Below are positions 1 to 64,000 of a stretch of 64,000 nt of DNA, one piece after another. The position numbers were made by a program, and so were the translations under genes. Under the pieces are notes generated by a model. It had not been told where the DNA came from, did not search any database, and was given only the letters and a program-made list of their open reading frames with translations. Location of the stretch: contig OMWS01000006.1 in assembly GCA_900314825.1 (NCBI GenBank), positions 1-64,000 of the forward strand. The letters are read 5' to 3'. The stretch's first letter is position 1, and each line of letters opens with the position of its first letter. The stretch comes from an uncultured Veillonellaceae bacterium (lineage in GTDB: Bacteria; Bacillota; Negativicutes; Selenomonadales; Selenomonadaceae).

Positions 1-9
1 ATTCAGCAT
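1..9 (-). CDS. First codons of a gene running off the left edge
   Basis: Only the start is visible: an ATG (complement of 7-9) reading Met-Leu-Asn, preceded at the proper distance by GCAGGAGG (complement of about 20-27) and by a TATAAT-like -10 element (complement of 42-47). The -35 region is poor. The gene would run leftward out of the window, so nothing can be said of its product. Confidence 0.45.
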
Positions 10-128
10 GGCGGTCGGTCCTCCTGCAAATTGGTACTTCCATTATACAGGAAGTTGCGGAAGGAATCGACCTGTCAGAGGAACTTTTTCAGCAGCCTCT
101 ATGTATCGAAGCATATCGTAGTATGAAT

Positions 129-240
129 TGCTTCGAATCTACATGAATCTCGTTTTGCCATCGCACCCTTGTACCCTTTCCACCGCTTCGCAGTCCCCCT
201 TCCCCTGAGGGGAAGGCTGCTGTATTCGGGACTTTCCGCG
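129..240. repeat. Partial copy of the dispersed palindromic repeat (one arm)
   Basis: The stretch contains ATCGCACCCTTGTACCC, then CCACCGCTTCGCAGTCCCCC and the hairpin TTCCCCTGAGGGGAAGG. The same blocks recur in gaps near 5.5, 8.5, 21, 36, 50 and 62.7 kb. It lies just downstream of the phosphorylase gene. No coding potential is credible here. Only the right arm of the element is present, so this is a truncated copy. Confidence 0.75.
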
Positions 241-253
241 ACCGATGCTTCTT

Positions 254-1108
254 TTATCCCTTGCTCGAACTTTCGTTATACACGTCCTTGAGGAGCGTCT
301 CTTTCCGCAAACTTTCGCACTCGCAATGCTTGTCATCCGCATCAATCGAACGGATCGTGTCGAGCAAGATTTCTCCGATCATCGGCGCGTCGTCGTAGAA
401 GATGTCGGCCATGTCCTCGTGCGACCAAGCGCGGCGGATGCCTTCGCCGTAGTTCACCGTGAAGTAGAGGCCGGCGTAGCAGGCGCCGATCTCGCGGGCG
501 AGGTAGACTTCGGGCGCGATGCTCTGGCCGACGATGTCGGCGTGCCCCTGCATCATCGCGACCTCGGCCGGGCTCTCGAAGTGGCGACCGTCCGTCACGG
601 CATACGTGCCGCGCGTGAAAATGCGGCCATCGAAATGCTTCCGCGTCGCAGCGATGAGCGCCTTACGCAGCTCTGGGCACAGCGCGTCGCGCATGATGAG
701 GAGATAGCGTCCGTCGAGCATGACATCCTTGCGGCACGAGAGGTCGAGATAATCATCAGGAATCAAAAAATCGCGCAGGTCGAGCAGCTTGTTCACCGTG
801 CCGACGCCGCCTTCCGAAAGGATGCGCTTCACGCCCGCTTCACGGAATACCCAGAACACCTGCCGCGACGCATCAGCACGCGTCACGCCGGACCGCCAGC
901 CATGCATGCGGCACGTCAACACGCGCTTGTCGCCGACGGAAAACAATCGCATCGCCGGGCTCGCGCCATACGGCGTCGCAAAGTGGAGTTCGTCCGCGAG
1001 GATGGTCACGTCCGCGTCTTTCGTCCGCGCAGGAAAATCACTCGACAGCGTTCCCGAGCCTCCGACGAGGCCGAACGAAGCCTGCGGGACTTGCTCTAAC
1101 AATTTCAT
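254..1108 (-). CDS. MTAP/PNP-family nucleoside phosphorylase
   Basis: Probable purine nucleoside or methylthioadenosine phosphorylase (PNP/UDP phosphorylase superfamily), cleaving a nucleoside with phosphate. The 284-residue length fits the family. The N-terminal phosphate loop reads GLVGGSGTL, matching the IGGTG loop of MTAP. The segment SIAPEVYLAREIG, around residue 215, matches the MTAP substrate-loop block with PEV and an acidic switch residue. Differences from textbook MTAP, such as RMHGWRSG where RHG is usual, leave the substrate open. The start has AAGGTGATATAAA before the ATG. It is the last gene of the leftward four-gene run that begins at 4324. Confidence 0.7.
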   Translation of the reverse strand: MKLLEQVPQASFGLVGGSGTLSSDFPARTKDADVTILADELHFATPYGASPAMRLFSVGDKRVLTCRMHGWRSGVTRADASRQVFWVFREAGVKRILSEGGVGTVNKLLDLRDFLIPDDYLDLSCRKDVMLDGRYLLIMRDALCPELRKALIAATRKHFDGRIFTRGTYAVTDGRHFESPAEVAMMQGHADIVGQSIAPEVYLAREIGACYAGLYFTVNYGEGIRRAWSHEDMADIFYDDAPMIGEILLDTIRSIDADDKHCECESLRKETLLKDVYNESSSKG

Positions 1109-1128
1109 TTTATATCACCTTCCGGTTT

Positions 1129-2094
1129 TCATATTTCAATATGTTCCATGACCGATTTTATTTGTCTGGCCGCTGTCTCTGTCAGATATACACGATTCAA
1201 TTGTGCTTTCTGGTATTGCAGATACGTTCCCTTCGTGATTTCTACGAGTTTGGCTGTAAAGAATCGTTCCCAACTGAAAAAATCAGCGCTCTCGATATGT
1301 TCCGACGGATTCTCTAAAATTTCACGCAAAGTTCTCGAATCCATCAGCCCCGACTTCAAAATCAACCATTCAAAGGATTCTGGCAGATACAGAAACGCCC
1401 GCGGATGCAGGCGCAATTCTTTCTCCACGCGATTCATTTCCGCGCCGAACGCTGCGCCGTCCGCAATGATCAACGTGCACGCCTCATCCGACAACTGCTT
1501 CAAGCGTGTGAATATTTGAGAACTCCCGCCTGCTGACAGACATTCCACACCCTTCGAGCAACTAGAAGAAAAGAAATCAAAGCCCGAATTGCTGTCCTCC
1601 GTGATGATGCGCGCAGGACGAACAGTTTCGCTGGGGGCGAGATTACCGTAGATACGATAAAATTCATTGTACGTCTGTCGTAACGATTTATATTTTCTCG
1701 ATTCATGAATGCCGTAGATTTCTTCGACGCTGTACGGCAGCATCGGCAGACGATTCCGCGTGATAAGGACATAATAGTTGTCGCTGTCTTTGACGAGCTC
1801 GGCAAATGCTTCGGTCGTGATAAATTCGTGTTCTTCGTCAATGAAGACGATGGTGTCCGCCGTATTGCGCAAAAGAAGCTGCCAATTCCGATCGTCTGCG
1901 AGCACATAGCAAGGTTTGTCACAGGTGAGGCGCACGCCGCTTTCGCTGCTGCCGTCTCCATACTCTAAGAGCATGTTGATGAGCTGCGTTTTTCCTGTCG
2001 CGCTGTCGCCTTGGACGACGGTGATGTTGCGTCGCAATTCAAAGTCATAGCGAACAACATTATTCTCTACTCTGACCGCGTGTTTCCCTCGCAT
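1129..2094 (-). CDS. P-loop ATPase-like protein of unknown role
   Basis: A 321-residue protein with a Walker A motif GDSATGKTQL near residue 30 and a Walker B-like strand TIVFIDEEHE near residue 85, so it probably binds ATP or GTP. No further domain is recognised; the C-terminal half lacks clear motifs. There is no signal peptide, so it should be cytoplasmic. AGAGGTGATCGG precedes the ATG. It lies 12 bp after the DUF4869-like gene and 20 bp before the phosphorylase gene, so the three are probably cotranscribed. The function is unknown; the pairing with the DUF4869-like gene suggests a joint role. Confidence 0.6.
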   Translation of the reverse strand: MRGKHAVRVENNVVRYDFELRRNITVVQGDSATGKTQLINMLLEYGDGSSESGVRLTCDKPCYVLADDRNWQLLLRNTADTIVFIDEEHEFITTEAFAELVKDSDNYYVLITRNRLPMLPYSVEEIYGIHESRKYKSLRQTYNEFYRIYGNLAPSETVRPARIITEDSNSGFDFFSSSCSKGVECLSAGGSSQIFTRLKQLSDEACTLIIADGAAFGAEMNRVEKELRLHPRAFLYLPESFEWLILKSGLMDSRTLREILENPSEHIESADFFSWERFFTAKLVEITKGTYLQYQKAQLNRVYLTETAARQIKSVMEHIEI

Positions 2095-2106
2095 CCGATC
2101 ACCTCT

Positions 2107-2544
2107 TCAAACGAAATCTCCCGCGATGGGAACGAGCTCTTTCATGCTATGCACAATGTCCCCCGTGTTGAGAATTTCGATTTCAAATGATGTTTCGCCG
2201 AAATCTAGCAAATGCCGGAGATTGATGGTGACGTCTCGTTCCTCCCCCATCTTGAGCAGCCAAGCGGCGCAGTTATCTCCGCAATTCGATGCGTTGAAAA
2301 TTTTCTCCGGTACCTGCCAGATAAGGATCAGTGTCTTCACGCCGCCTGACAAGCGTTCCGGAGGAATGGGGCCGAGCACGGGCGACTGAATGAGGTTCGG
2401 CCCTACGACTTCCGAACGATCGACATCGTGGATCATTTTCTTCGACCACGGTTCCAGCAACCACTCTGGCTGATACGTATTTTTGAAATACACGGACGGC
2501 TTCATGACGACACCGTCCATCGGCCCGTAAAATACATGAAGCAT
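2107..2544 (-). CDS. DUF4869-like protein
   Basis: A 145-residue cytoplasmic protein beginning MLHVFYGPMDG, which resembles the start of DUF4869 proteins; the length also fits. The middle contains NCGDNCAAWLL, a short Asn/Cys motif. The ATG at 2544 is chosen over the longer open frame because GAAAGGAAGATGCG supplies a ribosome site and the upstream extension overlaps the GGDEF gene in a low-complexity Ser/Arg-rich frame. It starts 16 bp after the GGDEF gene ends. The biochemical role of the family is not known to me. Confidence 0.6.
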   Translation of the reverse strand: MLHVFYGPMDGVVMKPSVYFKNTYQPEWLLEPWSKKMIHDVDRSEVVGPNLIQSPVLGPIPPERLSGGVKTLILIWQVPEKIFNASNCGDNCAAWLLKMGEERDVTINLRHLLDFGETSFEIEILNTGDIVHSMKELVPIAGDFV

Positions 2545-2560
2545 GTCGCATCTTCCTTTC

Positions 2561-4324
2561 TCACGACTGCGTGTCGGTTTCCGTTTCGCTCCGCAAGAAC
2601 ATACGGTCGCTTGCCCGCCGCCCGCCGTATTTTTCGCGCTTGTAGCGGTTCTTTTCCGCATACATGCGGTCGTCAGCAATCTTGACGTGTTCTTCAAAGG
2701 CTTTTGGCGTGTGCGGATCGTTTTCGCTGATGCCGCAGGAGATCGACGTGTCCTGCGGGAATCCGTCATGTCCTGCGAGGCGGTGGAGCTCGTCGCGGAC
2801 GGCGCGGATGAGCTGCGGGACGTACGGGATTTTTTCCTCGCGGACGACGACGATGAACTCGTCACCGCCGACGCGCGCGCAGATGGAGCCCGTCGTCGCG
2901 GGTGAAAAGATATCACCGATGATCTCGGCCGTCGCGCGCAGGAGCTTGTCGCCCGCCGCATGGCCGAAGAGGTCGTTCGCTTCCTTGAGGCCGTTCACGT
3001 CGAAGAACAGCACGGCGTACGACGCATCGAACGCGAGGCCTTTCGCCGCCTCGAAGCAGCCGGCGCGCGACAAGAGCCCCGTCAGCATATCCTGGAGTGC
3101 CAGGCGCTTGTAGACGCGGTTTTCCTGCGCCTGCGTGAGCTGGCCGACGAGCCGGTAGACGTACGTGAAGATGATTGTCAAGAGGAAAATCAAGAGGCCG
3201 CTCGCGATGAAGCGGTTCGCGATGAACGAGACGGGAAGCTTGAAGACGTTGAACAGATGATACTGGAACATGCCGAGGAACGCCGCCACGAATGTCGCCG
3301 TGAGGCCATAGCGGAACAAGATGTTCCACGGCGCCTCCTTGTGCAGCGGGTGGAATTTGTGCCAGACGAGCACGACGATGAACACGCAGAGCGTCGCGTG
3401 GAGATACGGCAAGATGGCTTTCAGCGTGAAAAGGCCAAAGACCTGTGACACGACAGCGAACAGGAAAAGCCCGAGGAACCAGGCGCGCGCGATCTGGTAA
3501 AAGCGGGCGCGGCTCGCGCTTGTTTCGACGAGGAGCAGATACGAGAGGAATGGCACGGGCAAAAACAGCAGCGCGCCGTACTCGACGCAGGCATCGAAAT
3601 ACGGGTCGGACGAAAAAACCGGCATGAGGCCTTGGTAGCCGATCATCCAGACGATGAACGCGATGGAAAACACGGCGAGCGCAAGGCCGCGCCGCACGAA
3701 TGGGACATGGCTCCAGAGTGCGAGCGGGATGAGCGCGGCCACGAGCACGACGAGCGCCGAGAGGAACAGCAAAAAGCAGAGCACGTTGTCCTCGAGCGGA
3801 TACTGCCAGCCCGTCTGCGCGTCCATGAGGTACATCGGCGCGAGGAAGACGTGCGCGCCATCCTGCATGGCCGTCATCTCGATCGTGATGTCATCGCCCC
3901 ATGCGTTTTCCGGGATCGGCACGGTGCGCCGGACGGCGCCGAAGAGTTTATAGGGCGCGACATCGCCCACGCCATAGCGGTCGAGCACGCGGCCATGCCA
4001 CGAGGCGCGGAAGCAGACATGCTCGGCGGTGAACGCGAGCACACCCTGGAGCCTGCTGAGCTCGCGCGGCAACGGCACCGTCACGACGGCACGGTCGCCG
4101 CGCATGAGCACAGGCGTCAGCGAGTCATCCTGCGTGACCTCGCCGCCGCGGTGGTAGATGGCGACATGCGCCATCGGCCGCAAATCGCCGCCACGCGGCT
4201 CCATCCAATGCTGGAAGAGGAACATATCCGCGACGAGCAGCAGCGCCACAGCCACGGAAAACACGAGGACAAGGCGCAGCGCCCAGCGCTCATTGGGGCG
4301 GTCGTTCCAGAAAGATAACTTCAT
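2561..4324 (-). CDS. Membrane-bound diguanylate cyclase (GGDEF)
   Basis: Synthesises the second messenger c-di-GMP from two GTP. About 587 residues: one N-terminal membrane helix (residues 13-36), an extracytoplasmic domain of roughly 150 residues, a block of about seven membrane helices, then a C-terminal GGDEF domain with an intact RVGGDEF active site near residue 525. The architecture resembles 7TMR-DISM cyclases. The inhibitory RxxD site expected a few residues before GGDEF is not evident, so product inhibition may be absent. The start at 4324 (MKLSFWND) is favoured by GAGGAGACGCATCCG upstream. It heads the run with the DUF4869-like, ATPase and phosphorylase genes. The external ligand is unknown. 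Confidence 0.9.
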   Translation of the reverse strand: MKLSFWNDRPNERWALRLVLVFSVAVALLLVADMFLFQHWMEPRGGDLRPMAHVAIYHRGGEVTQDDSLTPVLMRGDRAVVTVPLPRELSRLQGVLAFTAEHVCFRASWHGRVLDRYGVGDVAPYKLFGAVRRTVPIPENAWGDDITIEMTAMQDGAHVFLAPMYLMDAQTGWQYPLEDNVLCFLLFLSALVVLVAALIPLALWSHVPFVRRGLALAVFSIAFIVWMIGYQGLMPVFSSDPYFDACVEYGALLFLPVPFLSYLLLVETSASRARFYQIARAWFLGLFLFAVVSQVFGLFTLKAILPYLHATLCVFIVVLVWHKFHPLHKEAPWNILFRYGLTATFVAAFLGMFQYHLFNVFKLPVSFIANRFIASGLLIFLLTIIFTYVYRLVGQLTQAQENRVYKRLALQDMLTGLLSRAGCFEAAKGLAFDASYAVLFFDVNGLKEANDLFGHAAGDKLLRATAEIIGDIFSPATTGSICARVGGDEFIVVVREEKIPYVPQLIRAVRDELHRLAGHDGFPQDTSISCGISENDPHTPKAFEEHVKIADDRMYAEKNRYKREKYGGRRASDRMFLRSETETDTQS

Positions 4325-4383
4325 TCGGATGCGTCTCCTCGTTGTAATGAATTTGTTGCATCTATTGCTGACCGTAACACTCA

Positions 4384-4414
4384 CAGAAGCCTCTCCCCCA
4401 GGGGAAGGCTTCAG
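4384..4414. repeat. Hairpin, fragment of the dispersed repeat
   Basis: An inverted repeat (AAGCCTCTCCC and GGGGAAGGCTT) sits between mqnC and the GGDEF gene. It matches the hairpin arm of the window's palindromic repeats. It may end mqnC transcription, but no strong T run follows on either strand. Confidence 0.5.
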
Positions 4415-4427
4415 AACTTCCCACCGC

Positions 4428-5471
4428 TCAATACTTCTTGATGACTCGGTACTCCGTATCTCTCTGCGCGGGCGTGAAGCCGGCGGCTTTGATGAGGCGC
4501 ACCATCTTGTTCTGCGTCATGTCGTAGTTCGTGCCGGCGGCGCGGACGACATTTTCCTCGAGCATGATGCTGCCCGCATCGTCGGCGCCGAACGTCAGCG
4601 TGAGCTGGCCGATGCGCTCGCCCTGCGTGACCCACGAGCCCTGGATATGTTTGATGTTGTCGAAGAAGATTCGCGACACAGCGAGCGTCCGCATGTAGTC
4701 GATGGCCGAGACTTTTTCGCCCGCTTCGCCCGCGCGCTCGAGCTCCGTGTTGTGCGGCTGGAACGTCCAGAGGATGAACGCACGGAAGCCGCCCGTCTCG
4801 TCCTGGAGCTTTCGCACGCGCGTCATGCTCGCGATGCGCTCTGACATGGTCTCGCCGAGGCCGATGACCATCGTCGCCGTGCTCTCCATGCCGATGCTGT
4901 GCGCCGTGCGCATGACATCGAGGTAATCTGCCGTCGAGATTTTTTTCGGGCTCACGCGGCTCCGTACCGCATCGTCGAGGATCTCCGCGCCGCCGCCCGG
5001 CAAACTCGCGAGGCCCGCGTCTTGCAAGCGCAAAAGCGTTTCCTTGATGGACAGCCCGGCTTCCTTGGCGAAATGCTGGATTTCCGTCGCCGTGAACGAA
5101 TGGATAACGAGCTGCGGAAATTCGCGCTTGATGGCGCGCAGCATATCGAGATAATAGTCGAGCCCGAGCCCCGGATACAGCCCTCCTTGGATCATGACCT
5201 GCGTGCCGCCCGCCGCGACGGTCTCGCGGCACTTTTCTAAAATTTGTTCCGTGGAAAGCAAATACGCGCGCGGATCGTCCTGCTTGCAATAAAACGCGCA
5301 AAAGCGGCACTCGTTCTGGCAGACATTCGTATAGTTGATATTGCGGTCAATGAGGAACGTCGCAAGGTTGCCATAGCGTGCACGGCGGATCGCGTCAGCC
5401 TCGCGGCCGAGCGTCAAGAGGTCGCCATGCTGCAGAAGCTCGACGGCCTCGCGTTCTGTTAATCGATTCAT
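4428..5471 (-). CDS. mqnC: Cyclic dehypoxanthinyl futalosine synthase
   Basis: Radical-SAM enzyme of the futalosine menaquinone pathway; it cyclises dehypoxanthine futalosine. About 347 residues. The CxxxCxxC cluster motif reads CQNECRFC near residue 55 and will hold a 4Fe-4S cluster with S-adenosylmethionine. SLPGGGAEIL and the TMVIGLGET block are typical of the MqnC/MqnE/CofH group; MqnC is favoured over CofH because mqnE lies next door and no F420 genes are seen. The ATG at 5471 gives MNRLTEREAV, the usual N-terminus, with TGAGGT upstream; a longer in-frame start at 5513 is less likely. Confidence 0.9.
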   Translation of the reverse strand: MNRLTEREAVELLQHGDLLTLGREADAIRRARYGNLATFLIDRNINYTNVCQNECRFCAFYCKQDDPRAYLLSTEQILEKCRETVAAGGTQVMIQGGLYPGLGLDYYLDMLRAIKREFPQLVIHSFTATEIQHFAKEAGLSIKETLLRLQDAGLASLPGGGAEILDDAVRSRVSPKKISTADYLDVMRTAHSIGMESTATMVIGLGETMSERIASMTRVRKLQDETGGFRAFILWTFQPHNTELERAGEAGEKVSAIDYMRTLAVSRIFFDNIKHIQGSWVTQGERIGQLTLTFGADDAGSIMLEENVVRAAGTNYDMTQNKMVRLIKAAGFTPAQRDTEYRVIKKY

Positions 5472-5519
5472 ATAATATAATACCTCATCATGATTCAATG
5501 GTTGGATGGTCACGGAAAC

Positions 5520-5784
5520 AGCTCACAACCTGCAGCCTCTCCCTTTGGGAGAGGGGGACCGCGCCAGCGGTGGAGCGGGTCGCTTGCATATCCTATGAAT
5601 TCGTAGGCCGTTTGATATCGCCGGTGCGCGCAGTCACCCCAAATGTTTCGTGCGCGCACCCGCGAAGAGTTACGCCCTACGAACTCAACAAACGTACAGG
5701 GGACCCTTAGCCGTAAACGGCATAAGCGACCACTAAGCCGCTAAAGCGGCAAGTGTCTGCTTATCCACCGCTTCGCGGTCCCCC
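5520..5784. repeat. Composite palindromic repeat, copy between mqnC and mqnE
   Basis: Left arm: CCTCTCCCTTTGGGAGAGG followed by a CCGCGCCAGCGGTGGAGCGGG core. It is followed by an insert with TGAATTCGTAGG and GCGCGCACCCGCGAAGAG, also found near 21.1 and 36.0 kb. Next comes a second palindromic insert (CATAAGCGACC to GTCTGCTTATC around CCGCTAAAGCGG), then the right arm CCACCGCTTCGCGGTCCCC. No gene is credible here. Confidence 0.85.
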
Positions 5785-6077
5785 CAATGTCATTAAGTTA
5801 AGCGTGAAAGGCTCACAACCCAAGCCTCCCTCCTTGGAGGGAGGACAGGCGCAGAGCGAAGCGCAGCGCCAGGAGGGAGCGGCCTGTAGGTCGTACCAAT
5901 TCGTACGCCAAAACTCAGGCCCCGTGGCCGTACGTCGTAACATATCCGGGGACGTGCGCGCACGGGCGCTGTGTGACGACCTGCTGACTGTAATAAACTA
6001 CAGGCCGCTCCTCCCTGGGCCTGCCGGCCCTGTCCCTCCTCCAAGGAGGAGGGCTGTCTCTTAACTTAATGACATTG
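5785..6077. mobile_element. MITE-like element with 18-bp terminal inverted repeats
   Basis: A 293-bp segment bounded by perfect 18-bp inverted repeats: CAATGTCATTAAGTTAAG at 5785-5802 and its complement at 6060-6077. It splits the arm of the composite repeat: the left side ends CGCGGTCCCC and the right side resumes TCCCCTGAGGGGAAGG, a junction seen uninterrupted near 195-220. TCCCC occurs on both sides, but C runs make a target duplication ambiguous. The interior is palindromic and has no transposase, so it would need an enzyme supplied in trans. Confidence 0.75.
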
Positions 6078-6112
6078 TCCCCTGAGGGGAAGGCTGCAAA
6101 GGTTGCGACCCC
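6078..6112. repeat. Resumed arm of the interrupted composite repeat
   Basis: TCCCCTGAGGGGAAGGCTGC continues the arm broken by the 5785-6077 element. It ends directly at the mqnE stop codon and may serve as its weak terminator. Confidence 0.6.
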
Positions 6113-6114
6113 TT

Positions 6115-7200
6115 CTACCTCGCATGATAGAACGTATCCCGCTCCACAGGTTCCCATCCCGCTTCTTTGATGATGCGATTGAGTTGCGCTTTTGTGATCC
6201 CCGTCGACGTCTTCGCGCCGGCCGCGTGGATGATTTTTTCTTCGCCGATCGTACCGTCGAGGTCATCGGCGCCGAACTGGAGTGCGAGTTCGGCGATGGG
6301 GAGCGTCATCATGATCCAGAACGCCTTGATGTGCGCGATGTTGTCGAGGAACAGCCGCGACAGCGCCATCATCTTCAGGTCTTCCCACGCGCCGACGCGC
6401 GTGAGGTGGTATTCCTCGCCGAGCTTCGTGTGCGCGGGATGGAACGGGAACAGCATGAAGGCCTGGAAGCCCTTCGTATCGTCTTGAATGTCGCGAAGCG
6501 TCTGCAAATGCTCGAAGCGTTCGCGCACCGTCTCGATGTGGCCGTACATCATCGACGCATTCGTGCGGATGCCGAGCGCGTGCGCCGTGCGCATCGTCTC
6601 TTCCCACTCGGCCGCCGTCGCTTTTTTCGGGCAGATGATTTCGCGCACGCGGTCCGAGAGAATTTCCGCGCCGCCGCCCGGCAGCGAGTCGAGACCGGCG
6701 TCTTTCAAAATCGTCAAGATTTCGCGGATGCTCTTCCCTGTCGTGCGCGCGAAATTTACGATTTCGACGGGCGTGAAAGCCTTGCAGTCGGCCTGAGGCA
6801 GCGCCGCTTTGACCTGCCGCACGACGTTCACGTAGTAGTCAAACGGCTTGTCGGGATGCAGCGCCGAGACGATATGGATTTCCGAAAGGTTTTTCACCTG
6901 CTTCGCGTCTGCAAGGATGCGCGCGATGTCCTCCGTCTCGAGCACGTAGCCGCGCTTGTCGCCCGCTTCGACCTGGAATGCGCAGAGCGGGCAGTTCGAC
7001 GAGCAGATATTCGTGAGGTTGATGTGCCGGTTCACCGTGTAATAGACGGCCTGGCCGCTCGCGCGCTCCTTCGCCTGTCGCGCGCACGCGCCGAGGAACA
7101 AGAGATCATTGTCCTCATAGAGCGCCAGCGCGTCGTCGACCGTCAGCCGCTCGCCGCGCTCCGCTTTTTCGCGCGCCACAAGGATCTTATCCGCGCTCAT
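6115..7200 (-). CDS. mqnE: Aminofutalosine synthase
   Basis: Radical-SAM enzyme that makes 6-amino-6-deoxyfutalosine, the first committed step of the futalosine menaquinone route. About 361 residues, with the cluster motif CSSNCPLC near residue 70 and SLPGGGAEIL near residue 180. The start at 7200 (MSADKILVARE) is chosen because AGAAGGAAAA lies just upstream; the longer open frame passes through the promoter. It runs in the same direction as mqnC but the nested repeats lie between them. mqnA, mqnB and mqnD are not in this window. Confidence 0.92.
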   Translation of the reverse strand: MSADKILVAREKAERGERLTVDDALALYEDNDLLFLGACARQAKERASGQAVYYTVNRHINLTNICSSNCPLCAFQVEAGDKRGYVLETEDIARILADAKQVKNLSEIHIVSALHPDKPFDYYVNVVRQVKAALPQADCKAFTPVEIVNFARTTGKSIREILTILKDAGLDSLPGGGAEILSDRVREIICPKKATAAEWEETMRTAHALGIRTNASMMYGHIETVRERFEHLQTLRDIQDDTKGFQAFMLFPFHPAHTKLGEEYHLTRVGAWEDLKMMALSRLFLDNIAHIKAFWIMMTLPIAELALQFGADDLDGTIGEEKIIHAAGAKTSTGITKAQLNRIIKEAGWEPVERDTFYHAR

Positions 7201-7251
7201 TTTTCCTTCTGTCACGTCGTCACCTGTTTTCTTTAAAAATTCACTACTTTC

Positions 7252-7280
7252 ATTATATTTTCCCACCGCGAAAACGTCAA
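7252..7280 (-). promoter_or_regulatory. Promoter of mqnE
   Basis: Reading leftward, TTGACG (complement of 7275-7280), a 17-bp spacer and TATAAT (complement of 7252-7257) lie about 50 bp before the mqnE start. It is divergent from the nadA promoter. Confidence 0.7.
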
Positions 7281-7341
7281 CGCATTTCCCGCGCCGCCAC
7301 GCCCATTTCATAGGATTGACCGCATTGCGCCTGCTTTTTCC

Positions 7342-7370
7342 TTGCAAAAGCACGCCTTGCGTCGTATACT
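7342..7370 (+). promoter_or_regulatory. Promoter of nadA
   Basis: TTGCAA (7342-7347), a 17-bp spacer and TATACT (7365-7370) lie about 60 bp before the nadA start codon. Confidence 0.65.
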
Positions 7371-7432
7371 ATGACCAGTTTTTTGGCTGGCTGCCAGCCG
7401 ATGTCTATGGATTTGTTTTGAGGAGAGACACA

Positions 7433-8344
7433 ATGGAAGATATCATCGACGAAATCCTGCGGCTGAAAAAAGAGCGCAAGGCGATCATCCTCGCGCACCT
7501 TTACCAGCCGCAGGAAATCCAGGAAATCGCAGACTACACGGGCGACTCGTTCGGCCTGTCGCGCCAGGCGGCGGGGACGGACGCGGAGGTCATCGTCTTC
7601 TGCGGCGTGAAATTCATGGCCGAGACGGCGAACATCCTCGCGCCCGACAAGATCACGCTGCTGCCGGCCGCCGACGCGACGTGCCGCATGTTCACCGACA
7701 GCCTCACGGGCGAGGTCGCGGCGCTGCGCAAGGAAAAGCCGGACGCCGTCTTCGTCGCCTACGTCAATACGCCGGCGGCCGTGAAGGCCATGGCCGACAT
7801 CTGCTGCACATCATCGAACGCGGCGGCCGTCGTCGCCTCGATTCCCGAGGATAAAGAAATCGTCTTCCTCCCGGACGGCAACCTCGGCTCGTTCGCCGAA
7901 GAGCAGACGGGACGAAAATTTTATTGCTGGAAAGGCGGCTGCCCGACGCACATGGGACTGACCGTCGAGCAGCTCGCCGAGGCGAAAGCGAGCTATCCCG
8001 CCGCCCCCGTGCTCATGCACCCCGAGTGCCGGCCGGAGCTGCGCAAGATGGCAGACTACATCGGCTCGACGACCGGCATCATCAAATTCGCAGAGAAATC
8101 GGACGCGCAGGACTTCATCATCGCGACAGAGGAAGGCGTGCTCTACGAGCTCGAGACCCGCTGCCCGGGCAAAAAATTCCACCTCGCCTCGCGCCATATG
8201 CTCTGCCCGAACATGAAGAAGACGACGCTCGAAAAGGTGCGCGACGCGCTCCAGACGCTCGAGCCCCGCGTCGTCGTCCCGCAGGACATCCGAGAAAAAT
8301 CCGTCGCGGCGCTCGAGAAGATGCTCGCGATTACGGGGAAGTAA
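7433..8344 (+). CDS. nadA: Quinolinate synthase
   Basis: Condenses iminoaspartate with dihydroxyacetone phosphate to quinolinate, using a 4Fe-4S cluster. 303 residues, a normal length for the short NadA form. Cluster cysteines lie in DATCRMF, in the CWKGGCPTH block and in RHMLCPNM. The N-terminal KKERKAIILAHLYQ and ADYTGDSFGLS blocks are family hallmarks. The ATG at 7433 follows GAGGAGAGACACA. nadB and nadC follow on the same strand after a 400-bp repeat-filled gap, completing the aspartate-to-NAD branch. Confidence 0.96.
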   Translation: MEDIIDEILRLKKERKAIILAHLYQPQEIQEIADYTGDSFGLSRQAAGTDAEVIVFCGVKFMAETANILAPDKITLLPAADATCRMFTDSLTGEVAALRKEKPDAVFVAYVNTPAAVKAMADICCTSSNAAAVVASIPEDKEIVFLPDGNLGSFAEEQTGRKFYCWKGGCPTHMGLTVEQLAEAKASYPAAPVLMHPECRPELRKMADYIGSTTGIIKFAEKSDAQDFIIATEEGVLYELETRCPGKKFHLASRHMLCPNMKKTTLEKVRDALQTLEPRVVVPQDIREKSVAALEKMLAITGK

Positions 8345-8397
8345 TTCGCTGTAGATCATTGCGAATCCCCGATTTGTTTCATCTGTTGCCGACCGTA

Positions 8398-8685
8398 ACA
8401 TCTACAGCAGCCTTCCCCTTTGGGGAAGGGGGACCGCGTCAGCGGTGGAAAGGGTACTTGGGTGCGATTGGTAACAAAATACTAGATGCAACATAGCAGT
8501 ACGGCTTCTGAGGACGTGTTGCTATGTAAGGACGAGCTGTTTGCTCAGCTATCGCACCCTTGTACCCGCTCCACCGCTTCGCGGTCCCCCTCCGCCCTGC
8601 GGGCATAAGCGACCACTACGGCGCTGAAGCGCCGAGTGCCTGCTTATCCCAGAGGGAGAGGCTGCTGGAAATGTTACGGTCGCAT
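8398..8685. repeat. Composite palindromic repeat between nadA and nadB
   Basis: Left arm: CTTCCCCTTTGGGGAAGG and GGACCGCGTCAGCGGTGG, ending GGGTGCGAT. A central insert of about 75 bp contains the imperfect repeat CATAGCA/TGCTATG. The right arm begins ATCGCACCCTTGTACCCG with CCACCGCTTCGCGGTCCCC, and carries the CATAAGCGACC...TGCTTATC palindrome before closing at GAGGCTGCTGG. The two arms point at each other, so the whole can fold back. No gene is seen. Confidence 0.85.
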
Positions 8686-8745
8686 CCATACGAAAATACG
8701 TTAGTAATTGTAACGGTTCATATAATAGAAAGAAGCAACAAGACC

Positions 8746-10560
8746 ATGCAACGTTACTTGATGAATTTCGATACCAGAAATCTCCCGACCTACACGGCCG
8801 ACGCAATCGTCGTCGGCTCGGGCGTCGCGGGGCTGTCGGCGGCCTGGCGGCTGGCGGAAGCCGGCAAGCACGTGCTGCTCGCCGTGCGCGACACGCTTTC
8901 GGACAGCAACACGGACAAGGCGCAGGGCGGCATCGCGTCGTCCTTTGGCGACGATGACAATCCGGAGCTCCACCTCGAGGACACGCTCGTCGCGGGCGCG
9001 GGGCTGACGGACAAGGGCATCGCGCGCATCGTCGTCACGGAAGGGCCGCACGATGTCGCGAAGCTCGCCGAAAACGGCGCAGAGTTCGACCGCACGCCGG
9101 ACGGCAAGTTCGCGCTCGGCCGCGAAGGCTGCCACAGCCGTCACCGCATCGTGCACGCGCATGGTGATGCGACGGGCGCAGAAGTCGCGCGCGCGCTGAA
9201 TGCCATCGTCGCAAAAGAGCCGAAGGTCCAGCCACTCGAGCACTGCTACGTCGTCGACCTCCTGACGAAGGACGGGCGCTGCTACGGCGCGGTCGCGCTT
9301 TTGAATGGCCAAAAAGTCGTGCTGCGCGCCCCCGCGACGATTCTCGCGACGGGCGGCACGGGGCGCCTCTACAGCAAGACGACGAACCCCGAGGGCGCAA
9401 CGGGCAGCGGCATGGCGCTCGCGTGGCGCGCCGGCGCCGAGGTCATGGACATGGAATTCGTGCAGTTCCACCCGACGGCACTCGCGCTTCCCGGCTGCCC
9501 GAACTTCCTCATCTCCGAGGCCGTGCGCGGCGCCGGCGCGCTCCTGCGCAACCTCAAGGGCGAGCGCTTCATGCCCGGCTACCATCCGATGGCCGAGCTC
9601 GCGCCGCGCGACGTCGTCGCCCGCTGCATCTTCAAGGAAATGCAGGACGCTGGCAGTGACCACGTCTGGCTCGACGCAACCGTCATCGATCACGCCGCGC
9701 AGGTCTTCCCGATGATCGCGCGCACGTGCAAAGAGTACGGCGTGGACATCGAGAAAGAATACATCCCCATCGCCCCAGCGGCCCACTACATGATGGGCGG
9801 CGTCCACACGGACGCGCACGGCCGCACGAATATCCAGGGCCTCTACGCCGCCGGCGAAACCGCCTGCACCGGCCTCCAAGGCGCGAACCGCCTCGCCAGC
9901 AACTCTCTGCTCGAGGGCCTCGTCTTCGGCCGCCGCGCCGCAGATGATATCATCGAAAGCCATGTATTTTCGAAAGAAACGGACTTTGCGAATACAGCAG
10001 CCTCCACCTCTGGGGGAGGTGCCGAGCGTCAGCGAGGCGGAGAGGGTACGACGAAGCACGAGCCGAGCGACATCGCCCGCCGTCTCGACGAAGTCTCAAA
10101 GCTCCAATGGGAATCCTCCGGCCTCTATACCACCGTCCTCACCGACACCGACCGCCTGACCCGCGAGACGCAGACCCTCATGACGCAGTACCTCGGCATC
10201 CGCCGCTACGACGGCGGCATCCGCAAGGCCATCCAGGAGCTCCAGCGCCTCTCTGCCCTCCGTGACGGCTATGCCGCAGAGACCGCAGACGAGCTCGACC
10301 TCCGCGGCCGCCTCACCGTCTGCGAGCTCATCGCCCAGGCCGCGCTCCGCCGCCGCGAGAGCCGCGGCGCGCACTACCGCATGGACTATCCCGAGAAAAG
10401 CGAAAAGTGGCGCCGTCATTTCCTTGACAACCGCGACGAGATGACGGAAAATGAAAGTGGCCTCGCAAAGGGGCACGATGTGGAACTGGATCTGGGCAAA
10501 GGAGAACAGCACGATGGAAACGATATTTGGACTGGACGCGAGCTTGCAGTCATGGCTTGA
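8746..10560 (+). CDS. nadB: L-aspartate oxidase with an in-frame repeat insertion
   Basis: FAD enzyme oxidising L-aspartate to iminoaspartate for NadA. About 604 residues. The N-terminal dinucleotide site reads AIVVGSGVAGLSAAW; DKAQGGIASS, the EFVQFHPTAL block and GAAETACTGLQGANRLASNS-type C-terminal FAD motifs are present. Between the flavin domain and the helical C-terminal domain lies a linker containing STSGGGAERQRGGEG, encoded by a copy of the window's palindromic repeat (about 9996-10049) that keeps the frame. The start at 8746 is chosen by position before the FAD motif; 8761 is an alternative. Its end overlaps nadC by 47 bp. Confidence 0.93.
   Translation: MQRYLMNFDTRNLPTYTADAIVVGSGVAGLSAAWRLAEAGKHVLLAVRDTLSDSNTDKAQGGIASSFGDDDNPELHLEDTLVAGAGLTDKGIARIVVTEGPHDVAKLAENGAEFDRTPDGKFALGREGCHSRHRIVHAHGDATGAEVARALNAIVAKEPKVQPLEHCYVVDLLTKDGRCYGAVALLNGQKVVLRAPATILATGGTGRLYSKTTNPEGATGSGMALAWRAGAEVMDMEFVQFHPTALALPGCPNFLISEAVRGAGALLRNLKGERFMPGYHPMAELAPRDVVARCIFKEMQDAGSDHVWLDATVIDHAAQVFPMIARTCKEYGVDIEKEYIPIAPAAHYMMGGVHTDAHGRTNIQGLYAAGETACTGLQGANRLASNSLLEGLVFGRRAADDIIESHVFSKETDFANTAASTSGGGAERQRGGEGTTKHEPSDIARRLDEVSKLQWESSGLYTTVLTDTDRLTRETQTLMTQYLGIRRYDGGIRKAIQELQRLSALRDGYAAETADELDLRGRLTVCELIAQAALRRRESRGAHYRMDYPEKSEKWRRHFLDNRDEMTENESGLAKGHDVELDLGKGEQHDGNDIWTGRELAVMA
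9996..10049. repeat. Palindromic repeat module inside nadB
   Basis: The block CACCTCTGGGGGAGGTGCCG followed by GCGAGGCGGAGAGGGTAC matches intergenic copies, most closely the one at 57716-57756. It is read through in frame by nadB and falls at a domain boundary. Confidence 0.8.
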
Positions 10561-11356
10561 AGAAGACATCGGCGGCGGCGACGTCACGACGCTCGCCCTC
10601 GTCGGCGAAGGCCTGGAGACGACCGGCATCATCCACGCGAAAGACACGGGCGTCCTCGCGGGCGTCGACGTGGCGCGCCGCGTCTTCGAGCTCCTCGAGC
10701 CGCGCATCTTCTTCAACACGAAGCTCAAGGATGGCGCAAAGCTCACGCCGGGCACGATCATCGCCGCCGTCCACGGTGACGCGCGCGCGATCCTCACGGG
10801 CGAGCGCCTCGCGCTGAACCTCCTGCAGCATATGTCGGGCGTCGCGACGCAGACGGCGAGACTCGCCGCCATCGCCGCGCCGTACGGCGCAAAACTCGTC
10901 GACACGCGCAAGACGACGCCGGGCCTGCGCCTCCTCGACAAGTACGCCGTCCGCGTCGGTGGCGGCTCGAACCACCGCCTCGGCCTCTACGACGCCATCC
11001 TCATCAAGGACAACCACATCAAAGTCGCCGGCGGCATCCAAGCGGCACTCGCGCGCGCACACGAATACGCGAGCCACATGATGAAAATCGAGATCGAGGT
11101 CGAGAGCCTCGAAGGCGTCGACGAAGCCCTCGCCGGCGGCGCGGACGTCATCATGCTCGACAACATGGCGCCCGACGCCATGGCGAAAGCCGTGAAAAAA
11201 GTCGACCACCGCGCCATCATCGAAGCCTCGGGCGGCATCAGCGAAGAGACGATCGAAGCCGTCGCAAAGAGCGGTGTCGACATCATCTCCGTCGGCGCCC
11301 TCACCCACACCGTCAAAGCGCTCGACATCAGCATGGATGTCGGGGAGATCAAGTAA
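10514..11356 (+). CDS. nadC: Nicotinate-nucleotide pyrophosphorylase (carboxylating)
   Basis: Quinolinate phosphoribosyltransferase: converts quinolinate and PRPP to nicotinate mononucleotide, the third step of de novo NAD synthesis. 280 residues. LEEDIGGGDVTT opens the N-terminal domain. LLQHMSGVATQT, DTRKTTPGLR, GGGSNHRLGLYDAILIKDNH and the EVES/MLDNM/EASGGI motifs line the barrel active site. The ATG at 10514 has AAAGGAGAACAGCACG upstream and overlaps the end of nadB, so the two genes are translationally linked. A farther in-frame start at 10451 is unlikely. Confidence 0.96.
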   Translation: METIFGLDASLQSWLEEDIGGGDVTTLALVGEGLETTGIIHAKDTGVLAGVDVARRVFELLEPRIFFNTKLKDGAKLTPGTIIAAVHGDARAILTGERLALNLLQHMSGVATQTARLAAIAAPYGAKLVDTRKTTPGLRLLDKYAVRVGGGSNHRLGLYDAILIKDNHIKVAGGIQAALARAHEYASHMMKIEIEVESLEGVDEALAGGADVIMLDNMAPDAMAKAVKKVDHRAIIEASGGISEETIEAVAKSGVDIISVGALTHTVKALDISMDVGEIK

Positions 11357-11373
11357 ACACATACACAAAAACA

Positions 11374-11418
11374 AACCGCAGCATTCCCAGATATTTTGGG
11401 GCGCTGCGGTTTTTGTCT
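11374..11418 (+). terminator. Terminator of the nad genes
   Basis: Hairpin arms AAACCGCAGC and GCTGCGGTTTTT follow nadC by about 17 bp; the run of T after the right arm fits an intrinsic terminator. The complementary strand could also serve the permease gene running leftward. Confidence 0.8.
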
Positions 11419-11443
11419 TCCGGCTGCAACTTTGCGGCCGTTT

Positions 11444-12757
11444 TTATTTTCCTTCCAGATATTGCTTCTTCATCAGGAAATAGAACGGCACGGCGATGAC
11501 GAGGCCGCCGAGGCCGATGAGGATCTTGTGGACGTCGGCCTGGACGAGGAGCCAGAGGCTGACGAGGATGGCCACGGCCGGGATGACGGGGCCGAAGGGG
11601 ATCTCGAGCGTGCTGGGCGTCTCCGGCGTCTTTTGCCGGAGGATTAGCACGGCGAGGCAAGTCGGCAGGTACTGCGCGAAGCGCGAGACGACGCTGATGG
11701 CCGCGAGCGTCGTGAAGCTGCCCGAGAGCGCGATGGCGATGCCGACGAGCGTCGCGAAGAGGATCGCGACGTACGGCGTGCCGAAGCGGCTGTAGCGCGA
11801 GAAGACCGGCGGCAGCATGTGGTCGTCGGCGATGGCGACGATGACGCGCGGCGTCAGGAACGACGACGCGAGGTTGATGCCGCCGATGGAGACGAGCGTG
11901 CCGGCTGTCACGAGCAGGCCGCCGGCGCTGCCGAGGAAGACGGCCGCAGCTGTGGCGATCGGCGTCTTCGTCGCGGCGAGGTCGCCGCCGAGCACGCCGA
12001 TGGAGACGAGCACGATGAGGAAGTAAAAGAGCGAGACGAGCAACATGACGACGACGATGGCGCGTGGCACATTTTTCTTTGGCTCGTCCATGTCCTCCGC
12101 CGCCTCCGCGATGGCCTCGAAGCCCGTGAAGGCGTAGAAGATGAGCAGCGCCGCCGCGCCGAACGAGAAGCTTTCCGCCGCTTCGCCCGTCGGGATCAGC
12201 GGCGTGAAATGGCCGCCATTCACATAGAAGATGCCGACGGCGATGAAGAGGACGAGCGGCACGAGCTTGCCGACGGTCACGAGGTTGTTGACGACTTTTG
12301 AGATCTGGACGCCGAGGATGTTGATGAGGCCGAGGCCGCCCATGAGCAGGATAATGACGAGATTCTTGTAAAACGGTTCGTTCACGGCCGGCACGACGGC
12401 GGTCAGCGCCGTCGCAAAGCCATTCGACATGGCCGCCCAGGCGATGATGCTGATGGCCGCTTTCATGAAGCCGACCTCGAAGCCGACGAAATTGCCGAAG
12501 GCCGCACGCGCATAGATGTACGGCCCGCCATTCCGATGGAAACGGCCGGACGCCTCGGCGAAGCAGAGCGCGAGGCTCATGGCGAGGAACGCGTCAAAGA
12601 TGATGACGACGAGGGAAAACGGCCCGGCAAGCGCGTACGCCTTGTTCGGCAAGAGGAAGATGCCCGAGCCGATGATGGCATTGATGCCGAGGAGCACGAT
12701 GCTCCAGAAGCCGAACTTCTGTGCGGCAGAAGTGTTGTTCTTGTTCTGTGAATTCAT
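11444..12757 (-). CDS. APC-family amino acid permease
   Basis: Inner-membrane amino acid or amine transporter of 437 residues with about twelve membrane helices. GINAIIGSGIFLLP in helix 1 is the APC substrate-binding GSGIF motif, and FYAFTGFEAIAEAAED is the conserved helix-6 block. The ATG at 12757 overlaps the stop codon of the preceding hydrolase gene (ATGA), showing a tight operon. Pairing with a gamma-glutamyl hydrolase-like enzyme suggests uptake of a polyamine, GABA or glutamyl compound; this is inference from context. Confidence 0.85.
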   Translation of the reverse strand: MNSQNKNNTSAAQKFGFWSIVLLGINAIIGSGIFLLPNKAYALAGPFSLVVIIFDAFLAMSLALCFAEASGRFHRNGGPYIYARAAFGNFVGFEVGFMKAAISIIAWAAMSNGFATALTAVVPAVNEPFYKNLVIILLMGGLGLINILGVQISKVVNNLVTVGKLVPLVLFIAVGIFYVNGGHFTPLIPTGEAAESFSFGAAALLIFYAFTGFEAIAEAAEDMDEPKKNVPRAIVVVMLLVSLFYFLIVLVSIGVLGGDLAATKTPIATAAAVFLGSAGGLLVTAGTLVSIGGINLASSFLTPRVIVAIADDHMLPPVFSRYSRFGTPYVAILFATLVGIAIALSGSFTTLAAISVVSRFAQYLPTCLAVLILRQKTPETPSTLEIPFGPVIPAVAILVSLWLLVQADVHKILIGLGGLVIAVPFYFLMKKQYLEGK

Positions 12758-13494
12758 GAAAGCCCTTCTTTCTCCAGTGGGAGCGTGCCCGCAATCCAGC
12801 GGAACAAGCGAAGCATCCTTTCTTCCGTGCGGTGCATCATCTCCGGATGCCACTGCACGGCGAGCACGGGCGCGCCCGTGGTCTCTTCGATGGCCTCGAT
12901 CGTGCCATCCTTCGCGCGTGCCGTCACGCGGTAGCCGGGCGCGACCTCCTTCAGCGTCATGTGATGGAAGGAATTCGTCACGACGGACGCTCCGACCAGT
13001 GCGGCGATGCGGCTCTCCGGGACGGTCTCGACCGTATGCGTCGGCTGCGTCGGAGCGCCCGGCTGCCAGTGGCGTACACAGCAGCCCGGCTGCTCGCTGA
13101 CATCCTGGTAGAGCGTGCCGCCCGCGACGACGTTCAAGATTTGGATGCCGCGACAGATGCCGAGGATCGGGATGCCTTTTTCCCGCGCCGCACAGATGAG
13201 CGCGCGGTCAAACGCATCGCGCACGGGCAGCGTCGCGCCGAGCTTCGCGTGCGGTTCCTCGCCCCACAAGAGCGGATCGACATCCCAGCCGCCCGAGATC
13301 ACGAGCGCATCCAAGAGCGCGACCTGCCGGCGCACGATTTCCTCATTGGCGACGACCGGCACGAGCAGCGGTACGCCCCCGGCTGCGGCGACGGCTTGGA
13401 TATAGTCGTCATTGACATACGACTTGCCATAGCCGGGAAACATCCCGCCTTCCATAAACATCAGGCTCCCGCTGACGCCAACGATTCTCTGCAA
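12754..13494 (-). CDS. Gamma-glutamyl-gamma-aminobutyrate hydrolase-family amidase
   Basis: Class-I glutamine amidotransferase-like hydrolase (peptidase C26), 246 residues. The nucleophile elbow reads GICRGIQ, with Cys as nucleophile, and VQWHPE near the C-terminus supplies the catalytic His and Glu. GGMFPGYGKSYVNDDY is typical of the PuuD-like branch. A TTG start at 13494 gives the usual LQRIVGVSGSL N-terminus and has AAGGAAGGCAGGAATC before it; the first ATG would cut off that strand. It likely cleaves a gamma-glutamyl bond of a compound imported by the permease. Confidence 0.85.
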   Translation of the reverse strand: MQRIVGVSGSLMFMEGGMFPGYGKSYVNDDYIQAVAAAGGVPLLVPVVANEEIVRRQVALLDALVISGGWDVDPLLWGEEPHAKLGATLPVRDAFDRALICAAREKGIPILGICRGIQILNVVAGGTLYQDVSEQPGCCVRHWQPGAPTQPTHTVETVPESRIAALVGASVVTNSFHHMTLKEVAPGYRVTARAKDGTIEAIEETTGAPVLAVQWHPEMMHRTEERMLRLFRWIAGTLPLEKEGLS

Positions 13495-13547
13495 GATTCC
13501 TGCCTTCCTTCCTGGAAATGATACCGTGATACAAACGGAATGTTTGA

Positions 13548-13576
13548 AGTGTAACATAGGGAGGGACGATTGTCAA
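13548..13576 (-). promoter_or_regulatory. Promoter of the hydrolase-permease operon
   Basis: Leftward TTGACA (complement of 13571-13576), 17 bp, TACACT (complement of 13548-13553), about 45 bp before the TTG start. Confidence 0.7.
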
Positions 13577-13640
13577 CGAAAAAATGCCTTAAATACCCAT
13601 CGATAAAGTATGTAATGAAGCGAGAAAAAACGCGCGGCAC

Positions 13641-13669
13641 TTGCCACGCGTCCGAAAATATCGTATAAT
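13641..13669 (+). promoter_or_regulatory. Promoter of an antisense (antitoxin) RNA
   Basis: TTGCCA, a 17-bp spacer and a perfect TATAAT drive a rightward transcript toward the 3' end of the small toxin gene at 13769-13834, with no open frame behind it. Confidence 0.7.
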
Positions 13670-13675
13670 ACAAAC

Positions 13676-13775
13676 AAAGGCGAGCACCGCTCTAGCGGGC
13701 CGCCCTCACAGAAGGTTTCTAAGATATCCTAAAAACCGCCGTTCCAGCGTCTCAATTCTAGAAGGCGGTTACTTC
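13676..13775 (+). ncRNA. Candidate type I antitoxin RNA
   Basis: The transcript expected from the promoter at 13641-13669 would run into the 3' part and terminator hairpin of the opposite toxin mRNA, as in converging type I systems such as Fst/par and TxpA/RatA. The block GGGCCGCC (about 13697-13704) also recurs as GGCCGCC in the toxin mRNA leader region (about 13866), in the orientation needed for a second contact. The 3' end is a guess. Confidence 0.55.
13734..13771 (-). terminator. Terminator of the small toxin gene
   Basis: Arms AACCGCC and GGCGGTT enclose about 23 bp, with a T run after the hairpin on the leftward strand. The toxin stop codon lies in the first arm. Confidence 0.65.
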
Positions 13776-13834
13776 TTCTTGGTTTCCATGGCGATCAGCC
13801 AGATCAACACAAGTGCGATCAAGAACTGTTCCAT
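13769..13834 (-). CDS. Small hydrophobic peptide, candidate type I toxin
   Basis: A 21-residue peptide: MEQFLIALVLIWLIA then a charged METKKK tail, that is, one membrane helix and a basic end. This is the form of type I toxins and small holin-like peptides. It has its own promoter (TTGCAG at the complement of 13915-13920, 17 bp, TAGAAT at the complement of 13892-13897), a leader of about 50 nt with a weak ribosome site (GGGTAAGGCC), a terminator overlapping its end, and a converging antisense promoter. No specific family is claimed. Confidence 0.65.
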   Translation of the reverse strand: MEQFLIALVLIWLIAMETKKK

Positions 13835-13891
13835 AGGCCTTACCCCATTTCCGAGGGCAAAGTTTGGCCGCCGACCGGTGCTCTTGTGCTG

Positions 13892-13920
13892 ATTCTACCA
13901 CAAAAGCGGGCCACCTGCAA
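13892..13920 (-). promoter_or_regulatory. Promoter of the small toxin gene
   Basis: Leftward TTGCAG, 17 bp, TAGAAT. The predicted mRNA begins near 13885 and carries a GC-rich leader (GGTCGGCGGCC). Confidence 0.6.
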
Positions 13921-13936
13921 CGGCGGCCCGCTTTTT
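13903..13936 (+). terminator. Intrinsic terminator before the sigma54 activator gene
   Basis: AAGCGGGCC and GGCCCGCTTTTT form a GC-rich hairpin with a T run on the rightward strand. It isolates the activator gene from transcripts starting upstream. Confidence 0.7.
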
Positions 13937-13956
13937 CTTATGAAAGGAGTTTACGT

Positions 13957-15675
<1,719 letters not shown>

Positions 15676-15693
15676 CAAAATTTCAGGCAAAAA

Positions 15694-15735
15694 ACGGGGC
15701 GCCCCGCAAGCAAAAACTTGCGAGGCGCCCTGTTT
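15694..15735. terminator. Bidirectional terminator between activator and tpsA
   Basis: GGGCGCC-CCGCAAG and CTTGCG-AGGCGCCC form a strong stem; A and T runs on the two sides fit termination of both converging genes. Confidence 0.8.
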
Positions 15736-15771
15736 CGTGTGCAACGATTTCTTTTGTGTGCTGGTAAACGC

Positions 15772-17781
15772 TTATTCGTTCAAAGCGACAGGCGTCTCTT
15801 CCGCAGCTTCACCGGCCGTGATAGCAGCGCTGACAGCTTGCGTGTCCGTCGCAGCGACAGCGGTTGTGACATTGCCGTCCTGCGTCTTCTGGTCGCTGTC
15901 TTCCGCACGACCCTGCGTCGGCTCGTACGCATTCAGCACGCTGAGCTGGAGGACTTGCTTCTCCGTCGTCGTGAGGTCGGCGTTTTTGATGCCCTGGAGG
16001 ATGCCGATCACCTGGCCAGCGGCAGCGCGCTCCTGCGTCGCGTCATTGAGCTTCTCGATGGTATTGACGAGCGCTTCCTGACGTTGCGCGAGGTTCGCGT
16101 TCTTCTCGATGACCTCTGCCGCCATCGTTTCGCCGCTCGCGATGTTCTTCGCGTCTTCGGCGTTAAATGGCTGTGCATTCGGATCCTGCGTCGGATCCGT
16201 CGGCGTGACCGGCGTCATGGGCGTGTCACCGCCGCCCGGATTGTCCGTCGAGCCGCCGCCCGGGTTGTCCGTCGCATCAGCTTCCGAGGCTTTGTCTACG
16301 ACAATGCCTTCCGTTTCATCATAGTGCATGACAGAGCCTTCGCCCGTATTCAGATTTTCTTTGGAAGCGACATTGATCGTACCATCAATGGACAGCTTGT
16401 TGCCGAAGATATCGACATCTTCCTCGCTTCCCCCTGGTGTGACGCTGCTCGTCTTATCAATCTTGACAGTATTGCCAGCACCAGCCGTCATCTTGTTGCC
16501 TGTAATCGATTGGGCGGCGGAGATGGTAATCGTACCCGCGCTCTTGACGTTCGTACCATTCTGGAGCGTAACGGCACCACCTTGGATGCCCGTATCGCCC
16601 TGCTCTTCATTGGCACTGGTATTGGCCAAAGTGCTCGTGATGGTCGTCTTGTCGAGCGTGATGGCGTTGTCCTTCGTCGCCGCCGTGACATCCGTCCATG
16701 TCGGGTTGTCGTTTTCATCCATGGACGTCTTGATCGTGTTGCCGGCATAGACGCCCGTGACCTGCTTGCCCGTGATCGTGCTGTTCTTGACATCGACCGC
16801 GCCGCCCATGAGCTGGACTTGCTCGCCGTCTTTGATCGTCAGGCCGTCCGCCGTGATCGTGTTGTCCTTTGTCGCGTTCGTCGTGAGCGTTTGTCCCGCA
16901 TCCGTCTGGCTCGTCGCCGCCGTCACATAGACGCTGCCGTCCCCCGCGAGGTTCATCGTAGCGCCGCTCATATCGACCTTGCCGCCTGTCACCGTCGTAT
17001 TGAGGCTATCGGACGTGTTGTTCACCGTGCCATGGAAGGTCACCGTGTTTGCGTTTGTTGCCGTGACATTGCCCATCACATCCTGATAGTCGATATCACC
17101 GCCGTGCATCGTGATTTTATTGCCGGCTGCCACATTCAGCGCCACATCTTCCGTATCGTCATCGGCCTGATCGCCCGTCATCGTGAAGACGACGCCATCT
17201 GCGACATTCACCGTGCCGCCGAAGAGCGCCAGAAGATTGTCAATGTTGATCTTTGCGCCTTTCGCAATCGTCAGCGCACCTGCCGTGCCATTGCCGCCCA
17301 AGGTGCCTGTGCCTGTGATGCCGGTGTCTTCCTCTGTCGCGAAATTCATCTTTTTGAATTCTTCATCCGAAAGCGCGAGCGTCGAGAGGACGAGCGCATG
17401 CGCATCAATCACGGCGTTGCTGCCGACAACGATGCCGTTCGGGTTCACGAGGAGAAGCGGCTGGCCGCCCGACTGCTTCAGCGTGCCGAGCAGTTCCGAA
17501 ATCTTCGCGCCTGTCACGCGGTTGAGGAGCGCGCCGTTCTCCGTGTTGAAGTTCAGCGTCTCGCCTTCCTTGATGCCGAATTCCTGCCAGTTGATGATAC
17601 TGTTTTTATTTGCTGTAATTGTCGCGCCGCTCGTGACTTCGCCATTCGTCAGGCCGGTCACATCACCGGAAGCGACCGTGCCGCCGGTTGGCATAGCGAA
17701 GGCGGGAGCCGAGAGCGCAAAGCAAACGCATGCCGTCAGAAGCGCCTGACGCGTTTCATGATTCCATTGCATGATATTCAA
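15772..17781 (-). CDS. Two-partner secretion exoprotein (TpsA, haemagglutinin-like)
   Basis: Large exported protein, 669 residues. The signal peptide ends near AFAMP. The next 250 residues form the TPS secretion domain, with NIINWQEF-like (SIINWQEFGI) and NPNGI motifs that the TpsB partner recognises. The middle is a repetitive beta-helix region rich in T, N, D and G. A Pro/Gly spacer (NPGGGSTDNPGGG) leads to a helical C-terminus rich in Ala and Glu. At 669 residues it is short for a haemagglutinin, so it may be a small adhesin. It starts 9 bp after tpsB. Confidence 0.85.
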   Translation of the reverse strand: MNIMQWNHETRQALLTACVCFALSAPAFAMPTGGTVASGDVTGLTNGEVTSGATITANKNSIINWQEFGIKEGETLNFNTENGALLNRVTGAKISELLGTLKQSGGQPLLLVNPNGIVVGSNAVIDAHALVLSTLALSDEEFKKMNFATEEDTGITGTGTLGGNGTAGALTIAKGAKINIDNLLALFGGTVNVADGVVFTMTGDQADDDTEDVALNVAAGNKITMHGGDIDYQDVMGNVTATNANTVTFHGTVNNTSDSLNTTVTGGKVDMSGATMNLAGDGSVYVTAATSQTDAGQTLTTNATKDNTITADGLTIKDGEQVQLMGGAVDVKNSTITGKQVTGVYAGNTIKTSMDENDNPTWTDVTAATKDNAITLDKTTITSTLANTSANEEQGDTGIQGGAVTLQNGTNVKSAGTITISAAQSITGNKMTAGAGNTVKIDKTSSVTPGGSEEDVDIFGNKLSIDGTINVASKENLNTGEGSVMHYDETEGIVVDKASEADATDNPGGGSTDNPGGGDTPMTPVTPTDPTQDPNAQPFNAEDAKNIASGETMAAEVIEKNANLAQRQEALVNTIEKLNDATQERAAAGQVIGILQGIKNADLTTTEKQVLQLSVLNAYEPTQGRAEDSDQKTQDGNVTTAVAATDTQAVSAAITAGEAAEETPVALNE

Positions 17782-17790
17782 TCTCCTTCC

Positions 17791-19278
17791 TTAGAAACTG
17801 ATCGAGAACGAAACGTTCCATCTCCGGTGGTTCGCGTGAGGCGCGCTGCTCACGAGCGTCTCGTCCGACACATCATTGATGATCTTCGCATAGTCGACGG
17901 CGAGCGCGATGTGGTTCTTCGCATCCGTGTAGCGCAGGCCGAGTCCTGTCGACGCGAGGTCTTCATAGTGCTTGCCGCTCGTGTTGTTCGTCAAGTTGCC
18001 GTAGTCGAGGAAAGCAAGGAAACGCAGGTTCGGCGCGACCTCCGGCGTATAAAGTTCGAGATTGCCGATGAAGCCCTTGTCCGCGCTCGCGATCGTGCCG
18101 GCGAAGCCGCGCACCGTGTACATGCCGCCCGCACCGAGCTGCGCGAGGATTGGCATGTGGTCATCCGTATACTGGCCGCGCAGGCGCGTATTCAGCAGCC
18201 AATCCGACTTGCTCCTGAGCTGATAGTTCACATCGGCCGAGCCGAACGTGAAATGCTGCTTGCTGCCCGGCGCGACCATCTCATAGTCGTCATCATCACC
18301 GCCGAGGTTCGTCGTGACGCCGACCTGATACGAAAACGAGTGATAAAGGTCGCGATTGTTGTGCTCAAAGCCGAGGCTCGCAAGCATCATATCGTATGAC
18401 TGATCCGGATTGTTGATGGTCTGGCCGGCCATCGAAAGCGAGCTCGTGATCTTGGAATAGCGATAATCGAGCGCCGCCGTCAGCGCATCCTTTTCGCGCG
18501 ACGTGTAAGCAAGATAGTGCTGATAGCGCAGGCCGACATTCTGCCCGAGGCCTGCGGCCTGGTAATCGAGGAAGCTGCGGTACGCAGACGGCGAGATGTT
18601 GCCGTTGTCAACGTTCGAATAGCTGTACGAGAACGTCAGCGCGTCCCCGGCATGCGGCAGCAGCGTGCGATACGAGACAGCCGCCTGCTTCACGTCATCG
18701 AAATGCTCGTCCGGCGACGTCACATACGCCACGCCAAGCGTATCCGCACGTTTCGAAATATTATTATTGATATAACTCAATGTCGTGCGCCAATCGCCCG
18801 TGTAATCGTTGCCCGTGTTCGCAACCGCGAGCGTCACGCGGTCGTTGTCACGCGCCTCGTTCGCGACTTTCACCCGGAACGTGTTGTCGTGGTTCGAGAC
18901 GAACGTGGCATTGAGCTTCGCGGCGCCTGTATCATTGACGAGCTGGATTTCTTTCGACAGCTCATGGATGTTCACCTGATCGTTCCGGAGCGCGGGCAGG
19001 AGCTTTTCCACCGCCGCCTCCGAAAGGCTCGACGAACTCTCGATCGTGACGTCCGTCACGGGCACCGTCACGCGATCTGCGCGCACGGCCTGCTCCGTAT
19101 GCTTGCCCTGCTGCTGGCGTGCGAGCTCGTCGCCCGCCTGATCCTGTGCAATCTCATGTTCTGTCGTTTTATCGGTCGATGCAGCCGATACCGGCGTGCC
19201 GAACATCGTTGCTGCCCCGATGCCAATCAGCATGGCCGTCAAGAAACGACGCCATCCCTTTTCTTTCTTCTCTTTCAA
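17791..19278 (-). CDS. Two-partner secretion outer-membrane transporter (TpsB)
   Basis: FhaC/ShlB-type outer-membrane pore that exports the adjacent TpsA. About 495 residues: signal peptide (to PVSAAS), a POTRA-like region near residues 80-180 (LLPALRNDQVNIHELSKEIQ), then a 16-strand barrel with the VRGF signature in GGMYTVRGFAG and a C-terminal F (SFSISF). A TTG start at 19278 is proposed because AAGGGAAGGACCGGG sits upstream and it gives a basic start to the signal peptide; an ATG at 19317 or 19341 would add about 13-21 residues before it. Confidence 0.88.
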   Translation of the reverse strand: MKEKKEKGWRRFLTAMLIGIGAATMFGTPVSAASTDKTTEHEIAQDQAGDELARQQQGKHTEQAVRADRVTVPVTDVTIESSSSLSEAAVEKLLPALRNDQVNIHELSKEIQLVNDTGAAKLNATFVSNHDNTFRVKVANEARDNDRVTLAVANTGNDYTGDWRTTLSYINNNISKRADTLGVAYVTSPDEHFDDVKQAAVSYRTLLPHAGDALTFSYSYSNVDNGNISPSAYRSFLDYQAAGLGQNVGLRYQHYLAYTSREKDALTAALDYRYSKITSSLSMAGQTINNPDQSYDMMLASLGFEHNNRDLYHSFSYQVGVTTNLGGDDDDYEMVAPGSKQHFTFGSADVNYQLRSKSDWLLNTRLRGQYTDDHMPILAQLGAGGMYTVRGFAGTIASADKGFIGNLELYTPEVAPNLRFLAFLDYGNLTNNTSGKHYEDLASTGLGLRYTDAKNHIALAVDYAKIINDVSDETLVSSAPHANHRRWNVSFSISF

Positions 19279-19367
19279 AACCCGGTCCTTCCCTTCCGAT
19301 TCATCGATATCCCCCATGGGAAACGATGAAATACTGAACAAGCTGTCCTTCAGCTATACTTAAGCGA

Positions 19368-19395
19368 ATTATAGCACGTTTGTCCCCCCCCGCAA
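19368..19395 (-). promoter_or_regulatory. tpsBA promoter with a run of eight G in the spacer
   Basis: Leftward TTGCGG (complement of 19390-19395), a 16-bp spacer and a perfect TATAAT (complement of 19368-19373). The spacer begins in a homopolymer of eight G (complement of 19384-19391). Slippage in this run would change the spacing. Confidence 0.65.
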
Positions 19396-19448
19396 GACAT
19401 TTTCGCATTTATACTACAAAAAGCATGGAGAAAGCAGACCAAACTGCA

Positions 19449-19497
19449 CAAAAAAACAGCCGACACGCGGGAGCGCATCCCCGACGGTCGGCCGTTT
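19449..19497 (-). terminator. Terminator after the Uma2 gene
   Basis: ACGGCCGAC and GTCGGCTGT arms with a run of seven T on the leftward strand, about 85 bp after the stop codon. An inner palindrome extends the stem. Confidence 0.65.
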
Positions 19498-19579
19498 CTG
19501 TACGTAATATAAAATTTGGTATCGCGAAGTAAGCGTTGTCGTGTTACAATCAGCGGTTTGGGGTATTCCAAAATATATT

Positions 19580-20188
19580 TTAACTCATCAAATTTCCGCG
19601 CGTTCTTTGAACAATATCAAGATCACGGAAAATATCTTTGATGGAAATCCACGTCCATGGAAAAAGGGTAACGGGGATCTTGGTCGGCATGGCGCTACGA
19701 TCCTCCTCGTCCATGTGTTCGAGTTCCCAATCCTCGTAATCGACATAGGCATCGCGGAATTCAAAACGGCCATTCTTGTTATCGTAAATCTCGACGGTTT
19801 TCGCGGTCGGCGAAACCAGCCAATACTCTTTGACACCCACTGCCGCATAATGACGCATCTTTACGCCACGGTCGCGGGCGACGGTCGCATGGGACAGCAC
19901 TTCCGCCACGAATTCCGGTGCACCATAGAGCGCATCATGACGAATGCACGAGCGCTTGCAAATCATCACATCGGGGATGTAAACATTGTCCTCGTCATGT
20001 TCATCAATTTGAATGTCGGGGCCATGCATCCATACCATCACTGACGTATCCGTGATTGCATGATCGAGAGCAAAAGCAAGATTCCCGCGCACCATGCAAT
20101 GACAAGTCCCCGGATGAGGCCAGATGTAGCATTCTTTTCCTTCAATCGTTTCCACATCTGGCGAATCAATCCAATTCGAAAGATCCAT
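19580..20188 (-). CDS. Uma2-family (DUF820) putative endonuclease
   Basis: A 202-residue cytoplasmic protein of the Uma2 family, a PD-(D/E)XK nuclease fold of uncertain function. Family blocks are visible: VYIPDVMICK near residue 80, then EFVAEVLSHATVARDRGVKMRHYAAVGVKEYWLV, which contains the acidic and Lys active-site residues. The ATG at 20188 is preferred since GGGAGGTCACGCTC precedes it; 20206 is possible. It appears to stand alone. Family members are numerous in cyanobacteria and Firmicutes without a settled role. Confidence 0.8.
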   Translation of the reverse strand: MDLSNWIDSPDVETIEGKECYIWPHPGTCHCMVRGNLAFALDHAITDTSVMVWMHGPDIQIDEHDEDNVYIPDVMICKRSCIRHDALYGAPEFVAEVLSHATVARDRGVKMRHYAAVGVKEYWLVSPTAKTVEIYDNKNGRFEFRDAYVDYEDWELEHMDEEDRSAMPTKIPVTLFPWTWISIKDIFRDLDIVQRTRGNLMS

Positions 20189-20234
20189 GAGCGTGACCTC
20201 CCTCATGCTTTCTTCTAAAATATAACAAACATTT

Positions 20235-20978
20235 TCACGGCTGGGTCGTTGATGTCCTGTGCGTATGATCCATATGCGGCATCCGCAGCCCGCGCTGGAG
20301 GTAACTCCGCTGGAGCTCGAATACCGTCTGGATGAGGCGCTCCTGTTTTTCGCGCACGAAGGCCTCATCGAATGACGCGCCGATGTGGTAGATCTTCCGG
20401 CCGTTCGCCGTCGTGATGGGCGTGCAGCGCTTCACCTTCGCGCCGCTCCGGAGCTCGCCGTAGCCCGGGAGCTCGGGGATGTCGACGGCGATGGCGGCCG
20501 AGAGCAGGACTTTTTCCTCGCTGACGAAGGCGAGGCCGCCGCCGCTGATGTCGATGAGCGTCGTGTCCGCCGCGTCGCGCATGGATCCGTGGTCGCCCGG
20601 CAGGCGCACGGCGAGCGGGAGGTCGAGGGGCACGCGGACGAACTCGCGCATCTGGATGCGCGAGACCGTCTCGGGTCGCTCGAGGAACCACTGCCGTACC
20701 GGCAGGCGCGAGCAGCCGCGGAAGCCCGATGTGAAACGGTAGACGCAGCCCTCGCCCGTGACGGCGCAGGCGATATCCGTGCCGGCAGCCGGCGACGAGA
20801 GGAAGTCCTTGACCTCGACGTCGAGCTCGATGGCGAGGAAACGCAGCGCGAGCTCGTCAATGCGGCCGGCGACCACGCGCAGGCCGTCGTCTGCGGTTTC
20901 ATCGGGGACGGCAAGGTGGACGAATTGGCCGGGGTGGAGGACCTCGTCGGCGGGTTTGAGTTCTTCGGTAGCTGGCAT
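20235..20978 (-). CDS. PilZ-domain c-di-GMP receptor (YcgR-like)
   Basis: Cytoplasmic c-di-GMP effector, 247 residues. The N-terminal half (residues 1-110) resembles the YcgR-N/PilZN flagellar brake domain. The C-terminal half is a PilZ domain with both ligand motifs: RxxxR in REFVRVPLDLP near residue 120 and DxSxxG in DISGGGLAF near residue 155. It likely links the window's cyclase and phosphodiesterase proteins to motility or surface behaviour. AAGGAATATCGTTT precedes the ATG. Confidence 0.88.
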   Translation of the reverse strand: MPATEELKPADEVLHPGQFVHLAVPDETADDGLRVVAGRIDELALRFLAIELDVEVKDFLSSPAAGTDIACAVTGEGCVYRFTSGFRGCSRLPVRQWFLERPETVSRIQMREFVRVPLDLPLAVRLPGDHGSMRDAADTTLIDISGGGLAFVSEEKVLLSAAIAVDIPELPGYGELRSGAKVKRCTPITTANGRKIYHIGASFDEAFVREKQERLIQTVFELQRSYLQRGLRMPHMDHTHRTSTTQP

Positions 20979-20997
20979 AAACGATATTCCTTCTTTC

Positions 20998-21312
20998 GCA
21001 CCTCAACAGCAGCCTTCCCCTTAGGGGAAGGGGGACCGCGAAGCGGTGGAAAGGGTCCCCTGTACGTTAAATGAATTCGTATGGCATAACTCCTCGTGGG
21101 TGCGCGTACGAAAAATTGCAAGTGCCTGCGCGCACCGGCGACATCAAACGGCCTACGAAATCATCCGCCCTGCAAGCGACCCGCTCCTGGCGCTGCGCTT
21201 CGCTCCGCACCTGTCCTCTACCTAAAGGACAAAGCGACCGCATAGGCGCTGAAGCGCCTTGCGTCTGCTTTTCCCTAAGGGAGAGGCTGCTGGAAAAGTA
21301 ACGCTTGCAACA
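20998..21312. repeat. Composite palindromic repeat upstream of the PilZ gene
   Basis: Arms with CTTCCCCTTAGGGGAAGG, GACCGCGAAGCGGTGG and, at the far end, CCTAAGGGAGAGGCTGCTGG. It holds the insert with GAATTCGTA and GCGCGCACCGGC, seen in the opposite orientation at 5.6 and 36.0 kb. It also holds the GCGACCGCATAGGCGC/GCGCCTTGCGTCTGC palindrome. This 360-bp gap shows no gene. Confidence 0.85.
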
Positions 21313-21341
21313 GAAAGAACATTTAACGAAATCAGTTACGA

Positions 21342-21899
21342 TTATACGATCTGCTCGCCGTGGTAGAGCTCGCCGCCGATGTTCGGAGCGACGCCGTAGC
21401 CTTTTGCCCAAGCCGTCTTGTACTTGATGGCCTGCGCGTGGATAGAGTCGATGCGGTCGATCGTGCGCTTGACGCTTCCCGGCACGCCGACGACGAGGGA
21501 GTTCGGCGGGATGACGGCGTTTTCCTTCACGAGCGCGCCGGCGGCGATGATGGAGCCGCTGCCGATCTTCGCGCCCGTCAGCACGGTCGCGTTCATGCCG
21601 ACGAGGACGTTGTCCTCGATCGTGCAAGCGTGGACGATGGCGCCGTGGCCGATCGTGACGAAGTTGCCGATGATGCACGGGCCGTCATTCGCGACGTGGA
21701 GGCACGCGCAGTCCTGCACGTTCGACGCCTCGCCGATGCGGATATAGCTGACATCGCCGCGCACGACGGCGCACGGCCAGAGGCTCGCGTACTTCGCGAT
21801 CTTCACGTCGCCGAGCACGACGGCGCCCGGCGCGACGAAAGCTTCCGGGTCGATGTCAGGATATTTGCCGAGATAGCTGTCATTGGGAAGTGTGTACAT
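21342..21899 (-). CDS. Gamma-class carbonic anhydrase family protein
   Basis: Left-handed beta-helix hexapeptide protein of 185 residues, trimeric in the family, with zinc at the subunit interface. Candidate ligands are in VQDCACLHVA (His) and TIGHGAIVHACTIED (two His). The Arg/Asp pair in VVRGDVSYI is typical of CamH/YrdA-like proteins. It may hydrate CO2 or act on an acyl-CoA-like substrate; many homologues lack tested activity. The ATG at 21899 follows AAGGAGCACAAACC. Confidence 0.88.
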   Translation of the reverse strand: MYTLPNDSYLGKYPDIDPEAFVAPGAVVLGDVKIAKYASLWPCAVVRGDVSYIRIGEASNVQDCACLHVANDGPCIIGNFVTIGHGAIVHACTIEDNVLVGMNATVLTGAKIGSGSIIAAGALVKENAVIPPNSLVVGVPGSVKRTIDRIDSIHAQAIKYKTAWAKGYGVAPNIGGELYHGEQIV

Positions 21900-21943
21900 G
21901 GTTTGTGCTCCTTTGTTTTGTTCTTGCAAGTTATTACGTCGTG

Positions 21944-22050
21944 ACCCTCTCAGTCGCCCTTCGGGCGCCAGCTCCCCCAGAGGGGGAGCCTTGTATCTAC
22001 GCCTCCCCTCTGGGGGAGCTGCCCCGAAGGGGCGGAGAGGGTAACGCCGT
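21944..22050. repeat. Palindromic repeat pair
   Basis: GACCCTCTCAGTCGCCCTTC...CTCCCCCAGAGGGGGAGCC is followed by an almost inverted copy, CTCCCCTCTGGGGGAGC...GGGCGGAGAGGGTAAC. Together they form a foldback of about 100 bp between two convergently unrelated genes on the minus strand. Confidence 0.8.
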
Positions 22051-22053
22051 CAC

Positions 22054-22701
22054 TTATTCATCCAACAATTTTACGATGCCCGGCTGCGCGATGATCCATG
22101 TGCCGTTGTCGTGTGTGAAGATCGCCGGCAGTTTCACTTGGATGCGCGCCGCATCTTTTTCTTTTTCTTCGAAGTTCGACGCGAACGTCTCTTTCATGCC
22201 GCCTTTTTCGTGCAATGCCTTCGTGTAGCCCTGCACAGGGTTCGGTACGACGGCGAACATATCCTCGACGGCATATGCCCAGTACGCGGCCTTGCCGGCC
22301 TGCGCGACTTCGACGAATTTCGGGGCCGCCTTGCCGTCCACCTGCGCAGCGGGATCGAGGCAGATGAGGCCTTTGAGCCCCTGCACGGCGAAGAACTGAT
22401 CGCACGCTTCCTGGCTCGTCTGCGGCGTGTCGATGGAGGCCGCGAGCTTGTTGTACTCCACGAGGAACGCGTCCCACGGATTGCTTTTCTTCTTCGGCGG
22501 CGCGGGCGCAGCCTTCGGCTGGGCGGCTTTGAGCTGCTCTTCGAGCGCGGCAACGCGCGTCTCGAGCGCTTCCGCCTTTTCCACGAGGCCGTCGACTTTC
22601 GACGCCGGCTCGCGCACGCCCCGGACCGCGACAAGGGCCAGCGCGCCCGCGACAAGCGCCAAAAGCGCCGCGATGAGTGCGAAGACGCTGAGAATGGTCA
22701 T
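22054..22701 (-). CDS. Membrane-anchored protein of unknown function
   Basis: 215 residues: a single N-terminal membrane helix (residues 2-28, Ala/Leu rich), a coiled-coil segment (VDGLVEKAEALETRVAALEEQL), a Pro/Ala/Lys linker, then a compact domain of about 140 residues (NPWDAFLVEYNKLAASI to the end). The last part is not recognised. GGAAAGGAGTTTTTCCT gives a clear start at 22701. The gap of 238 bp before it includes the terminator of the exported-protein cluster, so it is a separate unit. Confidence 0.7.
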   Translation of the reverse strand: MTILSVFALIAALLALVAGALALVAVRGVREPASKVDGLVEKAEALETRVAALEEQLKAAQPKAAPAPPKKKSNPWDAFLVEYNKLAASIDTPQTSQEACDQFFAVQGLKGLICLDPAAQVDGKAAPKFVEVAQAGKAAYWAYAVEDMFAVVPNPVQGYTKALHEKGGMKETFASNFEEKEKDAARIQVKLPAIFTHDNGTWIIAQPGIVKLLDE

Positions 22702-22784
22702 AGGAAAAACTCCTTTCCACAAGTGAATCAAGGAATGTAAAATCGCTCTGCGATTTTGGATCAGCGATTCGCACGCAATTTGCA

Positions 22785-22829
22785 TAAGCGATTCGCACAG
22801 TTTTGTTCCAAAACTGGCTCACTGCTTAA
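22785..22829. repeat. 45-bp repeat, inverted twin at 62564-62608
   Basis: A 45-bp sequence centred on CAGTTTTGTTCCAAAACTG is the exact reverse complement of 62564-62608. It lies between two genes and codes for nothing. Confidence 0.8.
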
Positions 22830-22891
22830 AATCCGTGCGTCGCTGCGCTCCTTCGGATTTGGCTCACTGCTTATCGTTCTTATTATACACG

Positions 22892-22934
22892 AAAAACCGG
22901 ACGGTTGCACCAAATTTCATGCAACTGTCCGGTT
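22892..22934 (-). terminator. Terminator of the exported-protein cluster
   Basis: AACCGGACAGTTGCA and TGCAACCGTCCGGTTTTTCG form a long stem with a T run just after the TPR-CAP gene. It marks the end of the 22.9-34.8 kb cluster. Confidence 0.85.
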
Positions 22935-22939
22935 CCGAT

Positions 22940-24217
22940 TCACTCCATTTCCGCGCGGACGAGCAGCACCCAGTAATCGCTGCCATTGGCGGCGCGGTGG
23001 CCGAGGCCGAGCTCGGTGAACGAGGCGCTGAGGAGGTTGACGCGGGATTCGGGATCATCCATCCACGCCTTGACGACGTTCTCGGGCGTCTTCGGCCCTT
23101 TTGCGATGTTCTCGGCGAGCGCGTAGTCGCCGCTGTTCATGACGGTGAAGTACGATTCGCCATTCGGCCGCGTATGCGAGTAGTCCTGCTGGATCTCATC
23201 GGCGCGCACGGAGGCGGCGACGGCGAGTTCGCCATTGATCTTGAGCGGCTTGCGGCCTTTCTTCTTGCGCTCGGCGTTCACGAGCTGCAGAATGGTTTTC
23301 TCGTACTGGCGCACCTCGTCGACCGCACCGCTTCCGATGCCCACGGGGGCGTCGAAGCCGGCAGGGGGTCTCACGCCAAGGTCTTCCGCCTTGCGCATGT
23401 CCCGGACATACCTGATGATGTAGTCTCCTCTGCCGGGCTGGAGCTCGTTCGCCTTCCGCGCGTCCGAGATCGCGCGGTCATAGAGCTTCATCCAGAGGAG
23501 CAGACCGGCACGGCTCTCGTAGATGCCGGCGTCCGAGGGATCGAGCCCGACGGCCGTGTCCATGTCCTTGAGGGCGTCGTTGTAGCGCCCCATCCTCTGA
23601 TAGAGTCCTGCGCGGGAGATGTACTCGTAGGCGAAATGCGGCTTCCCTTCGCGGAGGCGGATGACGGTGTTCCGGTCTTGAAGCGCGGCATCGTACTGGC
23701 CCTGCATCTCATAGGCCACCGTCCGCAGATCGTACGCCGTGCTGTTCGAAGGGTCCAGTGCAATGGCCTTGTTGCAATATTCGATGACCTTGTCCGTGCG
23801 CTGCTCGTCGAAGAACACGTCGGCGCGCATGGCGTACGCCTGGCTGCTTCGCGGGTCGATCTGGATGGCGGCGTCAAACATCTGCGCCGCCTTGTCCTGC
23901 TGCATCATCCCCATGTACGAATTGCCGAGCCCGAGGTAGGCGCGGACGCAGTGCGGGTCGAGCTGGAGCGCGCGTTCGAAGTACGGGATGGCAGCCCGAT
24001 AATCCGCCTCGAAATCGCCTTGCGGCAGCCACGATCCATTCTGATCGAACGAGGCAAATTGCGTCGCCTCGCCCTGCTCGCACCATTCTTCGGCCGTCGT
24101 CGGCTCGGCGCAGACGATGGCGGCGGCAGGCGTGAACGTGACGGGCGCGGTGAGCACACAGCCAAGCGCGAGCGGCAGGGCGGCGGCGAGATATTTCCAC
24201 GGGCGTCGTTTCTTCAT
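22940..24217 (-). CDS. Exported TPR protein with C-terminal CAP/SCP domain
   Basis: 425 residues. Signal peptide (residues 1-35), then about six TPR units (from AIPYFERALQLDPHCVRAYLGLGNSY through AISDARKANELQPG), then a CAP domain (about 300-425). The CAP core reads INGELAVAASVRADEIQQDYSHTRPNG and AENIAKG...VVKAWMDDPESRVNLLS, as in bacterial YkwD-like proteins. CAP domains of bacteria have no settled enzymatic role; TPRs suggest protein contacts. It is the last gene of the cluster, 24 bp after the preceding one. Confidence 0.85.
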   Translation of the reverse strand: MKKRRPWKYLAAALPLALGCVLTAPVTFTPAAAIVCAEPTTAEEWCEQGEATQFASFDQNGSWLPQGDFEADYRAAIPYFERALQLDPHCVRAYLGLGNSYMGMMQQDKAAQMFDAAIQIDPRSSQAYAMRADVFFDEQRTDKVIEYCNKAIALDPSNSTAYDLRTVAYEMQGQYDAALQDRNTVIRLREGKPHFAYEYISRAGLYQRMGRYNDALKDMDTAVGLDPSDAGIYESRAGLLLWMKLYDRAISDARKANELQPGRGDYIIRYVRDMRKAEDLGVRPPAGFDAPVGIGSGAVDEVRQYEKTILQLVNAERKKKGRKPLKINGELAVAASVRADEIQQDYSHTRPNGESYFTVMNSGDYALAENIAKGPKTPENVVKAWMDDPESRVNLLSASFTELGLGHRAANGSDYWVLLVRAEME

Positions 24218-24241
24218 GAGATTCCCTCTTTTCTCAAAACA

Positions 24242-25516
24242 TCAAATACCAATCGCGTCATCGACATCCTGATAAAAATGCTGGAGCATCTTGCGGATGG
24301 CGTCGTTGCAGCTTCCGGCGGTATCCATGTACATGCGGCGTAAGAGCGTGCGGCCGGTCGCGGCCTCGACAAGCTCGAACGTGGCTTCGACGTGGCAGTC
24401 GAACGACGTGTAGCCGTATTCGTCGCGGATGCCGGTCGTGTAATATTTGCGCTGCATCTTGTGCTCGACGCCCTTGAAGTCCTTGCGCGTGAACGGTTCC
24501 GTACGCTCGAGGATGCGGTACGTCGTGCACGTCGACGGGTGATGCGTCTCGACGATATGCGCGTCTGCGAGCGTGCCTTGCACGTAGTAGCGTCCGCCGT
24601 CCGGCGCCGTGTCGATGCGCACATGTTTCAGCGTGCGTGCGGCCTCGTCCTTCATGGCGTACCAGACGGCGTTCTGACGGAACGTGTCACCAGCGAAATC
24701 GTCCGGCATCGTGACCTCGCGGAAGCCGAGCGTCGGTGCGGAGGCCGGCACGCGCTTCTGCTCTGCGCTTTTCAATTTGCCCCAGTCAATCGCGAATATC
24801 TGTGCAACGGTCGCAAACGACTCGGTCGTGGCCCCGCCACGGTAGTCGCCGAGGTATGTCATGGCGGGCTTGTGCGTATAGGCGTCATAGAGCGTCGCCT
24901 CGATCTCGAGCTGTTCCGCCCGCCCGGGATGCGCAGGAATGATGTGATCCTGCGTCCACGAACGGTATCCGAGCTTGCCGGACACCTCGACATCGTATTC
25001 TGTTTCGACGTAATAACTTTCCATCGGGACACCAAGGCGGCGCTCCGGCGCGGTATCATCTTGGAATTTGTGTAAGCGGATGTGCGGCACGAGGTAGCCC
25101 TCGGCGCCCGTCGCATCGTAGACGGCCGTCGCACGCGCGTCCTCGTTCGCGAACGGCTGATGGAGCGCCGCATAGGCGGGGTTGTCGCGGAAAATCTGCT
25201 GTTTTTCGAGCTTCGCCTCGCCTCCGTCATCAAAATAGAAGAAGTTCGTGTTCTTCACTTTCTTCTGCATCGCCGCTGCGAGCGCGCCGTCGAAGCCGCC
25301 ATGGTAGTAGCTCACAGAGTAGGCGGAATCGCCCGTCATGGGGAACAGGATGATTTTCTTGAACGTCGTCACGCGCTCATTTGCCGGGACGTTTTCGTCC
25401 ATCCAGAGCTCGCCACTGTAGGCGGCCGTGACGGCAGGGAACGTGAGGACGCTCGCGCTCGCGAGCGTCGCGCCGAGCGCGAGGCTGCGACACAGGGAGG
25501 AAACGGTCGTTTGCAT
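24242..25516 (-). CDS. Exported protein, paralogue A of the cluster
   Basis: 424 residues with a clear signal peptide ending near VTAAYSG. It is a paralogue of the next upstream gene: both share WMDENV..NERVT..KKIILFP, a TGAEGYL-PHIR block, a YRSWT block, LYDAYTHK-AMT and APTLGF. No known domain is recognised. The start at 25516 has AAGGAGGCAGAACCC; the longer open frame upstream is a shadow of the neighbour. It probably works in the periplasm or at the cell envelope together with its paralogue. Confidence 0.75.
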   Translation of the reverse strand: MQTTVSSLCRSLALGATLASASVLTFPAVTAAYSGELWMDENVPANERVTTFKKIILFPMTGDSAYSVSYYHGGFDGALAAAMQKKVKNTNFFYFDDGGEAKLEKQQIFRDNPAYAALHQPFANEDARATAVYDATGAEGYLVPHIRLHKFQDDTAPERRLGVPMESYYVETEYDVEVSGKLGYRSWTQDHIIPAHPGRAEQLEIEATLYDAYTHKPAMTYLGDYRGGATTESFATVAQIFAIDWGKLKSAEQKRVPASAPTLGFREVTMPDDFAGDTFRQNAVWYAMKDEAARTLKHVRIDTAPDGGRYYVQGTLADAHIVETHHPSTCTTYRILERTEPFTRKDFKGVEHKMQRKYYTTGIRDEYGYTSFDCHVEATFELVEAATGRTLLRRMYMDTAGSCNDAIRKMLQHFYQDVDDAIGI

Positions 25517-25563
25517 GGGTTCTGCCTCCTTCGGGTTCCGTAGCGTGCTTTTTTGCCGGCCGC

Positions 25564-26874
25564 TCAGTCCGGCGCGCCGACGAGCTTGTCGATGTCGCGG
25601 TAGAAGTCGCCGAAGATGCCGCGCAGCGCTTCGGCATAGCGGTCTTTGTCCTCGCGGTCGAAATTCCGCTGGTAGACGATTTCGCCTGTGCGCGTGTCCT
25701 TCAGCCAGAGCGTGGCATTGACGTGATAGTAGAACGCGTTGTAGCCGTAGCAGTCCGTGACATCCGTCGAATAATATTCGCGCTTGCCCTCGTGCGCACT
25801 GCCCTTGCGGTCGTACCATGTGAATTTTTCTGTCCGGTCGAGATGCGGCGTCGTGAAGACGTGCGGGGCGATCCAGCGCTCGCCGCGGTCGAACGTGTAG
25901 ATCGTGCCGCCGGCCACATAGCGGCCCGCGCCGGGCCGGGGATCGACCTTGACGCGCTTCAGCGTGTCGCCGGCCTCGTCCTTGAACGCGTAGAAGATCG
26001 CCTTGATGGCGAACTCGTTCTGCGCGGCGTTTTCCGGCAGTTCGAGATTCTCGAAGCCGAGCGTCGGCGCACCGTCCGGGACGCGCTGCGCCTTGTCATC
26101 TTTCAGGCGGTTCCAATCGCCGGAGAAATTTTTCGTGATCTGCTCGAACGCATGGCTGGCATCGACGTCATAGCACCGGTAGTAATCGATGAGCGTCATG
26201 GCTTTTTTGTGCGTATAGGCATCGTACAGGGTGAAATCGAGGTCGAGCATCTGCAGCCGGCGCGAGCGCTCCGGGATGCAGTGCGACTCCGTCCAGCTGC
26301 GGTAGCCCTGCTTCGACTGGTAGCCGTTCGGCCCGTTCGACACGTCGTAATACGTTTCCTTCTTCACGTCCACCCAGGTCGCGGGCGAGACGTCCGTGCG
26401 CTCGTTCCAATAGCGGATATGCGGCAGCAGATACCCCTCTGCGCCCGTCTTGTCGTAGACGGCCTGGGCGCGCGCTTCTTCCGTCGGGAAGTGCTGCAGG
26501 AGCTCTTGGTACTCCGGCTTGTCGCGCAGGATCATCTCTTTTTCTTTCTTTTTGTCAGCAGCCTGCGTGTCATTCGGGTCTTCGAACCAGATGAAGTTCG
26601 TGTGCTTGATGCGCTTGTTGATGCGTTTCGCGAATTCCGCGTTCCACGCCTGATACTGGTCGGGACGGCCGTCCGGCGTCTGCGCGTCGCTGAGCGGGAA
26701 CAGGATGATCTTCTTGTATTTCGTCACGCGCTCGTTTTCCGCGACGTTCTCGTCCATCCAGATGTTGCCATGCGCGAACGCGAGCGCCGGGGCTGCGGCC
26801 GTCACGCCAAGCGCAAGTGCGATTCCGAGAGCAATGCCGCGCCATGGCGCACGTTGTGATTTCGTTTCGTTCAT
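25564..26874 (-). CDS. Exported protein, paralogue B of the cluster
   Basis: 436 residues with a signal peptide (cleavage near ALAFA). It shares at least six sequence blocks with the protein at 24242-25516, including IWMDENVAENERVTKYKKIILFP and the LYDAYTHKKAMT segment, so the pair arose by duplication. No family is recognised. A charged insertion around residues 85-100 (NDTQAADKKKEKE) distinguishes it. GAAAGGAATTTGT precedes the ATG. The genes are 47 bp apart on one strand. Confidence 0.75.
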   Translation of the reverse strand: MNETKSQRAPWRGIALGIALALGVTAAAPALAFAHGNIWMDENVAENERVTKYKKIILFPLSDAQTPDGRPDQYQAWNAEFAKRINKRIKHTNFIWFEDPNDTQAADKKKEKEMILRDKPEYQELLQHFPTEEARAQAVYDKTGAEGYLLPHIRYWNERTDVSPATWVDVKKETYYDVSNGPNGYQSKQGYRSWTESHCIPERSRRLQMLDLDFTLYDAYTHKKAMTLIDYYRCYDVDASHAFEQITKNFSGDWNRLKDDKAQRVPDGAPTLGFENLELPENAAQNEFAIKAIFYAFKDEAGDTLKRVKVDPRPGAGRYVAGGTIYTFDRGERWIAPHVFTTPHLDRTEKFTWYDRKGSAHEGKREYYSTDVTDCYGYNAFYYHVNATLWLKDTRTGEIVYQRNFDREDKDRYAEALRGIFGDFYRDIDKLVGAPD

Positions 26875-26887
26875 ACAAATTCCTTTC

Positions 26888-27511
26888 TCAAATCGCCGCC
26901 CGGACATCCGCTGCAAGGTTCGTGGCAGCATCTTCGATGGCCTGGCGGATGGCATCTTCGGCGCCGACGTCGTCGCGGTGCACGACGACGTGATACGTGA
27001 GCTCGGCCTTGCGCCGTGAGTCCGCTTTCGTCGTGAAGACGACGGTGCCCGTATGCATATCGATGATGCGCAAGCTGAGCTCGGCGTAGACGGTCTTGTC
27101 CTTGCCCGAGAGCACGAGCACGCCGCTCTGCGCCTTCACGTTGCTGAGATGCGTGAGGTAGCCGCAGGCGACGTAGTCGGCGGCGGGCGTGAGCTCCGGC
27201 GGCACGACGCCGTCCCCGAGGCTTCCCATGAGCGCCGCCTCGTCGAGACGCAGGCGCGTGGTTTCGCTGGTGAAATCCAGCACGCGGTAGCGCGGATCGC
27301 CCGCAAGCTCCGTGAAAAACGTGTCCTGCGCATCGCCGAGCATGGCACGGATCGGCGTGTCGATGTCCGACATCGTGATCGCGGTCTTTTCGACGCGCGC
27401 CTGGAACGGCGCGACAAGGATGGCGGGCGCCTCGGCAGAGGCCGTCCACGGGACGACGAGCAGCGCGAAGAGCACGGCCATCGCGCACACAAAACGCGGC
27501 AGAAACTTCAT
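26888..27511 (-). CDS. Exported CsgG/TolB-N-like protein
   Basis: 207 residues with a signal peptide ending ASAEAP. The following strand, AILVAPFQARVEKTAI, and FFTELAGDPRYRVLDF look like the start of CsgG or TolB-N type domains, in which a periplasmic alpha/beta core assembles at the outer membrane. LSLRIIDMHTGTVVFTTKADS near residue 150 fits the same fold. The call is by pattern and needs a profile search. It begins one base after the stop codon of the upstream gene. Confidence 0.6.
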   Translation of the reverse strand: MKFLPRFVCAMAVLFALLVVPWTASAEAPAILVAPFQARVEKTAITMSDIDTPIRAMLGDAQDTFFTELAGDPRYRVLDFTSETTRLRLDEAALMGSLGDGVVPPELTPAADYVACGYLTHLSNVKAQSGVLVLSGKDKTVYAELSLRIIDMHTGTVVFTTKADSRRKAELTYHVVVHRDDVGAEDAIRQAIEDAATNLAADVRAAI

Positions 27512-27512
27512 G

Positions 27513-28355
27513 TCACTTCACCCCCGCTTTCACGCGCTTCGCGAGGTCTTTCGCCAGCGCCTGCGCCTGGCCTTCGAGCACTTCGCCGAGCAGCGTGTCG
27601 ACGGCCATGCCCTTGCCCGTCTTGCCGAGGCCGAAATTGATGAGCTGCGCGCTTTTCTTGTCTTCGAAATGATGCTCGTAGACGCGCCCCGTCGCGGCAT
27701 TCACGAGATAGTAGTCGAGCGAGGACTTCATCTTCTTGCCCTTCGTCTCACGGTCGGTGTGCGACGCGAAGATGCCGTGCTTCAGGCGCACGTCGACGTC
27801 CTTGATGTTGATGAAAAGCAAATACTGTGCGCCATGACGGTCGGCGATGGCCTTGGCGAGGCGCCGCTTGTCCGGCGAGAGCGCATACGTCGCGTCGGGC
27901 TGGCCGTGCCAGGCCTTCAGCCGCTCTTCATCATGGAAATAGCCGCGCCCCATGACGGCGTCAGCATAGTGCGCGAGCTTTGCGGCCGTGTCGCCGCGGT
28001 CGTACTGATGGCCGTGCACGATGGCGTCCATGTGGATCTCAGAGAGGTCGCCGGCCTCGCCGCCCGCGCCCGTCGCGGCATGGCGGCCCTCTTCATTCGT
28101 GAGGTCGACGCTGCCCGTGTAGGCGAGGCCCTGATCTGCGAGCGCCGCGCCGAGCTTCTCGGAAAATGTATCGAAATAGCGCGCTTTGAGCTCGTCATCG
28201 CCGTAGCTCTGCACTTCGCCGAGGAAGATGGACGGGCCCGCCTGCTGGAACAGGCCGCCGGCCGCCGCCGGGCGGGGCAGCGCGAGGAAAGCGGCGACGC
28301 AGAGAAAGAACGCGAGCAGTTGGATCGTCTTTGTTTTTGTCAATTGCAACTCCAT
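27513..28355 (-). CDS. Exported CsgG-like protein of unknown function
   Basis: 280 residues. Signal peptide ends near PAAAGG. GPSIFLGEVQSYGDDELKARYFDTFSEKLGAALADQGL resembles the first strand-helix of CsgG-type domains, and YLLFINIKDVDVRLKHGI plus DYYLVNAATGRVYEHHFEDKK matches their later strands. The ATG at 28355 is preferred to the upstream GTG because AAGGAG lies too near the GTG. It is cotranscribed with the gene at 26888. Confidence 0.6.
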   Translation of the reverse strand: MELQLTKTKTIQLLAFFLCVAAFLALPRPAAAGGLFQQAGPSIFLGEVQSYGDDELKARYFDTFSEKLGAALADQGLAYTGSVDLTNEEGRHAATGAGGEAGDLSEIHMDAIVHGHQYDRGDTAAKLAHYADAVMGRGYFHDEERLKAWHGQPDATYALSPDKRRLAKAIADRHGAQYLLFINIKDVDVRLKHGIFASHTDRETKGKKMKSSLDYYLVNAATGRVYEHHFEDKKSAQLINFGLGKTGKGMAVDTLLGEVLEGQAQALAKDLAKRVKAGVK

Positions 28356-28383
28356 TTGCGCATACACTCCTTGGGCGGCACGA

Positions 28384-29508
28384 TCAACGCGAGACGGAGA
28401 GCTTCGCCGTCGTGCCCGTCACGCCGGCGAGGAAGATGCCGAGATTCGACGTATTCTTCAGGCGCGTGATGAGGCCGGTCGGGCTCTCGCTCGTCTCGAC
28501 GGAGAGGATGGCCTTGTCGCCGTTCGCTTCGCGCAAGTAGACGTTGCGCACAGACGAAATCGTGCGCAGATCGGCCATGAGCTGCTGCACGGCCTCCATG
28601 TCGGACGTGAAGACGTCGAGCTCGACGGACGCGCCCGTCGCCTCGCTGCTGAAGTGGCGGAATTTCTCTTCGAGCTTCTGCGCAGCCTGCGCCGCGGCGT
28701 TCTCCGAAGCTTTCTGCTCGGCCATCTCGTCGCTGTTCTCGACGCCTTTCGCCGAGACCTGGTACGTGGCGACGATGTCGCCCGTGTCAAAGCGGAGCAC
28801 CTTGACGGAGAGGATGGCATTCGCCGAATGCAAGAGCGTATCCGCATAGCCGCCGCCGTAGCCGTCCGGCAGCTTGATCGTCTGCGCGTTCTGCTGGACG
28901 CGGCCGAGCGCGAGGTAGTCGGCGCCGAGGCTGCTGCCGATGGCCGATGGCTGCGTGCTGCCGCTGTAGATGCGCGCGAGGAGCTGCGCGTCGTTGAGGC
29001 TCGCGGCGACCTGCGGGTCGATGATGTGGTGGAAGCCGAGCGACAGCAGCTTGTCCGCGAGCGCCGTCTCAGCTGCGAGGTTGTGCCCGAGGACATTGCC
29101 ATAGCGGTCCTGGTCGAGCACGACGACGGCGATGCGCGGATCGTTCAGCGCCATGACCATCTGCAAGTTGCTCATGAGGCCGGCATCCGGGCTCGTGTCG
29201 ACATCGATGCGCGCGCGCACGCGGACGAGGCCGCTCTCATCCGTCTCCTCGAGCACCTGCACATCCTTGACAAAGCCCTGCGACTTCGTCAGGATCTCGT
29301 CGAGCTGCACCTCCAGATTTCGCGTGAGCGTTTTCGAATCGACGAGCGTGCCGACGACCTCCTCGACCGCGATGCGCGACGCGTCCTTGATCGCCGCCTG
29401 GCGATCCGTGCCGACGCCATCGACGACGACGGCCTGCGCGAAGCCCGTGTGTGCCGCGAGCATCATCGCGAGCCCCAAAAGCAAAGATTTGCCGAACTGT
29501 TTTTTCAT
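28384..29508 (-). CDS. Exported FlgT-like protein
   Basis: 374 residues with signal peptide (cleavage near GFAQA). Residues 27-110 resemble the FlgT N-terminal domain (VVDGVGTDRQAAIKDASRIAVEEVVG), and 120-260 a FlgT middle-like alpha/beta domain (RIAVVVLDQDRYGN...IIDPQVAASL). The C-terminal segment 290-345 resembles a small ferredoxin-like domain. FlgT belongs to the Vibrio flagellar H ring, but no flagellar gene is near. It has the same plan as the protein at 31622-32782. Only about 40 bp separate it from a strong upstream terminator. Confidence 0.7.
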   Translation of the reverse strand: MKKQFGKSLLLGLAMMLAAHTGFAQAVVVDGVGTDRQAAIKDASRIAVEEVVGTLVDSKTLTRNLEVQLDEILTKSQGFVKDVQVLEETDESGLVRVRARIDVDTSPDAGLMSNLQMVMALNDPRIAVVVLDQDRYGNVLGHNLAAETALADKLLSLGFHHIIDPQVAASLNDAQLLARIYSGSTQPSAIGSSLGADYLALGRVQQNAQTIKLPDGYGGGYADTLLHSANAILSVKVLRFDTGDIVATYQVSAKGVENSDEMAEQKASENAAAQAAQKLEEKFRHFSSEATGASVELDVFTSDMEAVQQLMADLRTISSVRNVYLREANGDKAILSVETSESPTGLITRLKNTSNLGIFLAGVTGTTAKLSVSR

Positions 29509-29546
29509 AAGAATCCCCCCATTTGCTCATGTGCCTCCGTAGAAAA

Positions 29547-29579
29547 AACCGCCTGCGGGAACACTCCCGCAGGCGGTTT
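29547..29579 (-). terminator. Strong terminator inside the exported-protein cluster
   Basis: AACCGCCTGCGGGA and TCCCGCAGGCGGTTT form a near-perfect 14-bp stem with six T after it on the leftward strand. It lies between the genes at 29621 and 28384 and must be read through, or bypassed, for the distal genes to be expressed. Confidence 0.85.
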
Positions 29580-29620
29580 CTCGGACGGCGGATGCGTCCG
29601 TCTATTCCGTAACAGCGATA

Positions 29621-30586
29621 TCAGCGGACGAACACGACATTCGTCTTGTCAAGGAAGCCCGTCGCGCCATTCTCGATGAGGACGCGGTTCGCGTCGGCGA
29701 CGGAGATCACCGGGTTGCCGTTGTGGTTGTCGAGGCTGACAGCCTTGACGACGAGCGGATTCGAGCCGGCACGCGTGGCGCGGCCCATGTCCGTCGTGTA
29801 GCCGGCCATGCCATTCGAAACGACCTTGTCATAGTCGAGGTTCTTGTAGCCATAGATGGCCTGGCCGTTCGCGTTCTTGATGACCGGGCTCATGACCGGC
29901 TTCAGGCCGAGGCCGCGGCAATCGACGATGAGGCCCGTGTAGCCGCCGACGGCAGAGCCGACCGGCGCGGCAGCGGCCGAAGAGCCCGTCGGCTTCGTCG
30001 GCTGTGTGACAGACGGCTGCGTGGACGGCGTCGTGGCCGAAGGCGTCGTCGTGCCCTGGCCGACCGTGACATTGACGCTGACGGACGTCGGCGCGGACGG
30101 CGCGACGCTCGCGACCGGCTCCGGGAACGTTTCCTTTACCGCCGGCTTCTCCATGACGGCGCTCGCGACGGAGTTCGTGACGCCGAACATCGGGACTTCC
30201 ATCGTGAGCTCGCAGCCGCCGTCCGACGTGTAGTTCACGCTCACGACGCGCGCGCCCTTGACCGTGGCCGCGACATGCGTCTTGACGACGTCCTGCGTCG
30301 TCATCATGAGCTCGACGGTCGAGTCCGACGTGACGTCGACGCCCTTGATGGTCTCGACGAGCTGGCGGTACGCGTCGCCCTGTGCGGCGCGGCGCGCCAA
30401 GGCACGGCGCTGCGTTTCGCTGACGGCCGTCGGGGGCGCGACGCCGATGCCCGTCGCCGTGACCTTGGAGTTTTCATAATCGATGACGCCCGTGCCATTG
30501 CTCATGGCGAAGGCGCTCGCCGCTGTCATGCAGACGAGCAGTGCTGCGACGGAAAGCGCCGTCAGCAAGCGGGAAATCTTCTTCAT
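29621..30586 (-). CDS. Exported LPP20-like protein
   Basis: 321 residues with a signal peptide (to ASAFA). Residues 40-135 resemble the LPP20 fold: VTATGIGVAPPTAVSETQRRALARRAAQGDAYRQLVE and the VKGARVVSVNYTSDGGCELTMEVPMFG strands. A Thr/Pro/Ser linker (about 170-215) leads to a C-terminal domain with repeated GLIVDCRGLGLKPVMSP-type strands. There is no lipobox, so it is probably soluble in the periplasm. AAGGAGGTCGGACTTC precedes the ATG. It has its own promoter. Confidence 0.72.
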   Translation of the reverse strand: MKKISRLLTALSVAALLVCMTAASAFAMSNGTGVIDYENSKVTATGIGVAPPTAVSETQRRALARRAAQGDAYRQLVETIKGVDVTSDSTVELMMTTQDVVKTHVAATVKGARVVSVNYTSDGGCELTMEVPMFGVTNSVASAVMEKPAVKETFPEPVASVAPSAPTSVSVNVTVGQGTTTPSATTPSTQPSVTQPTKPTGSSAAAAPVGSAVGGYTGLIVDCRGLGLKPVMSPVIKNANGQAIYGYKNLDYDKVVSNGMAGYTTDMGRATRAGSNPLVVKAVSLDNHNGNPVISVADANRVLIENGATGFLDKTNVVFVR

Positions 30587-30647
30587 GAAGTCCGACCTCC
30601 TTGTTCCAATCAAACATGGGACTTTCGTGGATTTTTGACACGCTCTC

Positions 30648-30676
30648 ATTATACGCGCAAAGCATCGTGTTGTCTA
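30648..30676 (-). promoter_or_regulatory. Promoter before the LPP20-like gene
   Basis: Leftward TAGACA (complement of 30671-30676), 17 bp, TATAAT (complement of 30648-30653), in a 135-bp gap inside the cluster. Confidence 0.65.
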
Positions 30677-30721
30677 TCAAAAATTCCTGAAAGCGCATCA
30701 TGTTTTTATGGATGCTGCATA

Positions 30722-31600
30722 TCAATGGACTTGCCAATACGTCAGTGTCTGGTCTTCCAAAGATCGCGCCGCATTGAGTCCCGCTTTATACAGGAAGAGA
30801 TCCAGCACCTTCGTCATATCAATGTCACGCAGCGTGTACGCTTCTTCAGCCGTGGCAAATGGCGTGCCTTGCGTCCCCCGAACCATGTCAATGCCCGTGA
30901 GGCGGATCGTGCCGCGCACGGTGACACCGTCCGCATCCTGCGCGATTTCTTCGACCTCGACTTCGCCGAGGACGGCGTTCGTGATTTCAGGATAATCGCG
31001 GTGGACGACAGCTCCGACATTGGACGTGAATGTTCCGTAGTCTTCCCCCGCGTGCGTTTTCATCGTGCCCGCCAGTTCGTCGAGCGCATTGTCCGTCGCG
31101 AAGCCGAGGTTCTGGAACGTCGTCTCAATGACCGTCGTCACTTTTTTCTGTCCTGTGTCTTCCATGCCAGCCGGCAGGCCGCGGACGCGCAGCAAAAAGC
31201 CCGTCTGGGCATCGCCGTGCTTCCGCTGGAGTGCACTGACCTCTTTGACGACGTCTGTGTGCAGATCCGCAAGCTTCACCGTGACCTTGCTGTACAGCTC
31301 GAGCCCGCCGTCGCCGTCCTTCTTCGATGTGACGTCCGGCGCTGTGGCATAAGCGCGGTAGTTTGCAAGCATCTTCTGATACACGCTCGCAGGATCGTCA
31401 TTCCGTGCCAGCATTTTCGACAGCGTTTTTTCCACTGCCTTGCGCTGCGCGTCGGCACGCGCAGCGGCTTCATCTCCCGCAGGCGAAACACCGCAGGCCT
31501 TGACCTCGATGAACGGCGGTGGCGCGGCCTCGACCGTCACCGCGAGCGACAACGAAAGGCAGCAGGCCGCGCAGAGCACCGCGAACCATCGTTTCATCAT
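30722..31600 (-). CDS. Exported protein with LPP20/FlgT-like N-terminal part
   Basis: 292 residues with a signal peptide (to TVEAAP). FIEVKACGVSPAGDEAAARADAQRKAVEKTLSKML resembles the opening strand and helix of FlgT-N/LPP20 domains, in which a strand with a G motif leads to AxxDAxRxAV. The C-terminal 180 residues hold alternating strands and helices without a recognised motif. It follows the protein at 31622 by 21 bp and is likely in the same transcript. Confidence 0.62.
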   Translation of the reverse strand: MMKRWFAVLCAACCLSLSLAVTVEAAPPPFIEVKACGVSPAGDEAAARADAQRKAVEKTLSKMLARNDDPASVYQKMLANYRAYATAPDVTSKKDGDGGLELYSKVTVKLADLHTDVVKEVSALQRKHGDAQTGFLLRVRGLPAGMEDTGQKKVTTVIETTFQNLGFATDNALDELAGTMKTHAGEDYGTFTSNVGAVVHRDYPEITNAVLGEVEVEEIAQDADGVTVRGTIRLTGIDMVRGTQGTPFATAEEAYTLRDIDMTKVLDLFLYKAGLNAARSLEDQTLTYWQVH

Positions 31601-31621
31601 GCGTATCCCCTCCGCACCTGC

Positions 31622-32782
31622 TCAGAACGTAAGGTAAATCTTCGCACTGCCCATGGCATTTTCGTCCGTGTCGCCTTCCTGGAGGCCTGGCACGGCGGCG
31701 AGGAGCGCTTCCTTGAGCTCATCCTGCGACGCGCATTCCGCTTCGACGAACATCTTGTAAGCACCCGTGCCCGTGAACGATCCGCGGATGACGCGGCCTT
31801 TCACCTGTTGGACCGCTTGCCGCAAAATCTGCGGCTGGCCTGCACGATCCGTGATGCCGTTGACGATGAGCGTCGCCTTGATGTGGCGTGCGCCGCCACG
31901 CGTCTCGCTTTGCACCGTCATGAGCGCCTTTTGGCCGAGCGATTCCACCGCGCGCTTCGTCGCAAGTTCCCGCGCTTTGTTGATGGCCTCCGAACGGTTC
32001 GCACCAACTGCCGTGAAGTAATCATCGAAGCTGTTAACTTCCGAGGATTCGAAGCCAACGATCTCAAACGACGCATGAGCCGTCGCCCGCCAGTTCGTGC
32101 CCACAGGCTCGACATCTGAAATAGCAAGCATGCCGCGCAATAGCGCATTCGCCTCGCCGCGCTCATTGCGGGCGAGCTGGCGAATTTTCGCGCTGACAGC
32201 GGGATCGTCGAGGTCTGTCTGCTTGTCCATGAAAACTTTTGCCGCATCCGCATCATGGACTGCGAAGCCCGCGTTTTCGAGCTTCGCCGCAACATACTTC
32301 ATGAGGCTGTCCGTGACCATGAGCTGGCCGTTTTCATCGCGGCCCGTGACAGCGACTTCGATGCCCGAGCGCGTCGTGCCCATATCCTGCATCGCCCGCA
32401 AGCGGCTCTCGAGGTCTTCGACGGCGGTCTTGATTCGCTGGTCGCTTGCATCGAGGTCCATACGGACGAAGTAGATGCCATCATGCTGGCCTTCCTTGAT
32501 GATCTTGTTGACGGTCACGAAACCGTCCGAATGCGCCAAGATCTCGTCACGCACGACCATGCCCATGTTCACTTCCGTCGTGCTCGTCACATGCACGCCG
32601 ACTTTCATCTCGACGAATGTGCGCATGGCGTCATTCATGGCTTCATCGCGCGCTTTCGCCGGATTCGACGGATCGACGGTCGCCTGTCCCTCGACGACTT
32701 CTGCATGGCAGACAGGCGTGCTAAAAGCGAGCGGCAGCGCGATTGCAAGCGCCGCTATCGCTTTCCCCAAAAACTTTTTCAT
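31622..32782 (-). CDS. Exported FlgT-like protein, second copy
   Basis: 386 residues, signal peptide ending near VCHAEV. The same order of parts as the protein at 28384: FlgT-N-like (VVEGQATVDPSNPAKARDEAMNDAMRTFVE), a middle domain (GIEVAVTGRDENGQLMVTDSLMKYVAAKLENAGF) and a C-terminal small domain (VKGRVIRGSFTGTGAYKMFVEAE). Identity between the two is low but the architecture matches, so they are probably paralogues that assemble together. GGGAGATGCGTA precedes the ATG. Confidence 0.7.
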   Translation of the reverse strand: MKKFLGKAIAALAIALPLAFSTPVCHAEVVEGQATVDPSNPAKARDEAMNDAMRTFVEMKVGVHVTSTTEVNMGMVVRDEILAHSDGFVTVNKIIKEGQHDGIYFVRMDLDASDQRIKTAVEDLESRLRAMQDMGTTRSGIEVAVTGRDENGQLMVTDSLMKYVAAKLENAGFAVHDADAAKVFMDKQTDLDDPAVSAKIRQLARNERGEANALLRGMLAISDVEPVGTNWRATAHASFEIVGFESSEVNSFDDYFTAVGANRSEAINKARELATKRAVESLGQKALMTVQSETRGGARHIKATLIVNGITDRAGQPQILRQAVQQVKGRVIRGSFTGTGAYKMFVEAECASQDELKEALLAAVPGLQEGDTDENAMGSAKIYLTF

Positions 32783-32795
32783 TACGCATCTCCCG

Positions 32796-33947
32796 TTACT
32801 TTTCCTGCTTCCCCATCTTCGTCGCAAGCTCGATCAAGACCTGCGTATAAATGTCCTTCGCATCGATGTCGACGGCATTGCCCTTGCCCTTGTCCTTGAG
32901 GTACATCTGGACGGCGTAGCCCGTCTCCGTGCGCTCGGGGCGCATATCGCTCTTTTCCGTCAGCCATGCCTTGTAAGCAACATCGCTGCGGACATCCGAG
33001 GCGTCCTTGCGCTGGACTTCCTGCCAGTTCGCACCGGAAAAATCAAGGTTCACCATGTGCATCGGCTCGGCCATCGCGAGGTCTACCATCCCGTCATCGC
33101 TGCGGAGCTGCATCGAGTACAGATTCGACGTGACGTCCTTCTGGTACGGCGCGGCGATGCCCGGTGGCAGGACGACCTTGCCCGTTTTCTTCTGGAACGC
33201 TTCCGTATAGAAATTCGCGATGATGTTGCGGATCTCGATGCCGTGCCCGTGGAACACTTGCTGTGCTTTCTTCGAGCTGATGCCGACATCAGCGACCTGA
33301 TACGTTTCCGGTGTCTCCTGTTTTTCTTCCCAGTCTTTCAAGACTTTTTTCGCTGAGGAAAAATCGAGGCGCTTCTCGATCATCTGCACCGTGATATCAG
33401 CATAGACATCGGCGAGCTGCTGCTCCGTAATCGGCGTCGTGATGAGGTTCTGGATATCCGCACCGAGCACTTTCTTTTCATTGAGCGGGATGACCGTCAG
33501 GATGCGCCAGCCTTCGCCATTCGCGCCCGCGCTGCAGACAGCCATGCCCATGCAGCTCGTGACGATCGATTTGTAGATGTCTTGGTCAGCTGCATGATAA
33601 TGCGTCGTGAACGCATCATCCAGCAGGACGATCGGCATGAGCCCGATCGGCGTCACGTCAGAGTAATCGTCCTGGATGCCGCTGACTTGCAAATCATTCG
33701 AAAATTTCACTTCGAACGGCAGTTTTTTCTGCGCCTGCAAGCTCTTGAGCTTCGCCGTCAACGCCTGCCGGATCTTTTCCTTGACGCCCGGCGATTCGAG
33801 GAGGCCGTTGTCTTCCGTCGAGATGGAGTAGACATTCGGCGTCCAATCCACGACGAGGCGTTCCTTCGCTGCGCATGTCCCGGCACCGGCAAAGAGGCTG
33901 GCGCCGAGCACGAGGGCAAGGCAGCGCTTCCAAACTGCGTGTTTCAT
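32796..33947 (-). CDS. Exported protein of unknown function
   Basis: 383 residues with a signal peptide (residues 1-26, cleavage near CAAKE). No family is recognised. The segment VTPIGLMPIVLLDDAFTTHYHA suggests a buried hydrophobic strand, and ILTVIPLNEKKVLGADIQNLITTPITEQQLADVYADITVQMIEKRL a helical domain. Cysteines at SCMGMAVCSAG could form a disulfide. GAGGTGACACG precedes the ATG. It is the second gene of the cluster. Confidence 0.65.
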   Translation of the reverse strand: MKHAVWKRCLALVLGASLFAGAGTCAAKERLVVDWTPNVYSISTEDNGLLESPGVKEKIRQALTAKLKSLQAQKKLPFEVKFSNDLQVSGIQDDYSDVTPIGLMPIVLLDDAFTTHYHAADQDIYKSIVTSCMGMAVCSAGANGEGWRILTVIPLNEKKVLGADIQNLITTPITEQQLADVYADITVQMIEKRLDFSSAKKVLKDWEEKQETPETYQVADVGISSKKAQQVFHGHGIEIRNIIANFYTEAFQKKTGKVVLPPGIAAPYQKDVTSNLYSMQLRSDDGMVDLAMAEPMHMVNLDFSGANWQEVQRKDASDVRSDVAYKAWLTEKSDMRPERTETGYAVQMYLKDKGKGNAVDIDAKDIYTQVLIELATKMGKQEK

Positions 33948-33965
33948 CGTGTCACCTCGCTGCGC

Positions 33966-34790
33966 TTACTCGGCCTGCATCGAGGCTACAGATGCTTCGA
34001 CATCCTTCTTGCTCGGCTCTTTGATGTTGTTTGCCTTATCGTAAGCCTTGCGGGCATCGTTGCGTTCCTTGATGCTCTTCTTGAGGAAGCCGATGATCTG
34101 CGTTGCTTCGTCAGCAGCCTCTTTGTACTCGTTGATCTGATTTTTGAGATCCTCGAGGTCTTTCGCATCCTTCAGCCCCTTCGCCGCTTCTTTTGTCAGG
34201 AAAGATGCATCGCGTGCCGCGAGGCCGCAAAGGAAGATGGCCTTGGCGCTGTCCGTTTTCGACCACGTCATCTGCTTCTTTGCGTTTTCTACCTTTTCCT
34301 TGTCTTCCGAGGACGTGAGCTCGGCGAGCTTCGCCTGCACGAGTTCCTTGCTCGGACGCGGCGTGCTCGTCGCATTATAAACATCGCTCATCGAACCGCC
34401 ACCGCTCAAGAGATTGTTCGCGATCGCGCCGAGCGCTTGGATATTAGAATCGCCCGAGAGATCCGTCGCAAGGCCGATCTTGTATTCCGATGCCGTGAAG
34501 CATCCCGTCGCGAGCATCAAGTGATTCCGCATGTCGTTGCGGTGGCTGTTCATGCCATCGAAGTTGATGCCGAGCGCCTTGTTGACGGCGTCTTTCGCCT
34601 GGCCTTTTGCGTCATCCGCGACCTCTTTCCCTTTCTTGTGGAAGATGTCACTGACGCCGCTGAACATGCCCGCTTCCGCGCGCTGCATGCCAAAAAAAGA
34701 GCCCCCGTCCACAGGTGCCGTCTGGACGAATTGTCCGGATACGGCCACGACTGCGGCGAGGACGCTGGTTGCCACGATGTTCTTCTTCAT
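33966..34790 (-). CDS. Exported helical protein, first gene of the cluster
   Basis: 274 residues with a signal peptide (about 1-40, ending AEAGM). The rest is largely helical, with Lys/Glu/Ala-rich heptads from residue 130 on (ELVQAKLAELTSSEDKEKVENAKKQM, SIKERNDARKAYDKAN), so coiled coils are likely. No family is recognised. It lies directly behind the strongest promoter of the region, so it may be the most abundant product. GGAG precedes the ATG. Confidence 0.65.
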   Translation of the reverse strand: MKKNIVATSVLAAVVAVSGQFVQTAPVDGGSFFGMQRAEAGMFSGVSDIFHKKGKEVADDAKGQAKDAVNKALGINFDGMNSHRNDMRNHLMLATGCFTASEYKIGLATDLSGDSNIQALGAIANNLLSGGGSMSDVYNATSTPRPSKELVQAKLAELTSSEDKEKVENAKKQMTWSKTDSAKAIFLCGLAARDASFLTKEAAKGLKDAKDLEDLKNQINEYKEAADEATQIIGFLKKSIKERNDARKAYDKANNIKEPSKKDVEASVASMQAE

Positions 34791-34840
34791 GAATAAGACT
34801 CCAATCCATTGTCAAGAGACAGTTATTTATTGCGCTTCTT

Positions 34841-34869
34841 ATTCTAACGAATTGGGTCTTGTTTGTCAA
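34841..34869 (-). promoter_or_regulatory. Main promoter of the exported-protein cluster
   Basis: Leftward TTGACA (complement of 34864-34869), 17 bp, TAGAAT (complement of 34841-34846), about 50 bp before the first gene of the cluster. Confidence 0.75.
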
Positions 34870-34931
34870 TTCTTCATTGGTTTTTGTTTAATCTGCTTTC
34901 ATTGGCAACGGTTTCTGTGCAAAAAGCACAA

Positions 34932-34958
34932 AAAGCCTCCCCGGCAAAGGGAGGCTCC
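34932..34958 (-). terminator. Terminator of metQ
   Basis: AGCCTCCC and GGGAGGCT arms with TTTTTGTG after the leftward-strand hairpin, 24 bp after the metQ stop codon. Confidence 0.75.
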
Positions 34959-34981
34959 TGGTGCAGCGGTCAGACGCCGGC

Positions 34982-35827
34982 TCAGAATGCCGGGACGACT
35001 GCGCCTTTGTATTTCTCGTTGATGAAGTTCTTGATCTCGTCGCTGTGCAGGACTTTGATGAGCGCCTGGATCTCCGGGCGGCTCTCGTCACCGGCGCGGA
35101 CGGCGATGATGTTGACGTACGGGCTCGTGCTGTCCTCGATGAACATCGCGTCTTTCGTCGGATCGAGCGGCACCTGCATCGCGAAGTTCGAGTTGATGAT
35201 TGCCGCATCGACGTCATCGAGCGTGCGCGGCACCTGCGCGGCTTCGACTTCCTGGAACTTGAGGTTCTTCGGGTTCTCGACGATATCCTGGATCGTGGCC
35301 TTCTCGCCGACGCCCTCTTTGAGCTTCAGGAGGCCGGCCTTCTCGAGGAGCAGCAGCGAGCGGCCGCCGTTCGTCGGGTCGTTCGGGATGGCGATGGAAG
35401 CGCCGTCTTTGAGCTCGTCGAGCTTCTTCACTTTGTGCGAGTAGATGCCCATCGGCTCGATGTGGACGCCGGCAGCGTTCGCGAGCTTGACTTCCTTGTG
35501 CTCGTCGATGAAGTTCTTGAGGTACGGCTCATGCTGGAAATAGTTCGCGTCGAGCTCTTTGTCGTTCAGCGCGAGGTTCGGCTGGACGTAGTCGTTGAAC
35601 TCCACGATCTGGAGGTCGATGCCCTCTTTCGCGAGCAGCGGCTTCGCCTGCTCGAGGATCTCGGCATGCGGCACAGCCGTCGCGCCGACTTTCAGCGTCT
35701 TCGCGCCCGAAGACGACGTGACCGTCGAGCTGCCGGACGACGATTTCGCGGCCTGGTCACCGCCGCAGCCCGCAAAAGCGAACACAGCGAAGACGAGCGT
35801 CGCGAGGATGACGAAAAGTTTCTTCAT
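34982..35827 (-). CDS. metQ: Methionine ABC transporter substrate-binding lipoprotein
   Basis: NlpA/MetQ lipoprotein, 281 residues, that binds methionine for the MetNI transporter. The lipobox AFAGC lies at residues 17-21, followed by a Ser/Thr-rich tether. KVGATAVPHAEILE, VEFNDYVQPNLAL and DANYFQHEPYL are family hallmarks. The start at 35827 has AAGGAAGGAACTT upstream. It is the third gene after metN and metI, but a 320-bp gap filled with palindromic repeats separates it from metI. Confidence 0.93.
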   Translation of the reverse strand: MKKLFVILATLVFAVFAFAGCGGDQAAKSSSGSSTVTSSSGAKTLKVGATAVPHAEILEQAKPLLAKEGIDLQIVEFNDYVQPNLALNDKELDANYFQHEPYLKNFIDEHKEVKLANAAGVHIEPMGIYSHKVKKLDELKDGASIAIPNDPTNGGRSLLLLEKAGLLKLKEGVGEKATIQDIVENPKNLKFQEVEAAQVPRTLDDVDAAIINSNFAMQVPLDPTKDAMFIEDSTSPYVNIIAVRAGDESRPEIQALIKVLHSDEIKNFINEKYKGAVVPAF

Positions 35828-35883
35828 ATAAGTTCCTTCCTTTCCTTTGAGTACCCTTTTATCGTAAGAAGGTTCTATTGCCG

Positions 35884-36130
35884 AACGTAACGAATAAGCA
35901 GCCTCTCCCTCTGGGAGAGGGGGACCGCGAAGCGGTGGAGCGGGTCGCTTGCACGTTCTGTGAATTCGTAGGTCATTTGATGCGCCGGTGCGCGCAGGCA
36001 TCCTAAATGTTTCATGCGCGCACCCGCGAAGAGTTCAGTCGTACGAATTCATACAACGTGCAGGGGACCCTTTCCGCCTCGCAAGCTCGGCACCTTCCCC
36101 TAAGGGGAAGGCTGCTGTATTCGCTACGCT
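35884..36130. repeat. Composite palindromic repeat between metI and metQ
   Basis: Left arm CCTCTCCCTCTGGGAGAGG and GACCGCGAAGCGGTGGAGCG; insert with GAATTCGTAGG, GGTGCGCGCAGG and CATGCGCGCACCCGCGAAGAG; right arm CCTTCCCCTAAGGGGAAGG. Nearly identical in order to the copy at 5520. No gene. Confidence 0.85.
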
Positions 36131-36145
36131 CGCAACAGAGCCTCT

Positions 36146-36799
36146 TTACTTCTTATTCAACCGTTTGGACAACCAGTTGCCCAAGAACTGTACCAGCTGC
36201 ACCAGCACAATCAAGATGATAACCGTCGCGATCATGACGTCGGGACGGAAGCGCTGGTAACCGTAGCGGATGGCGAGGTCGCCGAGGCCGCCGCCGCCGA
36301 TGGCGCCCGCCATGGCGGACTCGCCGACGAGGCTGATGACGACGGTCGTGAGCTGCTGGATGATGCTCGGCATGGCCTCTGGCAGGAGCACCCTGCGGAT
36401 GATCTGCACCGGCGTCGCGCCCATGGAGAGCGCGGCCTCGACGAGGCCGTACGGCACTTCCGTGAGGCTCGTCTCGACGAGGCGGCCGATGAAGGGGATT
36501 GCTGCGATGACGAGCGGGACCATCGCGGCCGTCGTGCCGATGGCAGAGCCTACGATAAGGCGCGTGAACGGGATGATGGCGACCATGAGGATGATGAACG
36601 GGATGGAGCGCACGGCATTCACGACGGCGCCGACGGCCTTGTTGAGCGCCGGCGCTTCGAGGATGCCGCCTTTTTTCGTCGTCTGCAAGAGCACGCCGAG
36701 CGGCACGCCGAGGACCGACGCGATGATCATCGAGACGGCGACCATGTAGACGGTCTCGCCGAGCGCTTTGATGAGAAGATCAGCCATTCCTGCGGACAT
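36146..36799 (-). CDS. metI: Methionine ABC transporter permease
   Basis: Inner-membrane permease, 217 residues with five to six helices. The coupling loop that meets the ATPase reads EAALSMGATPVQIIRRVLLPEA, an EAA motif. SIPFIILMVAIIPFTRLIVG is typical of MetI. GGAGGTGATCGGCT gives an excellent ribosome site before the ATG, which overlaps the end of metN by 20 bp. Confidence 0.95.
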   Translation of the reverse strand: MSAGMADLLIKALGETVYMVAVSMIIASVLGVPLGVLLQTTKKGGILEAPALNKAVGAVVNAVRSIPFIILMVAIIPFTRLIVGSAIGTTAAMVPLVIAAIPFIGRLVETSLTEVPYGLVEAALSMGATPVQIIRRVLLPEAMPSIIQQLTTVVISLVGESAMAGAIGGGGLGDLAIRYGYQRFRPDVMIATVIILIVLVQLVQFLGNWLSKRLNKK

Positions 36800-37829
36800 A
36801 GCCGATCACCTCCTCCTTGAGATCTTGCTGGCGCAGGTAGTCCATCGCGGCCGCGACGCTCGCCTCGGGCCCCGTCACGCCGATGATCATGCGACCAAAA
36901 GGCGTCGCCTTGATCTGGTCGAGATTGCCGAAGAGCATCGTCGTCTCGACGTCCGGAAACTTCCTTATCATGCCCGCGAGCACGGGGTCGTCCGCGCTTT
37001 CGCCGAGGAATGTCAGACGCAACAAGAGGTAGCTGCCTGGCGTCTTCTCCTGCGAAATCGCATTGCCGCGGAAGGCCGCCGGGAGATCATTCGACAGCAG
37101 CACGCTGATGAATTCCTTCGTGATCGGCTGCTGCGGATGCGTGAAGATGTCGAAGACCGTGCCCTGCTCCGCGATGACGCCCTTGTCGATGACAGCGACC
37201 TTGTCGCAGATGTCCTTGATGACCTGCATCTCGTGCGTGATGACGACGACGGTCAGGCCGAGCTTCTTGTTGATGTCCTGGATCAGGGAAAGGATGGCCT
37301 TCGTCGTCTGCGGGTCGAGCGCGCTCGTCGCTTCGTCGCAAAGCAAGACTTTCGGGTCGCTCGCAAGTGCGCGGGCGATGCCGACGCGCTGCTTCTGCCC
37401 GCCCGAGAGCTGCGACGGATACTGTTGCGCTTTCGAGGCGAGGCCGACAACGTCGAGAAGTTCCTCAACCTTTGCTTTGATCTTCGATTCGTCCGCTCCC
37501 ACGAGGCGCAGCGGGAACGCGATGTTGTCATAGACGGTCGCGGAGCTGAGCAGGTTGAAATGCTGGAAGATCATGCCGATGCTCTTGCGCATCTTGCGCA
37601 GCTCGCTTTCACTCATCTGCGTGAGATCCTGGCCGTCGACGACAACAGATCCGCTCGTCGGGCGCTCGAGCATATTGATGCAGCGGATCAGCGTCGACTT
37701 GCCCGCGCCCGAGAGGCCGATGATACCATAGATCTCGCCACGCGCGATCTCGAGGCTGATGTCCTTCAGCGCGTGCACGGGACCTGCGGGGCTGTCGTAC
37801 GTCTTGACGATATGGGAGAGCTTGATCAA
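36780..37829 (-). CDS. metN: Methionine ABC transporter ATPase
   Basis: Cytoplasmic ATPase of about 349 residues. Walker A GLSGAGKST, signature LSGGQKQR, Walker B VLLCDEATSALD and the switch His in VVITHEM are intact. The C-terminal 90 residues form an NIL domain, which lets methionine inhibit transport. The proposed start is a TTG at 37829 giving LIKLSHIVKTYDS; it follows a weak GAAGTGAG site, and the open frame extends to 37862. No SAM riboswitch fits the short leader. Confidence 0.93.
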   Translation of the reverse strand: MIKLSHIVKTYDSPAGPVHALKDISLEIARGEIYGIIGLSGAGKSTLIRCINMLERPTSGSVVVDGQDLTQMSESELRKMRKSIGMIFQHFNLLSSATVYDNIAFPLRLVGADESKIKAKVEELLDVVGLASKAQQYPSQLSGGQKQRVGIARALASDPKVLLCDEATSALDPQTTKAILSLIQDINKKLGLTVVVITHEMQVIKDICDKVAVIDKGVIAEQGTVFDIFTHPQQPITKEFISVLLSNDLPAAFRGNAISQEKTPGSYLLLRLTFLGESADDPVLAGMIRKFPDVETTMLFGNLDQIKATPFGRMIIGVTGPEASVAAAMDYLRQQDLKEEVIGYVRRNG

Positions 37830-37887
37830 ATATCGCTCACTTCTTTCGTGTCGCAGTCTCAAACATAGTATTACGATATGTTTTGAT

Positions 37888-37919
37888 GATAGCAGAAAGG
37901 TGTCCGCTTGTCAACACCG
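37888..37919 (-). promoter_or_regulatory. Promoter of metNI
   Basis: Leftward TTGACA, a 17-bp spacer and TATCAT lie about 60-90 bp before the metN start. Confidence 0.6.
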
Positions 37920-37966
37920 AAAAGCATTATACCACAAGGGAACGCTTTCATAAATACGCGCCAAGC

Positions 37967-40825
37967 TCATGCATGTTCCCTGAGGAACGCTTCGTAGTCT
38001 GCCCGCCGCATGGGCTTGCCGTAGAGGTAGCCTTGGCCGTATTCGCAGCCGCAGGCGATGAGCATCTGCTCTTGTTCCTCCGTCTCGATGCCCTCGCAGA
38101 TGACGTGCATGTCGAGCGCGTGGCCGAGGGCGATCATCTGGCGGAGTACGATGCGCATGCGGTCCGAGCCTTCGGACGCAAGGAGGAGCGAGCGGTCGAT
38201 CTTCATGACGTCGAGCGGCAGCTGATTCAGGAGCGCGAGGTCGCTGTAGCCGCTGCCGAAGTCGTCCATGTCGATGGAGAAGCCCATGCCCCGGAGCGAT
38301 TCGACGACGTCGATGGAGTGCGCGCGCATCGCTTCGCCGAGCACGTCGAACGCCGTCTCCGTGAGCTCGAGCTCGACGCCCTCCGTGCCGTACTCCGCCA
38401 CGAGCTTCCGCACGCGCTGGAGGTAATCTTCCTCGCGCATGTGCTGGCGCGACTGGTTGACGGAGATCGGGAGCACGGGGAGGCCTTTACTGGGCGCTTC
38501 GCGCTGGAACTCCATGACGTGCTCGAGATTGTAAAAATCGAGCTGCGAGATGAAGCCGTTGCCTTCGAAGAGCGGAATGAATTTGCCGGGTGATAAAAAG
38601 CCGAGCTCGCTGCTCTCCCAGCGCACGAGCGCTTCCGCACCGATGCATTTTTTTGTCTTGAGATCATATTTCGGCTGGTACCAGACGTGGAACTCGCGCC
38701 GCGCGAGCGCGTCCTCCTGGATGCTTTCCATGCGGCTCATGAGCAGCGTCTCGCGCTGGAGCATGCTGCTCATGACGGCGACGGGACGCGCGCCGTGCGC
38801 GGCGAGCGAAGCGTTGTTCATCGCGGTCTTGAGATCCATCGGCGGGTCGCCAACGTAGCAGACGCCGGCCTCCAGGGGGATGCGCACGAGCATGCGGCCG
38901 ACGCGCTGCGCCTCGTGCTTGCGGAGCATCTGGCGCAGGACATCGACGAGTTCCTTTTCCTCGGCGCGCACGAGCGCGAAAACTTCGGCGTTCGACGCGC
39001 GCGTGCCGACGTGGACAGCCCAAGGCGCGAGCTCCATGTCATGGCCGAGCTGTGCGCAGACGGAGGCGAGCACTTCGCGGCCATACGTGCCGGCGATGAT
39101 GTCCGGGCGCATGGCGTGGACGGCGACAGCTGCGAGATGCGGGTCCTTGCCGCCTTTGCTCACGGCAACGATGGGCGCGCCGACGCGCTCGATCCAGCCG
39201 AGGTTGTGGAGGCGTGTCAGCGGGTCGCGGTCGATGATGTCCTGGAGATGCGCTTCCGTGCGCTTTTTCATCTTGCGATAGCGCCAGAACGACAGCGCGA
39301 TGACGAGCGCGACGATGCCCGCGCCAAAGAAGAAGTACTGCGGATAATTGTAGAAATACGCGCCGATGGACGGGTTCTGAAGAAATTTCTGCTGTTCCTC
39401 GGCGATGGCACCGTTCGCGACATCCTGCCCCATGTGCGCGATTTCCTTGTCGAGGATGGATAAAAGCGCGGGATCGGCATCCTGCCTCATCGTCATGGCC
39501 GTGCGCGTCATGAACGCCACCGTGCCGCTCGTAGCGAGGCTGGGGAAGCCGCCGGCGAAAATCTCGTATTGCGCGACCTCCTGCCGCAGGTAGCAGACGT
39601 CCGCCCGACCTCCGGCAATGGCCCGCAGAGCGTCATCCACGGAGTCGTAACGCTCCAGCTGGTCGGCGGAAAATCTGCCATCGAACAGCGACGCGCCGAG
39701 GCGCTGGCTCCAATACGCGACCTTCGGATGCTCCGGCTTGTCGCTGCGGCGTGTGACCTCCGTGAAATACGAGGTCACGAACGGCTGCGTCTGCTTGTAA
39801 CCGTGCGTGACGGCCCAGCCTGGCCCCCATCGTGCATTCAGCATCACATCCGCCGTACCATCGGCAAGCGCATCACACGCGTCCTCCTCCCGCATGACAG
39901 GCACGACCTCCGCATCGATGCCGAGATCGGCTGCCACGCGGTCGACGACGGCGCGCAGGCCGCCTGCGAATGCGCCACTGTCATCAACATACGAATACGG
40001 TGGCGCGTTCACGACGGCCACGAAGCGGAGCACCGGGTGCTCCTCAAGATACCGCCGCTCGTTGCGGTCGAGCAGGAGCGGGTCGCCGCCCGTATTGATA
40101 TGATAGAGCTCCTGCAAATCTTCATACAGCATCGGCCGCGCCATGGCGAGGCGTGATGCGGCATCGTTCAGACGGTCGAGGAGCGCCGTGTTCCCTTTTT
40201 TCACGACGAAATACACGGGGTCGGCCTGCAGCGCCGCGGCCGGCTGGAGGCTCTTTGGCATCGCCGTGTCAAGCGAGCAGCCATCGATGCGGCCAGCCGC
40301 ATACGCTGCCGCGAGCGCCTTGCGGTCCTCGTACTCGTCGAGCGTATACGCGAAGCCCTCGTCCTCAAGCACTTTGCCAAGATACGGGCTCGTGTACTGA
40401 TCGCGGATGATACCGATGTGGAGCGGTGTCGTGCGATCTGCACGATCGAAGAGCGACGTGCCGCCGCGCAAGTAAAGCATGGACTTCGACGTGCTCATCG
40501 GGATGCGTCCGTAGTCGAAGAACGCATGGCGCTCCGGCAGATCCGTGATGTTCGCGATCACGTCGATCTCGCCCGACTGCAAGCGCGCGAGGTTTTCCTG
40601 CCACGAGGCCGAGACGTAGACGGCCTTCATTCCTGCGTAATTCGCGAGAATCGACATGTAATCCTGATTGAGGTCGCGGGCGCCATCCACGGGGTCCGCG
40701 AGCACCGGCAGGACATTGACGCCGATGCGCAGTTCCGTCTGCTCCGCCGCCTGCGCCGTCCCGAAAAAGAAAGCGGCACCCGTCACCGCGAGCGCCGCTG
40801 CTTTCTTCCAATCAAATGCACGCAT
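37967..40825 (-). CDS. Dual-sensor c-di-GMP phosphodiesterase (SBP-SBP-TM-GGDEF*-EAL)
   Basis: 952 residues. A signal peptide is followed by two tandem periplasmic solute-binding (SBP_bac_3-like) domains (about 30-245 and 255-490), a membrane helix (about 510-530), a degenerate GGDEF domain and an EAL domain (about 700-950). The GGDEF site reads RASNAEVF, so it should not make c-di-GMP. The EAL site is intact: EALVRW, SVNQSR, LTETAF, DDFGSGYS, MKIDRS and CEGIET. It should hydrolyse c-di-GMP under control of an amino-acid-like ligand. The ATG at 40825 follows GGGAGCG. Confidence 0.9.
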   Translation of the reverse strand: MRAFDWKKAAALAVTGAAFFFGTAQAAEQTELRIGVNVLPVLADPVDGARDLNQDYMSILANYAGMKAVYVSASWQENLARLQSGEIDVIANITDLPERHAFFDYGRIPMSTSKSMLYLRGGTSLFDRADRTTPLHIGIIRDQYTSPYLGKVLEDEGFAYTLDEYEDRKALAAAYAAGRIDGCSLDTAMPKSLQPAAALQADPVYFVVKKGNTALLDRLNDAASRLAMARPMLYEDLQELYHINTGGDPLLLDRNERRYLEEHPVLRFVAVVNAPPYSYVDDSGAFAGGLRAVVDRVAADLGIDAEVVPVMREEDACDALADGTADVMLNARWGPGWAVTHGYKQTQPFVTSYFTEVTRRSDKPEHPKVAYWSQRLGASLFDGRFSADQLERYDSVDDALRAIAGGRADVCYLRQEVAQYEIFAGGFPSLATSGTVAFMTRTAMTMRQDADPALLSILDKEIAHMGQDVANGAIAEEQQKFLQNPSIGAYFYNYPQYFFFGAGIVALVIALSFWRYRKMKKRTEAHLQDIIDRDPLTRLHNLGWIERVGAPIVAVSKGGKDPHLAAVAVHAMRPDIIAGTYGREVLASVCAQLGHDMELAPWAVHVGTRASNAEVFALVRAEEKELVDVLRQMLRKHEAQRVGRMLVRIPLEAGVCYVGDPPMDLKTAMNNASLAAHGARPVAVMSSMLQRETLLMSRMESIQEDALARREFHVWYQPKYDLKTKKCIGAEALVRWESSELGFLSPGKFIPLFEGNGFISQLDFYNLEHVMEFQREAPSKGLPVLPISVNQSRQHMREEDYLQRVRKLVAEYGTEGVELELTETAFDVLGEAMRAHSIDVVESLRGMGFSIDMDDFGSGYSDLALLNQLPLDVMKIDRSLLLASEGSDRMRIVLRQMIALGHALDMHVICEGIETEEQEQMLIACGCEYGQGYLYGKPMRRADYEAFLREHA

Positions 40826-40982
40826 AGAGAACGCTCCCTGTCCCTTGTCGAACGCGGTCACGCCATGCTTTGCGCGCCGCGCTTTTTCTTGTCTCTATGC
40901 CTATCTTATCAGATATTTGATGTTTTTGCTTGTTTTTTTCTATGAAAAATCGTTTTTTAGGCGATTTTCCCAAAAACAAAAC

Positions 40983-41013
40983 GCGCCCTCCTGCTCAAAA
41001 GCAAAAGGGCGCA
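40983..41013 (-). terminator. Terminator behind the CRISPR array
   Basis: GCGCCC and GGGCGC arms around an A/T-rich loop, then TTTTGTTTTTG on the leftward strand. It sits a few bases beyond the last, degenerate repeat and fits leftward transcription of the array. Confidence 0.65.
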
Positions 41014-41015
41014 AT

Positions 41016-41347
41016 GTTTGATGCCGCGTTAGGCATTACCCGGTGTGCGACAACGGAGAATACTACAAAGGAAACCCCGAGGAGTTTAAGTTTCAATGCC
41101 ACGTTAGGCATTACCTGTTGTGCGACAAAAATAGCGCACGTATCAAAGATTATTTAGAAAGAGTTTCAATGCCACGTTAGGCATTACCTGTTGTGCGACG
41201 TAAAGATGCGTGGATGTTGAATGGTATTCCGATGTTTCAATGCTGCGTTAGGCATTACCTGTTGTGCGACCAGGGACATGCTCCATCGTTGCAGACAGTC
41301 TCAACTCCGAGTTTCAATGCCGCGTCAGGCATTACCTGTTGTGCGAC
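41016..41347 (-). CRISPR. Small CRISPR array: five repeats, four spacers, no cas genes nearby
   Basis: Repeats at 41016-41051 (degenerate), 41090-41126, 41163-41199, 41234-41270 and 41311-41347; the full unit is 37 bp. On the plus strand each full unit starts GTTTCAATGC and ends ACCTGTTGTGCGAC. Spacers are 38, 36, 34 and 40 bp and unlike one another. On the minus strand the repeat ends ATTGAAAC, the usual 8-nt 5' handle of type I and III crRNAs, so the array is read leftward. Repeats vary at two or three positions, a sign of age. No cas gene lies within the window. Confidence 0.88.
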
Positions 41348-41471
41348 TCTGTCCTTCTCAGCCCGCGTCGCACAAGGGCTCCAGACAGCGTTTTTCGAAA
41401 TGCCTTGAATTGTGTTAAAAACTTCGAAATCTCCCCATCTTTCGGGGTGATTTCCGCATTTCGATATTCTT

Positions 41472-41500
41472 AATATACCATAAGTTCCTATTACCGTCAA
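41472..41500 (-). promoter_or_regulatory. CRISPR leader promoter
   Basis: Leftward TTGACG (complement of 41495-41500), 17 bp, TATATT (complement of 41472-41477), about 125 bp before the first repeat. The A/T-rich stretch between promoter and repeat (41348-41471) would be the leader. Confidence 0.65.
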
Positions 41501-41641
41501 CCGATTTCCTTTCAGTTTACGGGAATTTTGCCATGAAATCGTACGCGCGTTGCGGTAGACGATACTCAGTTCCAACGAATTAGAATACGCGCGCGAAGAA
41601 CCAATATGCTGCATCGTCGCTTGAAGCATCCTATATAAAGA

Positions 41642-41674
41642 TGAGCCCTCCCGCAAACGCAGGAGAGCTCCTTT
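41642..41674 (-). terminator. Terminator of aroF
   Basis: GAGCTCTCCTGCG and CGGGAGGGCTC form an imperfect stem 17 bp after the aroF stop codon; the T run is weak. Confidence 0.5.
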
Positions 41675-41690
41675 TCATTTCTCTGCTATT

Positions 41691-42725
41691 TTATTCCGCT
41701 TCCATCGGCTCGATGTCTTCCGCCTTCATGAACGCGGAGAGCTTCTTCACGCCGTCCATGACGCGGCGGAAATGCTCTGGCGTCAGCGACTGCGGGCCGT
41801 CGGAGAGGGCTTTTTCCGGCTGCGGGTGCATCTCGATCATGAGGCCGTCCGCGCCGGCCGCGATGGCGGCGAAGGCCATCGGCTGCACCATACGCCACTT
41901 GCCCGTGCCGTGCGACGGGTCGACGATGATCGGCAGGTGCGAGAGGTGCTTGATGGCCGCGACAGCCGAAAGGTCGAGCGTGTTGCGCGTGTATGTCTCG
42001 TACGTGCGGATGCCGCGCTCACAGAAGACGACGTTCGGGTTGCCTTCGTTCATGATGTACTCGGCGGCATTCAGCCACTCGTTCAGCGTCGCCGCAAGGC
42101 CGCGCTTCAGCAGCACGGGCTTGCCCGTCTTGCCGACGGCTTTCAGCAGGCCGAAATTCTGCATGTTGCGCGCGCCGACCTGCAGCATGTCCGCATACGC
42201 CGCGACGCGGTCGACGGCCTCGACCGTCGTGACTTCCGTGACGACGCGCAGGCCCGTGCGCTCACGTGCTTCCGCGAGGTACTTCAGGCCCTGCTCTTCG
42301 AGGCCCTGGAACGAATACGGGCTCGTGCGAGGTTTATAAGCGCCACCGCGCAGGAACTGTGCGCCCGCTGCCTTCACGATGTCCGCCGCCTCGAAAAGCT
42401 GCTCGCGCGACTCGACCGCGCACGGGCCGCTCATGACGACAGGCGTGCCATCACCGATCTTCACGCCCGCGACGTCGATGACGCTCGACTGAGGATGGAA
42501 CTCGCGGCTCGCGAGCTTGTAGCTCTTCGAGATCGCAACCGTCGTCTCGACGCCCTTCATCGACTCGAACGTGACATCGCCGAGCTTCCGCTTGTCGCCG
42601 ATGACACCGACGATGCGCTGATCCGTACCTTCCATGACCTTCGCCTCGAGGCCCTTGTCGTGGATGACGTTGATGACTGCCTTGATGTTTTCGGCCGTTG
42701 CGCCGGGATCCATGATGATGACCAT
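41691..42725 (-). CDS. aroF: 3-deoxy-7-phosphoheptulonate synthase (DAHP synthase)
   Basis: First enzyme of the shikimate pathway, joining phosphoenolpyruvate and erythrose 4-phosphate. 344 residues, type I-beta form. An N-terminal ferredoxin-like regulatory domain (residues 1-70) is followed by the barrel: VVMSGPCAVESREQ, GGAYKPRTSPYSFQG, LQVGARNMQNF, KRGLAAT, CERGIRTYE and VDPSHGTGKW line the active site. AGAGGTCATTCT precedes the ATG. It is the last of three genes with pheA and a PcfJ-like gene; the first fits phenylalanine synthesis. Confidence 0.95.
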   Translation of the reverse strand: MVIIMDPGATAENIKAVINVIHDKGLEAKVMEGTDQRIVGVIGDKRKLGDVTFESMKGVETTVAISKSYKLASREFHPQSSVIDVAGVKIGDGTPVVMSGPCAVESREQLFEAADIVKAAGAQFLRGGAYKPRTSPYSFQGLEEQGLKYLAEARERTGLRVVTEVTTVEAVDRVAAYADMLQVGARNMQNFGLLKAVGKTGKPVLLKRGLAATLNEWLNAAEYIMNEGNPNVVFCERGIRTYETYTRNTLDLSAVAAIKHLSHLPIIVDPSHGTGKWRMVQPMAFAAIAAGADGLMIEMHPQPEKALSDGPQSLTPEHFRRVMDGVKKLSAFMKAEDIEPMEAE

Positions 42726-42783
42726 AGAATGACCTCTTTCCTTCCTATATGAATCATGTATACAGTTTGATGGAAAAATATTA

Positions 42784-44466
42784 TCATTGAACGGTTTTGC
42801 CGTCAAGCATTTCTCGCGGATGAAGCGGCTGGATGTCCCAGTCCTCTGCCGCAGAAAGATCGACGGGCGCCAGGTGGTCGAAAGCGACCGGGAGACCGCC
42901 CTGCGCGACCCATTTCCAGCAGGCGAGCAACGCATCGCCGGAGAGGGGACGGTTCCACGGGCCGTAGGCCTGGAGCAGCCGATGACGCCCGTCGAGCTCG
43001 ATGCAGATGGCATAGCCGTCTTCCGTCCGTGCCGTCATGATGATGGATTCCTTGCGGAGCACCTTCGACCGGTAGCCGGCCACGCAGTTGCGCATCTCGC
43101 CCCCGATGCGCAGGAGCTCCCGCGTCTGCCGCACGAGGAGGAAGCGGTACGCGCCGATCTGATATTCGAGCGCTTCCTCCTCCGGCGTGTAGGCGATCTC
43201 GACATTCCGCAGCCCCGATTGCAAATCCATCACGGCCTCGCTGATGAGGTCATGCACCTCGCGCGTCAGGCCGTGCTTCAGCAAGCGCCAGCGCAGCGGC
43301 AGCGGCAAACGCTCCCCGTACTGCGCAAACTGTTGCATCGTATCCATCATTTCCTGCGTGATGCCTTTCTGCTCCAGCCGATAGAGCTCGTTTGTCATCG
43401 CGTGCTCGTTCTTGTTCTGGCGGATCCAATGCAGATAGTGGCGGAGCGCCGGCACGTCGACGTGGGCGCTGTTTTCCTGCGGGATCTGCACGGCGCCGTC
43501 CACCCAGCGAAATTCCGAGAACGGAATCCCGACGAAATCCCGGTCGAAGTCATAAAACCGCTGGATGAGGTTCAGATCTTCGACCTCCCATCCTTTGAGC
43601 AGCAGATACCAGAGGACTGCGTACGGATTTTTCGCATAGGCACGGCGCAGGCTCTTCGTCGGATGAATGCCGAGATACGTGCAGAGCGGGTGGAAATTAT
43701 CTTTCTGCTCGCGCGGAAACAATCGCTTGTAAGGCGCGTCCCCGAGGAACGAGCGGAACACGGTGATGTTCCAATCGAACGGGTGCGTCGCAAAAGCGAG
43801 CACGGCCCGCTTCCCGTGGCGCGCCCAGGTAATGGAGGGATAGATGCCCGACCACTGCCGCGTGCTGATGCGCAGCGCCTCGACCGCGAGGTCGGAAATA
43901 TTTGCAGGAATTTCGAGCGTGGTCGCGTCCGTCCAAGCGCCGCGATGCCAATGACGGATGTAATGGGGATGGTTTTCTTTCGCGGGATACCGCATTTTTG
44001 AAACGAGCAGCGTGCCACTGCGCATCTGGATATTGATCGTGAAGCATTCCCGCGTCAGCACGAGCCCTTGCTGCTCCGGGACGAACCAGAAGACGTCGGC
44101 CGCGAGGAAGAGCGGAGCGTCGGCGGAGGCTTGCCGCAGGCGCCAGCGGAGCGGCACGACTGCCGTGTTCCAATCCGACCAATGATATCCATAGGCCATG
44201 CGGTAGCGGCCGAAGCCGACGAGATCCGCCTGCGCGCACACGGTTTCGTACAACTGCCGATCTTCTTCCGGCGTCCCGACGGGGAACGTCTCCGCCTCGG
44301 CCTGCCCCGGACGATGCAGCCGGAAATATTCCTGATTTTTCTCCTCCTCGAAGTAACGGATCAGGAGCGCGCAGTCGAGCTTCTCGATATCTTCATGTGC
44401 CAGCCGCTCGTCCGTGCATTCCAGCCACGGGCCGTCCAGTTCTTTCTGCAAAAACGATTTGTCCAT
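42784..44466 (-). CDS. PcfJ-domain protein
   Basis: About 560 residues. The C-terminal 150 residues match the PcfJ-like pattern, with GGEMRNCVAGYRSKVLRKESIIM followed by a strand containing ICIEL. The rest is mixed helices and strands without a recognised motif, rich in Trp and aromatic residues. PcfJ was named from a conjugative plasmid of enterococci; its function is not known to me. Here it sits between pheA and aroF, 15 bp after the first and 58 bp before the second, and seems cotranscribed with them. Confidence 0.75.
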   Translation of the reverse strand: MDKSFLQKELDGPWLECTDERLAHEDIEKLDCALLIRYFEEEKNQEYFRLHRPGQAEAETFPVGTPEEDRQLYETVCAQADLVGFGRYRMAYGYHWSDWNTAVVPLRWRLRQASADAPLFLAADVFWFVPEQQGLVLTRECFTINIQMRSGTLLVSKMRYPAKENHPHYIRHWHRGAWTDATTLEIPANISDLAVEALRISTRQWSGIYPSITWARHGKRAVLAFATHPFDWNITVFRSFLGDAPYKRLFPREQKDNFHPLCTYLGIHPTKSLRRAYAKNPYAVLWYLLLKGWEVEDLNLIQRFYDFDRDFVGIPFSEFRWVDGAVQIPQENSAHVDVPALRHYLHWIRQNKNEHAMTNELYRLEQKGITQEMMDTMQQFAQYGERLPLPLRWRLLKHGLTREVHDLISEAVMDLQSGLRNVEIAYTPEEEALEYQIGAYRFLLVRQTRELLRIGGEMRNCVAGYRSKVLRKESIIMTARTEDGYAICIELDGRHRLLQAYGPWNRPLSGDALLACWKWVAQGGLPVAFDHLAPVDLSAAEDWDIQPLHPREMLDGKTVQ

Positions 44467-44481
44467 CACGGCCACCCTTCC

Positions 44482-45372
44482 TCAACCGTTCGCCGTCAGC
44501 ACGGGAAAGCCGCCGAGGTTCTTCAGCCACGAGCACTTCGCGCGGACGGCGGCGAGCGCTTCGTCCATGACGGCCGCGCCCGCATCCGTATCGAGGTCGA
44601 AGAAAAAGATGTAGTCGCCGAGCTGTGTCCTCGCCGGGCGCGATTCGATGCGCGTCATGTTGATGCCGCGCCGCGAGAACTCCAAGAGCACGTCGACGAG
44701 CGAGCCCGCGCGCGAGCCGTCGAGCTGACAGATGATGAGCACCTTGTCGGCGTGCGCGTTTTTTTCAACGTTTAACGAAGTTGTATCCCGCCGCGCGACC
44801 TCGAAGAAGCGCGTGCAGTTTGCCATGTTGTCCTGGATTTCGTGCGCAAGCGGCGTGAGGCCGTAGAGCTCGCCCGCGCGCGCCGTGCAGATCGCCGCAA
44901 TGCCGTCTTCCGGTTTTGCCGCCGCTGCGATTTTCGCTGCCCGCGCCGTCGACGCAACCTTCACGATCTCCGCCTGTGGGAAATGCTCGGTGAGATACGC
45001 GCGGCACTGGCTGATCGGCTGCGCGTGCGAGTAGACTTTCCGCACCGCGTCCGCCGTGCAGCGCGCCATGAGCTCATTGTGCACTGGCCAGATGACTTCG
45101 CGCGCGACAGCGAGATCGTCCGTGTGCGCCAGCACATCGAGCGTCACGCGGATCGCACCTTCAAGAGAATTCTCGACGGGCACAAAGCCCGAATCGATCT
45201 CGCCGTGCTCGACGGCCGTCAAGACATCATCGATGTCAGGATACGGCACGAGCTTTCGCGCCGGCGCATCCGGCCCCGAAGATTCCCGGAGCTCCCCGCG
45301 CAGCCAGAGTGCCGCCGCCTCGCTGTGCGTGCCGGCGGGGCCGAGGAAGCCCATACGATGTGGTTTATTCAC
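44482..45372 (-). CDS. pheA: Prephenate dehydratase
   Basis: Converts prephenate to phenylpyruvate for phenylalanine. 296 residues, the monofunctional form without chorismate mutase. GFLGPAGTHSEAA opens the protein, VPVENSLEG lies near residue 65 and the catalytic TRF motif reads NCTRFFEV near residue 185. The C-terminal ACT domain contains ESRPARTQLGDYIFF, the phenylalanine-binding ESRP motif, so feedback inhibition is expected. GAGAGGTTTCCGTGA precedes the ATG. Confidence 0.95.
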   Translation of the reverse strand: MNKPHRMGFLGPAGTHSEAAALWLRGELRESSGPDAPARKLVPYPDIDDVLTAVEHGEIDSGFVPVENSLEGAIRVTLDVLAHTDDLAVAREVIWPVHNELMARCTADAVRKVYSHAQPISQCRAYLTEHFPQAEIVKVASTARAAKIAAAAKPEDGIAAICTARAGELYGLTPLAHEIQDNMANCTRFFEVARRDTTSLNVEKNAHADKVLIICQLDGSRAGSLVDVLLEFSRRGINMTRIESRPARTQLGDYIFFFDLDTDAGAAVMDEALAAVRAKCSWLKNLGGFPVLTANG

Positions 45373-45464
45373 GGAAACCTCTCATTCCGCCGCTGTCGCT
45401 TGCGGCATAAAACCATAAAAACGAAGTCACAACACATCTCCGTCCAGCATCATCCCAAGCAAAT

Positions 45465-48251
45465 TCAAACAGCGTGACGCACGGCCTGCATCTGCACAAG
45501 AGATTGCACCATCGGCGCGAAAAGTTCCTCTACACCATAGGCAGAAAACAGCGTGTGCTCAAACTGCAAGCGATCCTTTGATTGCAATTCCGCCTTCGTT
45601 GTCCAAATTTCCCGTTGCAAAAGCGGCTGAAATGCTCGGACAATTGCATCACGCTGCTCATGTGTGAGCAGTGCTGGATTCAACATGGGACATGATGCAA
45701 CTTTCTTTTTGTTGATGTCCAATACTCCCTGCCCGCGACCGAAACCGATGGCCTCCAAGAAAAACGCAGACAGGGCAGAATTCAATAGTGCATGACAAAG
45801 TTCCTGATCGACATCTTCGGACATGCAATTCAACGCGATCAAACGCTGTGATACAAACGTCGGTCGCAAGAAGCGCCCGAAGAAAAAGCGTTCGTCCGGA
45901 TTCATCATCGTAAAAAACGTTGCAGTTTCTTTCGCCGACATCTCATACCACAGTTGATCCTTCCGCGCGAGCGCCTCCGGCAAAGGTTTCGGCTTCGGTG
46001 CTTTGTTCCTCTGCTGCTCGAACGTTTCAATCCAACGCAAGGCCTTCGTACAATGTTCTTGTCGTAATTCCTCTTTTGTCTTCGAACAGCAGAACGCCTT
46101 GCCATCTGCATTTGCAATCAATGAATGCACGTCTTTCGCATTCAGCAAAATGGGCTGGATGAATTGCTCTTCCACAGGGAGATGCTTGTCTTTTGGCTGG
46201 AACAAAGGATCCCAGCCTCGCCGACTCCCGCGCGTCACGTGGAAGACATGGCTGATGGGGACGAGCTTGGCCTGCAGTTTTACCAGCCAAGCGATGTCAA
46301 AGAAATTCGCGTTCATGGAAAGATGCAGGGACCGGAACGTTTGCATTTCCTCTTCCGAATACGAGGACATGGAAACGACACTGGGGTCGGAGACATCCTC
46401 CAACAAGGCGGATTCGATCAGCGCTTGTTCGTCTTCCTGGCGTTCATCCAATTCTTCAAGCGATTTCTTCCATAAAAAATACGTTGTCTGAGACGGTGTC
46501 TCCCCCGCGGGCTTTTTCTGCAAAAGCAGGATCGTCGTCACGACGGAAGCATTCTGAAACCAACGTCCCTTTCCTGAAAGGTGGACTTGGCGAATATGGA
46601 ACACACGCTTGACAGCCTCGCTGAACTTCTCGCCCGCATCCGTTCCCAGCCACGAATTCGACAAAATGATGCCAAGATATCCGCCATCCGCGAGCAAATC
46701 TGCAAGGTGCAGTGTCACATAAACGTACAAATCGGATTTTTCCGACAGGTGATACTGCCCGGCAATCGCTGCCCCGAATCCACGGTCTTCTTCCGAGATG
46801 CGTTCAAATGCCACAAAAGGAAGGTTGGACACGATACTATCCATACGTGGCAGCACGACAGAAATCTGTTTCCCACTGTCCGGTTCGGTCAACTGGATGT
46901 GATTTCCTGGCTCCAACCCCAAAACATTCTGCCGGAATAATTGCACAGGAATATGAATGGATTGTTCGCTCGCCAAACTCAAGCCGGCAAGCTGCAACGC
47001 ATACGGATCTTTGTCGGATGCCCAGAGCGTACGATAAACGTCTTGGACTGGGACGCTATCGCCTTCCAATTTCTGGTCGAGCGCTGCCCGCACGATCGTC
47101 CCCGTCCCGCAACAGCCATCGAACACATTGCCCGAACAGTCACGCACAGTCAAACGCACCAAAATCTTCGCCAATTCTTCCGGTGTCGTATACTGGCCTT
47201 TGAGCAATCGGCGCGACGTGCGTACCGTTCCCTCCAAAATATTCTGCAACGCCTGATGTTCGATGGTCTTGTCTTCCAAGAACTTCGATAATTCGCGCAG
47301 AGCCGCCCATGTTTCCGCAGGAAGGCATGTATTGCAGGGGATTGGCGCAAAAATATTCCAGAAGTCCGTCGTACTCGTGATGTTCTGGAAGATCTCATTT
47401 CCACCTTCGGGTCCTTCTTGGAGCGGCAAACGATCTACGAGAAGTGCGCCATTCTGGAGGTGCTTGATGGAATGCGCAAAGACGATCCGATTGACCCAAT
47501 GCAAGAGGACAAGCCTCGCATATGCCGTATGCAAATCCGTTTCATCGTCTTGATATTCGTCTTTTGCGCCCCTCCACCAACGTTCGAGTTCCGCTCGCTT
47601 CTTCGCGTCGCGATACGCTGCACGCTTCAATTCCTCGTGGACAGCAGCCTGGTGCTCTTCGATGAACGACGCGAGGATCGATGTCCCGAGCACTTCAGAA
47701 ATGGCAACATTTTTAATCGTCCCTGTCACCAAAAACTGATTGACCGTCAACAAGACTTCTTCTAACAGTGTTTTCCATCGCGCCTGATACGTGCCGACAT
47801 CTTCCCGTGTCCGGATTTCGGGAATCGTCCACGTCCTCACAATGTTCCATTGATTGCCCTGATGGACATAGATCCGCACATCCCTGAAATTCCAAAGGAC
47901 ATAACTGTCAAGCGACAACGCGATAGCTTTGCGCCGTCCGTCGGCGATATACGTTGCATCCGTCACGGGAACATCCGGCATCTTGAGTTCCCAGCCTTGT
48001 AAAATCCGGCTGCGTTCTTTGTCGCCGAATAAAAGACAGTCCGGGAACATGGCATCCGAGCGTTTTCCAAAGCGGACGGCATCCGGGTCATGTGCTTCAA
48101 ATCCCGACGCATAAGCGCCCGACCGGCTTTTGGAAATCGTCAGTTCGCCCCCCGCACGCTGAATCTCCCATGCGTGCGTCGCCAAGAGCTCGTTGACGGA
48201 CGAGATTAATTCCAGTTGCCAGCTTCTCTCGTTATTTCGCATCAGGCCCAT
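45465..48251 (-). CDS. Large DNA methyltransferase with N-terminal nuclease-like region
   Basis: 928 residues, an HsdM-like N6-adenine methylase fused to an N-terminal region of about 250 residues. Motif I reads VFDGCCGTGTI near residue 395 and motif IV is SNLPFVAF, where NPPF is usual. The N-terminus contains PDCLLFGD and, 20 residues on, WELKMPD, which fits a PD-(D/E)XK nuclease. The C-terminal third likely reads the target. This plan is that of type IIG or related single-chain restriction-modification enzymes. The start overlaps the preceding methyltransferase gene; an ATG at 48242 is an alternative. Confidence 0.8.
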   Translation of the reverse strand: MGLMRNNERSWQLELISSVNELLATHAWEIQRAGGELTISKSRSGAYASGFEAHDPDAVRFGKRSDAMFPDCLLFGDKERSRILQGWELKMPDVPVTDATYIADGRRKAIALSLDSYVLWNFRDVRIYVHQGNQWNIVRTWTIPEIRTREDVGTYQARWKTLLEEVLLTVNQFLVTGTIKNVAISEVLGTSILASFIEEHQAAVHEELKRAAYRDAKKRAELERWWRGAKDEYQDDETDLHTAYARLVLLHWVNRIVFAHSIKHLQNGALLVDRLPLQEGPEGGNEIFQNITSTTDFWNIFAPIPCNTCLPAETWAALRELSKFLEDKTIEHQALQNILEGTVRTSRRLLKGQYTTPEELAKILVRLTVRDCSGNVFDGCCGTGTIVRAALDQKLEGDSVPVQDVYRTLWASDKDPYALQLAGLSLASEQSIHIPVQLFRQNVLGLEPGNHIQLTEPDSGKQISVVLPRMDSIVSNLPFVAFERISEEDRGFGAAIAGQYHLSEKSDLYVYVTLHLADLLADGGYLGIILSNSWLGTDAGEKFSEAVKRVFHIRQVHLSGKGRWFQNASVVTTILLLQKKPAGETPSQTTYFLWKKSLEELDERQEDEQALIESALLEDVSDPSVVSMSSYSEEEMQTFRSLHLSMNANFFDIAWLVKLQAKLVPISHVFHVTRGSRRGWDPLFQPKDKHLPVEEQFIQPILLNAKDVHSLIANADGKAFCCSKTKEELRQEHCTKALRWIETFEQQRNKAPKPKPLPEALARKDQLWYEMSAKETATFFTMMNPDERFFFGRFLRPTFVSQRLIALNCMSEDVDQELCHALLNSALSAFFLEAIGFGRGQGVLDINKKKVASCPMLNPALLTHEQRDAIVRAFQPLLQREIWTTKAELQSKDRLQFEHTLFSAYGVEELFAPMVQSLVQMQAVRHAV

Positions 48252-49114
48252 GCTTCCATCCCTCTCGCTTCAAAGTCTTCCAGTAAGTTTACCCTCGCGA
48301 CGAATGTCCGTTCCGCCTCCCCCAGCTGTTCCCATGCGCGATATAATCGTTGCTGGCAAACATCGACCAGACAGATATGTTTTTTCTTGAAAAGTTTCGT
48401 GTCTTCATCTTTTTCAATGCCAATGAAGTTGCGCCCTTCTCGAAGTGCCGCCACCAGGAACGATCCGCTGCCGCACGTATTGTCCAGGACGACATCACCA
48501 GGATTTGTGAATGTCCGGACGAGATAGCGTCCAAGTTCTACCGGTTTTTGCGTCGGATGCCAGACCGTATGCTCCTCCTCGCTTTCTGGCGTCTTGAAAT
48601 ACAGCACGTCCGTAGGATAGCGCTGCCCCGTCTTGCTTTCAACATGCGCCGGCGAAAAATTGCCATAGCTTCCCGTAAACTGATCTTTCCGAACGCCCTT
48701 GTCATATGGCTTGCCATCGGACATCTGCGGGTGATATGTCGGCTGTTTCTGATAGAACACGCAAATATCTTCATATTTGCGCAGCGGCTGTTTTTTTGCA
48801 TTCAAAAAATTCGTCGGCTTGGATTTGACCCAGACCATCTTGTATTTGAAATCCGATTCATTGCTCAAAATCAACTTCGCCGTGAAAACGCCTTGGGATG
48901 TCAGGACGATCGCTCCCTCCTTCTTCACGATGCGCCGATACGCCTGCCAAAGCGGTTCCAGTGGAATCACAGAATCCCATTTATTCTGCGTCGTTCCATA
49001 CGGCAGATCGCACAAGACCATGTCAACAGACGCATCTGGCAACTGCTTCATAATTTCCAAACAGTCCCCTCGGAACAGCTGATTGATATACGCATCTGGC
49101 ATGCATCGAGCCAT
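48242..49114 (-). CDS. Site-specific DNA methyltransferase (DpnA/MboIIA-like)
   Basis: 290 residues. Catalytic motif IV reads DLPYGTTQNKW near residue 35; motif I, DNTCGSGSFLVAAL, lies near residue 225, so the order is that of beta-class amino-methyltransferases. HPTQKPVELGRYLVRTF is the usual motif preceding I. It methylates adenine-N6 or cytosine-N4; the target sequence cannot be read. The ATG at 49114 follows AGGGAGACGATCG. It is translationally coupled to the large methyltransferase gene; together they look like one restriction-modification system. The tract is visibly less GC-rich than its surroundings. Confidence 0.88.
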   Translation of the reverse strand: MARCMPDAYINQLFRGDCLEIMKQLPDASVDMVLCDLPYGTTQNKWDSVIPLEPLWQAYRRIVKKEGAIVLTSQGVFTAKLILSNESDFKYKMVWVKSKPTNFLNAKKQPLRKYEDICVFYQKQPTYHPQMSDGKPYDKGVRKDQFTGSYGNFSPAHVESKTGQRYPTDVLYFKTPESEEEHTVWHPTQKPVELGRYLVRTFTNPGDVVLDNTCGSGSFLVAALREGRNFIGIEKDEDTKLFKKKHICLVDVCQQRLYRAWEQLGEAERTFVARVNLLEDFEARGMEAWA

Positions 49115-49143
49115 TCGATCGTCTCCCTGAAAATAGATAGTGA

Positions 49144-49170
49144 AAAAGCCAGCGCAAGTGCGCTGGCTTC
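49144..49170 (-). terminator. Hairpin between the R-M promoter and its first gene
   Basis: GCCAGCGC-ACTT-GCGCTGGC with CTTTTTC after it on the leftward strand. It can end the HMA-gene transcript, but it also lies inside the leader of the methyltransferase mRNA. Confidence 0.65.
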
Positions 49171-49196
49171 TTGCAATCATCATTAATGATGCATTT

Positions 49197-49225
49197 ATTA
49201 TACAGAGTTACACAAAAACTTTCAA
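49197..49225 (-). promoter_or_regulatory. Promoter of the restriction-modification genes
   Basis: Leftward TTGAAA (complement of 49220-49225), 17 bp, TATAAT (complement of 49197-49202). The 14-bp palindrome CATCATTAATGATG lies at the predicted start site (about 49179-49192) and could be an operator. Confidence 0.7.
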
Positions 49226-49277
49226 GCGCTTTCCGCATCTTCTTGCCCATCACGACAGTCCCGCATGATGTTTCTTG

Positions 49278-49640
49278 TCAGCCTTTCGCAATACTGACGA
49301 TCTCGTACCCGCTGCCCGCGAGCGCCGTGCGGATTTCTTCGTCGCTGACGTCGCGCGTCATCTTCACGATCGCCTGATTGCGATGGAGGTTCACTTTCGC
49401 CGCCGCGCCATCGATGTCATCGAGGAGCATCTCCACGCGGTTCTTGCAGTTGCCGCACGTCATGCCGGAAATCTTAACGACCTTCTCGCCGACGATCGGC
49501 CCCGTAAGTTTCTTCTCCGGCACGGTCGGCATCTCCGTGCCGCAACAACTCGTCTCGCCTTTGAACAATTTGTAAATATGCTTCGCCGCGATGCCGAGGC
49601 AGGCGAGGACGACGAGGCCGACAAGGACCGTACTGATCAT
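49278..49640 (-). CDS. Membrane-anchored heavy-metal-associated (HMA) protein
   Basis: 120 residues. One N-terminal membrane helix (ISTVLVGLVVLACLGIAA), a CCGTEMP pair of cysteines just behind it, then an HMA domain (residues 55-120) with the metal-binding GMTCGNC motif. It resembles a copper chaperone tethered to the membrane; a CopZ-like or FeoB-associated role is possible. The ATG at 49640 is chosen, as the upstream one overlaps the GAGAGG ribosome site. The next gene upstream is flavodoxin, on the same strand. Confidence 0.8.
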   Translation of the reverse strand: MISTVLVGLVVLACLGIAAKHIYKLFKGETSCCGTEMPTVPEKKLTGPIVGEKVVKISGMTCGNCKNRVEMLLDDIDGAAAKVNLHRNQAIVKMTRDVSDEEIRTALAGSGYEIVSIAKG

Positions 49641-49708
49641 AAAAATCATCCTCTCTCAAATGTTTGTCTTCGTTATACAACGATTGAGAAAGAATGTCAA
49701 TCTAAATA

Positions 49709-50143
49709 TCACGCGATCGACTTCACGAATGCTTCGCCGAGCTCCTCGCATTTTTTCGTATCTTCGTCCGTCGGCCCGTTCTCGACGATGAGGCCGTCAT
49801 TGAAGAGCTTTGCGCCGTCCGCTTTCGTGCGTTCGGCCCACGCCTCCATCCAGGCGCCGCCGCCCCATCCGTACGAGCCGAAGAGCGCGACGGGCACGCC
49901 GGAGAGCTTTGACTCGATCGACGCGAAGAACGGCTCGAACGTACCCTCTTCGAGCACTTCGTCGCCCATGGCCGGGCAGCCGAAGAAGAAGCCGTCGTAG
50001 TTCGCGATCTCATCCGCGCCAAACTGCTCGACCTCGAAGAGCTGCGCCTCCGCGCCGGCTTTTCGCGTACCGCGCTGGATGGCCTTCGCCATGTCACGCG
50101 TGTTGCCCGTGCCAGACCAATAGATGATTGCTGTCTTTGCCAT
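49709..50143 (-). CDS. Flavodoxin
   Basis: 144-residue short-chain flavodoxin, a soluble one-electron carrier using FMN. The phosphate loop WSGTGNTRDMA is at residues 9-19; FGSYGWGGGAWME is the 90s loop over the flavin. Flavodoxins often replace ferredoxin under iron limitation, which agrees with the Fur-like boxes upstream of the preceding DUF3793 gene. Confidence 0.93.
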   Translation of the reverse strand: MAKTAIIYWSGTGNTRDMAKAIQRGTRKAGAEAQLFEVEQFGADEIANYDGFFFGCPAMGDEVLEEGTFEPFFASIESKLSGVPVALFGSYGWGGGAWMEAWAERTKADGAKLFNDGLIVENGPTDEDTKKCEELGEAFVKSIA

Positions 50144-50194
50144 AAGAACTCCTCCTGTTGATGTCGCACCCGCGGAAGGTACGATGTGCTTGTT

Positions 50195-50266
50195 GTTTTG
50201 TCGTGCAGGGGACTCCCTCCACCGCTTCGCGGTCCCCCTCCTTCAAAGAGGGAGGCGAAGGGGAGT
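50195..50266. repeat. Short copy of the palindromic repeat
   Basis: CCTCCACCGCTTCGCGGTCCCC and the hairpin CTCCTTCAAAGAGGGAGG lie between flavodoxin and the DUF3793 gene and may act as a partial terminator. Confidence 0.7.
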
Positions 50267-50267
50267 T

Positions 50268-50840
50268 TTAACTTGCGACCACGAGGTCTTCAAATTTTAC
50301 CCCATCATCAAGTTTTTTGCAAAATTCTTCGCTGCAAGCCGTGTAGCGCGCGAAGAGTGCGCGGGCGACATCAGGATTGCCGTAAACTTTCCAGTAGCCC
50401 GAGAGCGCGAAGTCCTTGCCGTGATGCTCCATGAAGCCACGCACGTCCTCGACGGGATAGCCGAGGAAGACACCGATCTCGTGCGGGAACGTCTTACGAA
50501 GCTCCATGCGGCGCTGGAGCTCGGCGAGAAGTTCTGCGAGCGGCGCGTCCGCATCGTAGCCGCACGCCCGGAGGAGCGCCTTCGCGTCGGCGCGCTTCAC
50601 GAGCCGTGCGATCCGCCGCACACGATAAAAGAGCACGAGCACGTACTCCTCCCCTTCCACGAGGCGGAGCACGGAGATGCCCTTGCAATGGAAGCACGGC
50701 AGGAACGACGCGAGCATCGCATCGAAATCCTCGAACTGGCTTTTGCGGAACGACAACAGCACGGCCGGCTTCTCCCCGGCGAACGTCGGCGCGCCATGGA
50801 AACCCAAGAGCGCCTCGAACGATGATCGGCTCATACACAT
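50268..50840 (-). CDS. DUF3793-family protein
   Basis: 190 residues resembling DUF3793, a family of anaerobic Firmicutes often found beside flavodoxin. GEKPAVLLSF near residue 25, CFHCKGISVLRL and EIGVFLGYPVEDVRGFM are its marks. Its role is unknown; the neighbourhood hints at iron or redox physiology. The ATG at 50840 is 5 bp from AAAGG; an ATG at 50834 is also possible. Fur-like boxes overlap its promoter. Confidence 0.75.
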   Translation of the reverse strand: MCMSRSSFEALLGFHGAPTFAGEKPAVLLSFRKSQFEDFDAMLASFLPCFHCKGISVLRLVEGEEYVLVLFYRVRRIARLVKRADAKALLRACGYDADAPLAELLAELQRRMELRKTFPHEIGVFLGYPVEDVRGFMEHHGKDFALSGYWKVYGNPDVARALFARYTACSEEFCKKLDDGVKFEDLVVAS

Positions 50841-50855
50841 CGCATCCTTTCGACA

Positions 50856-50926
50856 ATAAATGAGAATGTTTCTCTTATTACTGTGCTTATTATATTGCAA
50901 ATATTTCTCAATTACAAGCAAAACAT
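50856..50926 (-). promoter_or_regulatory. Promoter with two Fur-like boxes (DUF3793-flavodoxin)
   Basis: Leftward TTGTAA, 17 bp, TATAAT (about 50893-50922). The spacer holds TTGAGAAATATTTGCAA, and downstream of the -10 lies AATGAGAATGTTTCTC read on the plus strand (50860-50874). Both resemble the 7-1-7 Fur box form TGAGAAT-N-TTTCTC. Confidence 0.6.
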
Positions 50927-50973
50927 TTTTATGAGATCAAAAATTTTCCACGCATCAAAAAAAACCATCCAAA

Positions 50974-51076
50974 GCACAAAAAACCTCCGTGCATGAGCAG
51001 TACACGGAGGTTTCTTGCTGTGTATTTAGTAGGAGAGCTTTACGAGATGCCTTTCTTCATCCCGCTTTCGAAAGCC
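50974..51076 (-). ncRNA. Candidate iron-responsive small RNA
   Basis: A leftward promoter (TTGATT, 17 bp, TATATT) is followed by about 100 nt without a convincing ORF. These end in a strong terminator (ACCTCCGTG...CACGGAGGT, then TTTTTT). The 5' part can fold as GCTTTC-GAAAGC, and the single-stranded middle contains GCTCTCCTAC, able to pair with GGAG-type ribosome sites. A Fur-like box lies just upstream of the -35. By form it is like RyhB or FsrA; the sequence is not recognised as a known family. Confidence 0.55.
50983..51012. terminator. Terminator hairpin of the candidate sRNA
   Basis: Nine-bp stem with T runs on both strands, stronger leftward. Confidence 0.8.
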
Positions 51077-51082
51077 ACGTTT

Positions 51083-51144
51083 AATATATCATAACTGAAA
51101 ATAAAAATCAATAGCGTTTTGAAAAATTTTGAGAATATTTCTCG
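51083..51144 (-). promoter_or_regulatory. Promoter and Fur-like box of the candidate sRNA
   Basis: TTGATT (complement of 51106-51111), 17 bp, TATATT (complement of 51083-51088). The box TTGAGAATATTTCTCG at 51129-51144 is centred about 25 bp beyond the -35. Confidence 0.55.
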
Positions 51145-51153
51145 TTTCAATTT

Positions 51154-52032
51154 TTACGTTGCAAAATGCGCGAGCACGAATTGCTGGAACGTCAGCGCGG
51201 CGGGCGAGAGCGGCTTTGCGCGGTTCCAAGCGAGGCCGACGGCGCGCTTGCAGACGGGGAACGAGATCGGCAGGTAGACGATGCCGAGATGCTCGATGCC
51301 GGGGATGTTCGGGATGATGCTGACGCCGAGCTTCGCGGCGACGAGGCTCGCGAGCGTATTGACGTCGTCGCCTTCGAAGACGATCTGCGGATGGCTGTCC
51401 GCGAGCTCGAACGACTGGTCGACGAGCGTGCGCAGACTGTAGTTCGGCTTCAGCGTGATGAGCGACTCCGCCTCGATGTCACGAAGCGTCACGCTCTGCC
51501 GCGCGGCGAGCGGATGATCTTTCGGCACGGCGACGAAGAGCTCCTCGCTCCAGAGATACATCCACGCGATGTTCTCCGCCGTCGTCATCGTCGAGCAGAG
51601 GCAGAGGTCCGTCTTGCCGCGTGCGATCTGACGCATGAGGAATTTGCTGTTGTGCTGGTTCAGCTTGATGCAGATCTCGGGGTGCTGCGCGTGAAATTCC
51701 GCGAGCAGCATCGGCAGGAGATAACCGCCGAACGAATGGAAAAACGAGAGGTTGACGATGCCGCCATCCTCTGTTTTCCCGCCCGCGAGTTCTTTCTTCG
51801 CCGCCACGAGCTCGCGCAGCACGCGATCGACATGATAGAGGAAATGTTCGCCCGCCGTCGTGAGCTCGGCGCTCCGCGCATGGCGCACGAAAAGCGGCGT
51901 GCCGAGCTCGTCTTCGAGCTTCGCGATCGAGCGCGAGAGCGCCGACTGCGACACGTTGCATTCCTCGGCCGCCTTCGTGAAATGACGCACGCGCGCCATC
52001 GTCTGAAAGTATTGCAGTTGGGAAAGTTCCAT
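51154..52032 (-). CDS. LysR-family transcription regulator
   Basis: 292 residues. The N-terminal winged helix reads QLQYFQTMARVRHFTKAAEECNVSQSALSRSIAKLEDELG, and the remaining 200 residues form the effector-binding domain. It is divergent from the MFS gene at 52428 with a 395-bp gap, so it probably controls that transporter in response to its substrate. GCAAGGAGAAAATCCC precedes the ATG. Confidence 0.92.
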   Translation of the reverse strand: MELSQLQYFQTMARVRHFTKAAEECNVSQSALSRSIAKLEDELGTPLFVRHARSAELTTAGEHFLYHVDRVLRELVAAKKELAGGKTEDGGIVNLSFFHSFGGYLLPMLLAEFHAQHPEICIKLNQHNSKFLMRQIARGKTDLCLCSTMTTAENIAWMYLWSEELFVAVPKDHPLAARQSVTLRDIEAESLITLKPNYSLRTLVDQSFELADSHPQIVFEGDDVNTLASLVAAKLGVSIIPNIPGIEHLGIVYLPISFPVCKRAVGLAWNRAKPLSPAALTFQQFVLAHFAT

Positions 52033-52427
52033 GGGATTTTCTCCTTGCGTTTTGCAAATCATACATCGGTTTCATGCATCGCGTTCATAAAACACCATCC
52101 AACGATTTCATGATTGTGATGCACACTTTATTGCAAAGCATGGTTTTTCCCTGCTTGCGTCCTTTATTCTACCACAAATTTCGTCCAGCATTATGCATGG
52201 TACTCATAGTGTTTATGGAAATGTTGCATTGGATTCTCCGATAACCTATAGTTATAATCTGTGCCATAAGCAAGGTGATTTTGTTGAAACAGCCAGATTC
52301 CCTCCAACGGGAACTCGGTCTCGGTGACGACGATATGGACGACTTGCTGCTGGAAGCAACGCCATACGTCATCATCCCTCCTGACACATCCACAACGATT
52401 TCCAATCAACGAAAGGGGTCTTCCAAA
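52033..52427. promoter_or_regulatory. Divergent lysR-MFS control region
   Basis: 395 bp without a gene. A rightward TATAAT (52251-52256 area) preceded at 18 bp by TTGGAT could start the MFS mRNA, leaving a leader of about 165 nt. T-N11-A type LysR sites are plausible in this A/T-rich tract, but none is pinned down. A GTG-initiated frame from 52275 joins the MFS gene in frame without a ribosome site and is not taken as its start. Confidence 0.45.
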
Positions 52428-53717
52428 ATGGCATCTGCCACATCGGACTCGGCGCAAAGGAGTCTCTGGAACCGCAATTATCTCTTCACGATCGCTGTGA
52501 ACCTGCTCGTCTACAGCGTCCATTTCCTGCTCATGCTCTGGTCGACGGCGTATGCGATGGAGCAGTTCGGCGCGTCCATCAGCCTCGCGGGCCTCGCGTC
52601 CGGCCTCTTCATCGTCGGCGCGCTCTTCGCTCGCATCCCGTGCGGGCGCTTCATTGATTTCGTCGGCCGCCGCAAGATGTTCCTCGCGGGCTCGAGCCTC
52701 TTCTTTTTGCTCATCCTCGCCTATCTTGCCGCGCCGACGCTTGTGGTCTTCATGGTCGTGCGCTTCGTGCACGGCGTGTCGTTCGGCATGACGTCGACGG
52801 CGGCGAGCACGATTGTCGCGGCGCTCATCCCGCTCGCGCAGATGGGCACGGGCATCGGCTACTTCACGCTCGGCGTCACAATCGCCTCGGCCGTCGGTCC
52901 GTTCCTCGCCATGAACCTCACGGCAGCGCACGCCTTTGACCTCGGCATCGAGATCACGGCTGGCGCGGCATTCGTCATTTTCCTGCTTTCGCTTTTCATA
53001 AAGGCGCCAGAGCGCGAGATCTTGCCGCAGGAGAAGGAAGACCTCCGGCGCGTGTCCTTCGACCGCTTCTTCGCCATGAAATCACTCGCGATTTCCTTCA
53101 TCGCGCTCATGGGCGGCGTCTGCTACTCGACCGTGCTCTCGTTCCTCGGCGCGTATACGACGAGCATCGGCGTCACCGGCATCGGCGCGACGTGCTTCTT
53201 CCTCTGCTTCGCTGCGACCTCCTTCATCAGCCGTCCGCTGACCGGGTACCTCCTCGACAACTACGGCGGCAACGTCGTCATCTATCCATCGCTCGCCTCC
53301 ATGGCCGTCGCCATGCTCATCATCGCGAACGCCGCGAGCGATGTGCCGATGCTCATCGGCGCGCTGTTCCTCGGCTTCGGCTACGGCACGGTCACAGCGT
53401 CCTGCCATGCGCTCGCCGTCCACTGTGCGCCAATGCATCAGGTCGGTGTCGCGACGAGCACGTACTTCGTGCTCCTCGACTTCGGCATCGGCGTCGGCCC
53501 GTACACGCTCGGCAGCTTCGTGCCGGACTTCGGCTTTTCCATCGTCTACCTTGCCGCCGGCGCCCTCGCGCTCCTCGGCATGGGGCTCTACTACCTCCTG
53601 ATCGCCCGCTTCGGTCGCTTCACGCGCCACCAGATGGACCGCACGGCCGAAGCGAAAGCCATCATCGCCCAGCGCCGCGAGCACTTCTACCAAGAAGCGC
53701 TTGCCGCCGGACGTTGA
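52428..53717 (+). CDS. Major facilitator superfamily transporter
   Basis: 429 residues with about twelve membrane helices. The loop between helices 2 and 3 reads GRFIDFVGRRKMF, the MFS signature motif A. A long cytoplasmic loop (ERE...EKEDLRRVSFDRFF) divides the halves. Most like drug or metabolite exporters of the YwoG/MFS_1 kind. GAAAGGGGTCTTCCAAA precedes the ATG. The adjacent divergent LysR gene is its probable regulator. Confidence 0.9.
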   Translation: MASATSDSAQRSLWNRNYLFTIAVNLLVYSVHFLLMLWSTAYAMEQFGASISLAGLASGLFIVGALFARIPCGRFIDFVGRRKMFLAGSSLFFLLILAYLAAPTLVVFMVVRFVHGVSFGMTSTAASTIVAALIPLAQMGTGIGYFTLGVTIASAVGPFLAMNLTAAHAFDLGIEITAGAAFVIFLLSLFIKAPEREILPQEKEDLRRVSFDRFFAMKSLAISFIALMGGVCYSTVLSFLGAYTTSIGVTGIGATCFFLCFAATSFISRPLTGYLLDNYGGNVVIYPSLASMAVAMLIIANAASDVPMLIGALFLGFGYGTVTASCHALAVHCAPMHQVGVATSTYFVLLDFGIGVGPYTLGSFVPDFGFSIVYLAAGALALLGMGLYYLLIARFGRFTRHQMDRTAEAKAIIAQRREHFYQEALAAGR

Positions 53718-53747
53718 TATATCTCTACTCATTTACCCTTGTCCTTT

Positions 53748-53797
53748 GCCGTGCGCGATGATGATTCCCATAACAACCATCGCGCACGGCTTTTTTT
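53748..53797 (+). terminator. Terminator after the MFS gene
   Basis: A perfect 13-bp stem (GCCGTGCGCGATG and its complement) followed by seven T. Confidence 0.9.
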
Positions 53798-53849
53798 CGA
53801 GCCGGAAATTTTCTGCGTAAGACGATGGCTCCAGGTACGCCTCCAAATT

Positions 53850-53887
53850 GACATTCAGTAAAAATTGATATACAATGTATATCAATA
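53850..53887 (+). promoter_or_regulatory. mazEF promoter and operator
   Basis: TTGACA, 17 bp, TACAAT. The perfect palindrome TTGATATAC-AAT-GTATATCAA covers the -10, as expected for a site bound by the antitoxin MazE to shut off its own operon. Confidence 0.75.
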
Positions 53888-53905
53888 GAAAAGGGGTTGA
53901 TTTCC

Positions 53906-54169
53906 ATGGAAGCAACGCTCACGAAATGGGGCAACAGCATTGGGGTGCGCATCCCCAGCCAGATGGCAGCGGAGATTGGATTCCGCAGCGGGTCAAAAGT
54001 GGAAATCCGTTCGCGCCGCGACGAAATCATCATCCGTCCGAAGTACGATCTCAAAGACCTCTACGAGCGTCATTACCACAAACCGCTCGCGCACATCACG
54101 GCGGAGGATGTCGGCGAGGTCAAGGAAATGGACTGGGGCGGAGACGTCGGAGCGGAGGTGCTGGACTGA
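53906..54169 (+). CDS. mazE: MazE-type antitoxin (AbrB fold)
   Basis: 87 residues. The N-terminal 45 residues are an AbrB/SpoVT DNA-binding swapped hairpin (TLTKWGNSIGVRIPSQMAAEIGF); the acidic tail would wrap the toxin. It neutralises MazF and represses its own promoter. AAAAGGGGTTGATTTCC precedes the ATG at 53906. The toxin gene starts at the next base after its stop codon. Confidence 0.9.
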   Translation: MEATLTKWGNSIGVRIPSQMAAEIGFRSGSKVEIRSRRDEIIIRPKYDLKDLYERHYHKPLAHITAEDVGEVKEMDWGGDVGAEVLD

Positions 54170-54508
54170 ATGTTTCACCAAGGCGATATTTGCAAAGTGA
54201 ACTTGAATCCGGTTGCCGGCCACGAGCAAGGCAATTACCGGCCGGTCATGATCGTCAGCCGTGACGACGTCCCGCTGCCCGGTGGCTTGCAGATTGTCAT
54301 CCCCATCACGAGCCATCGGCACGGATTCGCGTTGGAATTTGACCTGCCGGAAGGGATGGCTACGACTGGATACGCCTTGCCCTTCCACGTCCGTTCTCTC
54401 GATCTGCAGAAGCGAAACGCGCGCTTCATCGAGCACGCGCCTGCGGACTTCATCGAAAAATGTTGCAGCATCACGGGTCAGTTGTTTGACACCGATAGAG
54501 ATGTATAA
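54170..54508 (+). CDS. mazF: MazF-type mRNA interferase toxin
   Basis: 112 residues, PemK/MazF family endoribonuclease. GDICKVNLNPVAGHEQGNYRPVMIVS is the family's opening, with the catalytic Arg in YRPV. PITSHRHGFALEFDLPEG and VRSLDLQKRNARFI complete the fold. With MazE it forms a type II toxin-antitoxin pair. Confidence 0.92.
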   Translation: MFHQGDICKVNLNPVAGHEQGNYRPVMIVSRDDVPLPGGLQIVIPITSHRHGFALEFDLPEGMATTGYALPFHVRSLDLQKRNARFIEHAPADFIEKCCSITGQLFDTDRDV

Positions 54509-54594
54509 AAGTGCCAGCCTTTTTTCAGCAAATCAACATTTAAATGTTCGAGAGGATGCTGACGGTCTCTGCTGACGGGTGTTGAAAATTTTGA

Positions 54595-54623
54595 TTGACA
54601 ATAACTTTCGCGAATGATACAAT
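54595..54623 (+). promoter_or_regulatory. Promoter of the riboswitch transcript
   Basis: TTGACA (54595-54600), 17 bp, TACAAT (54618-54623), about 50 bp before the conserved core of the cobalamin riboswitch. Confidence 0.7.
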
Positions 54624-54674
54624 AACCACGTTGATAGAAATCGAATGAAATCGACGACAACTTCATATCGATTG

Positions 54675-54862
54675 GATCAGGTGTCGCAAGACTCAATAGA
54701 GAAGCCGGTACGTTTTTCAAATCCGGCGCGGTCCCGCCACTGTATCAGCGAGTGCTGTTGCAATGCATTTTTGCACGTCACTGGAGATGGAGAAGCATCT
54801 CTGGGAAGGCGCAGCAGCATGATGACCTGGAGCCAGGAGAACTGCCTGATTGACAATCACCG
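54675..54862 (+). ncRNA. Cobalamin (B12) riboswitch
   Basis: The conserved blocks occur in order: AATAGAGAAGCCGGT, AAATCCGGCGCGGTCCCGCC-ACTGTA, GGGAAGGCGCAGCAG and the B12 box GAGCCAGGAGAACTGCC. This is a class-I cobalamin aptamer. The usual regulated gene does not follow: there is no credible ORF until the SLH porin at 55608. A hairpin (CTTTTCCC...GGGGAGAAGG, about 54959-54984) may be its expression platform. Confidence 0.9.
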
Positions 54863-55134
54863 TTTGACCTGCGAGCGATGGGGATGGGGATTCCAGCAAA
54901 GAGAGATCTGCGGCACGTGACCGCAGGCACACAGAACTGGATGATATCATAAAGATAGTCCTTTTCCCTGCGCGGGGAGAAGGGCTATTTACGTTTGACG
55001 AAAGGTTTTCTCAAGTGGATTCAGCCCCATTTGAGGAATTTTGCTCATATTTCATTCAGTTCTATTTTTCGCGCCCGTTTTCGGGCGCGAGGCCCCGGTT
55101 GTAGAGCTGGAGCCTTTCTTTTTCCAGATCAGGG
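54863..55134. other. Gap behind the riboswitch without a gene
   Basis: The stretch holds two hairpins (about 54959-54984 and CGCGCCCG-TTT-TCGGGCGCG at about 55073-55092) and no gene. A TTG-started frame from 54995 runs into the dispersed repeat and is not credible. It may be a decayed B12-regulated gene. Confidence 0.5.
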
Positions 55135-55332
55135 GCTGTTGCATTTACTGGAACGGTTTCATAAGACTGCCGTTCGTAACACCTACAGCAGGCTCTCCCT
55201 CTGGTAGAGCTGGCGCGCGTAGCGCGACTGAGAGGGTACGAGGGTGCGATTTGTCCCAAATGCAAAGAAGCCTTCGAAGCATTACGTTTTAACACAAACG
55301 ACTTGATGCTTTGAAAGGCTTCTTCTTTTTGT
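55135..55332. repeat. Dispersed repeat, twin of 62736-62990
   Basis: Begins GGGGCTGTTGCATTTACTGG, passes through the arm with CTGGCGCGCGTAGCGCGACTG and GGGTGCGATTTGT, and ends with a long hairpin (AAGAAGCCTTCGAAGCAT...ATGCTTTGAAAGGCTTCTT). The inverted twin at 62.7-63.0 kb has the same order but carries an extra palindromic insert of about 57 bp. Confidence 0.85.
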
Positions 55333-55376
55333 TTGGCTCAGTCCCCTCACCTTTGTCATGCCGCCTGCTTTTATTT

Positions 55377-55460
55377 GAGAATTTTTCTCGTTTTTTCAAA
55401 AGCGGCGACAGCGTGAGTATTTCCGTGAAATCTCGTAAAAATCAATGATAATCGTTGTCA
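55377..55460. promoter_or_regulatory. Two Fur-like boxes upstream of the SLH porin
   Basis: TTTGAGAATTTTTCTCG near 55375-55390 has the TGAGAAT-N-TTTCTC form of the boxes near 50.9 and 51.1 kb. TGATAATCGTTGTCA at 55446-55460 is close to the classic 7-1-7 Fur box. A TAGAAT-like -10 lies at about 55501, with a weak -35. Confidence 0.55.
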
Positions 55461-55607
55461 GTTCTATTTTATAGCTTTTGTGCATGACAATCTTCTTTTG
55501 ATAGAATGCACCTAGCGAACCGCGGCGCCTCTGTGAGGCAACGAGGAAACTCCCGAGGCGTGCGTCATCGCTGTCCCGTTCCTCTATTTTTGAAAGGAGT
55601 TTTCCTC

Positions 55608-56870
55608 ATGAAGAAAACACTCGTATCCGCACTCACGACGGCGCTCGTCGTCGGTGCTGCCTCCACGACGTTCGCTGCGTCGAACCCGTTCTCCGATGTC
55701 CCGACCGACCATTGGGCCTATGATGCAGTCACGCAGCTCGCGGCTGATGGCGTCATCGAAGGCTATGGCGACACGACGTTCCAGGGCGACAAGTCCATCA
55801 CGCGCTACGAAATGGCGCAGATGGTCGCGAAAGCCATGGCAAAGACGGACGTCTCCGCAACTGACAAGGCCATGATCGACAAGCTCGCAGCCGAATTTGC
55901 TGACGAGCTCAATAACCTCGGCGTCCGCGTCTCGAATCTCGAGAAGCATGCCGACATGGTGAAATGGAATGGCAAACTCGAATACACGTACAACAGCCAT
56001 CGTTCCTACGATGACAGCGGCGTAAAGAACAAGGACAACGAGAACTCGCTGCTGTTCCGTCTCGAGCCGCAGGCCGAAGTCAACGATCATTGGACGGTCA
56101 ACGCGCGCATCGATGCGAAGACGTACATGGATTCGGACAACGGCGGCGACGAGAACGAAGACGAGCTCAAGCTCCAGCGCGCTTGGGCGCAGGGCGACTA
56201 CAAGAACTTCTCCGTGAAGCTCGGCAAGTTCGCGCCGATCGATGACGACACGATCTTTGATACGGAGTTCTCCGGCGCGGAAGTCGCGTTCGGCAACCAG
56301 CTCACGTTCACGCTCGGCGCCGGCCGCTGGTCGGGCCTCTCCGAGGATTGGGAAGCAGCTGGCACGGACAGCACGGCGAACTACCAGTACGCCGGCCTCG
56401 GCTATGGTGTCGGCAAGCTCACGACGGGCCTCGACTACCATCACCTCGGCCTCAACGACTTCAACTATCCGGACGGCTCGAAGACGGAAGTCAAAGATGA
56501 CGCGAACATCTGGCTGTTCAAAGCTTCCTATGATTTCGACGGCACGAGCGGCCTGAACGGCTTCTACGCGCAGAACACGTCGGCAGAGGATCAGGCGAAG
56601 TCCGGCAGCATCGAGTACACGTACAAGGGCGCAGACCAGGAGAACGCCGGCACGTGGGGCGCTTGGCTCGCTTACCGTTACCTCGGCACGTACGCGACGC
56701 CGTCCAGCACGTATGATGCCGTGCAGACGGGCGAAAAAGCCTGGGAGATCGGCTTCGACTACGCGCCGTTCAAGAACGTCGTCGGCACGGTCCGCTATGC
56801 GGATGGCAAGACGATCGCGACGGACAAAGACGCGAACACGGTCTTCGGCCAGGTCGATTTCTACTTCTGA
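55608..56870 (+). CDS. SLH-domain outer-membrane porin (OmpM-like)
   Basis: 420 residues. Signal peptide (to TTFAAS), then one SLH domain (residues 26-85: NPFSDVPTDHWAYDAVTQLAADGVIEGY...ITRYEMAQMVAKAM), a coiled-coil stretch, and a beta-barrel of about 300 residues ending in F (QVDFYF). In Negativicutes such proteins tie the outer membrane to peptidoglycan through the SLH domain and form general diffusion channels. It is one of the clearest signs of the organism's class. TTGAAAGGAGTTTTCCTC precedes the ATG. Confidence 0.93.
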   Translation: MKKTLVSALTTALVVGAASTTFAASNPFSDVPTDHWAYDAVTQLAADGVIEGYGDTTFQGDKSITRYEMAQMVAKAMAKTDVSATDKAMIDKLAAEFADELNNLGVRVSNLEKHADMVKWNGKLEYTYNSHRSYDDSGVKNKDNENSLLFRLEPQAEVNDHWTVNARIDAKTYMDSDNGGDENEDELKLQRAWAQGDYKNFSVKLGKFAPIDDDTIFDTEFSGAEVAFGNQLTFTLGAGRWSGLSEDWEAAGTDSTANYQYAGLGYGVGKLTTGLDYHHLGLNDFNYPDGSKTEVKDDANIWLFKASYDFDGTSGLNGFYAQNTSAEDQAKSGSIEYTYKGADQENAGTWGAWLAYRYLGTYATPSSTYDAVQTGEKAWEIGFDYAPFKNVVGTVRYADGKTIATDKDANTVFGQVDFYF

Positions 56871-56898
56871 TTTCCAGGGATCTCTCCTTCCCCTATAA

Positions 56899-56940
56899 CA
56901 AGAACGCCGTTGCAACCACGCGGTTGCAACGGCGTTCTTG
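56899..56940. terminator. Bidirectional terminator
   Basis: A 19-bp stem (AAGAACGCCGTTGCAACC and its complement) with T-rich flanks, between the convergent porin and exonuclease genes. Confidence 0.9.
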
Positions 56941-56951
56941 TTTGCCTTTTT

Positions 56952-57608
56952 TCACAGTTCCTCCGACAGCTTCAAGAGCTCCGGGCAGAGGTCGCCGATG
57001 GAGCTCGTGACGTCTTTCGGCTGCAGGATGTCGAGCACGGGCTGCATCGTCTTCTTGAACTTCGCGTCGTCCTGCATGAGCGCGAGGATCGCGCTCGTAT
57101 TGATCGCGTCGTCGAGCGCCGTGTGCTGCGTGCCCTCGAAATTCTTGTCCATCGCGCCGAGCGCGTGCTTGAGTGCCAGGCTGTTGTGCAGGCCGAGGCG
57201 GTCGTCGAACTGCTGCTGGAGATCGACCCAGCGGCGGTCGAGCCACGCGAGGTCAAAGGCGGGAAGCTTCACGCGGCATTCCGTCTTCAGCTGCTTGATG
57301 TCCGACATGCTCCACGAATAAATCATCGTCGGCTCTTCGCCGACCCAGTCGACGAACGCCTGAAAGCTTGGCACGAAGACGTCGCCCGTATCGACCATCG
57401 CCTGCGTGATGCTCGTGAGGCGCGTGATGTGCTTCTTGATCGCGCCGTACTCCGGCTTGACGTAGCATTGGAACGTGTCTTCCTGCTGGAAATCGTCACC
57501 GAGCCGCACAGCGCCGAATTCGATGACTTCCTCGCGCATCCGCTGCCGGATCTCGCGCTGCTCGCGGTCCACCGGATTCATCTCGAGATCGACCACCACA
57601 TGCTTCAT
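56952..57608 (-). CDS. DEDDh 3'-5' exonuclease-domain protein
   Basis: 218 residues, DnaQ/KapD-like fold. Motif I reads VVDLEMNP near the N-terminus, motif II lies in YSWSMSDIKQL and motif III reads HTALDDA, so the DEDDh metal ligands are present. It probably trims DNA or RNA ends. The ATG at 57608 gives MKHVVVDLEM and follows GAAGGGGAATC; a start at 57638 is possible. Confidence 0.85.
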   Translation of the reverse strand: MKHVVVDLEMNPVDREQREIRQRMREEVIEFGAVRLGDDFQQEDTFQCYVKPEYGAIKKHITRLTSITQAMVDTGDVFVPSFQAFVDWVGEEPTMIYSWSMSDIKQLKTECRVKLPAFDLAWLDRRWVDLQQQFDDRLGLHNSLALKHALGAMDKNFEGTQHTALDDAINTSAILALMQDDAKFKKTMQPVLDILQPKDVTSSIGDLCPELLKLSEEL

Positions 57609-57707
57609 ACCATGATTCCCCTTCATTTCCGTATCCATACAATCGCAACTTTTATTTTACGGCAAAATATCGAGCGTGACAAGGAAAACATATGGTATAC
57701 TGAAATA

Positions 57708-57826
57708 GTCCCCTACGCCTCCCCCTCTGGGGGAGGTGCCGAGCGAATGCGAGGCGGATAAGCAGACGCTTGACGCTTTAGCGTTTTAGCGGTCGCTTAT
57801 GCCGCTTGCGGCGGAGGGTGACGCCT
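57708..57826. repeat. Palindromic repeat copy upstream of the HAD gene
   Basis: CTCCCCCTCTGGGGGAGG, GCCGAGCG...GCGAGGCGGA, then the GATAAGCAGACGC...GCGACC...TTATG palindrome. The first part is the closest relative of the module inside nadB. Confidence 0.8.
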
Positions 57827-57859
57827 AATGCGATTCACAAACAAAAGGAAAGGACACAC

Positions 57860-58498
57860 ATGTACGAACTCTATCTCTTCGACTTCGACTACACGCTCGT
57901 GAATTCCGAGCAAGGCATCGTCGGCTGCTTCCGCCGCACGATTGAAAAATGGCAGCTGCCGCGGCCGGCGGACGACGCGATCCGCCACACGATCGGCCTG
58001 CCGATGGAAAAAGCCGTCGCCATCCTCACGGGGCTCACGGACGCGGATGACATCGACCGCTTCATCACGGACTACAAGCGCGACGCCGACATCCATATGA
58101 CGCCCGGCACGCACTTCTTCCCTGACACGCTGCCGACGCTGCGCGCCCTTCGCGCGCGCGGCGCGAAGATCGCCATCATCTCGACGAAGACGCGCACCCG
58201 CATTGAGGAAAAATTCGTCGTCGATCATTGCACGGACCTCATCGACCGCATCATCGGCTGCGAAGACGTCACGGCCATGAAGCCCAGCCCCGAGGGCATC
58301 GAAAAGGCCATCGCGCTCTTCGGCGCAAAAAAAGAAGCCGTCCTCTATACCGGGGACAGCCTCGTCGATGCGGGCGCCGCGAAAAACGCAGGCGTCGCCT
58401 TCGCCGCCGTGACGACAGGGACGACGGAGGCGGCTGCATTCGCGGATGTGCCGCATATAAAAATCATGAAATCATTGAAAGATTTGCTCATATTGTAA
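57860..58498 (+). CDS. HAD-superfamily phosphatase (phosphoglycolate phosphatase-like)
   Basis: 212 residues. Motif I DFDYTLVNS carries the nucleophile Asp, motif II is IISTK, motif III is KPSPEGIEKA and motif IV is GDSLVDAGAAKNAG; a helical cap lies between I and II. The second Asp of motif I is replaced by Tyr in DFDYT, as in some homologues. The substrate is unknown, possibly a sugar phosphate. AAGGAAAGGACACAC precedes the ATG. Confidence 0.88.
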   Translation: MYELYLFDFDYTLVNSEQGIVGCFRRTIEKWQLPRPADDAIRHTIGLPMEKAVAILTGLTDADDIDRFITDYKRDADIHMTPGTHFFPDTLPTLRALRARGAKIAIISTKTRTRIEEKFVVDHCTDLIDRIIGCEDVTAMKPSPEGIEKAIALFGAKKEAVLYTGDSLVDAGAAKNAGVAFAAVTTGTTEAAAFADVPHIKIMKSLKDLLIL

Positions 58499-58508
58499 TG
58501 CGTAGAAA

Positions 58509-58561
58509 AAGGCCAGCCGAAGCTGACCTTCCTGCTCGGTTTGCGACTCCGAGACTTTTTT
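58509..58561. terminator. Two back-to-back terminator hairpins
   Basis: AGGCCAGC-CGAA-GCTGACCT (58509-58530) with a leftward T run ends the small toxin mRNA. CTCGG...CCGAG (58535-58553) with six T ends the HAD transcript rightward. Confidence 0.75.
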
Positions 58562-58574
58562 GTGCTTTGCTGCG

Positions 58575-58661
58575 TCAGTGCCGGTCAAGCCACTTGCAAA
58601 TGTAATAGCTAGTTACCGTTGCTGCGACCGACACCAAAAACGTGAGAAGATAGTGCGTCAT
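58575..58661 (-). CDS. Small Fst/Ldr-like membrane peptide, candidate type I toxin
   Basis: A 28-residue peptide with one membrane helix (YLLTFLVSVAATVTSYYIC) and the tail KWLDRH, close to the C-terminal pattern (K/R-W-L-D) of Fst-type toxins. It has a very strong ribosome site (AGGAGGAGGTG), its own promoter and terminator, and a divergent small RNA matching its start region. Such peptides damage the membrane when free; the activity is inferred. Confidence 0.78.
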   Translation of the reverse strand: MTHYLLTFLVSVAATVTSYYICKWLDRH

Positions 58662-58710
58662 GCCGAACACCTCCTCCTACCGCGCACAGAGGATGTTCCG
58701 CAGCACCGTT

Positions 58711-58739
58711 ATTATAACAAGGCCTTGCAATTTCGGCAA
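58711..58739 (-). promoter_or_regulatory. Promoter of the Fst-like toxin
   Basis: Leftward TTGCCG, 17 bp, perfect TATAAT. Its -35 overlaps the spacer of the opposite sRNA promoter. Confidence 0.75.
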
Positions 58740-58752
58740 GATGTGATAAAAT
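58725..58752 (+). promoter_or_regulatory. Promoter of the divergent antitoxin sRNA
   Basis: TTGCAA, 16 bp, TAAAAT, facing away from the toxin promoter and interleaved with it. Confidence 0.65.
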
Positions 58753-58759
58753 ACAAGTA

Positions 58760-58825
58760 AGCTAAGACGTGAGAAGATGTCATGCTGAACAAAGCCCCTA
58801 GGACTGCAACCTGGGGGCTTTTCTA
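58760..58825 (+). ncRNA. Candidate divergent antitoxin sRNA
   Basis: About 65 nt with a terminator (AGCCCC...GGGGGCT, TTTT) at its end. Positions 58767-58790 repeat the antisense sequence of the toxin's start region: ACGTGAGAAGAT equals 58640-58651 and GTCATGCTGAAC matches 58657-58668 with one change. The RNA can thus pair with the toxin mRNA over its start codon and first codons, leaving a 5-nt bulge. Confidence 0.7.
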
Positions 58826-58841
58826 TGTCCAACTTTCAATT

Positions 58842-59618
58842 TCACAACATATTCTTGAGGAACGCCTGCGTGCGTTCCTCTTTTGGATGCGCGAAAAATG
58901 TTTGCGGGTCGCCTTCTTCGACGATGACGCCGTCGGCCATGAAGATGACGTGGCTCGCGGCTTCGCGCGCGAACGCCATTTCGTGCGTGACGACGACCAT
59001 CGTCATATGCTCGGCGGCAAGCTCGCGCATCGTGCGCAGGACCTCGCCCGTAAGCTCAGGGTCAAGCGCGCTCGTCGGCTCGTCGAACAGCAGGATGTCT
59101 GGCTTCATGCAGAGCGCGCGGGCGATGGCGACGCGCTGCTGCTGGCCGCCCGAGAGCTGCGCGGGATAGTAGTCTGCACGCTCTTCGAGGCCAACTTTTT
59201 TGAGCAGCGCCATCGCTTCCGGCAAGACCTCTTCTTTCGCGCGCTTTTTCACGTGCACGGGCGCCTCGAGGAGATTCTCGAGCACCGTCATGTGCGGGAA
59301 AAGATTGAACTGCTGGAACACCATGCCCGTATGCGCGAGCAGCCGGCGGCTGTCGGCTTCGCTCGCGTACGACACGACGCCATCGCCTTTCGTCGAGGCG
59401 AGCGTCTCGCCCTCGATCTCGACGGAGCCCGCCGTGATGTCTTCGAGCCGGTTGATGCAGCGGAGCAGCGTGCTTTTCCCGGAGCCGGACGGCCCGATGA
59501 TTGCGAGCACCTCGCCGCGCCGCACGGTGACATCGATGCCTTTCAGAACTTCGACCGCGCCATACGATTTCCGGATGCCGCGCATGCGGAGCATGACATC
59601 ATCTTGCGTATTTGCCAT
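58842..59618 (-). CDS. Polar amino acid ABC transporter ATPase
   Basis: 258 residues, GlnQ/HisP-type. Walker [11 protein letters not shown]-loop [12 protein letters not shown], signature LSGGQQQR, Walker [12 protein letters not shown] and the His of VVVTHEM are all present. GGAGGCGCATT precedes the ATG, which overlaps the permease gene end by 20 bp. The cognate binding protein is not in the window, so the substrate cannot be named. Confidence 0.93.
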
Positions 59619-60243
59619 AATGCGCCTCCAGCTTCTTGAATCCCCACGTCAGCACAGCCGTCATCGCGAGATAGAAGACGGCGGCGATGACGAACGGCGT
59701 CATGTCGAACTCGCGCTGCACGATCGTGCGCGCGACGCGCAGCAGATCGTTCATCGCGAGGATGTAGATGAGCGACGTGTCCTTCACGAGGTTGATCGTC
59801 TCGTTGCTCACGGGCGGCAGCACCATGCGGATGACCTGCGGCAGGATGATGCGCCGCATCGTCTGCGGATACGTCATGCCGAGCGTCTTCGCCGCCTCAT
59901 ACTGCCCGCGCGGCACGGACTGGATGCCGGCGCGGAAGATCTCGGCGAAGTACGCCGCATAGTTCAACGTGAAGGCGAGGAGCGCCGCCGCCATGTCCGG
60001 CAGCAAGATGCCGATCATCGGCAGCGCGAAATAGACGAAGAGCAGCTGCAGCATCAGCGGCGTACCGCGCATGAGCCAGACGTAAAATTCCATGAAGCGC
60101 GCAAGCGGCCGGAAGCTCGACAGCCGCCCGAGCGCCGCCAAGATGCCGAGCGGCAGCGCGAGCACGAGCGTCACGCAGAAAATCTCGAGCGTGATCTTCG
60201 ACCCGTCGAGCATCAGCACCGCCGTGTCCAATAGTTGTTCCAT
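59599..60243 (-). CDS. Polar amino acid ABC transporter permease
   Basis: 214 residues, HisM/GlnP type, with about five helices. [18 protein letters not shown] and the EAA loop [23 protein letters not shown] are typical. Together with the ATPase it makes a two-gene operon; a homodimer of this permease is likely, as no second permease gene is present. AAAAGGGGAGACCCG precedes the ATG. Confidence 0.92.
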
Positions 60244-60299
60244 CGGGGTCTCCCCTTTTCGGTTGTTTGTTCATTTAGTACGATAAAGTATTAACTTGT

Positions 60300-62147
60300 T
60301 TATTTTACCCGAAAAGAGCGCTCCTGTAAAGAAGATTTCTCTGCATCGCCCGGCGCGTTCGCCGCATCTTCTTTTTTCTTTTTCTTCGCCTCCGCCGCAG
60401 CCTTCGCGGCTTCTTCCCGCGCTTTCACGCGCTTGTCGTAGGCGTCCGCATCGATTTCCTCCATATAATCATCGGGAATGCGGTCGAGCGCTTTCGGCGC
60501 GAGGTCGTAGAGCGTCTGGTAATCGGCGAGCGCGCTCGCGTGGTCGCCTTCTTCGTCGTAGAGCATCGCCCGCATGAGCCGTGCCGTAGCGTTCTTCTCG
60601 TCTGCCGCAACGCCCTGCGCCGCAGAATCAATCGCGGCGAGGCGGTCGCCTTGCATCCAATAAATGTCCGCACGGTTCAAAAAATTGTAGACGTTCGTCG
60701 GATCCTCCGCGCAGGCCGCGTCCGCGCAAGCGAGCGCGCGATCGAAATCGCCGCTGACCGCGAGCGCACGACCTTGGATGCCAAGCGTCTCGGCGTGATC
60801 ATCGAGATTCGGCGAGGCGAGCGCGCGGTCAATCATGAGGCGCGCTTTCGCCGCGTCGCCCACGTCGCTGTAGTGGTCGCTGTTCTCGCGCATGCGCTTC
60901 GTCTGCGAGGCGGTCGCATTCGCGGCTTTTTCATAGGCTGCCGCGAGCTCTGTGCGTTCTTTTTGATCGGCCTCATCTAATTTTTTGCGCGCGCCGCTCG
61001 TCGCTTCGCCCGCGTAAGCCGCCGTTACGAGGCGCGTGAGCTCCGCTTTGAGATTCTGCTGGCGCACGGCCTCGCTGAGGAGCGGCGCTTTCGCGTGCGT
61101 CCAATCGCCAGATGATTCGAACGCCCAACCAGCCGGTGAATCATAATCGTGGAACAGCCGCCCGAGCTCGCCGGCGTAAAGATATGCGCTTTCCGCCGTG
61201 TTGTCATAGTCCTCGGCTGTGAACGCGCCTTCGAGGAGCGGCTGGCCGTCGATGCAGACGGTCTTGCGGTCTTTGACCGTCACATGGCCGGCGCTGTAGT
61301 CCGTCAATTGCTGCATGAGGCGCGCTTCGCGCAGTTCCGTGTCGGGATGATCGTTGTAGTTCTCGCGCTTCTTTTCGTCGGGGGCCTGGTACTCCAGGAA
61401 ATTTTCCGACTGGTCTTTGAGGTACGCGCCCATGCGCGCCATGGCTGCCGCGCCGCCGCCCGGATTGAAGCCCGCGCGCGCCATGAGGCGGAAGCCGCCC
61501 GCGTCGGCCTCGTACTCCGTCGGCAGTGTGAAAAGCTTCGCTGACGAATAGACCGTGAGCTGCATGAGCTTCTGCCAGTCCATCACGCCCGTCGCCATAT
61601 TCAGGAGCGACAGGCCGTAGTACGTCGCCATCGTCTTCGCATAGACCTCGGCGCTGTGGTGCGCGAGGCCGTGCGTCATCTCATGGCCGAGCACTGCAGC
61701 GAGCTCATTCTCGTCGTCCAAGACGCGCACGAGCCCGCGGTTCACCGCGATGAAGTCCGTCGGATAGCACGCCGCGTTGAACAGCGGATCGTCATTCACA
61801 TGCCACGAAAATGGCAGCGCGTCCGCCGGCAGCACAAAGACATCGGGCCGCGTGAGCCGCTCCATCACCGCATCCACGACCTGCACGTCGCGCGCGTTGC
61901 GATCCGTGCCATTCGCCTGGATATCCTGCCAGAGGCTCTGCCGCTGATACGCTGCGTTGTTGCCGACATCGAGCATCATCGAGAGGCTCGACTTGTACGC
62001 GATGAGCCCCGAAATCGCCGACGCAACCATGCCCCACCCCGTGTCGCTCATCGCCTGGGCGGAGGGCGTAGAAACGAACGTCCCGCCCGCGAAAACCAGC
62101 GCCGCAGCGAGACGCGAAAGCTTCTTCTTCCAAGATTTGCGCAACAT
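60300..62147 (-). CDS. Exported M48-family metalloprotease with TPR tail
   Basis: 615 residues. Signal peptide (to SAQAMS), then a Zn-peptidase domain with HEMTHGLAHHSAEVY (HExxH) near residue 155 and the third ligand in EYEADAGGFRLMARAG. The C-terminal 250 residues hold TPR-like helices (ARLMIDRALASPNLD, ALACADAACAEDPTNVYNFLNRADIYW). This is the plan of the periplasmic protease BepA, which maintains outer-membrane proteins. The extreme C-terminus is Lys/Ala/Glu rich. GGAGGGAAAG precedes the ATG. Confidence 0.88.
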   Translation of the reverse strand: MLRKSWKKKLSRLAAALVFAGGTFVSTPSAQAMSDTGWGMVASAISGLIAYKSSLSMMLDVGNNAAYQRQSLWQDIQANGTDRNARDVQVVDAVMERLTRPDVFVLPADALPFSWHVNDDPLFNAACYPTDFIAVNRGLVRVLDDENELAAVLGHEMTHGLAHHSAEVYAKTMATYYGLSLLNMATGVMDWQKLMQLTVYSSAKLFTLPTEYEADAGGFRLMARAGFNPGGGAAAMARMGAYLKDQSENFLEYQAPDEKKRENYNDHPDTELREARLMQQLTDYSAGHVTVKDRKTVCIDGQPLLEGAFTAEDYDNTAESAYLYAGELGRLFHDYDSPAGWAFESSGDWTHAKAPLLSEAVRQQNLKAELTRLVTAAYAGEATSGARKKLDEADQKERTELAAAYEKAANATASQTKRMRENSDHYSDVGDAAKARLMIDRALASPNLDDHAETLGIQGRALAVSGDFDRALACADAACAEDPTNVYNFLNRADIYWMQGDRLAAIDSAAQGVAADEKNATARLMRAMLYDEEGDHASALADYQTLYDLAPKALDRIPDDYMEEIDADAYDKRVKAREEAAKAAAEAKKKKKEDAANAPGDAEKSSLQERSFRVK

Positions 62148-62244
62148 CTTTCCCTCCGATCAAACGTTCTCTCGGCACAGATTATCATGTTTGTATGAAA
62201 TTTTACAGACAACTTGCAAATTAAAGAACAAACCTTGTGATAGA

Positions 62245-62273
62245 TAGCGAAATGCCAGCAGATGTGCTATACT
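62245..62273 (+). promoter_or_regulatory. Promoter of the small peptide at 62322
   Basis: TAGCGA, 17 bp, TATACT, followed by a leader of about 45 nt. Confidence 0.5.
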
Positions 62274-62321
62274 TCTCATAGAGTGCTAATGTGTCAACTC
62301 TCCCTTGCGGGAGGTGATACC

Positions 62322-62399
62322 ATGACATCCTACGAAAAGCTCGCGCTTCTGCTGGCAATTCTGCAGATCGTTATTGGTATTTTGCAGCTCTTGAAGTAA
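62322..62399 (+). CDS. Small holin-like peptide, candidate type I toxin
   Basis: 25 residues: MTSYEKLALLL then a hydrophobic segment ending LQLLK. The start and size match the small putative holin-like toxins of Firmicutes. GGGAGGTGATACC precedes the ATG. An opposite promoter downstream (62520-62548) would make an antisense RNA across its 3' half, as in type I loci. Confidence 0.72.
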   Translation: MTSYEKLALLLAILQIVIGILQLLK

Positions 62400-62440
62400 C
62401 CAGCTTCAAACTGCCTCTGATCAAAAGGAGATGATGCGAC

Positions 62441-62488
62441 ATGGTCACGCCAGTCCCTTTTCACAGAATGAAAACAAGCGAGGGCTGA
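62441..62488 (+). CDS. Possible 15-residue peptide after the toxin
   Basis: MVTPVPFHRMKTSEG, with a very good ribosome site (AAAAGGAGATGATGCGAC). It lies in the 3' part of the toxin mRNA. A short peptide with such a site could be translated, but coding is unproven; the block may instead be structure for the antisense RNA. Confidence 0.3.
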   Translation: MVTPVPFHRMKTSEG

Positions 62489-62519
62489 CGCCACCAACAT
62501 CAGCGCTCTACTTGTTGTT

Positions 62520-62548
62520 ATCATAGCACAGGCGGCCGCTTTTTTCAA
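62520..62548 (-). promoter_or_regulatory. Antisense promoter facing the small peptide gene
   Basis: Leftward TTGAAA (complement of 62543-62548), 17 bp, TATGAT (complement of 62520-62525). The RNA would start near 62513 and run over the toxin 3' end. Confidence 0.65.
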
Positions 62549-62563
62549 GCGACCGCCTTTCTT

Positions 62564-62608
62564 TTAAGCAGTGAGCCAGTTTTGGAACAAAACTGTGCGA
62601 ATCGCTTA
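62564..62608. repeat. 45-bp repeat, inverted twin of 22785-22829
   Basis: Exact reverse complement of the copy at 22.8 kb, centred on CAGTTTTGGAACAAAACTG. Confidence 0.8.
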
Positions 62609-62639
62609 CAGGACTGTTGCAGTTACTAGACCAATTCCA

Positions 62640-62995
62640 TATGCATCGGTTGCTGAACGTTGCGATCACAGCAGCCTCTCCCTCTGGGAGAGGGGGACCG
62701 CGAAGCGGTGGAGAGGGTACTAGGGTGCGATAGCCAAACAAAAAGAAGAAGCCTTTCAAAGCATCAAGTTGTTTGCGCTAAAACGCAATGCTTCGAAGGC
62801 TTCTTTGTATTTGAGACAAATCGCACCCTTGTACCCTCTCAGTCGCGCTACGCGCGCCAGCTCTACCTAAAGGATCAAGCGACCGCATAGGCGCTAAAGC
62901 GCCTTGCGTCTGCTTTTCCCAGGGGGAGAGCCTGCTGTAAGAGCTGCGATCGGCAATCTTATGGAACCTTTCCAGTAAATGCAACAGCCCCGTTC
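62640..62995. repeat. Most complete composite palindromic repeat
   Basis: Left arm CCTCTCCCTCTGGGAGAGG, GACCGCGAAGCGGTGG, ending TAGGGTGCGAT (to 62731). Then the insert with the long hairpin AAGAAGCCTTTC...GAAGGCTTCTT, then the right arm from TCGCACCCTTGTACCC with CGCTACGCGCGCC. The right arm is interrupted by the GCGACCGCATAGGCGC palindrome before GGGGGAGAGCCTGCTG. The last 255 bp are the inverted twin of 55135-55332. The 850-bp gap between the protease and UspA genes holds this and a toxin locus. Confidence 0.88.
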
Positions 62996-62996
62996 C

Positions 62997-63557
62997 TCAT
63001 TCGTCCTGCGGCAAATAGTTCTCGTCGTCCTCCCAGTCGTCCGGCATCCCTTTACAGAGGAGCACGGGACACGGGGCGGCTTCGAGGACGGCGGCGGAGA
63101 CGCTGCCGGTGAGGAGGCCGCCGAGCGTGCCGAGGCCGCGCGAGCCCATGACGATGAGGTCGCTTTCTTCTTCGTTCGCGACATCGATGATGACGTCCGC
63201 CGGATTTCCGGCTTCAACGCGCGGATGCGCCGAGATCTCCGGCGGGATGACGTGCATGAGGTCGGCGAGGAAATGCCAGGCCGCGACCGTAAGCTCCGCC
63301 GGCACGTAGCCGCTCAAGGTCACCTGCTCGAACGCCGCAACCTCGCTGTCATAGTCCACGACCATGAGGAGCGTGAGCTCTGCGTCTGTCACGGCTGCGA
63401 GGTGGATGGCCTCGCCGACAGCCTTGAACGCCTGCCCCGAGCCATCCGTCGGCACGAGGATGCGGTCGCAATGGATGTCCTGCGGCCGGCGTTTTTTGAT
63501 TTCCGCGATATATTCTTCGGGGGACTTGCTGTTTTCCGGTGTGTTCGATATGCTCAT
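62997..63557 (-). CDS. Universal stress protein (UspA family)
   Basis: 186 residues. RILVPTDGSGQAFKAV opens the Usp fold and DLIVMGSRGLGTLGGLLTGSVSAAVL carries the ATP-binding G-2x-G-9x-G(S/T) motif, so ATP binding is likely. A 30-residue N-terminal extension and an acidic C-terminal tail frame it. It is a stress-related cytoplasmic protein. It begins 6 bp after the permease gene ends upstream. Confidence 0.9.
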   Translation of the reverse strand: MSISNTPENSKSPEEYIAEIKKRRPQDIHCDRILVPTDGSGQAFKAVGEAIHLAAVTDAELTLLMVVDYDSEVAAFEQVTLSGYVPAELTVAAWHFLADLMHVIPPEISAHPRVEAGNPADVIIDVANEEESDLIVMGSRGLGTLGGLLTGSVSAAVLEAAPCPVLLCKGMPDDWEDDENYLPQDE

Positions 63558-63563
63558 AACGCG

Positions 63564-64000
63564 TCAGCCTTCCTTTCCCGTCGCCGGCACGAGTTTTTCC
63601 TTCGCCATGTTCTTCGCCCACGCTTCCATCTTTTCCTTCGCGTGCGCTTCCTTGCGCCGCTGCGCGTAGTGCTTGCGGCGCTCGCTGTAGAAGCGCCAGC
63701 AGAGGAGCGCCGCCGCGCCCGTCATGTAGACGAGGAATGCGCCGAAGAGTGCTGAGATATCAGAGAGCCCCGCGCCGCGCGCGATGATGTCGCGTTGGAA
63801 ATGAAACTCCCACGTCAGCGGGAAGACATGCGACACATGCACGACCCAATCGGAGTAGTACGTCACCGGACCCGTCATGCCGCCGAGGATGAAGCCACCA
63901 GGAATGAACAAAATCATGCGGCTCGACGCGATGCCGGGGTTCGCCGCCGTCCAACCGAACGACACGCTGAGCATGCCGACCGTCACGACGTAAAAGATCT
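63564..64000 (-). CDS. ABC-2 type permease, C-terminal part (gene continues off the right edge)
   Basis: The last 145 residues of a membrane protein. The open frame reads through the window edge (FYVVTVGMLSVSFGW), so the N-terminus is missing and a start at 63986 is not real. ILFIPGGFILGGMTGP, TYYSDWVVHVSHVFPLTW and a last helix before a charged tail (KEKMEAWAKNMAKEK) match the end of YhgE/DrrB-like ABC-2 permeases (FIPGxxLSG...PLTY). It probably exports a small molecule with an ATPase beyond the window. Confidence 0.7.
   Translation of the reverse strand, partial: IFYVVTVGMLSVSFGWTAANPGIASSRMILFIPGGFILGGMTGPVTYYSDWVVHVSHVFPLTWEFHFQRDIIARGAGLSDISALFGAFLVYMTGAAALLCWRFYSERRKHYAQRRKEAHAKEKMEAWAKNMAKEKLVPATGKEG

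Follow-up and report, generated by a model that had tools for sequence, protein, structure and literature searches.

Relatives of FlgP, FlgT and CsgG in an eleven-gene row of a rumen bacterium: candidate subunits of a flagellum-independent envelope scaffold

Eleven genes lying in a row in a diderm rumen bacterium encode proteins with predicted signal peptides, at least nine of which appear, from sequence profiles and structural models, to be built from two folds that are each known from outer-membrane-associated rings. CsgG and FlgT are ring proteins, and FlgP and FlgT are known as parts of the flagellum. The reading developed here, to which we give an even chance, is that these proteins assemble into a periplasmic scaffold of rings or a disk that underlies the outer membrane and is independent of flagella; we infer its assembly, its location and its client.

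The genes, numbered g1 to g11 in the order of transcription, lie on the minus strand and fill positions 22940-34790 of the window (the whole stretch of 64,000 nt that was analysed), with intergenic gaps of 1 to 135 nt (Table 1). All eleven products carry a Sec-type N-terminus made up of basic n-region, hydrophobic core and possible cleavage site, in agreement with the first-pass annotation of eleven same-strand genes with signal peptides; these signal calls, like the gene calls in relatives, are heuristic. A pattern search of g1 to g11 found no lipobox. The main promoter proposed at the head of the cluster corresponds to the promoter-like site before g1, one of eight such sites found where 2.8 +/- 2.0 were expected. 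Since homologues elsewhere keep the same gene order and dN is lower than dS against the close relative RUG102 in all eight genes tested, the genes of the cluster are real.

Table 1. Genes and signal-like sites of the eleven-gene row, in window positions.
Feature	Position	Strand	Description	Basis
Terminator-like hairpin	34931..34959	-	intrinsic type, between metQ and the cluster	12 pairs, T-rich tail
Promoter-like site before g1	34841..34869	-	sigma-70 type, TTGACA-17-TAGAAT	11/12, consensus match only
g1	33966..34790	-	274 aa, secreted; no Pfam family	
g2	32796..33947	-	383 aa; C-terminal domain with CsgG/PelC/FlgT_M/LptE-like predicted fold	AF2 model
g3	31622..32782	-	386 aa; FlgT_N-type, plan as in g6	hhalign; profile against 9hmf
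g4	30722..31600	-	292 aa; shorter g6 relative	hhalign
Second promoter-like site, before g5	30648..30676	-	TAGACA-17-TATAAT	11/12, consensus match only
g5	29621..30586	-	321 aa; LPP20/FlgP-like SHS2 domain and C-terminal domain	Pfam LPP20; family profile
g6	28384..29508	-	374 aa; FlgT_N-type; anchor of all related clusters	FlgT_N in family; class-wide distribution
g7	27513..28367	-	284 aa; FlgT_M-like	Pfam, below cut-off
g8	26888..27511	-	207 aa; CsgG-like	hhalign
g9	25564..26874	-	436 aa; two predicted tandem CsgG/PelC/TolB_N/FlgT_M-like domains	AF2 model
g10	24242..25516	-	424 aa; g9 paralogue	sequence identity
g11	22940..24217	-	425 aa; TPR repeats and CAP domain	solid Pfam domains

Pfam LPP20 matched g5 above its cut-off, FlgT_N in g6 and FlgT_M in g7 (7e-6) both stayed below theirs at E values of about 1e-5, and CsgG in g8 (E 0.02) scored 14.7 against a cut-off of 20.8, next to a weak LpoB match (0.21) in the same protein. 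Beyond g5 to g8 and g11, the latter a TPR-CAP protein as had been proposed, Pfam gave no match in the remaining proteins. FlgT_N was found in 13 of the 18 members of the g6 family, and hhalign related both g3 (99.5% over 335 columns) and g4 (97.7%) to this family and g8 to the CsgG+FlgT_C family (97.6%). The FlgT-like plans suggested earlier for two proteins are those of g3 and g6, which have a common FlgT_N-type plan, and the suggested LPP20- or CsgG-like proteins can be recognised in g5, a relative of LPP20 and FlgP, and in g7 and g8, which resemble FlgT_M and CsgG. Against the PDB, the profile of the g5 family matched FlgP chains at E values from 1e-23 to 1e-8, among them 9hmf (1e-23) and Vibrio FlgP (5e-11), while its C-terminal half matched 5jir (3e-10); 9hmf, which the g3 and g6 profiles also match, is Campylobacter FlgP and 5jir a T. 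pallidum entry (organisms in part after PMC12222027). FlgP rings form via a beta-hairpin insert that follows the SHS2 helix and precedes the next strand, and across the family the formation of rings correlates with this insert (PMC12222027). The alignment of the g5 family with both Campylobacter and Vibrio FlgP is ungapped from the SHS2 helix to the following strand, i.e. across the stretch of the hairpin insert, and the alignments of g3, g4 and g6 among themselves have few or no gaps over this stretch.

Sequence-based methods failed to place g2 and g9: a PDB sequence search with g7, g8 and g9 gave nothing useful, and sequence-profile comparison found nothing between g9 and g7 or between g2 and g9, which are linked by their folds only. 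The AlphaFold2 model of g2 (pLDDT 81, pTM 0.82) matched CsgG (Z 10.8), PelC (9.7) and FlgT (9.5) over residues 212-383 and that of g9 (pLDDT 81.5) matched PqiC (12.2), PelC (11.8) and FlgT (11.6), with CsgG also at 11-12; Z scores of this size may also mirror a shared arrangement, but the top of the list consists mostly of a single group of outer-membrane-associated periplasmic proteins. Both models fall into the group of CsgG, PelC, the FlgT middle domain, LptE, PqiC and TolB. Because both halves of g9 match, it is a tandem of two CsgG/PelC-type domains, and g10 is assigned the same fold because it is 41% identical to g9. The two form the new paralogue pair of the first-pass annotation, for which the g9 model now provides a place among known folds. 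The predicted folds of g2 and g9 (CsgG, PelC, TolB_N and the FlgT middle domain) are thus not unrelated to each other. Titles of PDB entries for PelC and TraT name a dodecamer and a decamer.

Comparison with relatives identifies the window cluster as a fusion of two separately conserved operons, g1 to g5 and g6 to g9, plus g11. A block g6-S1-g7-g8-g9 stands on its own in Selenomonas ruminantium and Mitsuokella, with g7 kept between g6 and g9; S1 is a further CsgG protein that, like the CsgG+FlgT_C family, scores above the CsgG cut-off. The block g1-g2-g3-g4-g5 occurs alone and in the same order at L104, from another genome of the genus to which the window belongs, and at L105, from a Selenomonas, and g2 to g5 occur in L106 and L107. 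The g1 family heads the operon in L104 and L105 and is multiplied in some relatives. In the Selenomonas genome G137 the two blocks lie apart (L035 and L105), and they are joined in the window and in RUG102 (L054), whose copy of the cluster is missing g10. A third type of cluster, g6-S1-F8-F7-S5-S1-...-g5, often contains secreted SH3, M23, NlpC/P60-like, ricin, dockerin or autotransporter-domain proteins. Only an adjacent trio of CsgG+FlgT_C, g6 and g5 genes is found in Sporomusa, Pelosinus and several other diderm Firmicute families, and on a Holophagaceae contig (L103) g6 adjoins the CsgG+FlgT_C gene. The link of g11 to the cluster is given by L121, where separate CAP and TPR genes lie side by side directly upstream of the g6 homologue. 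As g1 to g5 and g6 to g9 occur as separate operons, a single ancient eleven-gene unit is out, and the eleven-gene cluster of the first-pass annotation is not one conserved unit; the homologues stay clustered in relatives and are not scattered.

Within a sample of 199 genomes of the phylum, g6 is restricted to outer-membrane bacteria: all 13 carriers are among the 49 genomes with Omp85 (P = 3e-9, kinship ignored), which bears out the proposed tie to the outer membrane. Among 150 Negativicutes, 37 have a strong g6, and a g5-family protein is present in 36 of these compared to 12 of the 113 without g6 (p = 4e-23). Pfam FlgI, the product of the flagellar P-ring gene, served as the sole flagellar marker, and judging from it flagella do not require the system, nor does the system depend on flagella. 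FlgI is absent in seven of the 37 g6 genomes, which span every cluster type and comprise, among others, two assemblies of Mitsuokella and a genome in one contig; for the seven a flagellar dedication is out, and the cluster is therefore not a dedicated flagellar part. Together with the 59 Negativicute genomes that have FlgI and no g6, this makes it unlikely that the proteins are a flagellar accessory, i.e. an H-ring or basal-disk homologue decorating the L and P rings that non-flagellated species would retain as a relic or have put to another use. The trio does resemble the H-ring set FlgO/FlgP/FlgT (PMC6375700), and FlgI is found in 30 of the 37 g6 genomes against 59 of 113 without g6 (p = 0.002, kinship ignored), in all ten non-Negativicute carriers and in the window's genome. 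However, the non-Negativicute association is uninformative because 42 of the 44 non-Negativicute diderms sampled have FlgI anyway. As observed before, no flagellar genes occur among the neighbours scanned in the window, and flgI itself sits on a different contig. The FlgT_C domain also matches TsaP, a possible link to type IV pili on which co-occurrence has no bearing, since a secretin is present in 144 of the 150 genomes.

The proteins could alternatively act at the cell wall as LpoB-like regulators of peptidoglycan synthases or hydrolases, with rings being incidental. LpoB matches in S1 (8e-12) and in ten of eleven CsgG+FlgT_C members, as well as the secreted M23, NlpC/P60-like and SH3 proteins in some related clusters, speak for such a role, but the same regions score far higher for CsgG than for LpoB, the window cluster has no wall enzyme or SH3 protein, and its products have no lipobox. 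We consider this improbable and place it after the flagellar accessory. Next in rank, and doubtful as well, is an export portal in which CsgG- or PelC-like subunits would form an outer-membrane channel or collar through which a polymer or protein would reach the surface. This would fit the CsgG and PelC matches of the g2 and g9 models, the CsgG-like g8 and S1, and the dockerin, lectin or autotransporter-domain proteins in some related clusters; the window cluster, however, yielded neither a barrel for the outer membrane nor a pump for the inner membrane nor a cargo, and the secreted neighbours vary among relatives.

The first four genes stand out, unexpectedly, by their divergence. Between the window and RUG102, identity is 94-96% for MetN, MetI and MetQ and 93.5% for the hexapeptide-repeat (carbonic-anhydrase-like) protein downstream, but 66-79% for g5 to g9 and just 34-42% for g1 to g4; in a third species (G101), MetQ is 94% identical to that of the window, yet g2 and g4 reach 33% each. 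Divergence of g1 to g4 within the genus is almost as deep as between genera, and dN/dS against RUG102, a rough estimate near saturation, is higher in g2 to g4 than in g6 to g9. Such deep divergence suggests that g1 to g4 change rapidly or exchange alleles. Surface proteins are often this divergent among close relatives, and the g2 and g9 models also match HpaA; the row might encode no complex at all, its proteins being multiplied paralogues of two sticky periplasmic folds that act singly, e.g. as surface proteins of variable sequence or as adhesin-like proteins in the manner of HpaA. This is the least probable of the four alternatives, as the fixed order in two operons across several genera, the near-obligate co-occurrence of g6 and g5 and a trio conserved across families indicate a joint function. 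Anti-phage defence was rejected, with no convincing PADLOC match.

The ring or disk scaffold is supported by the two folds that make up nine of the eleven proteins, the alignment across the FlgP insert, the conserved trio, the co-occurrence of g6 and g5, the restriction to Omp85 genomes and the carriers without FlgI. Its subunits would be of an FlgP/FlgT_N type (SHS2) and a CsgG/PelC/FlgT_M type, assembled as rings or a disk, and the whole would work in the way of the Vibrio H-ring of FlgO, FlgP and FlgT or of the basal disk in Campylobacter without being dedicated to the flagellum. The ring core would consist of g5 and g6, joined in most relatives by the CsgG+FlgT_C protein, while g7 to g10 could be lineage-specific rings or adaptors on the same fold and g1 to g4 a rapidly changing module that faces a partner which itself varies. 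Perhaps the scaffold braces a client that crosses the envelope or, alternatively, the space separating the outer membrane from the peptidoglycan. Counting against it are an outer-membrane attachment that would have to work without a lipobox, since none of the window proteins has one, the failure to identify the trio's CsgG+FlgT_C protein in the window cluster, the occurrence of both folds in non-ring proteins such as LptE, the lack of a fold for g1, and the association of g6 with FlgI above chance.

In a wider reading, which we rate somewhat below an even chance, diderm Firmicutes possess a family of flagellum-independent ring or disk assemblies derived from an old CsgG/FlgT_C, FlgT_N and FlgP trio, which would have been expanded in Selenomonadaceae to multi-ring structures with a rapidly diversifying g1 to g4 module. 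No published description of a Negativicute FlgT/LPP20 system was found in the open-access literature. The parts are of known kinds; their combination, the independence from the P-ring gene and the spread among diderm Firmicutes were not found described in that literature, and there is a fair chance that they represent a distinct machine. That relatives of FlgP and FlgT form a conserved operon, confined to outer-membrane bacteria in the phylum sample and present also in genomes without the P-ring gene, suggests that such rings may have a use of their own. The trio offers a defined target of three genes in bacteria with an evolutionarily important outer membrane, and it could reveal whether a general envelope scaffold was the source from which the H-rings and basal disks of flagella were recruited.

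Among known systems, the Leptospira LipL46 family (NF033164) matches g6 over residues 34-329 (4e-12), but g6 has no lipobox and, with a score of 45.7 against a cut-off of 400, is not a member. With the CsgG curli channel and the PelC collar the cluster shares the predicted fold of g2 and of each half of g9 and the sequence family of the g8 relatives, whereas its proteins are, by the lipobox pattern, not lipoproteins, g9 and g10 have tandem domains, and no curli or Pel genes occur among the neighbours scanned. The match of the g5 family to Campylobacter basal disk FlgP (9hmf, E 1e-23) runs across the hairpin-insert region; unlike that protein, g5 continues into a further C-terminal domain akin to 5jir of T. 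pallidum, lacks a lipobox, is accompanied by g6 (and by CsgG+FlgT_C in relatives) and is not tied to the flagellum. In the Vibrio H-ring, FlgT unites the N, M and C domains in a single chain, whereas here FlgT_N is found in g6, an FlgT_M-like domain in g7, and FlgT_C only in relatives, as part of the separate family of CsgG+FlgT_C proteins. The window proteins further differ from the H-ring by the absence of a lipobox and of flagellar genes alongside and by their many paralogues, and FlgI, the L/P-ring marker, is missing from seven of the 37 Negativicutes with g6 and present in the window's genome. What the trio has in common with the Vibrio H-ring of FlgO, FlgP and FlgT is its set of LPP20/FlgP-like, FlgT_N and CsgG+FlgT_C proteins, with matching domains and folds.

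Between close species, the first four genes of the cluster (g1-g4; window 30722-34790, L054 and L104) share 34-42% identity, whereas their flanking genes share 94-96%. In the close relative RUG102 (locus L054), g4, the shorter relative of the FlgT_N-type gene g6, is 71% identical to its counterpart in a third species, G101, and 37% identical to that of the window, while the corresponding values for the LPP20/FlgP-like g5 are 86% and 71%. Both RUG102 genes are closer to the G101 copies than to those of the window.

The window's genome also encodes two additional, distant g6-like proteins away from the cluster, and no other cluster family adjoins the g6-like genes at these two loci. Outside the Firmicutes, g6 and CsgG+FlgT_C genes are adjacent on a Holophagaceae contig (L103 9437-11805).

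Secreted proteins with dockerin type I domains lie within or adjoin g6-type clusters in Selenomonadaceae, one of the three listed additionally carrying ricin-lectin and SH3 domains.

Additional genes in the window and at related loci
Feature	Locus	Coordinates	Strand
Protein with TPS secretion domain	window	15772-17772	-
ShlB/FhaC-type transporter	window	17791-19341	-
SLH-domain protein	window	55608-56870	+
Secreted M48 peptidase with TPR repeats	window	60300-62147	-
Dockerin type I secreted protein	L037	12605-13435	
Dockerin type I secreted protein	L078	10807-12459	
Dockerin type I secreted protein	L080	6953-8182	
Distant g6-like protein	L117 (G000:C34)	8295-9725	
Distant g6-like protein	L118 (G000:C82)	4285-5352	

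The window further contains a two-partner secretion pair (15772-19341, minus strand). The M48 peptidase is possibly an envelope quality-control protease, and the SLH-domain protein presumably resembles an OmpM-type outer-membrane tether.
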